A stretch of DNA of 64,000 nucleotides from Bacteroidota bacterium. Lineage in GTDB: Bacteria > Bacteroidota > JABWAT01. A program made the translations under genes and the position numbers. The notes under the pieces were generated by a model, which saw only the letters and a program-made list of their open reading frames with translations, was not told the DNA's origin and made no database searches. Shown one piece after another: positions 1-64,000 of this stretch. The first letter of the stretch is position 1. Each line of letters begins with the position of its first letter. The DNA lies in NCBI GenBank assembly GCA_017303995.1, contig JAFLBE010000019.1:1-64000 (forward strand), written 5' to 3'.

Positions 1-268
1 CTATTTCAGAACGCTTGTAACCAAAAGTTTTACGGCTATTGGCTTTTTTTTCCCCTAACCTGAATCCAAGCCAGGAAAAAATAAGAGCGGCAAGATCGGT
101 GAGCATGTGCCCGGAATCAGCTAATAAGGCTAGTGAATTAGAAATCATTGCACCGGTAAATTCTGCAATCAGAATAACCGATGTAATGATTATTGCAAGG
201 ATAAGTCTGTTTTTAGGAAGATCATGTGAATGGCTATGACCATGTTCATGATGGTGATGGTTATCCAT
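1..268 (-). CDS. Cation diffusion facilitator (CDF) family metal efflux protein, N-terminal part
   Basis: The first 89 codons are present and the gene runs off the left edge. The N-terminus is a histidine-rich stretch (MDNHHHHEHGHSHSHD), typical of zinc/cobalt/cadmium CDF exporters, where it is thought to bind metal. Two membrane segments follow, at about residues 21-42 and 46-72. The second carries H54-x3-D58 within DSGHMLTD, the first half of the intramembrane metal site in CzcD-type transporters. By family, the protein would export divalent cations from the cytoplasm by proton antiport. The start lies 5 nt after the tex stop, so it is probably the last visible gene of the tex directon. The exact metal cannot be read from the sequence. 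Confidence 0.88.
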   Translation of the reverse strand, partial: MDNHHHHEHGHSHSHDLPKNRLILAIIITSVILIAEFTGAMISNSLALLADSGHMLTDLAALIFSWLGFRLGEKKANSRKTFGYKRSEI

Positions 269-273
269 TCAGA

Positions 274-2622
274 TTATTTTCCAAATCTCGATTTCAATGC
301 TGAAAGTTTATCTTCAAATGATTCTTTAACAGGTTCAGCTCGTTTTTCAACCTGCTTCTGAAAGTTTTGAGGTTGACGCTTTTCAGTAGAATTATGGGGT
401 TGATTTCCCTGAGGTTTTGAATGAGGTTGGCTTGCTCTCTGATTTTGAATGGGACCGTCCGGAGATCGCATAGTCAGACCAATTCTCTGTCTGTCTGTGT
501 CAATTGATTTCACCCAAACATCCACAATATTTCCAACCCCCATAACTTCATGCGGATTTTTGACAAAGGACTGACCCATTTCTGAAACGTGAACAAGTCC
601 GTCATGTTTAACTCCAATGTCAACAAAGGCACCAAAATCCACAACGTTTCGAACCGTTCCTTTTAATTTCATACCAATTTTAAGGTCTTCGAACTTTAAA
701 ACATCGGTTCTGAGAATCGGAGCCTGCATTTCTTCACGTGGGTCTCTGCCAGGTTTTTGCAGATTTTCAAGAATTAAAGCCAGCGTCGGTTCACCAACAC
801 CCAATTCACTTGAGAGCTGTGCGAGCTTATAATTTCTAACCGCTTCAGTAATTTTTCTGTTTTCGTTTTGAATTGACTTTACATCCAGTTCAAATTTTGA
901 CAGAAGCTTTTTTGTTGCATCATAAGATTCCGGATGAATAGAAGTATTGTCCAGCGGATTTGTACCATCCGGAATTCGAAGAAAGCCCGCAGCCTGGATA
1001 TAAGCATGCTCGCCCAAACCTTTTACTTTCAGAAGTTCTTCCCTGTTTGAAAATTTTCCGACTGAATCTCTGTAAAGGATAACATTTTGGGCAGTTCGTT
1101 TATTTAAACCAGAAACATGAGTAAGAAGAGATGCAGAACATGTATTCAAGTTTACACCAACGTGATTCACACAGGATTCCACAACCTGACCCAGTTTGTT
1201 TTCAAGCATTTTCTGGTCAACATCATGCTGGTATAAACCAACACCAATTGATTTTGGGTCAATCTTGACGAGCTCTGCAAGCGGATCAATAACTCTTCTG
1301 GCGATGGAAATATTGCCTCTCTGGGATGCTTCCAGTTCAGGAAACTCCTCAGCTGCAACTTTTGAAGCCGAATAAACTGAAGCACCAGCTTCACTTACAA
1401 TGAGATAATGACAAGTAAGTTCATTGTTTTTTATGGTATCGGAAACAAATTGCTCAACTTCTCTTGAGGCAGTACCATTACCGATGGCAATAATATCAAC
1501 ACCGTACTTTTTAACCAATTCGGTCACTTTACGTTCAGATATATCCGTCCATTTTCTTGGTTCGGTTGGATAAATGGTTTCCCCTTCAAGATACTTTCCG
1601 GTTGAGTCAACAACCGCAATTTTACATCCTGAAACAAAACCGGGGTCAATGCCAAGAATTGTTTTTCCAAATACGGGTGGCTGAAGCAATAAATTGTGAA
1701 GATTTTTTGCAAAGACTTCAATAGCATGCATATCAGCTAAAGCGCTGAGTTCATTTCTGATTTCACGCTCAATACTGGGTTCGATTAAACGACCATAGGA
1801 ATCTTCAGCAGAAAGTGGAATTTGATCAAAAAATAAACTGGTTGGATTCTTTGTTACTTTGGACAAAATTGATTGTATGCAAAGTTTCTCTGAAACTGAT
1901 AGATTTACTTTCAGTATTTCTTCTCGTTCACCTCTGTTTATTGCCAGGATCTGATGGGGTTTTAATCTGGAAACCGAATCTTCAAATTTATAGTAGGTTT
2001 CAAAATCAGTCCGGGCTGTTTTTTCACTATCCTTCTTTTCGGATTTTAATGATCCGGTTGTTCGGGTCAATTCTCTGATCATCTTTCTGATGTCAGCATC
2101 TTCCCCGATCCATTCACAAATAATATCCCTTGCACCAGAAAGGGCATCTTCAGCAGAATTAACTTCGTATTCTGAAATAATAAACGGAAGGATTAGAGTG
2201 GTTCTGTCTCCCGAGACAACTTCCTGATCAAAAATCAGTTTTGCAAGGGGCTCAAGACCTTTTGCTTTAGCAATGGTAGCCCGGGTTTTGCGTTTAGGTT
2301 TATATGGAAGATAAAGATCCTCAAGCTCTTGCATCTGCAAACAGGCAAGAATTTTGTTTTTGAGTTCATCAGTTAGTTTACCCTGTTCACTAATACTTTC
2401 GAGAATGGTGACTTTTCTGTCTTCAAGTTGACGAAGGTAATTGATTTTCTCTTCGATATCCCGGATTTGCTCTTCATCCAGTCCACCCGTTACTTCTCTG
2501 CGATACCGGGTTATGAATGGAACAGTTGATCCTTCATCTAAAAGTTTAACAGTTGATTTAATAGAATCAAAATTCAGGTTGAGAATAGAGGCAATATAGG
2601 ATAAAATCTGAGTTTCGGTCAT
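274..2622 (-). CDS. tex: Tex family S1 RNA-binding protein (transcription accessory protein)
   Basis: The protein has 782 residues, the usual Tex length. The helical Tex N-terminal region is followed by a YqgF/RNase H-like domain from about 320 to 450 (GIDPG at 324-328), tandem helix-hairpin-helix elements around 490-560, and an S1 domain at 648-718 (VDFGAFVDIGVKHDGLVHVS). A 60-residue Q/N/P/K-rich tail ends the protein in FEDKLSALKSRFGK. Tex binds nucleic acid and is linked to transcript and RNA quality control; its precise role is not settled. The start is 12 nt downstream of a lipoprotein gene, so the two are probably cotranscribed. Confidence 0.95.
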   Translation of the reverse strand: MTETQILSYIASILNLNFDSIKSTVKLLDEGSTVPFITRYRREVTGGLDEEQIRDIEEKINYLRQLEDRKVTILESISEQGKLTDELKNKILACLQMQELEDLYLPYKPKRKTRATIAKAKGLEPLAKLIFDQEVVSGDRTTLILPFIISEYEVNSAEDALSGARDIICEWIGEDADIRKMIRELTRTTGSLKSEKKDSEKTARTDFETYYKFEDSVSRLKPHQILAINRGEREEILKVNLSVSEKLCIQSILSKVTKNPTSLFFDQIPLSAEDSYGRLIEPSIEREIRNELSALADMHAIEVFAKNLHNLLLQPPVFGKTILGIDPGFVSGCKIAVVDSTGKYLEGETIYPTEPRKWTDISERKVTELVKKYGVDIIAIGNGTASREVEQFVSDTIKNNELTCHYLIVSEAGASVYSASKVAAEEFPELEASQRGNISIARRVIDPLAELVKIDPKSIGVGLYQHDVDQKMLENKLGQVVESCVNHVGVNLNTCSASLLTHVSGLNKRTAQNVILYRDSVGKFSNREELLKVKGLGEHAYIQAAGFLRIPDGTNPLDNTSIHPESYDATKKLLSKFELDVKSIQNENRKITEAVRNYKLAQLSSELGVGEPTLALILENLQKPGRDPREEMQAPILRTDVLKFEDLKIGMKLKGTVRNVVDFGAFVDIGVKHDGLVHVSEMGQSFVKNPHEVMGVGNIVDVWVKSIDTDRQRIGLTMRSPDGPIQNQRASQPHSKPQGNQPHNSTEKRQPQNFQKQVEKRAEPVKESFEDKLSALKSRFGK

Positions 2623-2634
2623 TGGTTCTTTAGT

Positions 2635-3183
2635 TTACTTTTTTGATCCGTATCGTGTTAAATATTCCTGGGTCAGGCTGAATGGCGCCCATTGTTCATC
2701 GCTGAAAACAGAAACTGTGTATTTAATTTTTCCAGCACCTTTTTTCCAAAGGACTTGTTTTCCCCCGCCATAAATATTGACATCGCCATTAGCGGCATTC
2801 AATTCAGAATCTTTGTCTACATCAATATAAATAAAATTATCATTTATATAAAAACCTTCAATTTCACCCACATGTTTGACAGTAAAATCGATTTCTGCTA
2901 CCAATAAATCATCCTTTACATACAACTTTCTGCCTGTAACAATTTTTCCTTCAGTCTTTCTGTCTTTTATAAAATCCTGAGATTTCAGCCCATAGTCATA
3001 AAGACCTTCGAGATCAAGAGCACGCTGTTCAGCATCAACAACATCAGACCCAATGCCTCTAAAAATTACTTTACCTTTGGCGGAAAGATCTTTATTAACT
3101 GTGAGATCATATTCAACGGTCTTAAATGTAAGGCACCCGGTAACAAAAAGGGGCGCTAAAAAAACCAGCAATTTAGCCTTCAT
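2635..3183 (-). CDS. Putative lipoprotein of unknown function
   Basis: This 182-residue protein starts with a short hydrophobic signal and a lipobox ending at Cys17 (FVTGC), so it should be lipid-anchored in the envelope. The rest looks beta-rich, with alternating hydrophobic and charged residues (for example LYVKDDLLVAEIDFTVKHV), and has no motif that I recognise. Its start overlaps the end of lysA by 11 nt, which implies translational coupling. It lies 12 nt ahead of tex. No function is proposed. Confidence 0.75.
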   Translation of the reverse strand: MKAKLLVFLAPLFVTGCLTFKTVEYDLTVNKDLSAKGKVIFRGIGSDVVDAEQRALDLEGLYDYGLKSQDFIKDRKTEGKIVTGRKLYVKDDLLVAEIDFTVKHVGEIEGFYINDNFIYIDVDKDSELNAANGDVNIYGGGKQVLWKKGAGKIKYTVSVFSDEQWAPFSLTQEYLTRYGSKK

Positions 3184-4417
3184 ATGGAATCTCCAGGTTT
3201 TCTAACCATTCATTTACATTTTGCCGGCGCCTGATTTCAATCAAACACCCATCCTTTTCTAGGTATTCAGGTAACAGGGGTCTCATATTATAATTTGATG
3301 CCATTGCAGATGTATATGCTCCAGAATCAAGAATGGCAAGGAAATCGCCCCGTTTACATTGTGATAAAGAAACATCCTCCCCGAGAAAGTCACCTGACTC
3401 ACAAACGGGGCCTACTACATCATAGACCAGGGTTTCACTAACAGAGCCCTGACCAATTTTGACAATGGGATGAACCGAGCCATATAAGGATGGTCTGATA
3501 TTGTCTGTCATGGCAGCATCTACAATTGCGAAATTCTTGTCTCCATTTGTTTTAGTATAAAGTACCCGGGTGAGAATAGCACATGTATTTGCCACAACAG
3601 CACGGCCAGGTTCAATACTAATTTTGAAAGCACCATTATTTAACAAAGCTATCTTTGAAAACAAAGTATCAAGTTCAGGCAATGTTGATTGCCCAGAACC
3701 GTCATATTCAATAGCAAACCCGCCTCCCAAATCAAGATCAGTAATAGAGAAACCTTTTTTATTGATAAAATTAGCCTGATTTGATAGAAAGGTGAAGACA
3801 TCGACAAAAAGGTTTAAATCGGTAATTTGAGATCCGATATGGGCATCCAGGGTTGTCAACCGCAACAACGGAAAATTGGATAAAATTGAAATTATTTGAT
3901 CAATATCTCTTTTGTCAATTCCAAATTTTGAGGTAGCAAGACCAGTCGCAATATAAGGGTGTGTTTTTGCGTCAATCTCAGGATTTAAACGTAATCCGAT
4001 ATTGGCTGAAATCCCCAGGTGGTTTGTTATTTCTGAAAGGACTAAGAGTTCATCAACTGATTCAACTTTAATTGTTTTCAAACCCAGCTTGACAGCCAAC
4101 TCAAGTTCTGAATCTGTCTTGCCAACACCAGCAAAAATAAGATTTGAAGGTAGAAACCCAATTTTCATTGCTTGGGTTAATTCGCCCAGTGAATTCACAT
4201 CAACTGAAAGCCCGGCATCCTTTACCATGCGCAAAATTTGAGCATTATTGTTGGCTTTCATTGCGTAATGAACCTGAATAAGATGTTTTTTGGTCAGCTC
4301 AGAAAACAATGAAATATTTTGAATCAGCTTTTGGTTGCTATAAATATAGGCTGGAGTGGAAACAGGTGATTTTATAAATGAAGAAAATATGGATTGGTAA
4401 GAAGGGGATAAAGACAT
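3173..4417 (-). CDS. lysA: Diaminopimelate decarboxylase
   Basis: LysA catalyses the last step of lysine synthesis, decarboxylation of meso-diaminopimelate. The 414-residue length fits the family. The PLP lysine is K54 in VHYAMKANNN at the start of the fold-III barrel. Later motifs include the glycine-rich phosphate site (DLGGGFAIEYDG), EPGRAVVANT, the active-site CESGDFLGED and GAYTSAMASNYNMRP. The gene overlaps the following lipoprotein gene and lies 52 nt after the P-II gene. Linkage to a nitrogen sensor fits amino-acid metabolism but does not prove co-regulation. Confidence 0.96.
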   Translation of the reverse strand: MSLSPSYQSIFSSFIKSPVSTPAYIYSNQKLIQNISLFSELTKKHLIQVHYAMKANNNAQILRMVKDAGLSVDVNSLGELTQAMKIGFLPSNLIFAGVGKTDSELELAVKLGLKTIKVESVDELLVLSEITNHLGISANIGLRLNPEIDAKTHPYIATGLATSKFGIDKRDIDQIISILSNFPLLRLTTLDAHIGSQITDLNLFVDVFTFLSNQANFINKKGFSITDLDLGGGFAIEYDGSGQSTLPELDTLFSKIALLNNGAFKISIEPGRAVVANTCAILTRVLYTKTNGDKNFAIVDAAMTDNIRPSLYGSVHPIVKIGQGSVSETLVYDVVGPVCESGDFLGEDVSLSQCKRGDFLAILDSGAYTSAMASNYNMRPLLPEYLEKDGCLIEIRRRQNVNEWLENLEIPYEG

Positions 4418-4469
4418 CGAAAACCTGCAATCGGGATGGGATTATGGGAAAGAACAAACATATTGAAGT

Positions 4470-6007
<1,538 letters not shown>

Positions 6008-6107
6008 TAGAGATTCTCCGAATTTGGGTAAAACGTTTTAAATTTAATATATTTTTAAGAATAAAGTAAATAGAATGCTTGATTTTGTAAGATTTTACCT
6101 TAAAAAT

Positions 6108-6139
6108 CAAATTTACTTTTTACTAATTGTATAAACAAG
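6108..6139 (-). promoter_or_regulatory. Predicted Bacteroidota-type promoter for the barrel/P-II/lysA/tex directon
   Basis: On the minus strand CTTG is followed by exactly 20 nt and TAAATTTG, matching the TTTG-N19-21-TAnnTTTG promoter of Bacteroidota. The -7 element overlaps the stop codon of the upstream SLBB gene. The expected transcription start near 6101 gives a leader of about 94 nt. Confidence 0.6.
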
Positions 6140-6655
6140 AAGTACAGTGTTTAATACTAATGCAACATCTCTTACTACTGACATGAAGTTAACAAAAACA
6201 GTATAGGCACTTCCAGTCATCACAACAACATCTCCAGGCTTGAGGACAGGGATTAAGGTTCTGTCCCCTTTTTCAATAAACTCTTCAATGTTTACAGTAA
6301 TAATCCTCTCCTCAATTTTGTTATTTTCAGAGTTTGATATTAACCTTATAATTCTAACGTCATCTAAACGTGCATTTTCCCTTGGGCCGCCTGCAAGTGA
6401 AATTAGAGAGATCAAATCAGTTGTATGAGGAATCTTATATAATCCGGGTTTTGTTACATAGCCCCAAAGACTTACTTCAATATTTACTCCCTCTGAACTA
6501 CCAAACACAAAGGCAGTTGCATTTGAGAACCCAGACAAACCAGATTGTCCACTTGTCGGATTATCAAATACTTGTGCATGGATTTGATAATTTGCAAATA
6601 AAAGTAATGTTAAAAAAACAAGTGTAATTAGTTTTTTGTTTTGAAAGCAACCCAT
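6113..6655 (-). CDS. SLBB-domain membrane protein
   Basis: This 180-residue protein has an N-terminal signal segment (about residues 8-28), then a soluble-ligand-binding beta-grasp (SLBB) domain at about 58-145 (VSLWGYVTKPGLYKIPHTTD, LAGGPRENARLDDVRIIRL, LKPGDVVVM). A C-terminal hydrophobic helix spans about 155-178. SLBB domains occur in polysaccharide export proteins of the Wza type, but the poly-export domain is absent and no capsule genes are nearby. It is the last gene of the PorU-PorV-like operon and overlaps the preceding lipoprotein gene by 28 nt. A role as an accessory to secretion or the envelope is an inference. Confidence 0.75.
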   Translation of the reverse strand: MGCFQNKKLITLVFLTLLLFANYQIHAQVFDNPTSGQSGLSGFSNATAFVFGSSEGVNIEVSLWGYVTKPGLYKIPHTTDLISLISLAGGPRENARLDDVRIIRLISNSENNKIEERIITVNIEEFIEKGDRTLIPVLKPGDVVVMTGSAYTVFVNFMSVVRDVALVLNTVLLVYTISKK

Positions 6656-7473
6656 TGAGTTGATGATCCTTTTGGTACAATTGTAAATCCAGAAATTCGA
6701 GAATAGAATTGGTCCTGATTATCAGGCCCGGTTGTCAATTGAGTTGAAATTATTTTCCACTCGTAAACTGTATTTGCTTCAAGTGGACTGTAAACTAGTG
6801 TTTTTATATGATACGTTGGGTTTTCAACCTGAGTTGTTCCATATAAAATAGATTGATTCTGATCTGCATAACCACTGGGAGGATGGGTAATATACCCCCA
6901 TACCAATCGTTTTGAGTCTCTTTCTCTCACAAAAATAAGGAACTCCGATGCATTAACAAGCGACCATTCCAATAAAGGTGTAAAAGAGTTGACGGTAGTT
7001 CCAGCGCTTGGAGATGAAATAGAAGGCTTTGCAATTAGATTATAGAAAACAACGTTTGAAACCTCAGACTCAGAAGAACCAGATATTGCCGTCATCCGAT
7101 AATAGTAATCTGTGTTTAAATTTAAAGAAAAAGTATCCCTGAAGGAATTTTGATTCTGCGCACTCAAAACAGGAAACCTGGAAATTTGCTTAAAATTGAG
7201 TGGAACATCCTTAAATAGCTGGGTTGTCCTGTAAACAACAAATTCAGTTGCATTTGTCTGATTATAAGGTTTCCATCTTAAAATAATAGCATCGTCGCCG
7301 GAGCCAGGACCAATGCCCTTATCAATACTAAGACCAGTTGATTCAGAATATGAAATAAGGGAATCTGCTACTATTAATTCTGGTGGTAAAGGACGAACCG
7401 GATCTGGATCTTCAGGTGTACAGTTCAAAATCAATGAACTAAAAACCAATATTGATGACAACTGTTTTACCAT
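6628..7473 (-). CDS. Predicted lipoprotein with fibronectin type III-like domains
   Basis: The 281-residue product begins with a hydrophobic signal and a lipobox ending at Cys18 (LILNC), followed by a P/D-rich linker (TPEDPDPVRPLPPE). The remainder has FN3-like traits: ILRWKPYNQTNATEFVVYR, LNTDYYYRMTAISGSSESEV, and a second module with PLLEWSLVNASEFLIFVRE and NTVYEWKI. It should be anchored in the outer membrane. It overlaps the PorV-like gene by 7 nt and the SLBB gene by 28 nt, so it belongs to that operon. It may be a surface accessory of secretion or simply a co-transcribed envelope protein. Confidence 0.72.
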   Translation of the reverse strand: MVKQLSSILVFSSLILNCTPEDPDPVRPLPPELIVADSLISYSESTGLSIDKGIGPGSGDDAIILRWKPYNQTNATEFVVYRTTQLFKDVPLNFKQISRFPVLSAQNQNSFRDTFSLNLNTDYYYRMTAISGSSESEVSNVVFYNLIAKPSISSPSAGTTVNSFTPLLEWSLVNASEFLIFVRERDSKRLVWGYITHPPSGYADQNQSILYGTTQVENPTYHIKTLVYSPLEANTVYEWKIISTQLTTGPDNQDQFYSRISGFTIVPKGSSTQWVAFKTKN

Positions 7474-8516
7474 TTTACTGATTCCAGGTTAAAACTTAAT
7501 CCGATACGGTGCGGATTGCCTAAATCATGGGTTTCAAAAGCATAATCTATTGATAGCCCGTTAAAAAGAAACAAACCAGCCCCTAAAGTCAATTCATTAT
7601 TTCGAGTCCCTGCTCTAAGACTATAAGTGTTGTCATAGGTAAATTCGGTACCAACTGCAGCCTCAGTTTGATATCTAACTGAACTTTGGTAACTGACCAA
7701 TACCTGAGAGTTTATGAAGGTTAGAGGTTGTTTATATGCCATTCCCCAAATTACCGACCGAGGAATTGAAAACTGTGAATTATTTTCCCAGGTCACAATT
7801 GTATTGGTTAAATCATTAATTGAGCAGCCAAGAGAGAAAGTACCCCATACTTTTTTTGCAGAATAATCATTAAGGTCTGTAATAATCATCATTCCTGCGT
7901 CAATCCCAATTCCAGTTGAGGAGTAATTTAATGGGGCACCAAATGATTGTCGTAAATATTTAAAATTGACACCAATAGGTATTTGATATGGGACTTTAAA
8001 AAATTGCCAGCCAAAGTCGATAACCTGGGTAAAGTTTCTCGAAAAAGTTAGATAAATTGCATCCTGACTGTTTGTGAAGAAAGATCTGCCATCTAAAGAA
8101 TTGATTGAACCAGTTTTACGAGTGTCAGGATCATCACCAATACGCTCCAATTTGGGAATGTCATCCACAGAAAGCCGAATCCAATTTAAGGAAACGGCTC
8201 CCAATTTATCGAAATCCATTTGAAAGCCGGTATGAATAAATGTACTCAGTGGATCAGAAACTGTTCCAAATAACGATGTATATTCAGTAGAAATTAGTTT
8301 TCCGGTAGTTAAGGAAGCGCCGGCAGGATTCCAGTGGAATGCTGATCCATCATCCGCAATTGCAACAAATGCTGTACCTAAACCTGCTGCACGAATACCA
8401 ACAGGTATTTCAAGGTAAGAGCCAGCGTACCGGGCTTTATTTTGACCCACCTGAGCTGAAACAATTGAAACAACAGAGAAAAGAAGTGTAAAAGAAAAAA
8501 GGATTGGTGTTCTCAT
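7467..8516 (-). CDS. PorV/PorQ-family outer-membrane protein, PorV-like
   Basis: This 349-residue barrel protein has a signal peptide (cleavage near VSAQ/VGQ) and the family N-terminal signature: LEIPVGIRAAGLGTAFVAIA followed by DDGSAFHWNPAG. In T9SS bacteria, PorV is an outer-membrane barrel that shuttles cargo from the translocon to the PorU sortase. The gene shares one base with the end of the PorU-like gene, the expected partnership. A general UPF0164/PorV-PorQ family assignment is firm; PorV rather than a paralogue is inferred from context. Confidence 0.85.
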   Translation of the reverse strand: MRTPILFSFTLLFSVVSIVSAQVGQNKARYAGSYLEIPVGIRAAGLGTAFVAIADDGSAFHWNPAGASLTTGKLISTEYTSLFGTVSDPLSTFIHTGFQMDFDKLGAVSLNWIRLSVDDIPKLERIGDDPDTRKTGSINSLDGRSFFTNSQDAIYLTFSRNFTQVIDFGWQFFKVPYQIPIGVNFKYLRQSFGAPLNYSSTGIGIDAGMMIITDLNDYSAKKVWGTFSLGCSINDLTNTIVTWENNSQFSIPRSVIWGMAYKQPLTFINSQVLVSYQSSVRYQTEAAVGTEFTYDNTYSLRAGTRNNELTLGAGLFLFNGLSIDYAFETHDLGNPHRIGLSFNLESVKW

Positions 8517-11500
8517 CAGTTGTACCTTACTGATTTAAATACTTTTTCTGATGATTTACCATCCTCGAAACTAATGATAACCTTAACAAAATAAACTCCA
8601 GTGGCAACTGGATAGCCGTCTAAGTCAGTTCCGTTCCAAAATATCTCCTGGTATCCAAAAATAGATTCACTTGATTGTACATTGATGATACCAAGCCCTG
8701 TATAATTTTGATCAGGAAAAAATGAAAGTGGGTTTGTAGCAGATTTTGTATCAAATTTATTAATCTGCTGGCCAGATACAGTATATATTTTTAACTGAAC
8801 CCTGGTTGCAACACTATTTAATAAAAATGTAAAAATCTGATACCCCTGAAAAGGATTCGGAAAACCACCATAAAAAATAAAATCACTTTTATTGGAAGCC
8901 GTAAATTCTAAATTTTCAGTTTTAACCTCATTTCCGTTCGCATCTTGAAATGAAAAGGATAGAAAATGGTTTCCAGGAGATAAACTTTGTTTGAAATTTA
9001 ACACCATCTGATTTCCATCAGCTAAGGTATCAGGTATTGCCAAATCTGAGCTTGAAATCGGAACTCCATCAACTGAAATGAATATTGATTCTTTTCGCCT
9101 TGAAACACCATTGTCGTCTTGTACAACAAGGGTGTAATTCCCTTTTAATGGAACAATGCCATTATTAACAAGATTGTTTCCATTCACTGAAACAGACACT
9201 AATGGAGGATCAATATCGTCCATTCTGAATAACCTATAGGTACCAAATCGTTTCAGAGTCGAAGTAATTGATTTTGTTATTGTATCTTCAATTGTTGGTA
9301 TACTAAGCCATTTATTTGATTTAATTTCAAACTCAAATAATGAAATAGCGGATGCCACTCCGGATTCAGGTCCGTATTTAAAGGTGACTTCAACATCAGC
9401 CGGAAAATTTTCCTTTACAGATGGGTCAAAAGAAATCAAATCAAAAGCACTTTCACCCAGTTCTGGAATGTTCACAGAATTCAATTTGGGTTGATTGTTT
9501 ATTTTTGTTGATCCGTTCTTTTTTATATATAAGGCAAGACTTTCAGAAGAAAGTTTACTAAAATCAAGCGATAGTCCAGGTAATTTAACAATATCTCTCT
9601 TGTTTTTTCCAACTTCATACAAATCAAAAGGTATAGTAATTGGTTTTGAAAGGTTGTTAGTGTAAGACTTTTCACGCTGTCCCTCTGATGAATCAGCGAG
9701 AACCTGAACTGATAACTGGTATACACTCCCAGGGGTCATCACTGTATCAGGTGGAATTGGAATAAATACCATTTTATCTGAGTTCCTGCTTAAGGAAATA
9801 GTTGTTTCGCCAAGTCGTAAAACATTACCTGAAAAAAAAGGAGGATCAGAGCTAACGACTCCGCCACCAAAAAATCGGACTCTTACCTTGTCAATGTCCA
9901 AATTTGAATTATTATATACCCTCGCCCCAATTTTGGGTCCGTTGTCATAGTAAAAACCTATTGACGTATTTGTATAATATTCAGAACCAATACCGGCAAT
10001 TTGAGGCGCAGCACTAACATCCGGCAGTTCTTTTAATTCATAATATCCTGAGAATTGATAATCTTGAGATGAGTTGTCTGTCACCTTAACTTGATATTTG
10101 TAAAGATAGCCATTCTTAACAAAATTTCTTGGTATTGTATCTGTCATTACCCATAAACCATTGAAATTTTTAGTTAAATCAAACTCGTTTGAATATATTA
10201 TACCTTCATTTCCTGCTGTTGAATTTACTAAACCAATATTAGCTTTTTTACCTAACGTGCCAATATCCTGAACCTGATCAACAATGGTAATGGTTATTTT
10301 CCCGTTTATTAGCTGGACTTTTGATTGAAGGGAAACGGCCAAAGAAAGTGGATTGTTCTCCGATTGTAAACTATCTGTAGAGGTAACATAATTTAATAAT
10401 ACATTTGAGTAAGAAAATTTGATGGAACCAGCACCATCTGATTCAGTGTCAGAAACATAATACTTCAAATACCCTTCTTTTCCTTTTAATCCGGAAGGGA
10501 CTGGAATTGATCCTGAAAAACTACCATTTGATAAATTGAACGATCCTGAACTAGATGCAAAAAGATCCTGATTAAGTCTGTCTGCAAACTTTACATTAAT
10601 AGTTCCGTTTTGAATTTTTTCTGTTTGAAATGCAAGTTTGACTGAATCGGTACTTCCTAATAATTGGGAGGATAACGTTGCGGAAATATCTTCATCTGGC
10701 AAATTTAAAATTACTGACGGATCACCTAAAAAATTGTATTGATGGATTTGGGAGTTTGGAATCAAAAAGGGATAGGTTACATAGTCACTATACCTGATAC
10801 GGTAAAAAAACTTTGCCAGATCAATGAGTTGACCTGATGTTAAATTACGATATTTCGGATTTAACAAATACCTGAAAATTGATTCCCCCAGGTACCTGTT
10901 ATTTTTTTTCCAACCCACACCTGATGAACCCAAGCCACCAATAGAACCTTTTGAAGCGGTTAAAATCATTTTTTCCATCAAACTAACACGTCCTGGCTCA
11001 GAAAAAGCTCCGGTGTAACAGGTCAGACTGGTTACAAATGACAATTTTGATGATTGTGCAAGCCTGTCAACATCCGGAATGTCAAATAATCCTCTATCCG
11101 CCCAGATTCCGCCTCCACCATGTCCCATGAAATTAACGACAACCTGACCTTTGTTTAAATAATTTATAAGCTGGCTTTTCCCCCCAAAAAAGGGATCATT
11201 TCCCGGAACTAATTCCTTAATATGAAGAACATCGGTAAAATAGTTTTTTGAAGAAAGGTTACGCAAAGTGTCATTATCTGAAATAAAACTTTCCTCAAAA
11301 CCTGAAATGAATAAACTATTATTCCGCCAGCCGTTAAAATTCTTATCCGCTTCGTACGCCTTTAGCTTGTTTAAATACGCAAAAATTTCATCGGAAGTTT
11401 TTGCAGGAATTCTGCCAAGTGCGATATCTGGAATAATATCATCACCATCAATCATTGCATACCAGGGATCTGAAGCGGCACTTCCATATTCAACGGTTTG

Positions 11501-13666
11501 TACCTGCATGGAAGGTATCAAATCATCAGCACTGTAATAGCTTGTACTTGCATCACCGATAAGAAGTATATGAATTGGCGGTCTTTTCCAGCTCCTTACT
11601 GCGTAACGAATAAAATCACGTATGGCATACGGTGATTTTATTCCATTTGAAAATTCATCGTAAATATCAGAGACTGATGTTGTTAAAACCTGACGGCTTC
11701 TTCCTGAAAGCTTTTCATCATTTACTGATCTTGCATTTAAGATCAATTCTCGATATTCACTATATTGTTTTACTGGAGAAAAGCTACTCTGAGAAATCTC
11801 TTTTGACCAAAATTTATCTGCTGAAATGATGATCATAGATTCATCACGGTCACTATTTTTAAGAGTGGGATTTTCAGGAGTGAGTAAGACTGAAGGAGTT
11901 ACATACTGGATTGCTTCAGGTTTGATTTTTGCATCATCACTAAGTGCTATATATTCCGTTGAAACAGGATTAACAACATAATCCTGGAAAATGGCTCTGT
12001 AAAAACGAGATGAATTAGCTTCCTGACCAGGATAAGATTCAATACTAAAATTGGAAATCTTGCCAACACCTTTTTTATAGATTTCAATTTTTGAACCGGT
12101 AAACTCTTGAATGACGAACTGATAAAGATCGGCTGTTTTTCCATCAGGAATGCGAAAATCAAGGTAGTTATTTTTTGCTGTATACAGTCTGTAATATTCG
12201 ATTTCAATCCAATTCAAGGCGAACTGACGGGAGGCTGCAACGTTCGGAGAAAACGGGTCATAATTTTGGATAAAAATTGATGCATCTGAGCCACCCATAT
12301 AGGCAATAAAGGTAGAGGGTGGAACCTTATATTCAACAATATTTAATTCCTGCCCATTCCATTTATCGGTTCCAGATATTGGGAATCCAAGTGAAAGTGC
12401 TTTTTGGCGGGTTCCAATATCAACCTTAAGATTGTGTTCATTTGTAAATCCGGAACGCTTGGTATAGGTTATTCCATGAAGACCAAGTGTAATCTTTACA
12501 TCACTGAAACTCAATCCATCAGGAAACGGTATTGGTGTTGGGTAACTTGTTTGTTCATTTAATGCAATCTGATTCCAAAACCAATGATCCCTGAAATCCA
12601 CAGTTTTGGTTGTGTCTTTTTTTGATAAAGGTTCAAATACCTTATTCTGTTCAAAATGAACTTTGGAAAGAAAGGATTCACCAATAAGGTTCCTTGGATC
12701 ACCAAGTGAAATCGGTTCTTTCAATTCTCCTGAAATAACCCCAAGTCGGTTACCGCTAATTTCATCAGAATTTAAAACAAGGAAATAAACATTTTTGTTT
12801 GAGAATGGGTCAAAATAGGAATCCTTCATTGGATTTGAACGATTGATTATCAATTCATCGCAGAAAAACTCAATAAAATCTCCATCAGAAAAAAGACCAT
12901 CACCACCATCTGAAATCAGGATGGGTATTTCTTCCCCATTGTTATAGACTTTTATCCGGCGTGAATCTGTATTGTTGAAGTTTAACACATTACCCGGAAC
13001 GTTAAGATCAGAATAGAAAACTTTTGCTATACCAGTCTTTGATATGAGCAAACGAAAAACAATCCCTTTATTTTTATCGAATGAAGGAGTTGAGGATATA
13101 GACTTTTGCAAAACAGGTGATGGCTTCTGTTTAGTCTCAAATATGGAAAGGCCAGAAAGGACAACGGGAGGATTTGAACTTGAACCACCAGTTTCAAATT
13201 GGATATTAGAAATGAGGGTTAGCGTTTTTTGTGTTTGGATCCAGGGTCTTACAATAAAATGATAGTAAACATTCCCTCTGAAATTCAATTGCTTTACAGA
13301 CCAAACAGGAAAAGCAGCATTTGTAAACGGTACTTCTGAAAGGTCATGAACCATTTTTTTTTCAGTTCCGTCTAAAACCTGATCGGACTTTAACCCGGGT
13401 GAGTAACTTGTTTTAAACCAACCCTCTTTTGTAGCTGATTGTCTAATTGAACCCGGATCGTGGCTTAGGAAAAAACCAAAAGCCGGAACCTGATATTCAT
13501 CATCAAAAAAATAATTTTCTGAATTGAATACATCCGCCTGGTTCTCCCCGGATTCAAAAATAAGTACATTTTTCCCAGAATGGGATTCATACATTAAATT
13601 AACCTGAGCAAAACCACCAACGGCAAATACCACCAAATAAAAAGCAATTAAGGCATACTTTTTCAA
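8516..13666 (-). CDS. porU: T9SS sortase PorU-like protein (gingipain C25 peptidase domain)
   Basis: The 1716-residue exported protein carries a C25 gingipain-type caspase-fold domain, roughly residues 620-960. Candidate catalytic residues are His849 (FMGHGGGG) and Cys883 (SLTCYTGAF). A signal peptide lies at about residues 1-20. After the peptidase are several Ig/CARDB-like beta modules and a C-terminal FlgD/sorting-type domain (GGFPNPFQGYQIF, then GYPVATGVYFVKV). PorU removes C-terminal signals from T9SS cargo and attaches the cargo to the cell surface. This protein is longer than the roughly 1150 residues of Porphyromonas PorU. The neighbouring PorV-like gene supports the call. Confidence 0.85.
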   Translation of the reverse strand: MKKYALIAFYLVVFAVGGFAQVNLMYESHSGKNVLIFESGENQADVFNSENYFFDDEYQVPAFGFFLSHDPGSIRQSATKEGWFKTSYSPGLKSDQVLDGTEKKMVHDLSEVPFTNAAFPVWSVKQLNFRGNVYYHFIVRPWIQTQKTLTLISNIQFETGGSSSNPPVVLSGLSIFETKQKPSPVLQKSISSTPSFDKNKGIVFRLLISKTGIAKVFYSDLNVPGNVLNFNNTDSRRIKVYNNGEEIPILISDGGDGLFSDGDFIEFFCDELIINRSNPMKDSYFDPFSNKNVYFLVLNSDEISGNRLGVISGELKEPISLGDPRNLIGESFLSKVHFEQNKVFEPLSKKDTTKTVDFRDHWFWNQIALNEQTSYPTPIPFPDGLSFSDVKITLGLHGITYTKRSGFTNEHNLKVDIGTRQKALSLGFPISGTDKWNGQELNIVEYKVPPSTFIAYMGGSDASIFIQNYDPFSPNVAASRQFALNWIEIEYYRLYTAKNNYLDFRIPDGKTADLYQFVIQEFTGSKIEIYKKGVGKISNFSIESYPGQEANSSRFYRAIFQDYVVNPVSTEYIALSDDAKIKPEAIQYVTPSVLLTPENPTLKNSDRDESMIIISADKFWSKEISQSSFSPVKQYSEYRELILNARSVNDEKLSGRSRQVLTTSVSDIYDEFSNGIKSPYAIRDFIRYAVRSWKRPPIHILLIGDASTSYYSADDLIPSMQVQTVEYGSAASDPWYAMIDGDDIIPDIALGRIPAKTSDEIFAYLNKLKAYEADKNFNGWRNNSLFISGFEESFISDNDTLRNLSSKNYFTDVLHIKELVPGNDPFFGGKSQLINYLNKGQVVVNFMGHGGGGIWADRGLFDIPDVDRLAQSSKLSFVTSLTCYTGAFSEPGRVSLMEKMILTASKGSIGGLGSSGVGWKKNNRYLGESIFRYLLNPKYRNLTSGQLIDLAKFFYRIRYSDYVTYPFLIPNSQIHQYNFLGDPSVILNLPDEDISATLSSQLLGSTDSVKLAFQTEKIQNGTINVKFADRLNQDLFASSSGSFNLSNGSFSGSIPVPSGLKGKEGYLKYYVSDTESDGAGSIKFSYSNVLLNYVTSTDSLQSENNPLSLAVSLQSKVQLINGKITITIVDQVQDIGTLGKKANIGLVNSTAGNEGIIYSNEFDLTKNFNGLWVMTDTIPRNFVKNGYLYKYQVKVTDNSSQDYQFSGYYELKELPDVSAAPQIAGIGSEYYTNTSIGFYYDNGPKIGARVYNNSNLDIDKVRVRFFGGGVVSSDPPFFSGNVLRLGETTISLSRNSDKMVFIPIPPDTVMTPGSVYQLSVQVLADSSEGQREKSYTNNLSKPITIPFDLYEVGKNKRDIVKLPGLSLDFSKLSSESLALYIKKNGSTKINNQPKLNSVNIPELGESAFDLISFDPSVKENFPADVEVTFKYGPESGVASAISLFEFEIKSNKWLSIPTIEDTITKSITSTLKRFGTYRLFRMDDIDPPLVSVSVNGNNLVNNGIVPLKGNYTLVVQDDNGVSRRKESIFISVDGVPISSSDLAIPDTLADGNQMVLNFKQSLSPGNHFLSFSFQDANGNEVKTENLEFTASNKSDFIFYGGFPNPFQGYQIFTFLLNSVATRVQLKIYTVSGQQINKFDTKSATNPLSFFPDQNYTGLGIINVQSSESIFGYQEIFWNGTDLDGYPVATGVYFVKVIISFEDGKSSEKVFKSVRYN

Positions 13667-13781
13667 ATTATATCCTGATTAAAGTTCACCTGCAAGTTCT
13701 TGAAAACTTTACAGATGAACAAGGCAAAAATAAGGGTATAAGCCCACTTTTGTGGTGAGTTAAAACACAAAACCAGATTGT

Positions 13782-16700
13782 TTATTTTCCATGGCAAAGT
13801 TTATATTTCTTACCTGATCCACATGGGCATGGGTCATTTCTGCCAATCGTTTTATCAACCTGAACAGGGGCAACCTTTGCTCTAGGGGCAGCTTCCGGAT
13901 TTCTTTCGCTGGTTTGATTAATGGAATTTCCACTGCCGCCAATTGCCTGCACAGACTCATGGTTTGTTACCAATTGCCGTTTAATTCGTTGCAACTGTGC
14001 TCTTTCCTGAGTCATTTCAAGCATCTGTTGATTTGGAAATGCCTTATACACTAATTGAACAGTTTGTTCTGCAATCTGATCCATAAGTTGGGTAAACATA
14101 TTATAAGCTTCATGCTTGTATTCTATTAGAGGATCACGCTGGCCGTAGGCACGAAGACCAATTCCTTCTTTTAGATCATCAAGTTCACGCAAATGGTCAC
14201 GCCATTTTTCATCAATCACCTGAAGCACAACGGCTTTCTCAAGCAATTTCATGACATCTGTTGTGAGCATTTTCTCTTTCTCGTTGTAAAACTGATGAAC
14301 TGCATCAAATACACGCTCTTTAATTCCGTCCTCACCGACATCCGCAAGTTCCTGTGCAGAAAACTTGATGTGGATCAGCATATTTCTCATGAGAGATTCG
14401 CTCAATTCATCGAGGTGACCTTCCTGAATATATTCAGCTATCAGTTTTTCAACATAGGTTTCAGCCATTTCAAGAATATCAGCTTTTAGCCTCTGATCTT
14501 TTAGTGCTTCACGACGGCGTGAATAGATGATCTCACGCTGCTGATTCATCACATCATCATACTCGAGCAGACGTTTACGAATGGAAAAGTTGTTTTCTTC
14601 AACCTTTTTTTGTGCTCTTTCAATGGATTTCGTGACCATGGAATGTTGAATAACTTCGCCTTCTTCAATTCCCATACGATCCATAATACTGGCAATACGG
14701 TCACTACCAAACATTCTCATCAGATCATCTTCGAGGCTAACAAAGAATTGGGTTGCACCCGGATCACCCTGACGACCAGAACGACCACGTAGCTGACGGT
14801 CAATACGGCGTGATTCATGGCGCTCTGTACCAATAATCATAAGTCCGCCAGTATCAACAACACCTTCTCCCAGCTTAATATCTGTTCCACGGCCAGCCAT
14901 ATTGGTGGCAATGGTTACTGCGCCCTTTTGACCCGCACCTGCAACAATTTCAGCTTCACGTGCATGTTGTTTGGCATTTAATACGTTATGCGGGACATTA
15001 AGCCTTTTCATTGCACGGCTTAACATTTCAGAGATTTCAACAGAAGTAGTTCCCACAAGTACAGGACGGCCTTGTTCTCTCAATGCCTGAATTTCAGTAA
15101 TCAGTGCATTGTATTTTTCTTTCCGGGTTTTGTAGATCAGGTCTTCCCTGTCTTCACGGGTAATTGGTTTATTTGTGGGGATAACAACAACATCCAATTT
15201 GTAAATATCAAAAAACTCAGAAGCTTCAGTTTCGGCAGTTCCCGTCATTCCTGAAAGTTTCTTATATAAACGGAAATAATTCTGGATGGTAACAGTTGCA
15301 AAAGTTTGGGTATCACGTTCAACGGTAACACCTTCCTTTGCTTCAATCGCCTGATGAAGGCCGTCAGAATAACGGCGACCAGGAAGAATCCGACCGGTGA
15401 ATTCATCAACGATAAGAATTTTTCCATCCTGAATCACATATTCATTGTCGATTTCATATAAGGTATAGGCTTTAAGCAACTGACTTACAGTATGAATCCG
15501 GTCACTTCTGTCTGCATATTTGGATTGAAGTTCTTCTTTAATCGAAAGCCTCTGCTCTGCAATAAGACTTTCATCATTTTCGATTTTCGCAACTTCAGTT
15601 CCAATATCGGGAAGTAAGAAAAGGTCAGCATCACCCGATTGCTTGGCAAGAAATTCTCTGCCCTTATCAGTCAGGTTGATACTATGATTTTTTTCTTCTA
15701 TAGAGAAAAACAACTCATCATCAACGATATGCATGTGACGGGAATTTTCACGCATGTACTCATTTTCAGTCGCCTGCATGATTTTTTTGTTGCCCATCTC
15801 ACTCAACATTTTGATAAGACGTGCATTTTTAGGCATACCACGAAAAGCCCGGAAAATGGCAAGTCCACCTTCAGTTTGGTCACCTTCCTGCAGTGCTTTT
15901 TCGGCTTCAGTTAATAATTTGGCAATCAAAGCACTTTGGGCCTTATACAAAAGTTCAACCTGAGGTTTAAACTCTTCAAACTTTTGATCAGATTGTGGAA
16001 CGGGACCTGAAATGATGAGCGGTGTACGGGCCTCATCAATTAAAACGGAGTCAACCTCATCAATAATTGCAAAATTGAAAGCCCGGTGAACCATATCACC
16101 AGCTTCAATTGCCATATTGTCACGCAAATAATCGAAGCCAAATTCATTATTGGTACCGTAGGTGACATCTTTGGCATATTCTCTGACACGCTGCTCTGAT
16201 GTCATGGTATTAAGAATACAACCGACTTCAATTCCATGAAAAGCAAATACAGGCCCCATCCATTGACTATCCCGCTGTGCCAGGTAATCATTTACAGTAA
16301 CAACATGAACACCTTTTCCAGATAAGGCATTCAGGTAAATGGGGAGGGTTGAAACGAGTGTTTTACCTTCACCGGTTGCCATCTCAGCAATTTTACCCTG
16401 ATGGATAACGGCACCACCAATAAGCTGTACATCATAGGGAACCATATCCCATTTCATTTTATTGCCATTGACAGTGTACTCCAACCCTACCAACCGACGG
16501 CAGGTTTCTTTCACAACAGCAAAGGCCTTTGGCAATAAAAGAGCAAGCTGCTCTTCAATAACGTCATGAATATCTTTATCGAGTTGATTTAACTCATCCA
16601 TGATGTCCAGGCGTTCATCAATGGTGATATCTTCCTTCAGCTTTTCAATCAGCACAAGATTGTGATTTTCAAGCTCCTGTTTTGCTGAGGTGATTTGCTG

Positions 16701-16850
16701 CTTAAAAGTTTCAGTAAGACCACGCAATTCATCATCGGAAAGTGATTGAAGAAGTTCGTATTCACTATTTATTTCTGCAATGAGGGGATAAAGTTTTTGG
16801 AGATCTTTTTCATTTTTGCTGCCAAAAAGTTTGGCGAGTATTTTAAACAT
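13782..16850 (-). CDS. secA: Preprotein translocase ATPase SecA
   Basis: SecA drives Sec-dependent export across the inner membrane. The 1022 residues include Walker A MATGEGKT at 157-164, the DEAD-like motif IDEVDSVLIDEARTP, the NBD2 motifs GTTSVEISE and TNMAGRGTDIKLG, and RQLRGRSGRQGDPG. A C-terminal SEC-C zinc motif (DPCPCGSGKKYKLCHGK) binds SecB or ribosomes in other species. The length above 900 reflects the insert common in FCB-group SecA. It lies 115 nt upstream of porU, so the general and type IX export genes are adjacent. Confidence 0.98.
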   Translation of the reverse strand: MFKILAKLFGSKNEKDLQKLYPLIAEINSEYELLQSLSDDELRGLTETFKQQITSAKQELENHNLVLIEKLKEDITIDERLDIMDELNQLDKDIHDVIEEQLALLLPKAFAVVKETCRRLVGLEYTVNGNKMKWDMVPYDVQLIGGAVIHQGKIAEMATGEGKTLVSTLPIYLNALSGKGVHVVTVNDYLAQRDSQWMGPVFAFHGIEVGCILNTMTSEQRVREYAKDVTYGTNNEFGFDYLRDNMAIEAGDMVHRAFNFAIIDEVDSVLIDEARTPLIISGPVPQSDQKFEEFKPQVELLYKAQSALIAKLLTEAEKALQEGDQTEGGLAIFRAFRGMPKNARLIKMLSEMGNKKIMQATENEYMRENSRHMHIVDDELFFSIEEKNHSINLTDKGREFLAKQSGDADLFLLPDIGTEVAKIENDESLIAEQRLSIKEELQSKYADRSDRIHTVSQLLKAYTLYEIDNEYVIQDGKILIVDEFTGRILPGRRYSDGLHQAIEAKEGVTVERDTQTFATVTIQNYFRLYKKLSGMTGTAETEASEFFDIYKLDVVVIPTNKPITREDREDLIYKTRKEKYNALITEIQALREQGRPVLVGTTSVEISEMLSRAMKRLNVPHNVLNAKQHAREAEIVAGAGQKGAVTIATNMAGRGTDIKLGEGVVDTGGLMIIGTERHESRRIDRQLRGRSGRQGDPGATQFFVSLEDDLMRMFGSDRIASIMDRMGIEEGEVIQHSMVTKSIERAQKKVEENNFSIRKRLLEYDDVMNQQREIIYSRRREALKDQRLKADILEMAETYVEKLIAEYIQEGHLDELSESLMRNMLIHIKFSAQELADVGEDGIKERVFDAVHQFYNEKEKMLTTDVMKLLEKAVVLQVIDEKWRDHLRELDDLKEGIGLRAYGQRDPLIEYKHEAYNMFTQLMDQIAEQTVQLVYKAFPNQQMLEMTQERAQLQRIKRQLVTNHESVQAIGGSGNSINQTSERNPEAAPRAKVAPVQVDKTIGRNDPCPCGSGKKYKLCHGK

Positions 16851-17025
16851 GTTAATCCTGTGATTTCAAAATGACCTTAAAGATAGAACTTATATGCCTT
16901 TTATTCAATTTAAAGGCGGTTTTAGAGGTACTGATTTTGTCATTTACCTGTCATAACTACTTATTAATTAAGAAGAACGGAGTCAGGATTCAAATTATGT
17001 GCCAACTTTGGGCATTCCCATTTCC

Positions 17026-17057
17026 CTTGTTATCCCACAACATTTCTCCTAATTTTG
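17026..17057 (+). promoter_or_regulatory. Predicted promoter of the PorQ-like gene
   Basis: CTTG, 20 nt, then TAATTTTG matches the Bacteroidota-type promoter. Transcription would start near 17064, about 20 nt before the ATG at 17084. This argues against the earlier in-frame ATGs at 16871 and 16997, which lie upstream of the promoter. Confidence 0.55.
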
Positions 17058-17083
17058 CAGAAACAGTTTCCACAGGATTTCAA

Positions 17084-18028
17084 ATGACCCGTATTGCCCT
17101 CTTTTTTATTCTGGTTTTTTCTCCATTGACTCTTTCTGCCCAGGAAACCTGGCAATTTTTAAACTTACCTGTTAATGCAAAACAGTCAGCAGTTTCTGGT
17201 AGTACAGGTATTTATTCAAGAGAAAGTGATGCATTCACAGGAAATCCATCCTTTATTGGTAACGCATCTGCAAATGACCTTATTTTGAGTTATACATCTC
17301 ATCTCGCCGGGATAAAAAGCGGATCAAGCATTTTCGTTACTGACCTCCCCTACACTGGCAGAACAGGTTTTACGGTTCTTTATAATAATTACGGAGCGCT
17401 TACACGAACTGATGTTCTTGGAAATATTCATGGCGATTTTACACCTTCTGATCTGGTAATTGGGGCAACAATGTCATACGACATTGCGGATTCTATTCCA
17501 TTGGGCGCAACAATCAAGTGGGTTTCAAGTTCAATTGATACCTATTCCAGCTATGGTTTATCTTTTGACTTTGGTTCAAGATACTATTTGGGTGATACCG
17601 GGTGGCTGTTCACTTCAGTTTTAAAAAATGTAGGAAAACAGTTAAAAGTTTACCGGATAAAAGAGTCTCTTCCTACCCTTTTAAATATTGGAGCATTCAA
17701 AACCTTGAAATATATTCCACTTACACTTGGAGTTGAAGTTGAGGGACTAAATAATTATGCAGACAAAAAAGGCAGCCCGGTTGATTATTTAGTCGTTTCT
17801 GGCATGATGAAGCCAAATCAATCACTCACCCTGTTTGTTTCAAGTTATCTCGGACAAAGAAACAAATTAAAAACAAAGGGTGGAATCGATCTGTCTGGTA
17901 TTAATTTCGGTGGCAGTCTTAAGTTGAAATCTTTTTCAATTACTTATGCTTATTCAAACATGGGAATAATTGAAGGTATTCACAGAATTGATTTTGGAAT
18001 CAATATTGGCAAGTACCTCTCAAATTGA
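17084..18028 (+). CDS. porQ: T9SS PorQ-like outer-membrane protein
   Basis: From the chosen ATG the product is 314 residues with a clean signal peptide (MTRIALFFILVFSPLTLSAQ). The mature start, ETWQFLNLPVNAKQSAVSG, followed by FTGNPSFIG, matches the PorQ pattern ('FLNLP...A...LG' then 'NPA'). The rest is a beta barrel ending in IHRIDFGINIG. PorQ forms part of the T9SS attachment complex with PorU, PorV and PorZ. The start is supported by AGGA 8 nt upstream, the predicted promoter and the signal peptide; an upstream in-frame extension of 71 codons looks non-coding. Its 3' end overlaps the convergent folate ligase gene by 9 nt. Confidence 0.78.
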   Translation: MTRIALFFILVFSPLTLSAQETWQFLNLPVNAKQSAVSGSTGIYSRESDAFTGNPSFIGNASANDLILSYTSHLAGIKSGSSIFVTDLPYTGRTGFTVLYNNYGALTRTDVLGNIHGDFTPSDLVIGATMSYDIADSIPLGATIKWVSSSIDTYSSYGLSFDFGSRYYLGDTGWLFTSVLKNVGKQLKVYRIKESLPTLLNIGAFKTLKYIPLTLGVEVEGLNNYADKKGSPVDYLVVSGMMKPNQSLTLFVSSYLGQRNKLKTKGGIDLSGINFGGSLKLKSFSITYAYSNMGIIEGIHRIDFGINIGKYLSN

Positions 18029-18586
18029 ACTTTGGCATATATAAGAACCTGATTCAGTTATAATCCTGTTCATTTTTACATCCCAAATGTCTACCGGAAC
18101 AACAGGAAGCAACTGAAAATCAAAGCATAATCCTGCCAAAATGGTATCACTCCTAAGGTTACTTAAAAAGCCATCATAGTAACCTTTCCCCCACCCGATA
18201 CGATTTCCGTCCAAAGTGAAAGCAAGACCTGGAACAAGAACAAGTTCCGTTTCAACCAGATTTGAATCTTCTTCTGGCTGAATTAAACCAAATGGCCCTT
18301 CATTGAGATCACTTAAACTCTTAATTTTTCCATGTACAAGAGTTTTATTAGCAAGTATAACAGGTGCCCAAACCTCAATACCTCTTCTCAATGCCTCCAC
18401 AATTACAGGTAGCGTATTAATTTCACGCTTTTTTTGCATGCCAATAAAGACATGGATAGATTTGACATCATCAAAGTATTCAGTGATAACCTGATCAGTC
18501 ACTTTTTTGCACAAAGAAAGATACTGACTCAATTCAAGTTCCAGCCTTTTTGACTGAATTTCAATTCTCAAATCCTGTTTTGTCAT
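18020..18586 (-). CDS. 5-formyltetrahydrofolate cyclo-ligase
   Basis: The enzyme converts 5-formyl-THF to 5,10-methenyl-THF using ATP, returning stored folate to one-carbon metabolism. At 188 residues it has the usual size. The family signature is clear: LVPGLAFTLDGNRIGWGKGY, with GWGKGYYDGF at about residues 131-140 (ATP/folate site). The N-terminal basic helix (MTKQDLRIEIQSKR) is also typical. It is separated from frr by a strong terminator, so it is transcribed separately. Confidence 0.92.
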   Translation of the reverse strand: MTKQDLRIEIQSKRLELELSQYLSLCKKVTDQVITEYFDDVKSIHVFIGMQKKREINTLPVIVEALRRGIEVWAPVILANKTLVHGKIKSLSDLNEGPFGLIQPEEDSNLVETELVLVPGLAFTLDGNRIGWGKGYYDGFLSNLRSDTILAGLCFDFQLLPVVPVDIWDVKMNRIITESGSYICQSSI

Positions 18587-18601
18587 GATTCACCTAAAAG
18601 A

Positions 18602-18628
18602 AAAAACCCGGAGAGTATCCGGGTTTTT
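18602..18628 (-). terminator. Rho-independent terminator after frr
   Basis: An 11-bp perfect stem (AAAAACCCGGA / TCCGGGTTTTT) with a 5-nt loop and T-runs on both strands. It lies 28 nt past the frr stop and before the folate ligase start, so it should end the pyrH-frr transcript. Confidence 0.85.
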
Positions 18629-18656
18629 AAGATAAAAAGCAAAAGAAAGACTTCGA

Positions 18657-19217
18657 TCAAACTTCGAAAATATCTTTTTCTTTGGCCGCAACATGAACAT
18701 CAATGTCCTTGATGTACCTGTCTGTTAGTTTTTGAACTTCATCCTCAGCTGTTTTAAGTTCATCCTGAGTTATGTGCTTGTCTTTTTCAGATTTTTTAAG
18801 GTGTTCGTTTGCTTCCCTGCGGATATTCCGGATGGCAACCTTTGTCTCTTCGCCGTATTTCTTCACAATTTTAACCAAATCTTTACGGCGCTCTTCATTC
18901 AGAGGAGGAATTGGCAGCCGGATCAGCATACCATCATTTGCAGGATTTAGTCCAAGATTTGCTTCCCTGATTGCCCTTTCAATAGCAGCAATCATGTTTT
19001 TTTCCCAGGGTTGAATGGTGATCAACCTTGCTTCGGGTGTTGCGACAGTTGCCACCTGACTTACAGGCATAGGTGAACCATAATATTCCACCCTGACATT
19101 ATCCAGTAGAGACGGATTTGCACGGCCGGTTCTTACGGTATTAAATTCAAGCTCCATCGCATGGATGCTCTTGTGCATTTTTTCTTCAGCTTCTTTGATA
19201 ATTAATTTATAAGCCAT
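18657..19217 (-). CDS. frr: Ribosome recycling factor
   Basis: RRF splits post-termination ribosomes together with EF-G. The 186-residue length matches. Family stretches include ELNTVRTGRANPSLL-like MELEFNTVRTGRANPSLLDN, VATPEARLITIQPWEKNMI, GLNPANDGMLIRLPIPPLNE and ERRKDLVKIVKKYGEE. It lies 12 nt after pyrH, the conserved pyrH-frr pairing seen across bacteria, and is followed by a terminator. Confidence 0.98.
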   Translation of the reverse strand: MAYKLIIKEAEEKMHKSIHAMELEFNTVRTGRANPSLLDNVRVEYYGSPMPVSQVATVATPEARLITIQPWEKNMIAAIERAIREANLGLNPANDGMLIRLPIPPLNEERRKDLVKIVKKYGEETKVAIRNIRREANEHLKKSEKDKHITQDELKTAEDEVQKLTDRYIKDIDVHVAAKEKDIFEV

Positions 19218-19229
19218 TTTAACCTCAAA

Positions 19230-19958
19230 TTAAACAGGTAATGAAACAACAGAACCAATATTGTCGCCATGAAGAATCCGTTTTAAATTTCCGGCTTCAT
19301 TCATGTTAAATACAACGATAGGAAGTGAATTATCCTGACAGAGTGTAATTGCGGTAAGATCCATAACTCTAAGGTTTTTCTGAATCACATCATTATAACT
19401 GATGTAAGGAAACTTAAGTGCAGCAGGATTTTTTTCAGGATCAGAATCATAAATTCCATCAACCCGGGTTCCCTTAAATATGGCATCTGCTTCTATTTCA
19501 ACTGCTCTTAGAACAGCAGCTGTGTCAGTTGTGAAATACGGATTACCGGTTCCTGCGCCAAAAATAACAACTCTTCCCTTTTCAAGGTGACGAATTGCCC
19601 TCCTACGAATAAAAGGCTCAGCAATCTGCTCCATTTTAATAGCCGTCATCAAGCGGGTGAAAACACCTTTTCGTTCAAGCGCATCCTGCAAAGCCATTGA
19701 GTTGATAACTGTTGCCAGCATCCCCATATAATCGGCCTGAACACGATCCATTCCTTTTGCAGCTCCAGCCATTCCACGGAAAATATTTCCGCCACCAATG
19801 ACTACGGCTATTTCGACGCCCATTTCTTTTACAGCTTTAACTTCATCTGCAAAGTGTTCAAGAACGGTAGGATCAATACCAAAAGATTGATTTCCCATCA
19901 GGCTCTCGCCTGAAAGTTTAAGTAAAACCCGTTTGTATTTTAATTCACTCATTTTCAT
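19230..19958 (-). CDS. pyrH: UMP kinase
   Basis: PyrH phosphorylates UMP to UDP in pyrimidine synthesis. The 242-residue protein shows the amino-acid-kinase fold: [55 protein letters not shown] and the UMP-site region [13 protein letters not shown]. The start could be Met1 or Met3 ([10 protein letters not shown]). It lies downstream of tsf, with a hairpin terminator in the 54-nt gap, so part of its transcription may come from read-through or its own start. Confidence 0.97.
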
Positions 19959-19973
19959 AATTCCAAAGATAAA

Positions 19974-20003
19974 AAAAAAGGTCTCATTTCGGAGACCTTT
20001 TTT
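19974..20003 (-). terminator. Rho-independent terminator between tsf and pyrH
   Basis: GGTCTC and GAGACC, extended by A6/T6, form a 12-bp stem with a 6-nt loop and T-runs on either strand. It sits just past the tsf stop and probably ends or attenuates the rpsB-tsf transcript ahead of pyrH. Confidence 0.8.
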
Positions 20004-20012
20004 CAGTTTTTT

Positions 20013-20894
20013 TTAGGAATGCTCGCCGATCAGGAATCGTTCAAAGCGGGTAACGGCAACCGGTTTCCCGATTTCCTTTGCTACTTCGGCAATTACAGTG
20101 GTGATTGTCTTCGCTGGATCCTTGACGAATTTCTGTTCCAGAAGAACAGTGTCTTCATAGTATTTTTCAAGTTTTCCAGTTGCGATACGATCAATTACGG
20201 CTTCAGGTTTTTTCTCATTACGAGCCTGAGTGCGGTAAATATCGAGTTCCATTTCAATTTTTGCAGTATCAACTTTATCACGGGTCAGAACGGCAGGACT
20301 AGCTGCTGCAACTTGCATGGCAACATCTTTTCCAAGTTCAATAACCTTTGAATTAGTAGCGTCTGTTGTATCAACTACAACCAGTACCCCAAGACGTGAG
20401 CCTGGGTGGATGTAATCAACAACAAATCCGGTTTCAACTTTAGCGAAAACTACTCTGCGGACTTCGATTTTTTCCCCGGTTTTGCCGGTGAATTCAGTAG
20501 CATAATCTACTACAGAACGACCATCAGCAAACGGAGCTGAAGTTGAAAGCAATTCAGCAATGGTTTGAGTTTTCTTTGCAAGTGCAAGGTCAGCAATCTG
20601 GGCAGCGAATCCGCCGAAAGATTCATTTCTGGCAACGAAGTCAGTTTCGCAATTAACTTCAACCAGAATCGCTTCTTTTTTGTCAGCAGAAACACGGGAA
20701 AGGATAACCCCTTCTTTTGCTTCACGATCTGCACGTTTAGCAGCAACAGCCTGTCCTTTTTTACGAAGAATCTCGACTGCCTTCTCCATATCACCAACTG
20801 CTTCAGTCAACGCCTTTTTACAATCCATCATTCCTGCTCCGGTTTTTTCCCGGAGGGCAGCAACGTCTTTTGCGGTAATTTCAGCCATATTCAT
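20013..20894 (-). CDS. tsf: Translation elongation factor Ts
   Basis: EF-Ts is the guanine-nucleotide exchange factor for EF-Tu. The 293-residue protein contains the N-terminal UBA-like module (ALREKTGAGMMDCKKALTEA), the core motif VEVNCETDFVARNESF, the dimerisation region and the C-terminal region. The start is probably Met1 or Met3 (MNMAEITAKD). It follows rpsB by 11 nt, the standard rpsB-tsf operon. Confidence 0.98.
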   Translation of the reverse strand: MNMAEITAKDVAALREKTGAGMMDCKKALTEAVGDMEKAVEILRKKGQAVAAKRADREAKEGVILSRVSADKKEAILVEVNCETDFVARNESFGGFAAQIADLALAKKTQTIAELLSTSAPFADGRSVVDYATEFTGKTGEKIEVRRVVFAKVETGFVVDYIHPGSRLGVLVVVDTTDATNSKVIELGKDVAMQVAAASPAVLTRDKVDTAKIEMELDIYRTQARNEKKPEAVIDRIATGKLEKYYEDTVLLEQKFVKDPAKTITTVIAEVAKEIGKPVAVTRFERFLIGEHS

Positions 20895-20905
20895 TATACC
20901 TTATT

Positions 20906-21751
20906 TCACTGGTTCTTCAGTTGGGGCTTCAGGTGCAGCAGGTGTGCCGGAGCAGCTTCAACAGCTTTCGGGGCAACAACAGGTGCTGGTGCAGCTTCAA
21001 CAGCTACAGGAGCAACAGGCTTAACTTCAGCAACAACTTCTTCTTCAGTTTCAACAGCCACATTCGTGGTCATGTTGGAACCTTCAATAATTGCATCTGC
21101 AATTGCTTTGGCAACGATTTCGATTGATCCGAGCGCATCATCATTTGCCGGAATACCGAAATCAACCAAATCAGGATCACAGTTGGTATCCAGCAGAGCA
21201 AAAACAGGAACGCCGAGACGGCGGGCTTCTGCAACAGCAATGGATTCTTTATTTGTATCAACGATGAAAACTGCACCCGGAAGGCGGGAAATGGAAGCTA
21301 CCCCCTGGAGAACTTTTACAAGTTTCTCTTTTTCCCGGGAGATCATCAGCCGTTCTTTCTTGGTAAACTTGTCATAGGTTCCGTCTACTTCCATCTTTTC
21401 GATTTGCTGCAGACGTTTAACTGATTTACGAATAGTCACAAAGTTTGTGAGCATACCACCCAACCAGCGTTCTACTACGAAAGGCTGTCCGGCACGTCTA
21501 GCTTCTTCAGTCAGGACGGCACGAGCCTGTGGTTTGGTTCCTACGAAAAGGATTTTCTTTCCTTCTGCAGCAACTTTAGCCACTTCTTCGCATGCGATTG
21601 CAAGGTGGGATTGGGTTTTTTTCAGGTCAATAAGGTGGATGCCGTTACGTTCCATAAGAATGTACGGTTTCATTTTCGGATTCCACCGGCGGGTCAGGTG
21701 ACCAAAGTGTACACCTGCTTCTAATAATTGCTTGAGTTCTACTTTTTGCAT
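20906..21751 (-). CDS. rpsB: 30S ribosomal protein S2, with a probable frameshift in its C-terminal tail
   Basis: The core (residues 1 to about 225) is a standard S2: [79 protein letters not shown] low-complexity A/P/V/E tail follows. Near 20942-20947 the reading changes from APV-rich sequence to an uncharacteristic [12 protein letters not shown]. The other frame continues the tail as [13 protein letters not shown] and stops at TAA, 20901-20903. This suggests one missing base, either a sequencing error or a real tail variant. The ribosomal function should not be affected. It starts the rpsB-tsf operon. Confidence 0.95.
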
Positions 21752-21859
21752 TTGAGTCTCCCTTTTTATCCTCTACACTCTTCAACTGATCTGTGAATCC
21801 TGGCAATTTGCCCGGACAGGGCACTGATCATCAGAATGTATGTGTAGTGAATCCAATGA

Positions 21860-22246
21860 TTAACGTTTAGAGAACTGGAATCTTTTACGAGCTTTCGGAC
21901 GACCTGGTTTTTTCCGTTCAACCATGCGGCTGTCGCGGGTTAGGAGTCCTTCACGCTTGAGGCCTTCACGAACGCCTTCTTCTGCGAGCAGGAGACATCT
22001 GGCAATTCCCAGACTTACTGCTCCGGCCTGACCGTTAGGTCCGCCGCCGTGAACGTTTACAATTACATCATACTTTCCTTCAGTTTGGGAAACAACCAGC
22101 GGTTTGCTGACAGCCATTCTGAGGATTTCTGTTGGAAAATAGTTATCGAAAGTACGCTTGTTCACGGTAACTTTACCTGAACCTGCAACCAGGCGAACCC
22201 GGGCAACGGCGGTTTTTCTTCTTCCTACTGCATCAAAATTTGCCAT
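21860..22246 (-). CDS. rpsI: 30S ribosomal protein S9
   Basis: S9 is a small-subunit head protein whose C-terminal tail reaches the P-site tRNA. All 128 residues fit: the N-terminal VGRRKTAVARVRL, the middle VHGGGPNGQAGAVSLGIARC, and the basic tail PGRPKARKRFQFSKR ending in the conserved SKR. It is 23 nt downstream of rplM, the universal rplM-rpsI pair. Confidence 0.98.
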   Translation of the reverse strand: MANFDAVGRRKTAVARVRLVAGSGKVTVNKRTFDNYFPTEILRMAVSKPLVVSQTEGKYDVIVNVHGGGPNGQAGAVSLGIARCLLLAEEGVREGLKREGLLTRDSRMVERKKPGRPKARKRFQFSKR

Positions 22247-22269
22247 TTAGTTCTTTTCTCCTCTTGTCA

Positions 22270-22716
22270 TTATTGAATGACGTAAGGTTCTGGTGTCTGG
22301 GCCTGATGGTTATGAACCGATCCCTTGAAAACCTTAACCTTTTTGAGTTGTTGTCTTCCCAATGTGTTCTTGGGAAGCATTCCCTTGACCGCATTTTCGA
22401 TTATAAATTCTGGATTGGTAAGTTTAACGTCCTTGAACTTTTTAAACTTATCTCCGCCTGGATAACCGGAATAATGGAAGTATTCCTTCACATTTTCTTT
22501 ATTTCCGGTCAAAATGACCTTTTCCGCATTAATAACGATGACGAAATCACCGGTATCTGTGTGCGGAGTGAACTGAGGCTTATGTTTGCCTCTCACCAAT
22601 CTGGCAACCTCTGTTGCTAATCGACCCACCACGAGACCACTGGCGTCTATGACCCACCATTTGGCTTCCACCTCGAAGGGCTTAGCACTAAAGGTTTTAA
22701 AACTGTTATGATCCAC
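22270..22716 (-). CDS. rplM: 50S ribosomal protein L13
   Basis: The 148-residue protein matches L13: [59 protein letters not shown] and a C-terminal VYKG-like segment ([16 protein letters not shown]). It leads the rplM-rpsI operon from a predicted promoter 65 nt upstream. Confidence 0.98.
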
Positions 22717-22780
22717 AGTTTACTCCTTTGTTTTTTTGTTTCAGTTATTTGTTTCTATTACAGTTTACAAGAATAGCCTG

Positions 22781-22812
22781 CAAAGGTAGTAAAATCTAAT
22801 TGGTAAGTCAAT
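22781..22812 (-). promoter_or_regulatory. Predicted promoter of rplM-rpsI
   Basis: On the minus strand ATTG, 20 nt, then TACCTTTG. The -7 octamer is identical to that before the DEAD-box helicase gene. The expected start near 22775 gives a leader of about 59 nt. Confidence 0.6.
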
Positions 22813-22835
22813 TTAAGGATAGGACAAAAAATTTC

Positions 22836-22866
22836 GGGTTACGGGTTACGGGTTACGGGTTACGGG
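22836..22866. repeat. Heptameric tandem repeat GGGTTAC, 4.4 copies
   Basis: Four perfect GGGTTAC units plus GGG. The same heptamer in the opposite orientation (AACCCGT) recurs in the gap at 57653. It is not near a chromosome end in any visible sense, so the resemblance to telomeric repeats is probably coincidental. Confidence 0.95.
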
Positions 22867-22892
22867 AATAAATATCTTTTCTGTAAGGTGAC

Positions 22893-22931
22893 ATTCGCAA
22901 TTCGCAATTCGCAATTCGCAATTCGCAATTC
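22893..22931. repeat. Heptameric tandem repeat ATTCGCA, 5.6 copies
   Basis: Five perfect ATTCGCA units plus ATTC. Two units of the same heptamer occur at 49216-49232, in both cases shortly after TTTTCTGTAAGGT. Confidence 0.95.
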
Positions 22932-23020
22932 CTGAATATTTAAATGGTTTTTTGTCTTCAATTTCAATATTTTAGCCTGTAACAACATTCTACAACCAGA
23001 AACGAAGTCAGGACCCCGTT

Positions 23021-24214
23021 ATGCCTTCAACTGATTTTGACCGGATCAAACGTCTTCCCCCTTACATCTTCGGTGTTATCAATGAGAAAAAATATGCGCT
23101 CAGACGCCAAAACATTGATATTATCGACCTTGCAATGGGAAATCCCGATTTACCAACACCCAAATTTATTGTAAACAAACTTACTGAGGCTGCGGGTAAA
23201 GGGAAAAACCATCGGTATTCCATATCAAAGGGAATTTTCAAACTCAGAGAAGCACTTGCTGACTGGTATTTAAGGAGATTCAATGTTGAGTTGGATCCCA
23301 ATAATGAGATTGTTACTACCATTGGTTCAAAAGAAGGACTCGCCCACCTCATGTTTGCCACAATGGATCGTGGTGATACGGTTTTGGTTCCGAATCCGAC
23401 CTATCCGATTCATACTTATGCTGCTGTAATTGCAGGCGCACAGGTACACCACGTTCCGATGCCGGAAAACGAAAATGATTTCATGGCCAATATCAAAAAA
23501 TCATTCGAAACAACCTGGCCAAAACCAAAAATGATTTTGACTTGTTTTCCAAGCAATCCGACTGCCTATGTCGCCAGCCTTGATTTTTTTACTGAACTTG
23601 TTGCTTTTGCAAAATCAAAAGATGTCTGGCTAATCAATGATCAAGCCTATGCAGAACTGACGTTTGAAGGTGATCCTGTTTCTATATTACAGGTGCCCGG
23701 AGCTAAGGATATTGCAGTTGAATTTTATACGCTTTCAAAGACATATAATATGGCTGGCTGGCGTGTTGGGTTTGGTGCCGGAAATCCAACTTTGGTTGGT
23801 GCGCTTACCAAAATCAAAAGTTATCTCGATTATGGTATGTTTCAACCCATTCAGATTGCAGCAACTGTAGCCTTAAATGAAGGAGATGCCTACATTCCTG
23901 CTATAAGGGAAACTTACCGGAAACGCCGTGATGTCTTAGTTGACGGAATGCTGAAAATGGGCTGGGAAGTTTCACGCCCGAGCGCATCGATGTTTGTCTG
24001 GGCAAAAATCCCGGATTTTGCACCAACTCAAAGCTCAGTTGAGTTTTCTTCTCTGGCTTTAGAAAATGCTCATGTGGCATTCAGTCCCGGTTTGGGATTT
24101 GGTTCAAACGGAGAAGGATATGTCAGAATTGCTCTTGTTGAAAATGAACTTAGAATTAAACAGGCCTTGCGCGGAATGAAACAATGGCTTAATCCGCCCG
24201 GAAGTCACAAATGA
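23021..24214 (+). CDS. Class I/II PLP-dependent aminotransferase, AlaC-like
   Basis: The 397-residue protein is a fold-type I aminotransferase. The N-terminus RLPPYIFGVINEKKYALRRQ and IIDLAMGNPDLPTP resemble E. coli AlaC (glutamate-pyruvate transaminase). The PLP lysine is K240 in TLSKTYNMAGWRVGF, with NDQAYAELTF supplying the pyridine-binding Asp. FPSNPTAY replaces the more common NNPTG motif, as in AlaC. The next gene starts within its stop codon (ATGA), so the two aminotransferases are coupled. Substrate is most likely alanine/2-oxoglutarate, but diaminopimelate-type aminotransferases share this fold. Confidence 0.88.
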   Translation: MPSTDFDRIKRLPPYIFGVINEKKYALRRQNIDIIDLAMGNPDLPTPKFIVNKLTEAAGKGKNHRYSISKGIFKLREALADWYLRRFNVELDPNNEIVTTIGSKEGLAHLMFATMDRGDTVLVPNPTYPIHTYAAVIAGAQVHHVPMPENENDFMANIKKSFETTWPKPKMILTCFPSNPTAYVASLDFFTELVAFAKSKDVWLINDQAYAELTFEGDPVSILQVPGAKDIAVEFYTLSKTYNMAGWRVGFGAGNPTLVGALTKIKSYLDYGMFQPIQIAATVALNEGDAYIPAIRETYRKRRDVLVDGMLKMGWEVSRPSASMFVWAKIPDFAPTQSSVEFSSLALENAHVAFSPGLGFGSNGEGYVRIALVENELRIKQALRGMKQWLNPPGSHK

Positions 24215-25035
24215 CTAATTTGAAAGGATTTTTCAACGATTCACTTTTGCCGGTTTCAGAAATCAGTCTTCCAATCAATGATTTATTGATTTTCAGGGGA
24301 CTTGGCGTTTTTGATTATATGAGAACCTATAACCGGAAAGTCTTTCTGCTTGAAGAACATATTAATCGGCTACTGGCTTCCGCTGAAAGAATGGGACTTC
24401 ATCACCATTGGCTTTTCATGCAAATTGTTCAGAAAGTACACTTTTTAGCCAAACAGTCTCCCCTACCTGAATCAGCATTTCGGATAATTCTGACGGGTGG
24501 AATAGGAACTCATTCCCTTGAACCGGGTCCTGCAAAACTTATTATACTTACCGAAGAAGTTCACCCCTACCCTGACTCAGCTTATAAAAACGGAATTAAC
24601 GCCAAGTTATTTCATTTTGACCGGTACCGTCCGGATGCCAAATCGATTACCTATTCCCAGGCTGTTCTTGAACTGGCTGAAGCAAAAAAAGATGGATTTT
24701 CGGAAGTGCTTTATCACAACGGAAGTGATATTTCGGAGGGAACAACGTGTAATTTCTTCGGAATAAAAAACGGTACCTTAATTACAGCTGAAGAAGGAAT
24801 ACTGAAAGGCACCCGCCGTAATTTTATTCTTTCTTTTGCAGAAAAGTTTGTAAAAGTTGAATTCCGCTCTGTTGTTTTGGAGGAATTGTCAACACTAGAA
24901 GAAGCATTTGTAACCAGCACCACCCGCGAAATATTACCCGTTACAGCAATAGATCACATTTCAATCGGAAGTGGCAAACCTGGCCAACTTACCCAAACCC
25001 TTCATTCAGAGTATCTTGCCCGCCTAACTATGTAA
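24211..25035 (+). CDS. Class IV PLP-dependent aminotransferase (branched-chain / D-amino acid / ADC-lyase fold)
   Basis: At 274 residues this is a fold-type IV enzyme. The motifs are GLGVFDYMRTYNRKVFLLEE, HINRLLASAERMG, the PLP lysine K144 (DAKSITYSQAV), E176 in SDISEGTTCNFF and the phosphate-site region STTREILPVTAID. Members include branched-chain aminotransferase, D-alanine aminotransferase and aminodeoxychorismate lyase; sequence alone does not separate them. It overlaps the preceding class I aminotransferase by 4 nt, so a linked amino-acid reaction is plausible. Confidence 0.88.
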   Translation: MTNLKGFFNDSLLPVSEISLPINDLLIFRGLGVFDYMRTYNRKVFLLEEHINRLLASAERMGLHHHWLFMQIVQKVHFLAKQSPLPESAFRIILTGGIGTHSLEPGPAKLIILTEEVHPYPDSAYKNGINAKLFHFDRYRPDAKSITYSQAVLELAEAKKDGFSEVLYHNGSDISEGTTCNFFGIKNGTLITAEEGILKGTRRNFILSFAEKFVKVEFRSVVLEELSTLEEAFVTSTTREILPVTAIDHISIGSGKPGQLTQTLHSEYLARLTM

Positions 25036-25096
25036 TTTTTAAAACCCGGGAACCACCTGCACGTTTTGCACGTTATCGATCAAAACAGGAGGTTCT

Positions 25097-25489
25097 ATGT
25101 ATTCATTAACAACTACAATTCCAGCAGCGCCTTACCGTGTTCTTGAGGCTTTGTGGTACCAAAACCAACTTGGTAAAATCAGCGAACACCAATTTCAATA
25201 TCCTTATCTGAAGCAAACACAGTTAATACTTGAAGATGGGTCAGCTTTTAAACTTACTCTGCAAAATCTCACTGGAACCAGACTTGATTTCCTGGTTACA
25301 GATGAAGAGGGACAACATTCTGCCCTTATCACGATTTCAGCAATTGCAGTTAATAAAAATCTAACTCAGGTTGATCTTAATCTAACACAAAATTCCTTAA
25401 ACGGAACAACAAAAAAGATAACAAACTGGTTAAAACACGTGATGGAGAAGGTTGAAGGCCACTATAAATTGGAAAGAAATTTGGCTTGA
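25097..25489 (+). CDS. Conserved-looking hypothetical protein, possibly SRPBCC-like
   Basis: This 130-residue soluble protein has no signal or membrane segment. It has a long antiparallel pattern and a C-terminal amphipathic helix (ITNWLKHVMEKVEGHYKLER), and it starts MYSLTTTIPAAPYRVLEAL. That arrangement resembles small SRPBCC/START ligand-binding folds, but similarity is weak. A strong Shine-Dalgarno (AGGAGGT) lies 6 nt upstream. It follows the aminotransferase pair by 61 nt. Confidence 0.65.
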   Translation: MYSLTTTIPAAPYRVLEALWYQNQLGKISEHQFQYPYLKQTQLILEDGSAFKLTLQNLTGTRLDFLVTDEEGQHSALITISAIAVNKNLTQVDLNLTQNSLNGTTKKITNWLKHVMEKVEGHYKLERNLA

Positions 25490-25497
25490 TGCAGATA

Positions 25498-25962
25498 TTA
25501 CCAATTCTGGGCAGATTTTTTTCTGTCCAGAATAAGATCAAACCGGCATAGCCCATTCTGACTCAGTTCGGCGTGTTTTTCCTGGAGTGTAGGAATTAAA
25601 TCCTTGATTCTTTCTGGGGAAGTAAATGAAATCTTTTCCATGGATTGAATTGTCATAGCCAGATCTCGATACGATTCAACAAGTCTTTCTTCAATTCCCT
25701 TCCACCAAAACTCTTGTGGGATTGCCCATTTGAGTTCATAGGCACCTTTTTTTGCTGTAGCAAAAAGAACTGCCCACCCAATTAACTTTTCATCAAGATC
25801 AATTTCAATCCATTGCGGATAGTTGAAACTGCCAAGATCACCTGATGGTTTTACCCCAACAGACGAATTGGTATCACCCAACTCTTTCCAGTTTGGTTTT
25901 GGTGAATTACGGGTGATGAAACGTACCCGTCCGAAATCAGGAATAAGAAATGAAATAACCAT
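25498..25962 (-). CDS. Hypothetical protein, possibly a degenerate GNAT-like acetyltransferase
   Basis: The 154-residue protein is convergent with the preceding small gene. The pattern GWAVLFATAKKGAYELKWAI, then QEFWWKGIEERLVESYRDLA and a final strand CRFDLIL, resembles the later strands and helix of RimJ/RimL-type GNAT proteins. The acetyl-CoA motif (Q/R-x2-G-x-G/A) is not convincing. No function is proposed. The reading frame has codon use similar to its neighbours. Confidence 0.6.
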   Translation of the reverse strand: MVISFLIPDFGRVRFITRNSPKPNWKELGDTNSSVGVKPSGDLGSFNYPQWIEIDLDEKLIGWAVLFATAKKGAYELKWAIPQEFWWKGIEERLVESYRDLAMTIQSMEKISFTSPERIKDLIPTLQEKHAELSQNGLCRFDLILDRKKSAQNW

Positions 25963-26013
25963 TTCTAAATTTCCTCAAAGAAAGTGAAAAAAGCGAATTG
26001 ACGGAGGGTCTTA

Positions 26014-26045
26014 TTAGCAAATCGACCGAAAAAACCTTAATTTTG
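26014..26045 (+). promoter_or_regulatory. Possible promoter of the aconitase gene
   Basis: TTAG, 20 nt, then TAATTTTG. The -7 element is perfect and the -33 element matches 3 of 4 positions. The expected leader is about 66 nt. Confidence 0.4.
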
Positions 26046-26116
26046 GTTTTTATTTTTGAAAAATTTCAAAGTTATTTTCATCTGTTCAATCATTATTTAT
26101 AAAAGGAAAAAAGACC

Positions 26117-28381
26117 ATGATTTTCAATCTTGACATGATCGAAAAAGTCTATGGTGGAATGCGGTCCAAAGTCGATCAGGCCAGAAAAGTTGTCGGCAGA
26201 CCATTGACCCTGACTGAAAAAATTCTTTACGCTCACCTTGAAACAATTCCATCAACACCGATGACCCGTGGAAAAGATTATGCAGATTTTTTCCCGGACC
26301 GGGTTGCCATGCAGGATGCTACCGCTCAAATGGCGCTTCTTCAGTTTATGTCTGCCGGAATCCCAACAGTCGCCGTTCCTTCAACTGTTCATTGTGACCA
26401 CCTGATTCAGGCTGAGCTTGGCGCTGTTAAGGATCTTGACAAGGCAAATTCTGAAAATAAAGAAGTTTACGACTTTCTCGCTTCCGTTTCTGAGAAATAT
26501 GGAATTGGTTTCTGGAAACCTGGCGCAGGAATTATTCACCAGGTTGTTCTGGAAAACTACGCCTTTCCGGGTGGAATGATGATTGGGACAGATTCTCACA
26601 CTCCAAATGCAGGCGGACTTGGAATGATTGCAATTGGTGTTGGTGGCGCTGATGCAGTTGACGTGATGGCCGGAATGACATGGGAACTGAAATGGCCGAA
26701 AGTTATCGGAATTAAACTAACAGGAAAATTGAACGGATGGGCATCTGCAAAAGATGTGATTCTGAAAGTTGCCGGAATTCTTACCGTAAAAGGTGGAACC
26801 GGTGCGATTGTTGAATACTTTGGTGAAGGTACAAAATCCATTTCTGCAACCGGAAAAGGAACTATTTGCAACATGGGCGCTGAAATCGGTGCCACAACTT
26901 CCCTTTTCCCTTATGACGCCAAACTTGCTGACTATCTGAAATCAACCAGTCGTGCTGAAGTTGCAAAACTGGCCGATCAGGTTGCAGATTTACTTCAGGC
27001 AGATCCGGAAGTTTCGTCAAACCCATCGGCCTATTACGATCAGGTCATCGAAATCAATTTATCCGAACTTGAACCTCATATCAATGGTCCGTTCACACCT
27101 GACCTAGCATGGCCTTTAAGTAAATTCGGAGCGGCCGTAAAAGAAAACGGATATCCAGACGAGTTAAAGGTTGGTTTGATAGGATCCTGTACCAATTCTT
27201 CTTATGAGGATATGGAAAGATCGGCTTCAGTTGCAAGACAAGCAGTTACGAAAAACCTGAAAGCCAAAGCTGAATTTGTAATCACACCAGGCTCTGAACA
27301 AATCAGGGCAACCATTGAACGTGACGGACAAATGGAAGCCTTTTCCAAAGTTGGCGGCGTGGTTTTGGCAAATGCTTGCGGACCTTGTATCGGTCAATGG
27401 AAACGCCACGGACAAAAAGACGGTGAGAAAAACTCAATTATAACGTCTTACAACCGGAATTTTACCGGGCGGAATGACGGAAATAATGCAACCCACGCCT
27501 TTGTAGCTTCTCCTGAAATTGTAACTGCCTTTTCTATTGCAGGTAGTCTTTCTTTCAACCCTGTCACTGACAAACTGAAAAATGAAAAAGGTGAGCTGGT
27601 TACCCTCGATCCGCCATCTGGTGATGAACTTCCAAAACGTGGATTTGATCCGGGCGAGAACGGATTTATCGCCCCTGCAAAAGATGGTTCCGGCGTTAAA
27701 ATTTCCGTTTCGCCGTCATCTGACCGTCTACAGATTTTAACTCCGTTTACGCCATGGGATGGAAAAGATTATACTGAACTTCATTTGCTCATGAAGGCAA
27801 AAGGAAAATGCACTACTGATCACATTTCCCCAGCCGGTCCTTGGCTTAAATTCCGTGGTCACCTTGATAACATTTCTAATAACCTGTTTATTGGAGCTGT
27901 GAATTCATTCGGTCACGAGCCAGGTAAAGGAAAAAATCAGGTTTCTGGGGAAGTTAAGTCATTTTCTGCAAATGCCAGAGATTATAAAGCATCAGGAACA
28001 GGCTGGATTGCAATTGGTGATGAAAACTATGGTGAAGGTTCTTCACGTGAACATGCTGCCATGGAACCCCGTTGGCTCGGAGGAAAAGCAATTCTTGTTA
28101 AATCATTTGCCCGGATTCATGAAACCAATTTGAAAAAACAAGGAATGCTGGCTTTAACCTTTAAAAACCCTGCTGATTATGATAAAATTCAGGAAGGTGA
28201 TCGTATTTCGGTAAAAGGATTGACGTCTTTTACTCCCGGAAAACCACTCACACTCGAATTGAAACATGCTGATGGCTCTGTTGAAAGTTTTGAAGTTAAC
28301 CACACTTACAATGATCAGCAGATTGAATGGTTCAAAGCCGGAAGTGCTTTAAATTTGATAGCTGCGAAAAGTAACCAGTAA
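26117..28381 (+). CDS. Aconitate hydratase (mitochondrial-type aconitase)
   Basis: Aconitase interconverts citrate and isocitrate in the TCA cycle. The 754-residue length and motifs fit the mitochondrial-like clade common in FCB bacteria. The [4Fe-4S] ligands are C358 ([11 protein letters not shown]), C421 and C424 ([11 protein letters not shown]). Substrate motifs include [29 protein letters not shown] and [14 protein letters not shown] in the swivelling C-terminal domain. It stands alone, preceded by a possible promoter and ended by a strong terminator. Confidence 0.97.
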
Positions 28382-28389
28382 AAGTAGTA

Positions 28390-28418
28390 AAAAAAGGGGG
28401 ATAAAATCCCCCTTTTTT
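28390..28418. terminator. Bidirectional terminator between aconitase and the DUF3160-type gene
   Basis: A 13-bp perfect stem (A6-G5-AT / AT-C5-T6) around a 3-nt loop. It begins 9 nt past the aconitase stop and overlaps the stop codon of the convergent gene, so it can serve both transcripts. Confidence 0.9.
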
Positions 28419-30954
28419 ATTTAATCAAGATCATCTGCCTTGTTTTTATTTCCCTACCCGAAGCCAAATAAAGAAGGTAAGTTCCAGAAGCGACCTCATT
28501 TCCCGAATCATCAGTACCATCCCATTCAACTATGTAATTGCCAGAATTCATCTCTTTCCTACAAATCACTTTAACGACTTGTCCAAGCAGGTTGTAAACA
28601 AAAAGTGAGGTAAACTGTCTTTGTGGAATTGAAAATTCAATTTTTGTTGAAGGATTAAATGGATTTGGGTAATTCCTTCCAAGAACCATTGTTTCTGGAA
28701 TTTCACGATTGTCACGGGTTTCAGTGATTCCAAGAATAAGTGAACTTCCCTTTGAAAGCTGACCACCAAGTGTATCTGCCAGATAAATATTCACAAAATC
28801 AGGCCTTTTGGGTTTCGTAAATTGATGTTCGGCAACCCATTCTTCATCAGTCATCCGTTTGAATGAATCAGTTACCTTTTCATAATAACTCATAACTGGA
28901 CCAACAAATGAAACCAACTGGCCATCAGGTAAATTAGCCGTGACTACTGCCAGATTTAAAGGTCCGGTTCCAACATGCTGAATCCACCCGACCATATTTC
29001 CTGCAGCATCAGTTGGGCAGGTGTGAATATCTGCAATGACATAATCCTTTTTTAAAAGTCCTTCTTCACCGGTAAAAAACAAACCAAGATACCAACCATT
29101 GTACATTTCACCGCACATTGGCTGTGTGAAAAGCATTCTTTTGAGAAAGGCTTTTTCAACAGAGGTGAGCATGGTACCTAACAATTCCTTTTCCGAAATT
29201 ATTTCAAGTGTATCTGCAACGGATGAAAATCGTTTCCAGAAAGCTGATATCTGAGGATTGGCGATGGCACCAGATTTGAACTTTTCTGAAAGAGTGAACG
29301 CCAGATTTTTGACAGACCGGTAAAAGACAGGAATAGGTTCAACATAACTCTCAGGATACGAACACGAAGTTCCCCCAGTATAAGATTGTTTGGCATAAAG
29401 CAGATTGTCATGCCTGAGTTGTGCCCATGAAGCGAGCTGAGTATTCATTTTTTCCTGCCACCAGGCTGCTGTCTGCATAAAAGCCGGAAATTTGGATCTG
29501 TCTTCAGGAGGATTCAATGATCGGATTGCATTCAGCCAGGAGGTGTAAACTGAAGCATCCCAGAAACCTTGATCATAAGAATCGATCAGATACCTTAATG
29601 AAGCAAGGTTGGGCTGATAATGATAGGTTTCAAACTCTTTTTGAAGTAATTGTGCTGAAGCATTGTTACCAAGACCAAACAAAACATCAAAAGCTGAAGG
29701 CAATCCACGCCAAACTTTTTTGCCTTCAAATTTTATTTTATCAAAAACCACATTTCCTGTTAGGTAAGAATCAATAATGAATCTTTGTCCTAGAAGAAGA
29801 AATGCTGAAGCAGGCACAATTTCATCCGGATTTGACGGATCAGAAATTAGAATTTGTGAATTGATGCGCTGGAAGGCAAACGACTTAGACTTGAGTTCAT
29901 CCTGAAAAGCTCTGAATTTGTTCAAATCAAGAAGATCGGCCGCATTTTGAATCTGTGTTACTGTTATCAGTGTTTTTATATTTTGAAGTGTTACATTGTC
30001 AGATTCACCAACCATGGTTTTGATAATTTCATCCATGTCAGATAGCAAAGCAGCAGAATTGCCGGGCACAGATGCCTCTGCAATAAGGACAGCATCAATC
30101 AATTGCCGCTGAATGTCACTCTCACTAGGCTGGGGTTCTACATTTTTCGGGGATATTAAAGCCAGTTCTGTCCGCCCAAACCAGATCATTGCTTTAAAAT
30201 ATTTTCCAAGTGCTTCAGATTCGGTATAATGTCCTCTGACCGTAAACTGGCTAAAATCATATTGCCTCGGTGTTGATGAAAACAGTGAAACCGACATTGG
30301 ACTTTCTGCCTGAATCATTGACATCAAAGAATCAACAAAACCATTATTCTCAGGGAATACAGGGGATGAAAAAATACCAAGTAATTTCCCCGGAACCGTT
30401 AAATAAACATCAAGATCACGAATCGATTTTTTCATTTCTGGATGACCTGCATAAACGCCATCAAGAACTGAAACTTGTGATCGTAATCCTCTCAGTAAAT
30501 TTTCGAGTTTTGGAATAAGCAACTGAAGTTCAAGGTTTTTCAAATTGGCGTCATAAGACATGTGAATGGCATGAAGAATTGCATCGGTAGAAACAAAAAC
30601 AGGTAGATCATAGTTATAGATTTCGTGAAATGCAGAACCAAAAGAAATTCGTCTTAAACGGTCAGTGACCATAAATCCGTGATTTTCAATCAAACTTTGC
30701 TCGTAGGCGGTTAGGTTGTATCTTGATATGATTGAGTCACTATATAAGGCAGAGTGAAAATTGGTAGTGGCATTTTTATTGAACTTTCCACCCGAATACA
30801 TGGAAAGTAATTGACCAGTATTCATATTTTGGTTGTCAAGGAGGAATTGACGGTAGGCAACAAGATCAAATTGTGAATTTCCCTGCGCAAACACCAAACA
30901 GCAAAGGTTTAGGTAGACAAAAAAGAATAACGGAAAAACTCTGAGTGGTAACAT
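28417..30954 (-). CDS. Exported DUF3160-type protein with T9SS sorting domain
   Basis: From the chosen ATG the product is 845 residues. Signal peptide: MLPLRVFPLFFFVYLNLCCL through FAQ. The body matches my recollection of DUF3160 proteins (VFVSTDAILHAIHMSYDANL, then a mostly helical region and WAQLRHDNLLYAKQSYT). The C-terminus is a T9SS/FlgD-type module (LGRNYPNPFNPSTKIEFSIP, then GNEVASGTYLLYL). It should therefore be secreted by the T9SS encoded nearby. The start is decided by a strong AAGGAG 7 nt before this ATG; a 20-codon upstream extension lacks one and breaks the signal peptide. Molecular function is unknown. Confidence 0.82.
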   Translation of the reverse strand: MLPLRVFPLFFFVYLNLCCLVFAQGNSQFDLVAYRQFLLDNQNMNTGQLLSMYSGGKFNKNATTNFHSALYSDSIISRYNLTAYEQSLIENHGFMVTDRLRRISFGSAFHEIYNYDLPVFVSTDAILHAIHMSYDANLKNLELQLLIPKLENLLRGLRSQVSVLDGVYAGHPEMKKSIRDLDVYLTVPGKLLGIFSSPVFPENNGFVDSLMSMIQAESPMSVSLFSSTPRQYDFSQFTVRGHYTESEALGKYFKAMIWFGRTELALISPKNVEPQPSESDIQRQLIDAVLIAEASVPGNSAALLSDMDEIIKTMVGESDNVTLQNIKTLITVTQIQNAADLLDLNKFRAFQDELKSKSFAFQRINSQILISDPSNPDEIVPASAFLLLGQRFIIDSYLTGNVVFDKIKFEGKKVWRGLPSAFDVLFGLGNNASAQLLQKEFETYHYQPNLASLRYLIDSYDQGFWDASVYTSWLNAIRSLNPPEDRSKFPAFMQTAAWWQEKMNTQLASWAQLRHDNLLYAKQSYTGGTSCSYPESYVEPIPVFYRSVKNLAFTLSEKFKSGAIANPQISAFWKRFSSVADTLEIISEKELLGTMLTSVEKAFLKRMLFTQPMCGEMYNGWYLGLFFTGEEGLLKKDYVIADIHTCPTDAAGNMVGWIQHVGTGPLNLAVVTANLPDGQLVSFVGPVMSYYEKVTDSFKRMTDEEWVAEHQFTKPKRPDFVNIYLADTLGGQLSKGSSLILGITETRDNREIPETMVLGRNYPNPFNPSTKIEFSIPQRQFTSLFVYNLLGQVVKVICRKEMNSGNYIVEWDGTDDSGNEVASGTYLLYLASGREIKTRQMILIK

Positions 30955-31090
30955 CCCGAGCTCCTTATTGAAAATAATTAATATCAATTTACTCCGTGTT
31001 TTAACCAGAATCAATAGGTCTAAGATTAGAATTACTGATTTACAGATTCATTATTCTGTTATTAGTTAAATTATATTTTATCCCTATTTC

Positions 31091-33103
31091 TCAATACGTG
31101 AAATCTGCCTGAACGGCTAAAAATCCATCTGATTTCTTATGTCGAGTGCCTTCCGTGATTCGAATTGAATACTCAAATGCCCCTTTAACAGACACGCTAA
31201 ACCAGTCCAAAATCTTATTGCCAGCCAAAAGGGAAAGTCTAACTCCTTCACCATAAAGCGGATTGAACGACATCATTCCTGGTAAATCAGATTCATAAAC
31301 GTAAATCCTGTCATCGTAAATCGAGGCATCAAACCATGTACCTTGAAAAACCATTCTTCCATTTTCCAAAATTTTCAGTTTCATTTGAGCGGTAAATCCC
31401 TTCCCTGAAAAATTTTTTACAGATTGATTCAGGTCTGCACGAAATTTTAGCTGAACAGAAGGTAGAAGTTGAGTATTCCATTCTACTCGGGTTTTTGTTG
31501 AGTTTGATTGGTTATTCAACCCTTCACTATTTTCACTTTCTTTTTCTATAGAATGTCTTATCTGGATTTTAAGGTAATCTTGCCGTTTCCAACGCTTTTC
31601 AATTCCGGCAAACCATTCTATTCCTTCAGATGGATACATTTTCAGATAACCAGGCCAGGGGTGCCGATATTCATCCCGATAAAATGAAAAAAGATAACGA
31701 TTTACTGAAACTTCCAACCCTTGGTACCATCCAGTTTCATTTCCTGGAGAACTCATTTTATCTGCAAATGGCCGGCCAAAAAGTGGAGTGAATCCTGGAT
31801 CAGCATCCCTATGATGAAGAATATATTTGAAACCCTGAATAGGTTCTGCCAAAATCCATCCGGCAAATGCCTTTCTTGATTGAAATTTTGAAATTTCGGC
31901 AGAAAAGATGACCATTTGAGTTGTAATCTGGGCTGAAACAGAAAAGAACCGATTCATATTTTTCATATTTTGGAATCGATCTGAGCGATCAGGTAATCCA
32001 ACCTCAGAAAGTGATGAATCTTGTTTGGGAATTACTGAACCAAATTCCTGAGTTCCACCAACACCTGTAAGGGAAAATAGTTGTCCATCAGACCATTCAA
32101 CCCAGCCCCCGTACATTTTAACTGGCAGTTGATCTTTTTTTGAAAGCGAAGAACTATCTGTATGTAATCCTGAATAGTCAAAACTGAATTCTTCATTCAA
32201 ACGAATATTTTCATTTTCATCGAAACTGCTTCTCCATTCACTTTTTCCGTCATATCGTCTGGAAGAGTAAAATGCGCCTGATTCAATTCCAAATTCAGGA
32301 AAAAGTATTGAGCTAGCGCTTCCAAATAAATATCGGTTCTCGTCTGATGATAAGGAGGGTGAAAGTCCGTTTGAATTTCTAACAGGGCTACTGATAACCG
32401 AAGATGACTTCCCCATTGTAGCAGACCGTGAAAAGAGAAGCCCTTCCCCAAAAGCAAGTTGGAATGATCCTGCAGAAAATTTATTCAGGTTTACCCAACT
32501 TGAAGGAAATGGATTTTTATAGTATATAGTACCGTTCAGATAGTCAGAAAAATTGGTTTCCTCTTTGTCTTTTTCTGAAATAATCCCACCCATCCATCCT
32601 GTGTTGCTTTGGATTCGGAATCTGTTATATATATAGAACGACTTTAAAGATGAGATTTCAGAATTACCCGATTTAAGACGAGTCCTGTGCCTCGACTCTG
32701 ATTTTACACGAAAAGATTTATTATCAGAATCATTGGGAATATCCATTGTCACCCAATGTTGAAGCATAGAATAGTAAACGGATGATATTTCTGGGATTAG
32801 TGAAATATCCGAAATATTCTCAAATCCTGGTTTTGACTGATAATTTAGGATTGCTTCTGCCATCAGACCGTCCATTCCCGGCAATTCTAGTAACTGAGCA
32901 CGGGTTGCATTTGGGAGGTAAACAGGATGTTCACTATACCATTCATTCAAATCAGACCATACCGAAGGATCAGGAATTGACTCGTCAGTTAATGGATCAG
33001 ACCAAGTTTCAGGCAAATCTATTTCAAGTTGTTGTGAGAATACCAATAACGGAAATAGAAAAACCACCAGCAATGCCGGAAGTTTAAAAAACAAATAATC
33101 CAT
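31091..33103 (-). CDS. Predicted outer-membrane protein with N-terminal helix-hairpin-helix domain
   Basis: The 670-residue product starts with a signal peptide (residues about 1-23, ending VFSQ). A ComEA-like helix-hairpin-helix segment follows at about 60-105 (ATRAQLLELPGMDGLMAEAI, then GFENISDISLIP). The rest, about 130-670, has many alternating aromatic strands and ends in YSIRITEGTRHK and QADFTY, as in outer-membrane barrels. It is the third gene of a run starting with a BamA/TamA-like protein and rsmE (12-nt gap). HhH modules usually bind DNA, so a role in DNA handling at the envelope is possible but unproven. Confidence 0.7.
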   Translation of the reverse strand: MDYLFFKLPALLVVFLFPLLVFSQQLEIDLPETWSDPLTDESIPDPSVWSDLNEWYSEHPVYLPNATRAQLLELPGMDGLMAEAILNYQSKPGFENISDISLIPEISSVYYSMLQHWVTMDIPNDSDNKSFRVKSESRHRTRLKSGNSEISSLKSFYIYNRFRIQSNTGWMGGIISEKDKEETNFSDYLNGTIYYKNPFPSSWVNLNKFSAGSFQLAFGEGLLFSRSATMGKSSSVISSPVRNSNGLSPSLSSDENRYLFGSASSILFPEFGIESGAFYSSRRYDGKSEWRSSFDENENIRLNEEFSFDYSGLHTDSSSLSKKDQLPVKMYGGWVEWSDGQLFSLTGVGGTQEFGSVIPKQDSSLSEVGLPDRSDRFQNMKNMNRFFSVSAQITTQMVIFSAEISKFQSRKAFAGWILAEPIQGFKYILHHRDADPGFTPLFGRPFADKMSSPGNETGWYQGLEVSVNRYLFSFYRDEYRHPWPGYLKMYPSEGIEWFAGIEKRWKRQDYLKIQIRHSIEKESENSEGLNNQSNSTKTRVEWNTQLLPSVQLKFRADLNQSVKNFSGKGFTAQMKLKILENGRMVFQGTWFDASIYDDRIYVYESDLPGMMSFNPLYGEGVRLSLLAGNKILDWFSVSVKGAFEYSIRITEGTRHKKSDGFLAVQADFTY

Positions 33104-33115
33104 ATTTTTTCGGGA

Positions 33116-33841
33116 TCAGGTTACAATTAACTTTTGGTGCAAAGCAGAAAGTGCAACAATTGCAGCAGATTCAGTACGAAGCCGCTGACTGCCAAGCCAA
33201 ACTATTTTGGCGTTTGATTTAGAGGCTAACTCAATTTCGGCGTCACTAAATCCGCCTTCCGGACCCAAAAATAGGAAAATATCTGAAAATCCAGAAACGT
33301 CAAGTGACGAAATTGTGAGTGATTCAGGTTTTCTTATTTCATGGCAAATCAGAAACAGCGAGCTGGCAGGTAACTTCAGGATTACTTTTTTGAAGGATTC
33401 GGGTTCAGCAACCTGAAGTTTCCAGGCATTTTTGGATTGCTTAAGTGCTGAAATCGCCAATTTATCCCATCGATCAGTTTTTCCTGATTGTTTGATTGTT
33501 CTTTCAGTTTCAAGTGGAATAAAACTGGATAAACCCAATTCACTTCCCTTTTCAATAATCCAATCCATACGTGAATTAATTTTGAGAAGACCGGCAGCAA
33601 TATGGAGTTTTGCAAGAAGGGGAAAAGTCTGGTTTTCAACTGTAACAATTTCAGCGACAGATTCTTTTTTAGAAACAGAAGATAACCGGGCTTCAATAAA
33701 TTGGCCTTGGCCATTTGTAAACCAAAGGGTATCACCAACCTGATGCCTGAGAACTCTGATTGCGTGATGATGGCTTTCTTCGCTTAACGGAAAATTGTAT
33801 CCGGTTTTCGCCGGGACCAACTGATAAAAGACTTCATCCAT
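33116..33841 (-). CDS. rsmE: 16S rRNA (uracil-1498-N3)-methyltransferase
   Basis: RsmE methylates U1498 of 16S rRNA using SAM. With the chosen start it has 241 residues. Motifs: N-terminal PUA-like SHHHAIRVLRHQVGDTLWF, then ERTIKQSGKTDRW, and the SPOUT knot FLFLGPEGGFSDAEIELA with LGSQRLRTESAA. The ATG shares its A with the upstream TGA stop (TGATG), which fits translational coupling; a start 9 codons further upstream is possible. The neighbours encode outer-membrane proteins, a common arrangement without a known functional link. Confidence 0.93.
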   Translation of the reverse strand: MDEVFYQLVPAKTGYNFPLSEESHHHAIRVLRHQVGDTLWFTNGQGQFIEARLSSVSKKESVAEIVTVENQTFPLLAKLHIAAGLLKINSRMDWIIEKGSELGLSSFIPLETERTIKQSGKTDRWDKLAISALKQSKNAWKLQVAEPESFKKVILKLPASSLFLICHEIRKPESLTISSLDVSGFSDIFLFLGPEGGFSDAEIELASKSNAKIVWLGSQRLRTESAAIVALSALHQKLIVT

Positions 33842-35202
33842 CAGAAGGCCCTTCCAGTCATAATCCAAAAAGTTGGTTTACCATTTGGGATAAAAGCAAG
33901 CTCCCCTTTTAATACCAGCGAGTAGGGCAATAGAAGATTAAGCGCAAACCCGCCTGAATAAAGAAAACGATCATAATAAGAGCCAAGATTTTGGGTTCTG
34001 ATGTAGTTATTTAGTCCTGCATATTTTTTGTGTGGCTTGTTCAGGTAACCCACATCAGAAAAAGCCAATGCATACAATCCCCATCTGAAATCTTTAAACT
34101 GCTTCACAGGAATCCATGAAAGTTCAGTTACTCTGGGTTCAAAAACCTGATGACGGAGTTCACTTCTAAAAACCCATCTTTTTGTGGATTCCAGAATTGT
34201 GGATTGATATCCCCTCAGATACTCGTCCCGGCCTGTCAGTAAATGCTCATAAAAAGGAATAAATGACCCCAAACCAGTTTCATAACTGATAAGGCCAGCA
34301 AAAGTGACCCAATCACTCAATTGCAAATAGGCACGTTTATCCAATCTAAGCCCGCCATAAAACTGTCCAGTTCCAGATTCCCGGTTTAATCTTAGTTCTG
34401 TGTTCGAGAAAAAGCCCTCGGTTGCAAATTCAATAGAATTTCTAGCATCAATACTAAAAGAAGTTATCAATCCTGAAATGAGGTCTTTTCGCTTTTTATT
34501 ATTTAGGAGAACATCCAAAGACGAATCTGAAAGAACTCCAGGAACTGAAATCATTCTGTAATTCCAGGTTGCAGCAAAAATTGTATACGGATTGAACCTA
34601 TAACCAGCGCCCAAATTCACGCCAAAGTTTTCATCATTTGCAGCATCAGGATTGCTATCTTCAAATTTATTTTTGGCAGCACCTTTTGAGTAATTCAGCC
34701 CGGTCCAGACCAGAATATTTGTATTCAGAAAAATATTGGGATCTGAAAACCTGATTCCAAGTCCCTGACTGTACCCATTCTGCCCAGAAATCATCATTGA
34801 TATCTGCCGCCCAAGAATGTTGTTGTGAAAAGCCCTGAACCCATAAGTTAGGTCATTCCATTCAGAAACATCCCAGGGTTTGGCTCTATCCTGTGTTTTG
34901 AAATTAATTGTCGGGTAAACCAACCAAAACCAGCGTTCATGTACGGTAAACTTTAACCTGAAACCCGTTTTAAGTGAATCTAGCTGATAGTCAACACGCG
35001 TAAACAAACCAAGTGAATAGATTCGATCCTTATAATAGTCGAGTCTTGATTTGGAAACTAAATCACCCGGTTGGATGGGAATTTCCCTTAGAATTATAAA
35101 ATCCTGGGTCACTTCATTCCCTGAAATGTGAATCTCACTGATCGGGAATGATCGTTCGGGAGGTGAAATTAATAAAAAGAGGTTAAATAGAAATAGTAGC
35201 AT
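33841..35202 (-). CDS. BamA/TamA-like outer-membrane protein with one POTRA domain
   Basis: The 453 residues comprise a short signal segment, a single POTRA-like domain at about 18-95 (FPISEIHISGNEVTQDFIIL, LVSKSRLDYYKDRIYSLGLF) and a 16-strand-like barrel (YTFG-type segments, ending FWIMTGRAF). LLTGRDEYLRGYQSTILEST corresponds to the conserved barrel loop with the RGY/RGF motif of Omp85 proteins. True BamA has five POTRA domains, so this is a smaller Omp85 paralogue. It may insert or secrete an envelope protein. It is the first gene of the run to the HhH barrel protein. Confidence 0.78.
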   Translation of the reverse strand: MLLFLFNLFLLISPPERSFPISEIHISGNEVTQDFIILREIPIQPGDLVSKSRLDYYKDRIYSLGLFTRVDYQLDSLKTGFRLKFTVHERWFWLVYPTINFKTQDRAKPWDVSEWNDLTYGFRAFHNNILGRQISMMISGQNGYSQGLGIRFSDPNIFLNTNILVWTGLNYSKGAAKNKFEDSNPDAANDENFGVNLGAGYRFNPYTIFAATWNYRMISVPGVLSDSSLDVLLNNKKRKDLISGLITSFSIDARNSIEFATEGFFSNTELRLNRESGTGQFYGGLRLDKRAYLQLSDWVTFAGLISYETGLGSFIPFYEHLLTGRDEYLRGYQSTILESTKRWVFRSELRHQVFEPRVTELSWIPVKQFKDFRWGLYALAFSDVGYLNKPHKKYAGLNNYIRTQNLGSYYDRFLYSGGFALNLLLPYSLVLKGELAFIPNGKPTFWIMTGRAF

Positions 35203-35256
35203 CGTTATTTTTTTAGGGGAACGAAAATACTAAATGACTGGGGGGAATAAAAAATT

Positions 35257-36750
35257 TCAACGGGAAATGATACGAACGAGAGAGCGGAGATTTGCAGGAT
35301 CTTTAGCACCATAAATAAAAATCAGGTCGCTTCGTTTCGGTTCAAAAATCGGGAATGCCCTGATTAATTTTGCATCTGCTGGAATTGGAACTGTTTGGAA
35401 ATAAGTTGCAGCGGCAGTAATAATTCCATTTTGAAGCCCAGAAAAAACCATCAGGGTTTTTGAATCTTTCGAAATGGCAAGATCCTTAAAGCCATCACCA
35501 TCAATATCTGCACCGACAGTCATCAAAAGAGTCTTGTTGAAATCTTTTCGGATGTTCAAATCCTGAGATATTTCCTTTTCAAGGGAAGGATTTGAATTAA
35601 ATCTTTGGTTTTTCTGGATATAGAATTTGTAATTTATTTTCATATCCCGGGTTACAAAACTGGTAAGTAAATTGGTCACGCTAATATTTGCTTCTAAGGT
35701 AACAAAATCTAACCGTCCATCCCGATTCAAATCTTCCATTGAATATTGTACCAGAATTCCAGAACCACTGATAATCTGATCAGGTTTATTTTTTAATTGA
35801 GTCTGACCTTTTGGATTCCGGGATCCGTAATAAAACTCATACTTCAATTCTCTTGATACAAGATCATTAAACAAAGAACGTTCAAGTAAAACATCGAGAA
35901 CGCCATCCCCATTAAAATCATCAGACGCTCTAATGGCTATTTCTTCGCTTCCAGTTGAAAGAAAATGAAGGGAAAAATCGGGATATGGTTTTAAACCTGA
36001 GGTTGGATCCTGAAAATAAACTGAAATTCTGTTCTTATAAATCAGAACCAAGTCCTGTGAATTTTCAGATAAAAATGGAAAATACTTTTGGGCTGGTACT
36101 TCAATTTGATAGTTTACACCAGTAAAAGATACACCTTCTGGCTGCATTTCTGTTTCAGGAAATCCCGTAAGTGTGATTGTTTCAGAAGATTTAGCCTTTT
36201 GACTCTCTTTTGAAACCACGATTATTGAATTTTCAGACGGGATAACCAAATCATCAAATTCTGATTTTGTCGAAGAAACTTTAAGAGGTAAATGTAAAAG
36301 GGAGTTTTTATCTGGAAAAGGAAGGGCAGGATTTACATCTGCTAACGGTTTAAGTAAGTCTTTTCGGAAATTCCCATTTTGAAAAGGCATGAAGAAAAGT
36401 CCCGATTTCTGAAGTAAAATCAACTCATCTGCCTGATCTCCGGAAACATTTGCAAGTTCAAACCCAACAACATTTGCATCAATCTGGATAGTCTGACCGG
36501 GTTCGGAATAAAATCCATCTGGAGTTTGAAGGAAGGTACTAATAAAACGATTCCCTGTTTTGGGGCCGGCAACAGAGATGAAGGAAACAATAAAATCTGC
36601 CCGATCATCTTTATTTATATCTTTTACTACATAATCGCTAATTTGTCCTGGAACTTTCAGATCAGTTACAGATAAATCTGATTGGGCAAAAAGCGAAAAC
36701 GAGATGGAAAAGAAAAAAGCAAAGATGAACAGAGAGAACAGTTTTTTCAT
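35257..36750 (-). CDS. Exported FG-GAP/VCBS repeat protein
   Basis: The product (497 residues from the chosen Met) has a clear signal peptide, MKKLFSLFIFAFFFSISFSL, ending FAQ. FG-GAP-type calcium-binding loops recur: DINKDDRADFIV, DFNGDGVLDVLL, DLNRDGRLDFVT and DIDGDGFKDLAI, suggesting a beta-propeller. There is no evident T9SS sorting tail, so it may stay periplasmic or be released. An upstream Met three codons earlier is possible. Function is unknown; similar proteins bind surface ligands or scaffolds. Confidence 0.75.
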   Translation of the reverse strand: MKKLFSLFIFAFFFSISFSLFAQSDLSVTDLKVPGQISDYVVKDINKDDRADFIVSFISVAGPKTGNRFISTFLQTPDGFYSEPGQTIQIDANVVGFELANVSGDQADELILLQKSGLFFMPFQNGNFRKDLLKPLADVNPALPFPDKNSLLHLPLKVSSTKSEFDDLVIPSENSIIVVSKESQKAKSSETITLTGFPETEMQPEGVSFTGVNYQIEVPAQKYFPFLSENSQDLVLIYKNRISVYFQDPTSGLKPYPDFSLHFLSTGSEEIAIRASDDFNGDGVLDVLLERSLFNDLVSRELKYEFYYGSRNPKGQTQLKNKPDQIISGSGILVQYSMEDLNRDGRLDFVTLEANISVTNLLTSFVTRDMKINYKFYIQKNQRFNSNPSLEKEISQDLNIRKDFNKTLLMTVGADIDGDGFKDLAISKDSKTLMVFSGLQNGIITAAATYFQTVPIPADAKLIRAFPIFEPKRSDLIFIYGAKDPANLRSLVRIISR

Positions 36751-36858
36751 AAGGTGCAAATCCCATCACTTTGAATGACGGAGCATACGAACATAGTCAC
36801 AAGTTGTTGCAAAACTGAAATGAAGAGGAACAACTTGTTCGCTCTCAATAAACAAGTC

Positions 36859-36883
36859 GGAGGGGATTCACTGAATCCCCTCC
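36859..36883 (-). terminator. Terminator hairpin after gcvP
   Basis: An 11-bp perfect stem (GGAGGGGATTC / GAATCCCCTCC) with a 3-nt loop. It lies 9 nt past the gcvP stop. The following T-tract on the minus strand is weak (GACTTGTTTATTG), so the call is likely but not certain. Confidence 0.65.
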
Positions 36884-36892
36884 TGAAAATAA

Positions 36893-39784
36893 TCAGGCTT
36901 CAGTTTCCATGTAAGATTCAACCGGCGGACATGTACAGATCAGATTTCTGTCACCATGAGCATTGTTTACTCTTGCAATTGCAGGCCAGAATTTATTTTC
37001 TCTGATTGACGGCAGCGGGAAGGCAGCTTTACTTCTTGAGTAAGCATGATTCCACTCATCAGCAGTGACAATATAGGCTGGGTGGGGTGAATTTTTCAGC
37101 ACATTATCTACTTTATCAGCTGTTTCATTTTCGATTTCTCTGATTTCATTACGAATGGAAATCAGCGCATCGCAAAATTTGTCAAGCTCAGCCTTAGCTT
37201 CACTTTCAGTGGGTTCAATCATAATTGTACCCGCAACAGGGAAAGAAACTGTTGGTGCATGATAACCATAATCCATCAGGCGTTTTGCCACATCTTCTGC
37301 CTCAACTCCAACTGCTTTGTAAGAACGGAGATCAAAAATTGCCTCATGAGCAATCCGGCCATTTTGCCCGCTGTACAAGACTGAATAATGTCCGTCAAGT
37401 CTGGCTTTGATATAATTGGCATTCAGAATTGCGTATTTGGTGGCATCAGTTAATCCGTCAGGACCCATCATTCTGATGTAGGCATACGAAATAACCAATA
37501 TTCCGGCACTTCCGTAGGGTGCACTTGAAACAGCCGGGATTCCTTTTGTTCCACCAGCTTTTACAACAGCATGACCGGGAAGAAAAGAAGTAAGATGTTC
37601 GGCAACGCAGATGGGTCCGACTCCAGGACCACCACCACCATGAGGGATGCAAAACGTTTTATGAAGATTCAAATGGCAGACATCAGCACCAATTATAGCC
37701 GGACTAGTAAGCCCAACCTGAGCATTCATATTTGCGCCATCCATATAAACCTGACCACCCGATTTATGAATGTAGTCACAAATTTCAATAATGGAAGCTT
37801 CAAATACACCGTGAGTTGACGGATAGGTTACCATTAAGGCAGCAAGATTTTCACGATATTGATCTGCTTTGGCTTTTAGATCAGAAACATCAATATTTCC
37901 GTTTGAATCACATGCGACCACAACCACATGCATACCGGCCATGACAGCACTTGCGGGATTGGTTCCATGAGCTGATGAGGGGATCAGCACCACATTCCGG
38001 TGATGTTCTTCCCTGCTTTTCAAATATTCACGGATAACCATCAAACCAGCATATTCACCTTGTGCACCTGAATTCGGTTGAAAGGAAATGCCTTTAAATC
38101 CGGTGATCTCACATAAATACTGACCCAGATTACAAACCAGTTCACCATAACCTTTTGCCTGATCGAAAGGAACAAAAGGGTGCAGATTAGCGAATTCTGG
38201 CCAGGAAACCGGAATCATTTCAGCGGTTGCATTTAATTTCATTGTGCACGATCCCAAAGGGATCATCGAAACATTCAGTGCCAGATCTTTTGTCTCAAGC
38301 CGTTTAATATACCTGAGCATTTCGGTTTCAGAATGATAGGAATTAAAAACGGGATGGGTGAGATAGGCTGATGTTCTGACTAATTTCCCGGGAAAGGGAA
38401 ACGCAGTCGAATGACCATTGTGTGTACCCGATGTCCAGGATTGTCCTGAAACCTTCGCAAAAACAGACAAAATGGCGTAGACATCGGTGATTCGGGTACT
38501 TTCATCAAGAGAAATCCCAACCGAACCGTCATCAAAGTACCTGAAATTCATTTGAGAATTGATTGCAGCCGATGAAAGATCAGAAGCTTTCACATGTGAC
38601 GAAGCAATATCAATTTTCAGGGTATCAAAAAAGTAGTCGTTTCTCTGTGAAAAACCAAGCGATTTCAATCCGGCACTCAGAAAACCTGCAAGGTTATGAA
38701 TTCTTTCTGCTATAGATTTTAACCGGGCGGGGCCGTGATAAACCGCATACATACTTGCCATAATGGCAAGAAGAACCTGGGCTGTACAAATATTTGAGGT
38801 AGCTTTGTCGCGGCGGATGTGCTGTTCACGGGTTTGTAATGCCATTCTCAAGGCACGTTTCCCGTTTGCATCAACAGAAACACCAATGATTCTGCCAGGT
38901 AAAAACCGTTTGAAGGCATCACGGGTTGCGAAATATCCAGCATGGGGTCCGCCATACATCATGGGAACACCAAACCGTTGAGTGGTTCCGACCACGACAT
39001 CGGCACCCATTTCACCCGGCGGTTTTAATAAAGTCAAACTGAGAAGATCAGCTGCAACAACAGAGAAAATTCCATTTTGTTTGGCATCAGAAAGCAAACC
39101 AGAAATATCTCTTACATTTCCGTTTCCATCAGGATATTGAACAAAAACACCAAAGACATCAGAATCAAATCCAGATTCAACATGGTCAACACACTTGACT
39201 AAAATCCCGAGAGGTGCTGATCTGGTAAGTAAAACGTCGATTGTTTGAGGGAAAACGGATCCAACAACAAGGAAAGTATGAGCATCAGGTTTTGTTGTCC
39301 GTGACTGTCCATAAAGCATAGTCATGGCTTCAGCAGCAGAGGTTCCTTCATCAAGAAGTGACGCATTGGTGATTTCCATGCCAGTCAGGTCTAAAATCAT
39401 GGTTTGGAAATTTAAAAGCGCTTCAAGTCTACCTTGTGCAATTTCTGCCTGGTAAGGGGTATATTGGGTGTACCAACCTGGACTTTCAAGAATATTTCTT
39501 TGGATAACAGCGGGAGTAAAGGTGTTGTAGTAACCCATTCCAATATAGGAGGAATAGACCTTATTCATTGAAGCCAGGGACTTAACATGAACAAGGAGTT
39601 CCTGTTCGGTCATTGCTTCAGGAAGATCCATTTCATCAGGCATTCTGATCAAGGACGGCACGGTTTCATTGATTAGTTCATCAAGAGTTGAGGAACCTAC
39701 CATTTTGAGCATGTCAGAGGTTTCAGTCGAGGAAGGTCCAATATGACGATGGTGGAAAATATCAGGGTGTTTGTAATCAGGCAT
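36893..39784 (-). CDS. gcvP: Glycine dehydrogenase (decarboxylating), P protein
   Basis: GcvP decarboxylates glycine with PLP in the glycine cleavage system. The 963-residue single-chain form has both halves: N-terminal [18 protein letters not shown] and [13 protein letters not shown]-terminal PLP lysine K709 in [20 protein letters not shown], with [10 protein letters not shown] and APYGSAGI. It is not beside gcvT or gcvH, as is common when the operon is split. No glycine riboswitch was recognised upstream. A terminator follows. Confidence 0.98.
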
Positions 39785-39973
39785 GAGTTCTTAAGTCCTG
39801 TCTAAATCATGGTTTTACATATAGTTACCAACACAAAATACTTTGGTCTGAACTTCATTTCAGGCGGGGTTGGTTCCCGTTATTAAAGATTTGCAAGTTA
39901 ACAAACAGGAAGGAAAAAAAGGAAAGAAATACAGCAGAAACAAAGGCAGTAATTCAAATTTAATAAAAGCAAG

Positions 39974-40720
39974 TCAAAGTTGATTTTTCATTTTCAGGGT
40001 TTCGTAGGCAGCTATTTGTTCAGCGTCCTTTTTGGATTTTCCACGACCAATTCCATAAAGATCTTCATCGATTTTTACCTGCATGGTGTACTCTTTCCTG
40101 TGTGCAGGACCTTCTTCAGAAATACACAAATATCTCAGGTCTGAAATCCCTTCAGATTGAACCATTTCAAGCAGAATACTTTTGTAGTTATTGTCCTGAT
40201 CAGCCAATGATTTCAGATCAACACTTGAAAGAATTCGGGAATTGATAAACTTCCGTGCCATTTCAAATGAGTGATCGAGAAAAATAGCACCAATAAACGC
40301 TTCAAGTGCATCTGCGAGTAGTTTAGGTGAATCACAGGCAGCACGTTTTTTTGCCTGAAAACTGATATTCATCAGGTCAAGCAAGCCCAAATCCTTCGAA
40401 AATTCGGCAAGGATTCTTCCGTTTACAATCTGATCCCGTTTTTTTGAAAGAAATCCTTCATCCTTATCAGGAAAGGTACGGAAGAGATGTTCAGCTACAA
40501 CTGAATCCAGAATGGCATCGCCAAGAAACTCGAGACGTTCATTTGATTTTGAAAGTTGGTCGGCAGGATCATCAAAATAGCTTCGGTGGGAAAGAGCCTG
40601 AATAAAAAGATCAGCGTTCCTGACCGGATACCCAGCCAGTTTGCTGAATCCATTTTTAGCAGAATTGGAGTTTCGGGAAAAAAGAAACCCGGTTAGTCTG
40701 TTTAAGATTCCGGGTTTCAT
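39974..40720 (-). CDS. rnc: Ribonuclease III
   Basis: RNase III cleaves double-stranded RNA during rRNA maturation and mRNA control. The 248 residues show the catalytic signature SNERLEFLGDAILDSVVAEH, second acidic cluster LLADALEAFIGAIFLDHSFE, and a C-terminal dsRBD (NNYKSILLEMVQSEG, then GRGKSKKDAEQIAAYETLK). A 25-residue N-terminal extension is typical of FCB homologues. It lies 6 nt after fabF, the common fabF-rnc pair. Confidence 0.97.
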   Translation of the reverse strand: MKPGILNRLTGFLFSRNSNSAKNGFSKLAGYPVRNADLFIQALSHRSYFDDPADQLSKSNERLEFLGDAILDSVVAEHLFRTFPDKDEGFLSKKRDQIVNGRILAEFSKDLGLLDLMNISFQAKKRAACDSPKLLADALEAFIGAIFLDHSFEMARKFINSRILSSVDLKSLADQDNNYKSILLEMVQSEGISDLRYLCISEEGPAHRKEYTMQVKIDEDLYGIGRGKSKKDAEQIAAYETLKMKNQL

Positions 40721-40726
40721 TCCAGA

Positions 40727-41977
40727 TTAATTGTCATATTTTTTGAAAAGCAGGGTTGCGTTGTGTCCGCCAAAGCCAAATGTATTGCTGAGAACAAAAT
40801 CCAGATCAGCATCAACAGGTTTATTCGGAACATAATTCAGATCACATTCCGGATCAGGATTAGTTAGATTAATCGTCGGAGGAATTCGTTGATTCACAAT
40901 TGCAAGAATGGAGGCAATGGCTTCAATACCACCGGCAGCACCCAACAGGTGACCTGTCATTGATTTGGTTGAACTTACCTTTAGTTTGTAGGCATGGTCA
41001 CCAAAAACAGTTTTTACAGCTTCAGATTCCTGTTTGTCACCCAAAGGAGTTGACGTTCCGTGTGCATTGATATATCCAACTACATCAGGAGAAACGGAAG
41101 CCATTCTCAATGCAATTTTCATTGCACGAACAGCACCTTCGCCGCCAGGAGCTGGGGCCGTGATATGATAGGCATCGCCTGTAATACCAAAACCGACGAG
41201 TTCTGCGTAAATTTTAGCGCCACGTTTTACGGCGTGCTCAAGTGACTCAAGAACCAAAACGCCAGACCCCTCGCCCATCACAAATCCATCACGGTCAAGA
41301 TCGAAAGGTCTTGAAGCAAGTTCAGGAGCGTCATTCCGGGTAGAAAGAGCTTTCATTGAATTAAATCCGGCAACGCCAAGCGTACAAATTGCTGCTTCAG
41401 CACCACCCGCTACCATCACATCAGCAAGATCATTCCGGATGAGCATAAAAGCATCCGCAATGGAATGGCTGCCTGTTGCACAGGCACTGACGGTTGCATA
41501 ATTTGGGCCTTTAAAACCATGTTTGATTGAAACATGACCGGCAGCAATATCAGGAATCAGCATCGGGATGAAAAAGGGACTCACACGGCCCGGTCCGCCC
41601 TGCATGTAATTTTCAGTCTGATTTACATAGGCTTGCATGCCACCAATACCAGAACCGATAGTGACACCAACCCGCTCTTTATCGAGCGCTTCGAAAGTGT
41701 CAAGTCCAGAATCCTTAACAGCTTCGTCTGCAGCAATAACTGCATATTGGCAGAAAGGATCCATTCTTTGTGCACCCTTCCGATCAAGATAATCAGTTGC
41801 TTTGAAGTTTTTAAGTTCATGGGCAAACTTAGTATCATGTTTGGAAGCATCAAACTGGGTTATAGGTCCTGCTCCTGATTTGGCGGCCATAAGGCCATCC
41901 CAAAAGGTTGGAACAGTTAATCCGATGGGGGTTAACGCACCCATTCCGGTCACGACAACTCGTTTCAGGCTAGACAT
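40727..41977 (-). CDS. fabF: Beta-ketoacyl-ACP synthase II
   Basis: FabF elongates acyl-ACP with malonyl-ACP in fatty-acid synthesis. The 416-residue thiolase-fold protein has Cys166 in the nucleophile motif [11 protein letters not shown] and the two catalytic histidines in [12 protein letters not shown] and [13 protein letters not shown]. It starts 82 nt after acpP, separated from it by a hairpin terminator, so acpP is transcribed in excess of fabF as in other bacteria. Confidence 0.97.
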
Positions 41978-42011
41978 ATCGGGAATCCTTGTTACTGGTG
42001 AGAAGAGAAAA

Positions 42012-42041
42012 ATCCATGATCCGGGAACGGATCATGGATTG
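42012..42041 (-). terminator. Terminator between acpP and fabF
   Basis: A 13-bp perfect stem (AATCCATGATCCG / CGGATCATGGATT) with a GGAA-type loop, followed on the minus strand by TTTTCTCTTCTC. It lies 18 nt past the acpP stop and probably allows partial read-through to fabF-rnc. Confidence 0.75.
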
Positions 42042-42059
42042 TGGCTAATCAGAACCAAC

Positions 42060-42296
42060 TTACTTTACGTGTTTTGCAATGTAGGTAATTGCATCACCAA
42101 CTGTACCAATTTTTTCAGCATCTTCGTCTGGAATAGTAATGCCAAATGCTTTTTCAAATTCCATGATCAATTCAACGGTATCGAGGGAATCGGCACCGAG
42201 ATCATTGGTAAAGCTGGCTTCAGGGGTAATTTGAGTTGCGTCTACGCCCAATTTTTCAATAATGATTTCTTTTACTTTATCGTCTACGTTAGCCAC
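42060..42296 (-). CDS. acpP: Acyl carrier protein
   Basis: ACP carries growing acyl chains on a phosphopantetheine. With the chosen GTG start it has 78 residues, the normal length: [20 protein letters not shown]-like start, [20 protein letters not shown] with the pantetheine serine in DSL, and the acidic C-terminus. The GTG is supported by AAAGGAG about 8 nt upstream; an upstream ATG would add 15 residues foreign to the family. It has its own promoter within the fab cluster, 79 nt after fabG. Confidence 0.97.
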
Positions 42297-42338
42297 GGGT
42301 TTGCTCCTTTTGTTGTTGTGTTGGCTTAAAAAACTCCG

Positions 42339-42370
42339 CAAATATAGGAGTTTGAGATTTAACAGGCAAT
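42339..42370 (-). promoter_or_regulatory. Predicted promoter of acpP
   Basis: On the minus strand ATTG, exactly 20 nt, then TATATTTG. The expected start near 42332 gives a leader of about 36 nt. The -33 element lies just past the fabG stop. Confidence 0.6.
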
Positions 42371-42375
42371 TCTAA

Positions 42376-43122
42376 TTACATAACCATTCCACCATCAACG
42401 TGTAAAACCTGCCCTGTAATATAATTACTCAGGTCAGAACTGAAAAACAGAACTGAATTGGCAATATCTTCGGGGGTTGCAGCACGTTTAAGCGGAATTG
42501 AATCCATAAAGGCTTTTTTTGCATCTTCAGAAAGAACATGAGTCATTTCGGTATCAACCCAGCCTGGTGCAATCACATTGCAGGTGATGTTGCGGCTTGA
42601 AAGTTCTTTTGCTACTGATTTTGAAAACCCAACAATACCGGCCTTGGAGGCCGCATAATTGGCCTGACCAGCATTGCCCATAGTACCGACAACAGAAGAA
42701 ATGTTGATGATCTTCCCTGCCCGTTGGCTCATCATGGTTTTCATCACAGCTTTGGTATAATTGAAAACTGATTTAAGATTTGTGTTAATTACAAAATCCC
42801 AGTCAGCCTCGTTCATGCGCATGAGAAGTCCGTCTTTGGTGACTCCTGCATTGTTAACAAGTACATCCAGTCTGCCCCAGGCTTCACTAATCTGCTTCAT
42901 AACTTCAGTGGCCTGCGTCATGTCAACGGCGTCTGCCTGAAAGGCCAGAGCACGAACGCCAAGTGCCTCAACAGCACTTTTAACTTCTTCAGCCTGTGCA
43001 GAACTTGAACGGTAAGTGAAGGCAACATCTGCGCCGGCAGCTGCCAGTTTCAGAACAATTGACTTTCCGATACCACGGGTTCCGCCGGTTACAAGTGCAG
43101 TTTTTCCTTTTAGGCTTATCAT
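42376..43122 (-). CDS. fabG: 3-oxoacyl-ACP reductase
   Basis: FabG reduces 3-ketoacyl-ACP with NADPH. The 248-residue SDR protein has the cofactor motif TGGTRGIGKSI, NNAGVTKDG, the catalytic Ser in NISSVVG and Tyr/Lys in YAASKAG, and the C-terminal ITGQVLHVDGGMVM. It lies 9 nt after fabD within the fatty-acid gene run. Confidence 0.97.
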   Translation of the reverse strand: MISLKGKTALVTGGTRGIGKSIVLKLAAAGADVAFTYRSSSAQAEEVKSAVEALGVRALAFQADAVDMTQATEVMKQISEAWGRLDVLVNNAGVTKDGLLMRMNEADWDFVINTNLKSVFNYTKAVMKTMMSQRAGKIINISSVVGTMGNAGQANYAASKAGIVGFSKSVAKELSSRNITCNVIAPGWVDTEMTHVLSEDAKKAFMDSIPLKRAATPEDIANSVLFFSSDLSNYITGQVLHVDGGMVM

Positions 43123-43131
43123 AAAATCTCC

Positions 43132-44037
43132 TTAGCTCACTTCCGAAAATTTATCAAACCCTGAAACTTCGGCTGTGGCAACAATTCGTTTGACCAAACC
43201 CTGAAGCACTTTTCCGGGACCGACTTCAACAAAATTGGTTATGCCATCTTTTGACATATTTGAAATCAATTCTTCCCAGCGAACCGGACTTGTTAATTGT
43301 TTCAGGAGGAAGGATTTGATTTCTTTCGGATCGGAAGAAGCTGCTGCGGTTACATTCAGATAAACCGGAACTTTAGGCTGATTAAACGTAGTCTGGTTTA
43401 AAGCAGTACCTAGTTTATCAGAGGCAGAGGCCATCAAGGGTGAATGAAACGCCCCCGAAACAACCAACTCTTTCACAATTTTGGCACCCTTGGTTTTTGC
43501 AATTTCCATTGCTTTTTTTACACCGGGAATTGAACCTGAAATAACAATCTGACCCGGTGAATTAAAATTGGCGGGTTGAACAATTCCCTCAGAAGATGCC
43601 TCTTTACAAGCTTCATCAACTGCCTGTGTAGATGCTCCTACAATGGCAGCCATGGTTCCGGGTTGTTCTGTACCTGCTTTTTGCATAAGTTCACCCCGAA
43701 GCCGAACCAGTTTAAGGCCGGTTTCAAAATCAAAAACACCGGCAGCACAAAGGGCAGAATATTCACCAAGTGAATGTCCGGCAGTGGCATGAAAATCTGT
43801 TTTGAGAAAACGGGATACCAGAATACTATGAATAAAAATGGCGGGTTGAGTAATTTCGGTTTGTTTAAGGCTGTCTTCAGGTCCGTTGAACATGACATCC
43901 AGAATATTAAATCCGAGGATTTCATTGGCACGATCGAGAAGAATTTTGGCATCTGACGAAGACTGATAAAAATCGGAGGTCATTCCAATATATTGAGAGG
44001 CCTGACCAGGGAACACCAGTGCAGTTTTCATGAACAC
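43132..44037 (-). CDS. fabD: Malonyl-CoA-ACP transacylase
   Basis: FabD transfers malonyl from CoA to ACP. The 301-residue protein shows the oxyanion motif FPGQASQYIGM, the nucleophile motif GHSLGEYSAL, the Arg region LVRLRGELMQ and the catalytic His in SGAFHSPLM. The start could be Met1 or Met3 (MFMKTALV). It follows fabH by 21 nt. Confidence 0.96.
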   Translation of the reverse strand: MFMKTALVFPGQASQYIGMTSDFYQSSSDAKILLDRANEILGFNILDVMFNGPEDSLKQTEITQPAIFIHSILVSRFLKTDFHATAGHSLGEYSALCAAGVFDFETGLKLVRLRGELMQKAGTEQPGTMAAIVGASTQAVDEACKEASSEGIVQPANFNSPGQIVISGSIPGVKKAMEIAKTKGAKIVKELVVSGAFHSPLMASASDKLGTALNQTTFNQPKVPVYLNVTAAASSDPKEIKSFLLKQLTSPVRWEELISNMSKDGITNFVEVGPGKVLQGLVKRIVATAEVSGFDKFSEVS

Positions 44038-44058
44038 CCTTTTACTTAGTTGAGAAAA

Positions 44059-45057
44059 TCAGGTATTGTAGCCCCATTTAACCCAGGCAGCGCCCCAGGT
44101 ATATCCGGCACCAAATGCAGCAAAAATGAGATTATCCCCCCTTTTGATTCTTTTCTGCTCAATAGCATCTGCAAGAGCCAAAGGAATGGTGGCTGCAGTT
44201 GTATTGCCGTACATACCGATGTTGATGATCACCTTGTTGGAGTCAATCCCCATCCGGTTGGCAGTTGCATCAATAATTCGAAGGTTGGCCTGGTGAGGAA
44301 TAAGGTAGGCAATGTCATCGCTGGTAAGTCCGTTTTTTTCCATAATGGCAGCAGAAACATCAGCCATACCGGTAACGGCAGATTTGAAAACTGTTTTTCC
44401 ATCCTGATAGATGTTGTGCCATTTGGCATTTACAGTCTCAACAGAAGCAGGATGGAGACTTCCTCCACCTTTCTGATAAAGAAAATCTTTGCCAGATCCA
44501 TCAGTGTGAAGAATATGATCGAGAACTCCGGTTCCGTCTGTTGTTGGTTCAAGGAGAACGGCTCCTGCCCCATCGCCAAACAAAATTGAAGTTGTGCGGT
44601 CAGTGTAATCGATGATAGCACTCATTTTGTCGCCACCGATAACAAGAACTTTTTTATACCGTCCTGCTTCAATAAACTGGGCACCGGTTGAAAGTCCGAA
44701 AAGGAAGCCAGAACAGGCAGCACTTAAATCGAAACCAAAAGCATTTTTGGCACCGATTTCATTCTGAACGAGACAGGCAGTTGCAGGGAACATCATATCA
44801 GGAGTTACCGTACAGGCAATAATGACATCAATTTCTGACGCATTTATTTTTCTTTGTTCAAGAACCCTGCGGGCAGCTTCAGCCATCATGAAACTGGTTG
44901 CTTTTGTAGGATCTTTCAAAATTCTGCGTTCAGAAATACCCGTACGGGTTTTTATCCATTCATCGGTAGTATCAAACAATTTTTCAAAATCAGCATTGGA
45001 AAGAACATCTGGTGGCAGGTATTTGCCTACGGCGGTGATGGCTGCAGTAACTTTCAT
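44059..45057 (-). CDS. fabH: Beta-ketoacyl-ACP synthase III
   Basis: FabH starts fatty-acid synthesis by condensing acetyl-CoA with malonyl-ACP. The 332-residue protein has Cys115 in [12 protein letters not shown], the His in IPHQANLRI and Asn in [15 protein letters not shown]. It follows plsX by 19 nt in the standard plsX-fabH order. Confidence 0.97.
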
Positions 45058-45076
45058 ATCATTCCGTAAATTAAGT

Positions 45077-46087
45077 TCAGGCGTTGTTCATCTGTTCAAT
45101 AGCATCCTGGATTTTTTTATTTACTCCCAGGTTAACCATTTTTTCTGCTTCAAGAATCATATTTTTAACGGCCTTTGGCGTTGACCCGCCATGACCGATA
45201 ATTGAAACTCCATTGACGCCCAAAAGTGGCACGCCGCCGAATTCTTCATAATCAAATGACTGCATGGTTTTTTTCATGACACCACCCACCAGCATTTGTT
45301 GCTCTGCAGGCAGGTTCATTCCGGCCATTTGCTTTTTGAGCTGATGTCCGATAAAGTGCCCGATTGATTCAGCGAATTTAAGGATAATATTTCCAGTAAA
45401 TCCATCGCAAACATAGACATCAGCCTGATCAGTAAAAATATCACGGCCTTCTACATTTCCGATAAAATTCATTTTAGAAGCTTTAAGCAGCTTGTGAACT
45501 TCTTTGGTAAGTTCATTTCCTTTGGTTTCTTCCTCACCGATGCTGAGCGTTCCGATTTTCGGATTGTCAACGCCAAACATTTCGCGCATGAAGATAGAGC
45601 CCATCAAAGCAAACTGAACCAGGTGTTCTGGTTTACAGTCAACATTGGCTCCAACATCCAAAATACAGTTGTAACCGTGTGGCCGTCTTGGGAAAAAAGC
45701 AGAAATTGTCGGGCGGCTTACGCCAGGAATACGTCCAAGAATGTAAGTTGAGGCGGCCATAACTGCACCGGTGTTTCCTGCACTGAGGAAACCATCAGCA
45801 TGACCTTTTGCACACAAACCAATGCCAACCACAATGGAACTGTCGGGTTTGCCTTTCACAGCAGTTGCAGCCGAGTCTTCCATGGTAATAACCTGAGTGG
45901 TGTGATGGATGGTAAGCGGCAAGCCGTCACCAGCACCTGCATCAGCAAGTTCTTTTTTTATTGCATCCTGATCACCGGTTAGAATGATATGAAACCGGCC
46001 CTGGGTTTCCTTAATCGCTTCAAGTGTTCCAAGAACAACGTTTTTGGGCGCAAAATCGCCGCCCATTGCATCAACTACAATCCGCAT
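45077..46087 (-). CDS. plsX: Phosphate acyltransferase PlsX
   Basis: PlsX makes acyl-phosphate from acyl-ACP for phospholipid synthesis. The 336-residue protein shows the family start [65 protein letters not shown] and [12 protein letters not shown]. It follows rpmF by 31 nt, the common yceD-rpmF-plsX-fabH arrangement. Confidence 0.97.
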
Positions 46088-46118
46088 GTCAAGCCTCCCG
46101 ATTTAGGGAATTACCAGA

Positions 46119-46304
46119 TCAAACAGTTTCAGATTTTTCGATAACGTAACGACCGGCATAATAACCGCAGTTAGCGCAGGCACGGTGCATTAATTTAGGA
46201 TGTGAACATTTAGGACAGGTACTCAGACCAGGAATAGCTGATTTAAAGTGGGAACGACGGTGACGGGCACTCATTTTCGACAGTTTACGTTTTGGATTTG
46301 GCAT
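46119..46304 (-). CDS. rpmF: 50S ribosomal protein L32
   Basis: The 61-residue protein starts MPNPKRKLSKMSARHRRSHF and carries the four-cysteine zinc motif (CPKC, then CANCGYYAG), so it is the zinc-binding (C+) form. It lies between the YceD-like gene and plsX as in many bacteria. Confidence 0.97.
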   Translation of the reverse strand: MPNPKRKLSKMSARHRRSHFKSAIPGLSTCPKCSHPKLMHRACANCGYYAGRYVIEKSETV

Positions 46305-46329
46305 GACTTATATCTCCTGTAATAACTTT

Positions 46330-46824
46330 TTAGTTTTTCTTCAGTTTCAGTAATTTTTCCCAGCGGGGGTCGATTTTTTCATCGGAGCATTCGCAGGGTT
46401 CAGTATTTTTATTTTTTCCGCAAATAAGACAAATGCCGAGGCATTCTTCTTTGCAAATCACTTTCATTGGAAATGCCAGCCTGACCGTATCAAGAACATC
46501 AGGCCGAATATCGATTTTATTCTGGTCTGGTGCAAGATACCTGAAGTCAGGATCAAGATCATTTCCTTTTAATTCCTCACTCCGGCTCAGCGTAAAAACA
46601 AGTTCATTTGTAAGATGAAGATGTGCCGGACCCAAACAACGGTCGCAGGGAACTTCAGCTTCAAAATCAACTTTTACATGAAAAACGTGATTTTCAAACG
46701 CTTTATCCAGTGTACAGTCAACTTTTAGGCTAGAAACGACTTGTTCTTCGTCAAGCTGAGATACAGGTTCTTCAAATTGATATGAGTAACGTCCATCTGA
46801 AAGACGGGAAATATTGATTTCCAT
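46330..46824 (-). CDS. YceD/DUF177 family protein
   Basis: The 164-residue protein matches YceD/DUF177 by position before rpmF and by motifs: VPCDRCLGPAHLHLTNELVF with a CxxC, and the cysteine-rich end CKEECLGICLICGKN with CECSDEKIDPRWEKLLKLK. The family is linked to large-subunit or 23S rRNA assembly, though its mechanism is uncertain. It starts 11 nt after adk. Confidence 0.93.
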   Translation of the reverse strand: MEINISRLSDGRYSYQFEEPVSQLDEEQVVSSLKVDCTLDKAFENHVFHVKVDFEAEVPCDRCLGPAHLHLTNELVFTLSRSEELKGNDLDPDFRYLAPDQNKIDIRPDVLDTVRLAFPMKVICKEECLGICLICGKNKNTEPCECSDEKIDPRWEKLLKLKKN

Positions 46825-46835
46825 ATCTGGCTTTT

Positions 46836-47483
46836 TCAGGAGTTAACGCTCAGAATGTCAATGATCTGGGAGTTGATGCTTTCAACTGAACCCACAGCAT
46901 TGATTTCACGAAGTTTACCAGTTTTGTGATAATAATTAATCAGGGGCACTGTTTTTTCCTGATAAAGAGACAATCGTTTTCTGATTGTGACCTCAGAGTC
47001 GTCTTCCCTTTGGACCAGAGTGTTGCCGCAGACATCGCAAACGCCTTCCTTTTTCGGAGCATTTGCAAGTAAGTTATAAGTTGCACCACAGTTCAAACAA
47101 ACCCGTCGCTGAGAAAGCCGCTGAATGATGTCTTCATCAGGAACCTGCAGATTAACCACAGCTGAAATTTCAAACCCTAAACGGGCAAGCATTTCATCGA
47201 GAGCCACCGCCTGTGCATCGGTACGGGGAAACCCGTCCAAAATAAAAGACTCATGGGCTTTACCCTTAATGAGTTCTTCAACCATGGCAATAACCACCTG
47301 ATCTGGAACAAAATCACCCTTATCCATAAAAGATTTGGCGAGAATTCCCAGTTCGGTTCCGCTTTTGATGGCGGAACGGAGCAAATCACCCGTAGAGAGG
47401 TGATTAAAAGATTTACGCTCCTGGAGGAGTTTGGCCTGGGTTCCTTTTCCCACACCTGGAGCGCCAAAAAGTATTATAATCAT
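46836..47483 (-). CDS. adk: Adenylate kinase
   Basis: Adk interconverts ATP, AMP and ADP. The 215-residue long-type enzyme has the P-loop FGAPGVGKGTQAK, ILDGFPRTDAQA, and a lid with four cysteines (CLNCGATYN and CDVCG) that should bind a structural zinc. It starts the run of genes into yceD, rpmF and the fab cluster. The 84-nt gap before it has no clear terminator. Confidence 0.97.
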   Translation of the reverse strand: MIIILFGAPGVGKGTQAKLLQERKSFNHLSTGDLLRSAIKSGTELGILAKSFMDKGDFVPDQVVIAMVEELIKGKAHESFILDGFPRTDAQAVALDEMLARLGFEISAVVNLQVPDEDIIQRLSQRRVCLNCGATYNLLANAPKKEGVCDVCGNTLVQREDDSEVTIRKRLSLYQEKTVPLINYYHKTGKLREINAVGSVESINSQIIDILSVNS

Positions 47484-47567
47484 AATTTTTCCGGAAGCAA
47501 GACCGGAAAGATAGGAATAAAATGGCTCAAATTCAATAAACCAGTTAGAACAAATTTGAAAAGAATG

Positions 47568-48002
47568 TCAGAGTTGTTCTCTGATAAAGTCGCAAAACCC
47601 TTCAATCTCAAGCTTCCCTGCCCCGCGTTCAGGTTTGTATCCAAAGATTCGCCAGCCTAAAGCCTCTTGTGGTAAATCTTCTGGACGTGGAATCATATGA
47701 AAATGGAGGTGTTTAACTTCCTCACCAAAAACGGCCCAATAAACCCTTCCTGTTCGGGTTGTTTTTTCAAGTATTGCGGTCATTTTCTGCTGAAGTTCAT
47801 AAAGCTCACGAAGAATTTCAGGTGTAAATTCAGTTTGCCTGAGAATGTGGGCTTTGGGAGCTGCAATTAGCCAACCCGGTACTGATGCAGGTAAATTTTG
47901 ATGATGGAAAACAAAGAAGTTCTCAGTTTCAAGAATTTTGCCCCCGGTGAGTGGGTCGAGTCCGGCTTCCCAACGGCAAATGACACAAGTATGATTCATC
48001 AT
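47568..48002 (-). CDS. HIT-family protein
   Basis: This 144-residue protein has the histidine-triad motif HLHFHMIPR near residues 100-110, with an N-terminal CVICRW and NFFVFHHQNLPASVPGWLIA. HIT proteins are nucleotide-binding hydrolases or transferases; the particular substrate is unknown. The start overlaps the rlmN stop (ATGATG), with Met1 or Met2 possible. Confidence 0.9.
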   Translation of the reverse strand: MMNHTCVICRWEAGLDPLTGGKILETENFFVFHHQNLPASVPGWLIAAPKAHILRQTEFTPEILRELYELQQKMTAILEKTTRTGRVYWAVFGEEVKHLHFHMIPRPEDLPQEALGWRIFGYKPERGAGKLEIEGFCDFIREQL

Positions 48003-49057
48003 TGAATTGCACTCTCAGCTTTTTGTTTTTTGGTAGCCAGTTGTCCGCAGGCGGCATCTATATCCTGACCACGACTTTGTCGTACCATGACGGTAATGTG
48101 TCGGTCAGCAAGATATTGAACAAAATGATTCAGCCGGTCGTTGGTGACCCGTTGGAATTCGGCGCCTGCAACCGGATTAAAAAGAATGATATTAACTTTT
48201 GAAGGTGCCATTCTGCAAATTTTAACCAGAGCTTCTGCATCTTCAGGATTATCATTAAACTGATTGAAGAGAACGTATTCGTAAGTAACCCGCTGGCCTG
48301 TAGAACGTGTATAATATTGAATAGCCTTTACAAGTTCAGCAAGATCTGTCCCTTTGTTGATGGGCATGATCGTATTTCTTTTTGCCGAAACAGCCGAATG
48401 AAGAGAGACTGCCAGTTTGGCGTTGAGTCCCAAATCTGCCAGCTCTTTTATTTTATGGGCAACCCCTGCAGTTGATATGGTAATTCGCCGTTGAGAAATG
48501 GCAACCCCGGTCGCATCAGAAATAAGTTTAACCGATTTCACCACATTGTCGAGGTTCATCATCGGCTCGCCCATCCCCATGAAAACAATATTGGTAATTG
48601 ACTGCCCTCTTTTTGCAAGTGCCCACTGGTTCATTTGCAAAACCTGATCGTAAATTTCACCGGCAGAAAGATTTCGTGTAAGTCCCATTTTTCCGGTGGC
48701 ACAAAACGTGCAGCCAAGCGCACATCCAACCTGACTTGAAACACAAGCAGTAAGTCTTTTATCATCTGGAATCAGAACTGACTCAATTTTATTTCCATCT
48801 TCAAGTTCCCAAAGAAACTTGGTTGTTCCATCCATACTTTCGGCACGAAATACTTCTTTAAGAGAAGAAATTCTGAATATTTCAGAAAAATGGGATCGTG
48901 AACCAACTGGCAGATCGGTCATCTGATCAAACGAAGTCAGTCCGGATTTATAAATCCAACTGTAAACCTGTTGTGCTCTGAACTTTTTTTCTCCGGAATC
49001 AAGCATCACCTGCTGAAGCTCTGGCAGCAAAAGTCCCTTCAGATTAATTTTTTCCAC
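47999..49057 (-). CDS. rlmN: Dual-specificity 23S rRNA/tRNA methyltransferase RlmN
   Basis: RlmN is a radical-SAM enzyme that methylates C2 of A2503 in 23S rRNA and A37 of some tRNAs. With the chosen GTG start it has 352 residues, the family size. The start matches the family N-terminus (VEKINLKGLLLPELQQVML); the cluster motif is GCALGCTFCATGKMG, and later C in DAACGQLA. An in-frame TTG 45 codons upstream would add residues encoded by a heptameric repeat (PSAIRHP units), which is unlikely to be protein. AAAAGAGA lies just before the GTG. Confidence 0.94.
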   Translation of the reverse strand: MEKINLKGLLLPELQQVMLDSGEKKFRAQQVYSWIYKSGLTSFDQMTDLPVGSRSHFSEIFRISSLKEVFRAESMDGTTKFLWELEDGNKIESVLIPDDKRLTACVSSQVGCALGCTFCATGKMGLTRNLSAGEIYDQVLQMNQWALAKRGQSITNIVFMGMGEPMMNLDNVVKSVKLISDATGVAISQRRITISTAGVAHKIKELADLGLNAKLAVSLHSAVSAKRNTIMPINKGTDLAELVKAIQYYTRSTGQRVTYEYVLFNQFNDNPEDAEALVKICRMAPSKVNIILFNPVAGAEFQRVTNDRLNHFVQYLADRHITVMVRQSRGQDIDAACGQLATKKQKAESAIQ

Positions 49058-49122
49058 AATTCTCTTTTCTAATAATATAAAGTGCAAAGATAACCGTTTT
49101 AAAGGAAGGGATACAAATGGCA

Positions 49123-49189
49123 GGATGGCGGATGGCGGATGGCGGATGGCGGATGGCGGATGGCGGATGGCGGATGGCAGATGGCAGAT
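49123..49189. repeat. Heptameric tandem repeat GGATGGC, eight perfect plus decaying copies
   Basis: Eight perfect units at 49123-49178, then units with single changes (AGATGGC) to 49189. This is the longest of the period-7 arrays. It lies upstream of rlmN, 66 nt before its GTG start. Confidence 0.95.
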
Positions 49190-49215
49190 CAATTTTTTTC
49201 TGTAAGGTTATGATA

Positions 49216-49232
49216 GCAATTCGCAATTCGCA
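49216..49232. repeat. Heptameric repeat GCAATTC, 2.4 copies
   Basis: Two perfect GCAATTC units plus GCA, the same heptamer (rotated) as the ATTCGCA array at 22893. It follows the shared TTTTCTGTAAGGT by 7 nt. Confidence 0.85.
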
Positions 49233-49245
49233 TTTTCCATTCGTT

Positions 49246-49278
49246 TTTGCATTCCAAGGAACCGGCACCTTATCTTTG
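49246..49278 (+). promoter_or_regulatory. Predicted promoter of the choice-of-anchor-B gene
   Basis: TTTG, 21 nt, then TATCTTTG: both elements are perfect. Transcription would start near 49285, leaving a leader of about 110 nt. Confidence 0.55.
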
Positions 49279-49396
49279 ACGTTCTTAACTCTATATAAAT
49301 ATTGAATATAGCAGGTATTGATATGCTTTTATCTGTTATTGAACATCCAACTAATCACTATTTGCTCATTTTTTCCATTCCATCAGGAAAGTTTTC

Positions 49397-51841
49397 ATGA
49401 CGATCAGAATCACATTATTTTCTACCATTTTTTCATTTATTGGTCTCACCACTTCAATCGGGCAACCGGCTGTCAATCTGAATACAGAATTACTGAGTAA
49501 AATTAATCCACGTGGAAGCGGACACAGTTATGCCAATGTTTGGGGCTATGCTGCCAACGGACGTGAATATGCTTTGCTTGGTGCTGATGACGGAACCAGT
49601 ATAATTGATGTGACCGATCCTGCACTGCCAAAAGTCGTTGCCCATATTCCCGGTCCTGAATCTCAATGGAGAGAACTCAGAACTTACCAGCATTACGCTT
49701 ACGTGGTTACTGAAGGTGGCTCCCCTGAGAACCTGATCGGAGTTCATATCATTGATCTTTCAGCACTGCCAAATTCAGCGACTCTGGTGAAGAGATACGT
49801 TGGAAGGTTAAATCATGGTACCGTTCACACTGTATCAATTGATGGAAAATACCTTTATCTGAACGGAGCCAGAAATAATTCATCTTTAGCGGCAATGAAT
49901 CTGATACTGGATCTAACTGACCCGGTAAATCCGGTTGAAGTTGGTGCATGGGAGCAGAATTACTGGCATGATTCGCAGTCAAAAAATGACACCATTTTTG
50001 CATCGGCCATTTACGGTGACGGAATCCAGATCATTGACGCCAGAGATAAAAAAAATCTGAAATTGATTTCGCAAACCAACTATCCTGCAAATTTCACTCA
50101 TAATATCTGGATGACTGATGATAATAAATTCATCACCCAGACCGATGAAGAACCTAATATGCCCTTAAATTTCTGGGATGTTAGTGATGTAAAAAACTTA
50201 AAACTGGTTAGCGAATACCTTGCCGGTAAGAATGCGATGGCACATAATGCCCACACGAACGGAAATTTAGTCCACGTTGCATACTATGAAGATGGTTATC
50301 GGGTTTTTGATATTTCGAACAGAAAAGCTCCGGTTTGTGTGGGGAGTTATGATGTTGATGGCCAGCTTTCACGGTTTGGATCCTTTACCAGTGTCTGGGG
50401 TGTTTACCCTTATCTTCCTTCGGGCAATATTTTGTTATCAGATATTGAACGTGGTTTGGTTATCGTAAAACTTAAAAACACAACACCTGGTTATATTCAG
50501 GGTGTCATTTCAGATCAGTTTGATCAGCCCATCCCAGGTGTTAAAATCAGTTATTTCACCTCGGCAGAAACAGATGAAAAAATAACCGTTTGGTCAGACG
50601 AAAACGGTAACTACTCTATTGGAGCAAATGCCGGTTCACTTGCTTTAACTCTTGAAAAAGATGGGTATGATTTAAAAACTACCAATCTGATCACTTTTAC
50701 TGCAGGTTCGTCACAAAACGTTCATTTTTCACTCAGAAAACGTTTCTTATCGTCTACAACTATCAAAGTTTTATCGGCCGGTTCGATTTCAACGGTTGGA
50801 CTGCCAGTTACCATCAGTAACCGTGATTTTACCTTTTCAGGCGTGATAAATGAATCTGGCGAATTTTTGGTAACACTTCCTGAAGGCAGTTACAATACCT
50901 TGATTTCAGGAAACAAAATTTACGGCACGGGCAGGATTGATGTGTTTACAAATGATCCTCAAACTATTTCTGTTCAGTTGAAAACCGGGTATTTTGAACC
51001 TTTTTCTACACCTGCAAACTGGAAAGTAAAAGAAACCGGTGATAAATCCCTTTTTTCATGGAAACAGGAAAAAGCAAACCTGTTCAATTCTATTGGTTCT
51101 CTTCCTGCTTTTGATGGATCGGGTGATTATGCAAACCAGGCAATGTTTTCAAGGGCAAGAAGATCAGGATCAACACCAAACAATCCCGGCACTTCTTCAC
51201 TTACATCACCGGTTTTTGATCTTGCCAATATATCTGATCCGGCTATTCGGTTTTTGAAATTTTACCACCCGCCTGTAGAACTGGGTGAAGTTAATGATAC
51301 ACTTAAAATTTTTCTTTCAGGTGATGAAGGAGCGACCTGGATTCTTGCCGGTTTGTTTTCATCACCAGATGAAATCTGGTCTCCGGTAACTTATTCACTC
51401 ACTGACTTCGGAATCACGGGTAGCACTATTCAAATAAAATTTGTAAATATTGAAGGGGTTGATGCTTTTACAGGAGCAAATGTTCGTCCAAGCAGTTGGG
51501 CAGGAATTGATAATGTTGAAATTTCTTCGAAAGGAAATCTGGTTTCTGTAACTCCTGAACTACAAATTACAGGAAATGAATTCACCCTTTTCCCTGCTTA
51601 CCCAAATCCATTTAATCCATCAACAACCCTAAAATGGAATCAACCTGAAAGTTCACCTGTTACTTTTTCTGTTTACAATTCCCTCGGTCAGCTTGTGAAA
51701 TCAGTTTCGGCAGGAACCCGCACAATCGGACTTCAAACTCATTCTATTGATTTCACAGGGTTTCCATCCGGCGTCTATTTTTACAGGATTCAATCTCATC
51801 GAAGCCAATCAGCTACCGGAAAATTGATACTTGTGAAATGA
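49397..51841 (+). CDS. Choice-of-anchor B family T9SS cargo protein
   Basis: This 814-residue exported protein has a signal peptide (about residues 1-23), then LVIVD-type propeller repeats typical of choice-of-anchor B proteins: SYANVWGYAANGREYALLGA, GTSIIDVTDPALPKVVAHI, WHDSQSKNDTIFASAIYGDG. A carboxypeptidase-regulatory-like beta sandwich lies near 355-435, a jelly-roll module near 530-700, and a T9SS type A sorting domain at the end (FPAYPNPFNPSTTLKWNQP, GVYFYRIQ). It should be secreted by T9SS and anchored at the surface. Substrate unknown. Confidence 0.85.
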   Translation: MTIRITLFSTIFSFIGLTTSIGQPAVNLNTELLSKINPRGSGHSYANVWGYAANGREYALLGADDGTSIIDVTDPALPKVVAHIPGPESQWRELRTYQHYAYVVTEGGSPENLIGVHIIDLSALPNSATLVKRYVGRLNHGTVHTVSIDGKYLYLNGARNNSSLAAMNLILDLTDPVNPVEVGAWEQNYWHDSQSKNDTIFASAIYGDGIQIIDARDKKNLKLISQTNYPANFTHNIWMTDDNKFITQTDEEPNMPLNFWDVSDVKNLKLVSEYLAGKNAMAHNAHTNGNLVHVAYYEDGYRVFDISNRKAPVCVGSYDVDGQLSRFGSFTSVWGVYPYLPSGNILLSDIERGLVIVKLKNTTPGYIQGVISDQFDQPIPGVKISYFTSAETDEKITVWSDENGNYSIGANAGSLALTLEKDGYDLKTTNLITFTAGSSQNVHFSLRKRFLSSTTIKVLSAGSISTVGLPVTISNRDFTFSGVINESGEFLVTLPEGSYNTLISGNKIYGTGRIDVFTNDPQTISVQLKTGYFEPFSTPANWKVKETGDKSLFSWKQEKANLFNSIGSLPAFDGSGDYANQAMFSRARRSGSTPNNPGTSSLTSPVFDLANISDPAIRFLKFYHPPVELGEVNDTLKIFLSGDEGATWILAGLFSSPDEIWSPVTYSLTDFGITGSTIQIKFVNIEGVDAFTGANVRPSSWAGIDNVEISSKGNLVSVTPELQITGNEFTLFPAYPNPFNPSTTLKWNQPESSPVTFSVYNSLGQLVKSVSAGTRTIGLQTHSIDFTGFPSGVYFYRIQSHRSQSATGKLILVK

Positions 51842-51910
51842 TTTCATACTGGATCCATCTCACCTAAAGGATAGGGATGAGTCTAGCGCTTTTTGAGATT
51901 CTAAGAGCGT

Positions 51911-51937
51911 TGTTATTCCCGCGAAGGCGGGAATCCA
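51911..51937. repeat. REP-like palindrome, first of an inverted pair
   Basis: ATTCCCGC-GAAG-GCGGGAAT with flanks TGTT and CCAG: an 8-bp stem and 4-nt loop. An inverted copy lies at 52030-52055, 93 nt away. No transposase of the RAYT type is in the window. Confidence 0.85.
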
Positions 51938-52029
51938 GTTTAAACAGCATAGTTAATCTTTGCAAAATTTCGTCAACTGACTAAATTCTGCATTTTTCAC
52001 CAGAATGGGTGTACCATAAGTAAAATGCT

Positions 52030-52055
52030 TGATTCCCGCCTTCGCGGGAATGACA
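52030..52055. repeat. REP-like palindrome, second of an inverted pair
   Basis: GATTCCCGC-CTTC-GCGGGAATGACA, the reverse complement of the copy at 51911. The pair sits between the anchor-B gene and the cytochrome-like lipoprotein gene, together covering most of that 287-nt gap; otherwise I see nothing there. Confidence 0.85.
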
Positions 52056-52128
52056 GCCAGGCACCCCCCAGAGAAGGGAATTTACAATGTAATTCCTATC
52101 TTTATTACTCACTTGAAACAGGTCAGTT

Positions 52129-53571
52129 GTGAAAGCATTTTTTTCCTTCTTTTCCATTTCTGTTTTTTTTCTTTTCGGATGTGAAGACAAATCCGAACCG
52201 GAAAAGGTATCGCCGATTGTTTATTCAAAAGAAATTCAGCCCATTTTTAATAAATCCTGTGCACTTTCGGGTTGTCATCTTCATTCAGACAATCTTTTTA
52301 AAATTGCCCACGGTGACACCACTTTAAAGTTGGGCAGTTACTCTGATCTTCAGATTGGTACGTCAGATGGTGGTGGCGTTGTGGTTCCGTTCCAGCCAAT
52401 TTTCAGTTCGCTTTTTCAGCATATCAATACTTCTGCCACTAACGGACCCGTTGCCGGTCCTTCCATGCCATTGAACCGGGATCCTCTACCTGAAAAAGAA
52501 ATAAATCTTATCAAAAAATGGATTGAAGAAGGTGCAAAAAATGATGCCGGAACTCCTATGTATTCAAACCCGGCTTTGGGTAGTTTTCTGATCACCAATC
52601 AGGGAGAAGATTTTCTAACCCAAATTGATATCGGGCGGAAAACCATTTCCCGCATTATTCCGCTTTTCAGTCCGTCCTGGCCGGTTCCTCAATCTGCCCC
52701 TGAAGCACCACACTATGTTGCAATTACGCCTGATTATAAAACTGCTTTCACAACTTTATACACCGCCGGTGATGTAGCCAAAGTTAATCTCGTTTCCAGG
52801 AAAGTTGAGAAAAAACTTCATGTTGGCGGAACGCCTGCCCATGTCGAACTTTTTGATAACGGAAAAAAAGCTCTTGTCAGTAATTTTTCGGGATTGAACA
52901 GACTTCATATTATTGATGTTGAAACCATGACGCTGATCAGAGATGTCACAAATCTGGCTTCGAGTCCGCACGGACTTTTTATAATGGCAGACGGAAAAAC
53001 GGCCTTCACAGCAGGAAATGTTTCTGACTTGCTTTACAAAGTCAATCTGGAAACGGGTTCTTCGCAATCTTTTACTTTGTCAGGTTCAACACCGCCAATC
53101 GGTGAAGTCAAACCTAAACTTGGGCCTTATCAAATCAGAAAATCGGGCGATTTGCTTTACATTTCCTGCAAATTCTCAGGGGAAGTCAGAATCTGGAACA
53201 TCCAAAGTGAACAACTTATTGACAGCATTAAAGTTGGGAAAAATCCGCTTTTGATGGATATCAATTCGCTAACTAATGAAATATGGGTTGCCAATCAGGG
53301 CGATAAAACCATTTCAATCATCAACCTTTCAACCCGTTCGGTTTCTCTGCTTCAGGGACTTCCCGATCAGCCGCATGGAATCCGGTTCACCCCAGACGGA
53401 CTTTATGCAGGTCTAACCTGTGAGAACACGACAGGAACAATTGACCAGCATCACCCGACAACCCGTGGTGGAAATCCGGGCGTTTTTGTTCTCATCAATG
53501 CGGTAAACAAAACCATTCTCGCTACACGAAATGTCGGATCTTTTGCTGCTGGCATCGACTACATCCCATGA
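52129..53571 (+). CDS. Lipoprotein with cytochrome c-like motif and YVTN-type beta-propeller
   Basis: The start is GTG. Residues 1-18 form a signal with lipobox Cys18 (FLFGC). C44-x4-C49-H50 (SCALSGCHL) looks like an atypical haem c site, with Met in PSMPLNRDPLPEKEI as a candidate axial ligand, followed by the LIKKWIEEGAKND motif typical of such domains. From about residue 150 the protein is a beta-propeller with YVTN-like repeats (AKVNLVSRKVEKKLHVGGTP, MTLIRDVTNLASSPHGLFIM, ISIINLSTRSVSLLQGLPDQ). It overlaps the next gene by 4 nt. Electron transfer or sensing at the outer surface is possible; haem binding is not proven. Confidence 0.75.
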   Translation: MKAFFSFFSISVFFLFGCEDKSEPEKVSPIVYSKEIQPIFNKSCALSGCHLHSDNLFKIAHGDTTLKLGSYSDLQIGTSDGGGVVVPFQPIFSSLFQHINTSATNGPVAGPSMPLNRDPLPEKEINLIKKWIEEGAKNDAGTPMYSNPALGSFLITNQGEDFLTQIDIGRKTISRIIPLFSPSWPVPQSAPEAPHYVAITPDYKTAFTTLYTAGDVAKVNLVSRKVEKKLHVGGTPAHVELFDNGKKALVSNFSGLNRLHIIDVETMTLIRDVTNLASSPHGLFIMADGKTAFTAGNVSDLLYKVNLETGSSQSFTLSGSTPPIGEVKPKLGPYQIRKSGDLLYISCKFSGEVRIWNIQSEQLIDSIKVGKNPLLMDINSLTNEIWVANQGDKTISIINLSTRSVSLLQGLPDQPHGIRFTPDGLYAGLTCENTTGTIDQHHPTTRGGNPGVFVLINAVNKTILATRNVGSFAAGIDYIP

Positions 53572-55592
53572 AAAAAGCTGGCTTCCTGATTTTGATTTCC
53601 CTTTTGACATGCCGGGTTTTTGGGCAGGATTGGAAGTTACTATCAGACTGGAAACCCATTTCAGACGGACTTAAATTCTATGACTTTCCTTTTTTAGGTG
53701 GCATCAACAATCCACGTTTTCAGTTTGCAGATGTCAATCTTGACGGATTTGATGATTTAGTCATTCTCGATAATCAGTCAGAACTGATTTACCTTCAAAC
53801 TGCCGGAAGTGAAACCAGAAAACCGGCAGATTCCCGCATTTTTTCTGACAGGGTAAAAACCTGGTTTCTTTTGCAGGATTTATCCGGTGACAACAAACCT
53901 GACCTCATTTCCAAAACTGACGACGGTAAAACCATCTGGTGGAAACATACCGGGAATTCTTCACTTCCTTTCGATCAATCAGAAATTTTAACTGCATCGG
54001 ATGGCAGTACCATTTTAACCGATGGACTGAGTCAGCCATGTTTTTCTGATTTCGACCGGGATGGTGATTTCGATTTTTTTGCCGGTCTTCCGGAAGGTTC
54101 GATTCTCTTCTACGAAAATACCGGAACAATCCAAATCCCTTCTTTTACCTTCCGTACGTCAGTTTTTGCAGGAATTCATGTTCTCGCTGACACCGTTTTT
54201 GTTGATCCTTCCTCATCATTGAAAAAAAGTGCAGATCCGCAGCATGGTGCTTCCGCTGTGCAGTTATTTGATCTGAATGGTGACGGATTGGATGATATTT
54301 TTTTCGGTGATTTTCTGAGTCCAAGTTTGTACATTTTTAAAAATCAGGGTCCGGCAGCCAACCCGGTTTTCTTTTATGATCCTTCCCCATTTCCTGAATC
54401 AGAACCTGTTGAAACACCCGGTTACAATCAGGCCTTTTTCAGATCGATGACCGATAATTTTGAATTTTATGTAGGCGTTAACCTTCCAACCGTTAATAAA
54501 GACAGCTTTTGGAAGTTCACAAATGCAGGAACGCGGACCGAACCTGAACTGATTCTCGAAACCAAATCGTTTCTGTCAACTTTGGATGCAGGACGGAATT
54601 CCCGTCCGGTAATGGTAAATTTCACCGGTGGACTGAATAAGGATCTTGTTGTTGGAAATCAGGCCGGTTTTTTATCTTACTATAAATTTACTTCTGACGC
54701 TTACTTTTCCCTGCAATCAGAAAAATGGGCATTAACTACGCCTTTTTTTGAAGCTTCACCGGCATTTGCTGATTTAAATGGCGATGATAAAAGTGATTTG
54801 ATTGTTGGCGGTCTTGATGGCAAACTTCGCTCCTTCACAAATAGTGGCACTTTTGAAAATCCCGTCTTTCAATCAGAAAATTTGTGGTTTTCTGGCATCA
54901 ATCCGGGAAACCGGTCAAAACCATTCTTTGCTGATCTAAACTGGAATTTTACTCAGGACTTGATTTGTGGAAATGGTAACGGCGATCTTATTCTTTATGA
55001 AAACAAAGGAACACTTACACAGCCTTCTTTTGATCAAAAGGAAGTGATTCAAACCGGATTGACCGGAACCTCACCGGTTTTCTTTTACTTTCCGGGTTTA
55101 AATAAACCGGCAATTTTATCAGGAAGTGATGACGGAACCCTCGCTCTTTATAAAAGTGATAAAGTTGATTACACTAACTCAGAATTTCCTTCTCAGTTTT
55201 ATCTTGCTCAAACCTGGAATACCGGAATCCCAATGCTCACGCCCGGCTCTGTTTCCTTTATTTCTCCGGATTCACTTCAACTCATTGCCGGATGCCAGAG
55301 GGGTGGTGTTTTGGTGCTTCAGGCAAAATTGAATTCTGACAGACAACTGGAACCCAAATTTAAAATTCAGGTTTATCCTAATCCTTCAAAAACTATAGCT
55401 TCCCTTTATTCAACTTTACAGTTAACCCAAGTTCGTCTATTCACCCTCACCGGGCAATTGCTAAAAGAATGGAATCAGCCAATCCCCTTTCCTCTTAATT
55501 TTGATTTGCCTGAACTTTCAACCGGACTTTATCTGATTGAAGCCAAATCAGGAAACAAAACTGCCATTTCGAAATGGATCATATTGAAATAA
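53568..55592 (+). CDS. FG-GAP/VCBS repeat protein with T9SS sorting domain
   Basis: The 674-residue product has a signal peptide (MKKAGFLILISLLTCRVFG/Q). Calcium-loop repeats follow: DVNLDGFDDLVIL, DLSGDNKPDLIS, DFDRDGDFDFFAG, DLNGDGLDDIFFG and DLNGDDKSDLIVG, forming a propeller. The C-terminus is a T9SS-type domain (VYPNPSKTIASLYSTLQLTQ, GLYLIEAK, WIILK). Its ATG overlaps the stop of the propeller lipoprotein (ATGA), so the two are translated together. They may form a surface complex of lipoprotein plus secreted partner. Confidence 0.85.
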   Translation: MKKAGFLILISLLTCRVFGQDWKLLSDWKPISDGLKFYDFPFLGGINNPRFQFADVNLDGFDDLVILDNQSELIYLQTAGSETRKPADSRIFSDRVKTWFLLQDLSGDNKPDLISKTDDGKTIWWKHTGNSSLPFDQSEILTASDGSTILTDGLSQPCFSDFDRDGDFDFFAGLPEGSILFYENTGTIQIPSFTFRTSVFAGIHVLADTVFVDPSSSLKKSADPQHGASAVQLFDLNGDGLDDIFFGDFLSPSLYIFKNQGPAANPVFFYDPSPFPESEPVETPGYNQAFFRSMTDNFEFYVGVNLPTVNKDSFWKFTNAGTRTEPELILETKSFLSTLDAGRNSRPVMVNFTGGLNKDLVVGNQAGFLSYYKFTSDAYFSLQSEKWALTTPFFEASPAFADLNGDDKSDLIVGGLDGKLRSFTNSGTFENPVFQSENLWFSGINPGNRSKPFFADLNWNFTQDLICGNGNGDLILYENKGTLTQPSFDQKEVIQTGLTGTSPVFFYFPGLNKPAILSGSDDGTLALYKSDKVDYTNSEFPSQFYLAQTWNTGIPMLTPGSVSFISPDSLQLIAGCQRGGVLVLQAKLNSDRQLEPKFKIQVYPNPSKTIASLYSTLQLTQVRLFTLTGQLLKEWNQPIPFPLNFDLPELSTGLYLIEAKSGNKTAISKWIILK

Positions 55593-55667
55593 GAAAAATA
55601 TTTCCCAATTCTGTAATAAAACGCGAAGCCACGTCATCCAAATGAAAACACAAACAAAGGATGACCT

Positions 55668-56540
55668 ATGAAACTCTCAGTATTGATTCTTGCACTGTTT
55701 CTTTCTCTTTTTACGCTTACTGCAACAGCCTCAACAGACTTTTGGTTTTCTGCAAAAGTAAGTGGATCTGGGCAAGCCGTAATTCTGATTCCGGGACTTG
55801 GGTGTTCTGGCGACGTCTGGACGGAAACCGTTTCTAATTTCCCTGCCGGCTATCAAACCCACGTTCTCACTTTATCGGGATTTGCAGGTGAACCCGCAAA
55901 AGAGGGTTCCTTTCTGGATTCTGTAAAAGCTTCCTTACTTTCATACATTAAAATCAACAAACTGAACAAGCCGATCCTGATTGGCCACAGCCTTGGCGGA
56001 CTTTTATCACTGATGACAGCAGCCGGGCATTCTGGCTTGTTTTCCGGGATTTTGGTTGTTGATTCCTATCCTTATTTTTCAGCTTTAATGAATCCGATGG
56101 TGACCAAAGAACAAGCAGAAACCCAGGCCAAATCAGTTTCTACAATGATATTGTCTCAGGATGACGAAACGTTTTTAAAATCTCAACGGGCAACAATGGG
56201 TTATCTGGTTTCTTCAAAAGAAAACAGTGAAAGAGTAGCAATGTGGAGTTCTTCAAGCGATCGCAAAACTTTTGCCGGTGCGATGTCAGCCGTCATGACA
56301 ACTGACTTTCGGGATGGAGTAAAATCAATTTCAGTTCCGGTTACAGTTCTGATTTCATGGGCAGGAGCAAAATCTTACGGATTCACAGAGGAAATGGCTA
56401 TAAAAAACGCATCAACTCAATATCAAAACCTCACTGGTGTAAAGATTAAACCGGCAAAAAGTGCTCTTCATTTTATCATGTTGGATGAACCCGATTGGTT
56501 TATGGCAGAATTGGGTTCCTTTTTGAAGGAAATAAAATGA
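55668..56540 (+). CDS. Exported alpha/beta hydrolase
   Basis: The 290-residue protein has a signal peptide (residues 1-22) and an alpha/beta hydrolase fold: oxyanion loop LIPGLGCSGDVW, nucleophile Ser108 in IGHSLGGLLSL, a likely acid in VVDSYPYF or the VTVLISWAG region, and catalytic His in SALHFIMLD. The substrate is unknown; esterase or lactonase activity is common. It starts an operon with an ECF sigma factor, sharing ATGA with it, which is an unusual partner. Confidence 0.85.
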   Translation: MKLSVLILALFLSLFTLTATASTDFWFSAKVSGSGQAVILIPGLGCSGDVWTETVSNFPAGYQTHVLTLSGFAGEPAKEGSFLDSVKASLLSYIKINKLNKPILIGHSLGGLLSLMTAAGHSGLFSGILVVDSYPYFSALMNPMVTKEQAETQAKSVSTMILSQDDETFLKSQRATMGYLVSSKENSERVAMWSSSSDRKTFAGAMSAVMTTDFRDGVKSISVPVTVLISWAGAKSYGFTEEMAIKNASTQYQNLTGVKIKPAKSALHFIMLDEPDWFMAELGSFLKEIK

Positions 56541-57052
56541 CCCCGTCCAACAAAGATGACCTATTTTCCAAACTTGTGAAGGAACACCAGAAACGGATTT
56601 TCCGCCTTTGTCTGGGTTATCTGAATGATGAACAGGATGCAAATGATCTTCTTCAGGAAATTTTACTTGCCATTTGGCTGAATCTTGATCAATTCAGGGG
56701 TGATTCTGCGATCAGTACCTGGATTTACAGAATTTCAGTGAACACAGCCCTGATGCACAAAAGAAAAAAAAGCCGGCATCACGAAAAACATGACTCATTT
56801 GATGAAGTAACGTCCGGAATTCACTCTGAAGCAAATTCTGACCAAAGTGAACTGATGAAAGCGCTGAGAAACTGTATTTCGGGTTTGGCAGAACAGGAAA
56901 GAGTAATCATTACACTTTCACTTGAAGGATTCAGTTACGAAGAAATTGCTGGGATCACCGGAATTACAGTTACAAACACCGGTGCGAAACTTAACCGGAT
57001 AAAACAAAAACTTACAGTTTGTATGAAGGAGAAATATCCAGATGAATTTTGA
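56537..57052 (+). CDS. ECF-family RNA polymerase sigma factor
   Basis: The 171-residue protein has sigma-70 region 2 (FSKLVKEHQKRIFRLCLGYL, DANDLLQEILLAIWLNLDQF, STWIYRISVNTAL) and region 4 (LAEQERVIITLSLEGFSYEE, IAGITGITVTNTGAKLNRIK). The start is chosen at the ATGA overlap with the hydrolase gene, since upstream in-frame codons lie in the hydrolase. It overlaps the following membrane-protein gene by 11 nt. The target regulon is unknown. Confidence 0.92.
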   Translation: MTPSNKDDLFSKLVKEHQKRIFRLCLGYLNDEQDANDLLQEILLAIWLNLDQFRGDSAISTWIYRISVNTALMHKRKKSRHHEKHDSFDEVTSGIHSEANSDQSELMKALRNCISGLAEQERVIITLSLEGFSYEEIAGITGITVTNTGAKLNRIKQKLTVCMKEKYPDEF

Positions 57053-57614
57053 AGATTTACAAAAAAACTGGCAATCAGCTCCGGTTAATCAAGTTTCATT
57101 GCCAGATCTTGAGGAAATAAAAAAACAGGGAAACCGGATTGAAAGAAAATGGAATCTGGAATTACTATTTATGATCATCATCCTTCCATTGACCGGAGCT
57201 TTTTTGTTATGGGTTTGGTATGAAAATCCGCTGACAACTGCTTTTGGAAGTACCGGTGCAACCTTGATGCTTGCTGCTTTGGCAATTAATACGGTCATCG
57301 GTTTTAAAATGAGACTTGAATCACGAAAACAGAAAGATTCAGATTTGAAATCTTTTGCAGAAAGGCAACTCAAACTGATCGATCAGCAAATTTGGTTTGC
57401 AACAAAGGGGATGAACGTTTATGCGATCATGCTCATAACGGGTTTGGCACTGGTTTACATTGAAATGCTGATGCCATTTGGTTACCTGATTATGATTTCT
57501 GTAACTGCATCTTTGGCATTGATAATGGCTTTGTTTTTTATTGTTACCATAAAAAGAAGGTTAAAAAAGATCAGGCTGGAACGTGAAAAATGGGAGATTC
57601 TTACTGGAGAGTAA
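57042..57614 (+). CDS. Membrane protein coupled to the ECF sigma factor, putative anti-sigma
   Basis: The 190-residue protein has a short soluble N-terminus (MNFEDLQKNWQSAPV and onwards, residues 1-40) and four hydrophobic segments at about 40-60, 65-88, 118-142 and 145-168, ending in a basic helix. It has no recognised anti-sigma domain. Position immediately after and overlapping the sigma gene, and the membrane topology, make an anti-sigma or sigma-linked role likely by analogy. It ends at a strong terminator. Confidence 0.7.
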   Translation: MNFEDLQKNWQSAPVNQVSLPDLEEIKKQGNRIERKWNLELLFMIIILPLTGAFLLWVWYENPLTTAFGSTGATLMLAALAINTVIGFKMRLESRKQKDSDLKSFAERQLKLIDQQIWFATKGMNVYAIMLITGLALVYIEMLMPFGYLIMISVTASLALIMALFFIVTIKRRLKKIRLEREKWEILTGE

Positions 57615-57615
57615 T

Positions 57616-57645
57616 AAAAAAGGCGAATTCACATTCGCCTTTTTT
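57616..57645. terminator. Bidirectional terminator after the sigma-factor operon
   Basis: A 13-bp perfect stem (A6-GGCGAAT / ATTCGCC-T6) with a 4-nt loop and a T-run. It starts right after the stop codon and lies before the convergent glutathione peroxidase gene. Confidence 0.9.
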
Positions 57646-57652
57646 TGTATTT

Positions 57653-57687
57653 AACCCGTAACCCGTAATTTGTGACCCGTAACCATT
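57653..57687. repeat. Heptameric array AACCCGT, imperfect
   Basis: Units AACCCGT, AACCCGT, AATTTGT, GACCCGT, AACCATT. This is the reverse complement of the GGGTTAC array at 22836, in degenerate form. Confidence 0.8.
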
Positions 57688-57690
57688 TTC

Positions 57691-58224
57691 CTACTTCAGC
57701 GCTTCCTTGATTGCTGCTTCCAAATCATCATCCAACGGATCTGCACCCGAACGGTAACGGTGAATCAGTTTTCCATCCTGTCCAATCAGAAATTTCTCAA
57801 AATTCCATTTGATGTCGCCTGTAAAATCAGGGTTTGTCTGTTTTGTCAGAAAGGTAAAAAGTTCAGCCTGATCATTTCCTTTAACTGAAACTTTTGAAAA
57901 CATCGGGAAAGTGACACTGTATTTCGATGAGCAAAAGGTTTTAATTTCTGCGTTTGAACCGGGTTCCTGTCCACCAAAATTATTTGCAGGGAATCCCAGA
58001 ATTACAAGTCCCTGATCTTTATATTTTTGGTACAAAGCTTCCAGATCTTCATACTGCCCGGTGTAGCCACATTTGGAAGCTACGTTCACGACAAGGACAA
58101 CTTTTCCTTTGTAATCTTTCAGGTCAACAGGTTTCCCATCAATATTGTCAACTTTAAAATCATAGAACGAAGTCGGGTTTGCCATCAGTGCCACCATTAA
58201 AATTGTTAAAAGTCCGTGAATCAT
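57691..58224 (-). CDS. Glutathione peroxidase-like thiol peroxidase
   Basis: The 177-residue protein has an N-terminal hydrophobic segment (about residues 1-16) that may export it. The catalytic cysteine is C52 in VNVASKCGYTGQYEDLEALY, with Gln in GFPANNFGGQEPG and Trp in IKWNFEKFLI completing the site. The second Cys in EIKTFCSSKYSVTF suggests a thioredoxin-dependent mechanism. The active residue is cysteine, not selenocysteine. It should reduce peroxides. Confidence 0.95.
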   Translation of the reverse strand: MIHGLLTILMVALMANPTSFYDFKVDNIDGKPVDLKDYKGKVVLVVNVASKCGYTGQYEDLEALYQKYKDQGLVILGFPANNFGGQEPGSNAEIKTFCSSKYSVTFPMFSKVSVKGNDQAELFTFLTKQTNPDFTGDIKWNFEKFLIGQDGKLIHRYRSGADPLDDDLEAAIKEALK

Positions 58225-58415
58225 AGAATCTCCTTTGTTTTTGCTCTGAACAGAAATCAGGAAAGAAAGGTTTCAGGTAGTTTTGAAATGACGGGAAATT
58301 CAACGTGGATTCAGTGGATAGGCAGGATAAGATAAAATGAAATTGAACATCTATTGAACTAAAAAATTAAATTTGTATCTCCGCGTAATCCGTGCAATCC
58401 GCGGGAAAAAGTTAT

Positions 58416-59138
58416 TCAGGAAAAAGCAGCAATTCCTAAAATCCCGGCCGCTAAAACCGTCTCAATCCAGCCAATGATAGGAATCTTTAGACGAACGTAC
58501 TTTTCAACGAAGAGAAAAACAAGGATTCCCTTTAACAGAATCAAACCTGCGATCAGAACTGCAGGAAGTGTCCCCATATACACCAGGAAACCACCCGCAA
58601 GCAATACATAGGGAATTATTCCCCAGCTTTTAATTTCACGAATCCTGATTTTTAAAAGAACCGGCGTCATACAGAAGTACAATCCAACAGGAAGCCATTC
58701 AATAAACAGATGAGAATAATGCCGGTTTAACATCCACGGCGAACCCAGGAATGGAATCAACGTAAATGCTGAGAAGATCAGCCATTCTGCCGGAAGTGTT
58801 TTTTGAAGGCGTGATGCGAATAAAATTGCTGTGACAATACCCAGAACGAGAAGAAAAAAAGCAGGCAGTTCAGGATCAGGAAGGAAGAGAAAAACCGTTA
58901 CCAACCCGGCAACAGTTAAAAAGAGGTAAATCAAAAATATCGGAAAATAGGGTTTGAATCTTACCCGTCCTGATTTCACCCACATTGAACCCAATTCGGT
59001 AACATGCAGACCAGCCAAAACCCAAATCAGTAAAACTGGGTGTATCCAGTTAAATTCCCCACCACGCAGAATGGCGTACAACCAGCCGATAATGACCGTG
59101 ATGTAAGCGCCATGTTGCCGTGACCAGAAGAATTTCAT
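58416..59138 (-). CDS. YwiC-like multipass membrane protein
   Basis: The 240-residue protein is almost entirely hydrophobic, with about seven to eight membrane spans. The start MKFFWSRQHGAYITVIIGWL contains the RQHGA motif of YwiC-like proteins, which are UbiA-like in general layout but of unknown function. It lies between the glutathione peroxidase gene and yebC on the same strand, with gaps of about 190 and 130 nt, so it probably has its own transcript. Confidence 0.75.
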   Translation of the reverse strand: MKFFWSRQHGAYITVIIGWLYAILRGGEFNWIHPVLLIWVLAGLHVTELGSMWVKSGRVRFKPYFPIFLIYLFLTVAGLVTVFLFLPDPELPAFFLLVLGIVTAILFASRLQKTLPAEWLIFSAFTLIPFLGSPWMLNRHYSHLFIEWLPVGLYFCMTPVLLKIRIREIKSWGIIPYVLLAGGFLVYMGTLPAVLIAGLILLKGILVFLFVEKYVRLKIPIIGWIETVLAAGILGIAAFS

Positions 59139-59153
59139 GAATTAGAAAATGGT

Positions 59154-59181
59154 GGTATGTGGCAAGTGGTAAGTATTAAGT
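59154..59181. repeat. Degenerate heptameric array GGTAAGT, left arm
   Basis: Units GGTATGT, GGCAAGT, GGTAAGT, ATTAAGT. It is roughly the reverse complement of the array at 59240-59274, so the two form an inverted pair across a 58-nt centre. Confidence 0.7.
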
Positions 59182-59239
59182 GATTTGAAGGAATCCAATT
59201 GAAAACCAAAAAACAATAACCCCGAAATAAGGTCATTTT

Positions 59240-59274
59240 ACTTATCACTGACCACCTATCACTTGTCACTTATT
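59240..59274. repeat. Degenerate heptameric array ACTTATC, right arm
   Basis: Units ACTTATC, ACTGACC, ACCTATC, ACTTGTC, ACTTATT. It ends at the yebC stop codon. With the left arm it could fold into a long imperfect hairpin. Confidence 0.75.
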
Positions 59275-59977
59275 TAAGATTATGATATACGTTCTGAACG
59301 TCGTCATCACTTTCGATATCTTCAACGAGATCAAGAACTTCTTTTTCCTGTTCTTCGGTACATTCAACCAAAAGATTAGGAACACGCTGAAGTTCTGAAG
59401 AAATCACGTTGATTTTCCTCGCTTCAAGCGCTTTCTGCATATTTCCGAAATCGGTAAATGCAGTTGTCAAAAATACAGCATCCTCATCCCGTTGCATTTC
59501 TTCCAGGCCGGCATCAATCAGCTCAAGTTCAAGCGTATCAAGATCGAGTCCTTCCGGATTGATTTTGAAAACGCCTTTTCTGATAAAGATAGATTCAAGG
59601 GCACCGGTTGTTGCCAACGTGCGTCCGTGGCGACTCAGATGCATTCTCACATTTGCAACGGTACGTGTGGTATTATCAGTTGCAGTTTCAACAAAAATCC
59701 CTACACCGTGAGGTCCGTAAGCTTCGTACGTTGCTTCTTCAAAATTTTCTTTATCTCTTGAAACTGCACGTTTAATGGCAGCATCAACCCGATCTTTAGG
59801 CATGTTGGCGCCTTTGGCATTCTGAATAGCAATTCGAAGGCGGGCATTATTATCAGGATCAGGTCCGTTAGATTTTACAGCAATTGCAATTTCTTTACCG
59901 ATTTTGGTGAAGGCTTTTGCCATCCGGTCAAACCGGGCAAACATGGTATGTTTACGTTTTTCAAAAATACGACCCAT
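59270..59977 (-). CDS. YebC/PmpR family protein
   Basis: The 235-residue protein has the family motifs MGRIFEKRKHTMFARFDRMA, AKGANMPKDRVDAAIKRAV, YEAYGPHGVGIFVETATDNT and a C-terminal LVEDIESDDDVQNVYHNL. Members were called transcription regulators; more recent work links them to translation of polyproline-like stalls. It stands alone; its stop lies at the edge of a heptamer array. Confidence 0.95.
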   Translation of the reverse strand: MGRIFEKRKHTMFARFDRMAKAFTKIGKEIAIAVKSNGPDPDNNARLRIAIQNAKGANMPKDRVDAAIKRAVSRDKENFEEATYEAYGPHGVGIFVETATDNTTRTVANVRMHLSRHGRTLATTGALESIFIRKGVFKINPEGLDLDTLELELIDAGLEEMQRDEDAVFLTTAFTDFGNMQKALEARKINVISSELQRVPNLLVECTEEQEKEVLDLVEDIESDDDVQNVYHNLK

Positions 59978-60192
59978 AAAAACATCTCTTTTTTACTAAA
60001 TTTTGTGGGGCAAATGTCATCAAAAAAAACAAATTTTGCAAGGTTAGAATATGGAATGGGGTTTTGAGGTCAGTTGAAGTGCATCTATACTAGGATATAC
60101 GTTCCAATCTATGAAGTAGTAACCTCCCTATTTTTTGATGATTTCAAATTAATTTCTTTTCTTTGGATGAACATCAACCCGAAAGCAATCAA

Positions 60193-60732
60193 ATGAAATC
60201 CTTATTCCTGCTGCTTTTTCTTGCCGGTATCACCCAATCAACTCTGGCACAGAATTCTATGTATGTTGAAAATGGGTACCTCGTCATTCATGTCAAACTG
60301 GATGAAAGACTCGATATGAATCGTTTGGCTGAACTTTTAAATGCAAAATCACCGACTGCATTTCTTGAAGTTGAAGAAATTTTACTCACCTATCAGGATT
60401 ATTATCGCCTTTCCGGACAAAATTCGCCCGACTGGATCTCCAAATTCAAAGAAAACCTCCGGCTGATAGACAGACTGAACCGCACAACTTATAAACCGGA
60501 ACAAATTGGTAATCTTTCAATCAGGTATGATTTACTTTCGAAACAGGTTACTGATATCGGAGATATGGAAATCCGGTACGACTTGCAGTCAAAAAAAATC
60601 TCCCAGGTTGGTGACATTTCTCTCCGCTATGACGGTATTTCAGGTAAAATTGTACAGATCGGTACGATACGAATCGAATATGATCCATTTAACGGCGGCA
60701 TCAGAAGCCTGGGTGAGTTCGACTTAAAATAG
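60193..60732 (+). CDS. Exported protein with C-terminal 'RYD/IGD' strand repeats, unknown function
   Basis: With the ATG start the product has 179 residues and a signal peptide (MKSLFLLLFLAGITQSTLAQ). A central part is charged and helical (residues about 30-115). From about 115, a unit of about 17 residues recurs four times: SIRYDLLSKQVTDIGDM, EIRYDLQSKKISQVGDI, SLRYDGISGKIVQIGTI, RIEYDPFNGGIRSLGEF. The pattern suggests a beta-solenoid or stacked strands. An in-frame TTG ten codons upstream is possible. No function is proposed. Confidence 0.65.
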   Translation: MKSLFLLLFLAGITQSTLAQNSMYVENGYLVIHVKLDERLDMNRLAELLNAKSPTAFLEVEEILLTYQDYYRLSGQNSPDWISKFKENLRLIDRLNRTTYKPEQIGNLSIRYDLLSKQVTDIGDMEIRYDLQSKKISQVGDISLRYDGISGKIVQIGTIRIEYDPFNGGIRSLGEFDLK

Positions 60733-60737
60733 CCACA

Positions 60738-60769
60738 TTTGGAAAATCCTATTCCCTTTCGTACCTTTG
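60738..60769 (+). promoter_or_regulatory. Predicted promoter of the DEAD-box helicase gene
   Basis: TTTG, 20 nt, then TACCTTTG: a perfect Bacteroidota-type match. The expected start near 60776 leaves a leader of about 120 nt with a small hairpin (GCAAC at 60809, GTTGC at 60823). Long leaders are common in cold-inducible helicase genes, but no specific element was recognised. Confidence 0.7.
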
Positions 60770-60897
60770 CAACTTACTTGTGCTATGAATTCGCCCGCCC
60801 CTGCCCAGGCAACATCCTTAACGTTGCAGTGATTCGGTGTCCGGTTAGATGAAATTGAGTGGAAGAATTCCGGCACCACACTAAAAAAAGGGTACAT

Positions 60898-62724
60898 ATG
60901 TCCGATTTCCTATCTTTTGGTCTCCATGAGACCATTCTCCAAGCTATTGCTGAACTGGGATTTGAAACTCCCACTCCAATTCAAGAAAAAATGATCCCCC
61001 ATTTGCTGAATAATGCAGGCGATGTGGTTGGTCTTGCTCAAACCGGAACCGGCAAAACTGCCGCATTTGGTTTGCCAATTCTTAATTTTATCAATCCGAA
61101 AAGTCGCTTACCTCAGGCTCTGGTTTTAAGCCCGACACGTGAACTTGCCATGCAGATTTCCCGTGATCTCGAGTCTTTCTCCAAATTTATGCCAGGCGTT
61201 TCCATTGTTTCTGTATATGGTGGTGCTCCCATCGACAAGCAGATCAGAACGATTCAACGTGGCGTCCAGATCGTGGTTGCAACTCCCGGCCGGATGCTCG
61301 ATCTGATTAACCGCCGGGTTGTCGATTTTTCAAAAATTGAATATCTCGTGCTTGATGAGGCCGATGAAATGCTCAACATGGGATTCCGTGAGGAGCTCGA
61401 CGCCATTCTCGAAGCCGTTCCGACTGAAAGAAATACACTGCTCTTCTCTGCAACCATGCAGCCTGAAGTGAGCCGTATTGCTTCCAAGTATATGAAAAAA
61501 CCGACCGAAATTACCGTCGGAAAGAAAAATGCCGGATCTGCAACCATTGAACACATTGTTCACCTGATCCATGAAAAAGATCGTTACGAAGTGGTTAAAC
61601 GGATCGCCGATTCAAACCCTGAAATTTACGGGATCATTTTCTGCAGAACCCGGATCGAAACTCAGGATGTGTCTGATAAACTCAGAAAAGATGGTTACCT
61701 GGCTGAAGCTTTGCACGGTGATCTGTCCCAGTCTCAGCGTGATTATGTGATGGGCAAATTCCGTGACGGACATATTCGTCTTTTGGTTGCAACCGATGTT
61801 GCTGCCCGCGGACTTGATGTGAACAATCTGTCACACGTTATCAATTATAACCTGCCTGATGATGTTGAAGTTTACACGCACCGTTCAGGCCGTACAGGTC
61901 GTGCAGGAAAAACCGGGATTTGTATTTCAATAATCAACATGCGTGAGAAATTCAAGATCAAATCTATTGAGCGCACCATTCAGTCTATGGTTACGATTAA
62001 ACCCGTTCCGACTGGCGTTCAGATTCTTGAAAAACAGTTACATGCACTGATTGACAAAATTCATACGGTTCAGATCAGAGAAGAAAATATTGCACCGTTC
62101 ATGGCCGATATTCAGGATAAACTTGAGCACATCGACCGTGAAACGCTGATTAAGAAAATGATTTCAATGGAGTTCAATCAATTTTTTGAGCGTTACTCTA
62201 AAATGAAAGATTTGAATGTTGGTGAATCATTTGGTGATCGCCCAGAAAAACGACGCAGCGAAGGCGATTATGCAGCCCGTCCAGAACGTGACTTTTCTGC
62301 TTCCCGGGACCGTGTAGAACGTGGTGATCGTGGTGATCGCCCTGATCGTGGACCACGTCCTGAAAGATCAGAAGCATCTGGTGCAGAAGTTGGATTTTCA
62401 CGTATTTTCATCAATTTAGGTAAAACTGACGGATTAAGTCCTACCGTTTTGATCGGAATCATCAACGAAATCAGTAAAAAGAGAAACGTTGAAATTGGCC
62501 GTATCGATCTGGGTAAAACTTTCACCTTCTTTGATATTGACGAGAAATTCGCATCCAAAGTTGTTGAAGATTTCCAGGGTTCAGAATACAATGGCCGTCC
62601 GCTTCAGGTAGAATTTGCAAAGCCGGATAATGGACCTGCAAAAAAGTTCAAACCTGAATTCCGTGAACGTGGCGGAGCAAGAAACAGCAGCGGTGGCGGA
62701 TATAAAGGCCGTCCGAGAAGATAA
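60898..62724 (+). CDS. DEAD-box ATP-dependent RNA helicase
   Basis: The 608-residue protein carries all core motifs: Q-motif FETPTPIQEKMIPHLL, I AQTGTGKT, Ia PTRELA, II LDEADEML, III SAT, V ATDVAARGLDV and VI HRSGRTGRAG. A helical linker is followed by a low-complexity R/D/E/G-rich segment (about 455-500) and a C-terminal DbpA-type RNA-binding domain (FSRIFINLGKTDGLSPTVLI, GRIDLGKTFTFFDI), ending in a G/R tail. It is closest in layout to DeaD/CsdA-type helicases. The start at this ATG fits the promoter; an ATG 13 codons upstream is possible. Confidence 0.93.
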   Translation: MSDFLSFGLHETILQAIAELGFETPTPIQEKMIPHLLNNAGDVVGLAQTGTGKTAAFGLPILNFINPKSRLPQALVLSPTRELAMQISRDLESFSKFMPGVSIVSVYGGAPIDKQIRTIQRGVQIVVATPGRMLDLINRRVVDFSKIEYLVLDEADEMLNMGFREELDAILEAVPTERNTLLFSATMQPEVSRIASKYMKKPTEITVGKKNAGSATIEHIVHLIHEKDRYEVVKRIADSNPEIYGIIFCRTRIETQDVSDKLRKDGYLAEALHGDLSQSQRDYVMGKFRDGHIRLLVATDVAARGLDVNNLSHVINYNLPDDVEVYTHRSGRTGRAGKTGICISIINMREKFKIKSIERTIQSMVTIKPVPTGVQILEKQLHALIDKIHTVQIREENIAPFMADIQDKLEHIDRETLIKKMISMEFNQFFERYSKMKDLNVGESFGDRPEKRRSEGDYAARPERDFSASRDRVERGDRGDRPDRGPRPERSEASGAEVGFSRIFINLGKTDGLSPTVLIGIINEISKKRNVEIGRIDLGKTFTFFDIDEKFASKVVEDFQGSEYNGRPLQVEFAKPDNGPAKKFKPEFRERGGARNSSGGGYKGRPRR

Positions 62725-62725
62725 T

Positions 62726-62753
62726 TGCAAGTTATAAGTTACAAGTGGTAAGT
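62726..62753. repeat. Degenerate heptameric array TACAAGT-type
   Basis: Units TGCAAGT, TATAAGT, TACAAGT, GGTAAGT, starting within 2 nt of the helicase stop. It is inverted relative to the array at 63041 and resembles the GGTAAGT array at 59154. Confidence 0.7.
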
Positions 62754-62807
62754 TATACGGGGTGAATTAAGAAGAAAATACTGGACGAGCTTCGCAGAAC
62801 GTCGTTA

Positions 62808-62829
62808 GCCCGTCTTCACGGGGATGACA
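62808..62829. repeat. REP-like palindrome variant, reverse orientation
   Basis: CCCGTCTTCACGGGGATGAC is a diverged reverse-orientation form of the palindrome at 51911. It pairs with the copy at 62870. Confidence 0.65.
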
Positions 62830-62869
62830 ATAACGAGGTTTTACCTATTTTTTAAAGAGTTGTCATTCC

Positions 62870-62895
62870 CGTCCCGCTAACGGGAGGAATCCATC
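62870..62895. repeat. REP-like palindrome variant, forward orientation
   Basis: Begins TTGTCATTCC-type and ends GGAATCCA, with an internal CCCG-CTAA-CGGG hairpin. It keeps the outer ends of the family but differs in the stem, and is inverted relative to the copy at 62808. Confidence 0.6.
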
Positions 62896-62960
62896 CCTTT
62901 TTCTCCCAAATCCGCCTTTTAAACAGCTACTTCAATTTATTCCCGTTCAATATCAAAACA

Positions 62961-62995
62961 AAAAAGCCGGTCACTGCAAAGTGCCGGCTTTTTTT
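62961..62995 (+). terminator. Terminator downstream of the helicase gene
   Basis: GCCGG-T-CACT / AGTG-CCGGC (9 bp with a one-base bulge, 4-nt GCAA loop), flanked by an A-run and seven Ts on the plus strand. It should end helicase transcription. Confidence 0.8.
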
Positions 62996-63040
62996 ATAAC
63001 TTATAACCCTGAATCAAAAAGTTGGGTTACCGTTCATCTT

Positions 63041-63061
63041 AACTTGTAACTTGTAACTTTC
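63041..63061. repeat. Heptameric array AACTTGT
   Basis: Two perfect AACTTGT units followed by AACTTTC; the reverse complement of the TACAAGT-type array at 62726. Confidence 0.7.
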
Positions 63062-63078
63062 CCATTTCTCCCTAAAAC

Positions 63079-63108
63079 AAAAAAAGTCCGCTTTTCAGCG
63101 AACTTTTT
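63079..63108 (-). terminator. Orphan minus-strand terminator
   Basis: A stem of 11 bp with one C/A mismatch (AGT-C-CGCT / AGCG-A-ACT plus A/T) and loop TTTC, with a seven-T run on the minus strand. No minus-strand gene precedes it in the window, except the tRNA 3'-end-like fragment 5 nt away. Confidence 0.7.
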
Positions 63109-63112
63109 CTTG

Positions 63113-63128
63113 TGGGCAGAGAGGGAAT
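63113..63128 (-). other. tRNA 3'-end-like fragment, possible attachment-site core
   Basis: Read on the minus strand: ATT (end of a T-loop), CCCTC (T-stem 3' strand), TCTGCCC (acceptor 3' strand, expecting GGGCAGA at the 5' end), A (discriminator). The rest of a tRNA is absent to the right. This fits a phage or ICE att core at a tRNA 3' end. Confidence 0.4.
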
Positions 63129-63152
63129 GCAACTTATGATATCCTCTGATTT

Positions 63153-63225
63153 ATTAACATAAGCATATATAGGCTATATTACTATATTTATAGCACTTAT
63201 GCCCTAAATATATACTTATGTTAAT
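63153..63225. repeat. Inverted repeat, 17 of 18 matched, in the element end
   Basis: Arms at 63153-63170 (ATTAACATAAGCATATAT) and 63208-63225 (reverse complement with one mismatch), 37 nt apart. ACTTATG also occurs at 63133, 63195, 63214 and 63284 (forward), which may be recombinase or excisionase sites. Confidence 0.85.
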
Positions 63226-63251
63226 CCCGATATGCACATAGATAATCCATA

Positions 63252-63299
63252 ATGTTGTTACCTATGTTGTTACCTATGTTGTTACTTATGTAGTTACCT
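63252..63299 (+). repeat. Four direct 12-bp iterons ATGTTGTTACCT
   Basis: Copies at 63252, 63264 (both perfect), 63276 (ATGTTGTTACTT) and 63288 (ATGTAGTTACCT), head to tail. They overlap the -33 element of the integrase promoter. They may be arm-type binding sites or autoregulatory operators. Confidence 0.92.
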
Positions 63300-63309
63300 A
63301 CTAATTTTG
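63278..63309 (+). promoter_or_regulatory. Predicted promoter of the integrase-like gene
   Basis: GTTG, 20 nt, then TAATTTTG. The -33 element is inside the third iteron. The expected start near 63316 leaves a leader of about 17 nt. Confidence 0.55.
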
Positions 63310-63332
63310 TACAGAGAAAGCAGGTAATGAAT

Positions 63333-64000
63333 ATGGCAACAGCAGGTTTAAATATTTTTCTCTCACTCAAACCTAAAGTCACACCAAAGGGTGTCGAACA
63401 AAATCCGGACGACGAATATCAAATATATATAGATTGTAGTGCTGGAAGGCAAAATCGAAAAAAAGTTTACACTGGATTAAAAGTCTACCGAAAAGACTGG
63501 GACGAAAAACGGAAGGCAATAAAAAGGACAGATTCTGATTGGTCCCCCAAAAACCGGGTTTTGGATCTATTTCTTATGAAGTCAAAAGAAATTGCAGCTC
63601 AACTCTTGCAAGAAGGTGTCGACAATGGAAGAATTCAGGAATGGAAAAAAAGGGTCGTAAACTATATACGACCAAAGCAATTACCCCCACCTGTTATTTA
63701 TGACTTTGAAAAGGCCTATTTTGATGTATTGGAACTTCAAGGCAAAAAAATCAAAGAGTCAAGCCAGCAGGTTTTTCATTCAGCATTCAATAAGTTAAAA
63801 GAATACTGTTTAAATAATGCAATTCCCCTTGATCCAACATTTTTTACCAGTGACTTTATGCAAGGTTATCTAACATTTCTTTATGATAAAGTAGGACTCA
63901 CCGACAATTCAGCTAACAAAGCGATCAGGACAATACAGACAGCATTAAGAAAATTAATGAAAACTGAGGATTTTAAGTCGTCAGGGATAATAGTTCCGAG
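63333..64000 (+). CDS. Tyrosine recombinase/integrase of Bacteroidota type, N-terminal part
   Basis: About 222 codons are visible before the right edge. The N-terminus (ATAGLNIFLSLKPKVTPKGV) with YQIYIDCSAGRQNRKKVYTG and VYRKDWDEKRKAI matches the arm-type DNA-binding domain of Bacteroidota integrases. Next comes a SAM-like core-binding domain (IYDFEKAYFDVLELQGKKIK, then SSQQVFHSAFNKLKEYCLNN, DFMQGYLTFLYDKVGLTDNS). The catalytic domain with R, H and Y is outside the window, so activity cannot be judged. The ATG at 63333 has AGG 8 nt upstream; ATG 63327 is also in frame. It probably belongs to an integrative element. Confidence 0.8.
   Translation, partial: MATAGLNIFLSLKPKVTPKGVEQNPDDEYQIYIDCSAGRQNRKKVYTGLKVYRKDWDEKRKAIKRTDSDWSPKNRVLDLFLMKSKEIAAQLLQEGVDNGRIQEWKKRVVNYIRPKQLPPPVIYDFEKAYFDVLELQGKKIKESSQQVFHSAFNKLKEYCLNNAIPLDPTFFTSDFMQGYLTFLYDKVGLTDNSANKAIRTIQTALRKLMKTEDFKSSGIIVP

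What the first reader, a model, noticed from the sequence alone, without database searches (positions are those of the whole stretch)
63079..63130. tRNA 3' end fragment with an orphan terminator marks a likely element boundary
On the minus strand, 63128-63113 fits the end of a tRNA (T-loop ATT, T-stem CCCTC, acceptor TCTGCCC, discriminator A) and is followed 5 nt later by a minus-strand terminator with no gene of its own. The rest of the tRNA is missing and an integrase-like gene lies just beyond. The natural reading is the duplicated att core left by integration into a tRNA gene, with the intact tRNA at the other end of the element.
Basis: partly seen in the sequence, partly recalled or inferred. 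Interest (0 to 1): 0.65.

Follow-up and report, generated by a model that had tools for sequence, protein, structure and literature searches.

The report
Right end of a tRNA-Phe-integrated defence island
The short tRNA scrap is the scar of a mobile DNA island carrying anti-phage defence genes that inserted into the bacterium's only detected tRNA-Phe gene and rebuilt it at the far end; this is a well-known way for such islands to integrate, here demonstrated by finding the intact tRNA, both ends and an empty site in a sister species.

Summary
Window 63128-63105 (minus strand) is a 24-nt copy (ATTCCCTCTCTGCCCACAAGAAAA) of the 3' end of the genome's only detected tRNA-Phe(GAA) gene, intact on contig C55 and starting GGGCAGA as predicted. 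A same-genus relative (G002) has the empty site: one core, tRNA and 'orphan' terminator contiguous, identical to G000's two joined flanks over 155 nt. So the terminator is the tRNA's own, separated from it by the insertion. The insert brought a replacement terminator. Twelve-bp direct repeats, presumed integrase arm sites, lie on the element side of both ends. A complete 5.9-kb relative in another genus (G003, tRNA-Val) repeats the plan with nearly the same spacing (37/123 versus 41/127 nt). The integrase is of the Arm-DNA-bind_5/SAM_5 type, beside an excisionase-like HTH protein. Contig pieces give at least about 48.5 kb. The far piece carries a type-1 BREX operon with embedded Septu genes and ends in a CRISPR array. 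The middle is unassembled, so one continuous element is inferred. It is a new member of a known kind; general interest is modest.

The parts
63105..63128 (-). 24-nt att core (attR): copy of the tRNA-Phe 3' end plus 8 nt, ATTCCCTCTCTGCCCACAAGAAAA
   Evidence: Exact copy at C55:5976-5999, in and just after the intact tRNA-Phe 5919-5992; the only two exact copies of its 16-mer in the genome
63079..63110 (-). Orphan intrinsic terminator: the native terminator of tRNA-Phe, separated from its gene by the insertion
   Evidence: Folds at -17.0 kcal/mol, z -4.4; follows the intact tRNA-Phe directly in G002
63129..64000 (.). Element DNA inside the window (continues to the end of contig C39, 69530); 31% GC against 40% for the rest of the window
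   Evidence: Absent at the G002 empty site; composition
63252..63299 (-). Four tandem 12-bp repeats AGGTAACAACAT (two exact, two with 1 mismatch): presumed arm-type integrase sites, 123 nt from the core
   Evidence: Two exact copies in the same orientation relative to the core at C55:6037-6060, 37 nt from that core; equivalent pairs flank the G003 element. Binding is inferred
63327..64000 (+). Tyrosine integrase gene (437 aa; stop at C39:64640, beyond the window)
   Evidence: Pfam Arm-DNA-bind_5, Phage_int_SAM_5, Phage_integrase; motif residues R276, H380, R383, H406, Y415 present, with a candidate Lys at 307
60859..62724 (+). DEAD-box helicase gene (DbpA-type), the chromosomal flank convergent with tRNA-Phe
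   Evidence: Pfam DEAD, Helicase_C, DbpA; beside tRNA-Phe in G002 at 96% identity

Best explanation
An integrative element of the tyrosine-recombinase kind inserted by site-specific recombination between its attP and an attB at the 3' end of the single detected tRNA-Phe(GAA) gene. The crossover lies within 24 nt running from the tRNA's T-loop to just past its 3' end. The element's copy of this sequence rebuilt the tRNA on the C55 side and supplied a new terminator there. The adjacent Arm-DNA-bind_5 integrase, probably bound to the 12-bp repeats at both ends, carried this out; the neighbouring HTH_17 protein is the probable excisionase. The cargo known so far is mainly anti-phage defence. Shown: both junctions, the empty site, the duplicated core, the shared repeats and the conserved geometry. 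Inferred: that this integrase acts here, that the repeats are its arm sites, present-day mobility, and that the two contig pieces are the ends of one element.
For: Intact tRNA-Phe with the identical 24 nt. Empty site in G002 identical to the joined flanks over 155 nt (96 left, 24 core, 35 right), core once. One tRNA-Phe hit in G000. The AGGTAACAACAT repeats of both ends are the strongest match between the ends outside the core, and were found at no third place in the genome search with the C39 end. Integrase and excisionase-like genes next to attR. The G003 element has both att copies on one contig, a tRNA-Val target, a 17-nt core, repeats at both ends, a 53% identical integrase and a 58% identical HTH protein, with spacings 41/127 against 37/123. 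Element DNA on C39 is 31% GC against 40%. The integrase has no match at E<=1e-60 in G001 or G002, and a 13.6-kb segment of the C55 part matches them only in short repeats. G001 keeps the same gene (exonuclease/GIY-YIG) upstream of tRNA-Phe as C55.
Against: The two ends lie on different contigs and the middle is not assembled, so a single element is inferred. G002's synteny with C55 holds for only about 100-200 bp upstream of the tRNA, after which G002 has other genes, so the left flank rests on that block plus G001. In G001 the helicase lies 25.7 kb from tRNA-Phe, so G001 is not a clean empty site.
Confidence: 0.95

Rival explanations
1. The two ends belong to two different, tandemly accreted elements in the same tRNA-Phe gene: one with BREX (C55), one with the integrase (C39).
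For: The contigs are not joined; tandem integration at one att site is known for other islands (title of PMC2297512). No integrase was recognised in the C55 part beyond the tRNA.
Against: A tandem array needs a third core copy at the internal junction, but the 16-mer core occurs exactly twice in the genome and the repeat pairs were found at two places only. A third 24-nt copy in unique surroundings would not collapse in assembly, although it could lie in an assembly gap.
Confidence: 0.1
2. A non-specific event (pseudogene or partial duplication of tRNA-Phe, or IS-mediated rearrangement) left the 3' fragment and the integrase is a coincidental neighbour.
For: Degenerate tRNA fragments occur, and IS-like repeats exist in this genome.
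Against: The boundary falls exactly where sequence shared with G002 stops; repeats flank both ends; the G003 element repeats the plan at another tRNA with spacings within 4 nt.
Confidence: 0.02
3. Chance resemblance to a tRNA end.
For: Only 16-24 nt long.
Against: 24 exact nt matching a real tRNA gene, with the same terminator behind that gene in the relative.
Confidence: 0.005

Closest known systems
IntCTnDOT-subgroup tyrosine recombinase elements of Bacteroidetes (CTnDOT, NBU1; PMC8138268)
   Same: Integrase with N-terminal arm-binding, SAM-like core-binding and catalytic domains; NBU1 also uses a tRNA gene (own knowledge: tRNA-Leu); repeats beside the core.
   Different: No direct comparison with IntDOT or IntN1 was made; no relaxase or conjugation gene was recognised in the pieces examined; the element carries BREX, Septu and a CRISPR array.
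10K genomic island of Riemerella anatipestifer at tRNA-Arg (PMC6764341)
   Same: Tyrosine integrase with IntN1-like domain, island at a tRNA gene, direct-repeat att sites; its 53-bp repeat includes an evident terminator hairpin (my reading of the printed sequence).
   Different: There the terminator lies inside the identical repeat; here the 24-nt identity stops at the foot of the hairpin and a different terminator is supplied by the element.
Integrase-bearing defence islands at tRNA genes of Escherichia coli (PMC10121019)
   Same: Defence systems on integrase-bearing islands, many at tRNA loci, often with unclear means of transfer; BREX is among the systems mapped.
   Different: Different host group and integrase type; tRNA-Phe here.
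Complete 5.9-kb element at tRNA-Val(TAC) in G003, C22
   Same: 53% identical integrase, 58% identical HTH protein, same end architecture and spacings, a terminator behind each core copy.
   Different: Only replication-type genes (CHC2 zinc finger, Toprim/DUF6371, DUF3987), no defence cargo recognised.

Membership tests
tRNA-targeted integrative element (genomic island) | Direct repeat of a tRNA 3' end at the two boundaries, intact tRNA at one | tested here: met
   24-nt core at C55:5976-5999 (in tRNA-Phe) and C39:63105-63128
tRNA-targeted integrative element (genomic island) | Empty site with a single core in a relative | tested here: met
   G002:C25, identical over 155 nt, core once
tRNA-targeted integrative element (genomic island) | Integrase gene at one end, apparently intact | tested here: met
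   437-aa open frame, three Pfam domains, catalytic motif residues present
tRNA-targeted integrative element (genomic island) | Excision as a circle | not testable with these tools
   No reads available
IntCTnDOT-subgroup integrases | Arm-binding, SAM-like and catalytic domains of this kind | tested here: met
   PF17293, PF13102, PF00589 above curated cut-offs
IntCTnDOT-subgroup integrases | Phylogenetic placement with IntDOT/IntN1 | not tested
   No tree was built
Integrative and conjugative element | Relaxase and type IV secretion genes | tested here: inconclusive
   None recognised among the ORFs scanned, but not every ORF was scanned and the interior is unassembled
Type 1 BREX (cargo) | brxA, brxB, brxC, pglX, pglZ, brxL in order | tested here: met
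   PADLOC matches for all six on C55 from 7138 to 23847

The most novel reading that the evidence does not exclude
Elements of this family carry, just beyond the att core, a replacement transcription terminator that restores termination of the rebuilt tRNA gene. In G000 that terminator is of the type found at tRNA-Phe of another species (G001), so the attP arm records an earlier host, or G001 keeps the scar of an earlier occupant.
Probability: 0.4. Interest if true: 0.4.

Novelty: new member of a known kind. Interest (0 to 1): 0.3.

Why it matters
It fixes one boundary of a large defence island to the base and shows which chromosomal site it uses. It also defines a small family of integrases with conserved end geometry (core, 12-bp repeats, replacement terminator) that can be used to find and size similar islands at other tRNA genes of this lineage. 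The mode of integration itself is textbook.

Tried and rejected
The other 2-mismatch core matches (C41, C62, C73) have no tRNA and were taken as chance. G001 was considered as an empty site and rejected: the helicase is 25.7 kb from tRNA-Phe and there is no second core, repeat pair or recognised integrase in between. A second integrase relative in G003 (C33, 36% identical) lies at a contig end with no tRNA or repeats found. The genome contigs and viral-contig scans gave only distant integrases (30-38% identical), not followed. Joining C55 to C74 through the CRISPR array is plausible but not proven. Williams 2002 (tRNA att sites) and the NBU1 arm-site paper were not held. No structure prediction was run: the integrase is clear from sequence.

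Full report
The observation. Reading the minus strand down from 63135 gives TAAGTTGCATTCCCTCTCTGCCCACAAGAAAAAGTTCGCTGAAAAGCGGACTTTTTTTG. From 63128 this is the last part of a tRNA T-loop, the 3' half of the T-stem, the acceptor strand and discriminator A; the remainder of the tRNA is absent and ARAGORN finds no tRNA in the window. The hairpin that follows, about 63110-63079, folds at -17.0 kcal/mol, 4.4 s.d. below shuffles.

The intact tRNA. The 16-mer occurs exactly twice in the genome. The exact match spans 24 nt, C55:5976-5999 and window 63105-63128. A search with the C55 tRNA region found this one tRNA-Phe in G000.

The empty site. In G002 (same genus, helicase 96% identical) the helicase is followed by the same terminator and directly by an intact tRNA-Phe. 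Joining the G000 flanks at the core (C55 up to 5975, core, window 63104 downward) gives a sequence identical to G002 for 155 nt, and the G002 locus holds the core once. The 'orphan' terminator is therefore the original tRNA-Phe terminator. In G001 the gene upstream of tRNA-Phe is a 59% identical relative of the exonuclease/GIY-YIG gene upstream on C55, which supports the left flank.

The ends of the element. On the element side of both cores lie tandem 12-bp repeats AGGTAACAACAT: four at window 63252-63299, two at C55:6037-6060, in the same orientation relative to the core. They are 123 nt and 37 nt from the core. Just after the rebuilt tRNA, C55 has a different terminator (-20.7 kcal/mol, z -5.0), so the element appears to have supplied its own. 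G003, another genus of the family, has a complete relative on one contig: an intact tRNA-Val(TAC), a 17-nt core repeated 5,935 nt away, repeat pairs at 41 and 127 nt from the two cores, a terminator-like hairpin after each core copy, and an integrase 53% identical to this one. The match in geometry at a different tRNA is strong support for the anatomy.

Genes. Beside attR lie the integrase (Arm-DNA-bind_5, Phage_int_SAM_5, Phage_integrase), a 319-aa protein without a match, an HTH_17 protein resembling phage excisionases, a D5_N/DUF5906 primase-helicase-like protein and a DUF6371 protein. C39 then ends in a sequence shared with four other contigs, including the ends of C79 and C66 and beginning GGGCATCTCTAGAAACC, probably an insertion-sequence end. 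On C55, after the terminator and repeats, come an HTH regulator, brxA, brxB, brxC, ptuA and ptuB (Septu), pglX, a Schlafen-type protein, pglZ and brxL. More genes follow, and the contig ends in a CRISPR array whose repeat is also at the end of C74. A 13.6-kb distal segment of C55 matches the three relatives only in short repeats, if at all.

Size and limits. The held pieces add up to at least about 48.5 kb (C55:5976-48130 and C39:63105-69530). The interior is not assembled. Exactly two core copies and two repeat sites found genome-wide argue for a single element but do not prove it.

The terminator. A pattern for the C55 replacement terminator (28 fixed positions, up to 3 mismatches) occurs in the four genomes only at this place and behind tRNA-Phe of G001. 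Since many positions are paired with each other, the independent evidence is less than 28 positions, but the coincidence of location suggests common origin. Either the element's attP arm was formed in a host with a G001-type locus, or G001 carries the scar of a former occupant: its helicase is 25.7 kb away with no recognised integrase or second core between. This is not resolved.

Verdict. Integration at the 3' end of a tRNA gene by a tyrosine integrase, with the gene rebuilt by the element, is textbook (own knowledge; defence islands at tRNA loci, PMC10121019; IntCTnDOT-type integrases with arm sites, PMC8138268; tRNA-Arg island with terminator-containing repeat, PMC6764341). The finding is correct and well supported, and the element is a new member of a known kind.

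Noticed in passing
G000 C55:7138-23847 (L014, L046): Type-1 BREX operon (brxA, brxB, brxC, pglX, pglZ, brxL) with Septu ptuA/ptuB between brxC and pglX and a Schlafen-type gene before pglZ.
   Followed up: partly
G000 C55:46657-48067 and C74:30406-31772: CRISPR array with 37-nt repeats split over two contig ends; C74 carries a Cas10-type protein and a reverse transcriptase-Cas1 fusion (789 aa). The repeat was not found in G001-G003.
   Followed up: partly
G000 C55:48055-48130: The last ~75 nt of C55 are abruptly GC-rich (last 90 nt 60% GC) and interrupt a CRISPR repeat; possibly a chimeric contig end.
   Followed up: no
G000 C39:69404-69530, C79:1-126, C66:38413-38539, C23:3158-3256, C35:55470-55579: Shared sequence beginning GGGCATCTCTAGAAACC, probably the end of a multi-copy insertion sequence that breaks the assembly inside the element.
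   Followed up: partly
G003 C22:30942-36893 (L081:943-6894): Complete 5.9-kb element in tRNA-Val(TAC) with related integrase, HTH, primase-type genes and the same end geometry.
   Followed up: yes
G001 C11:895383-895416: Terminator of tRNA-Phe in G001 matches the element's replacement terminator; the pattern matched nowhere else in four genomes.
   Followed up: partly
window 63040-63063 and many places in G000: Short dispersed repeat (taacttgtaacttgtaacttt) gives many weak matches across contigs.
   Followed up: no
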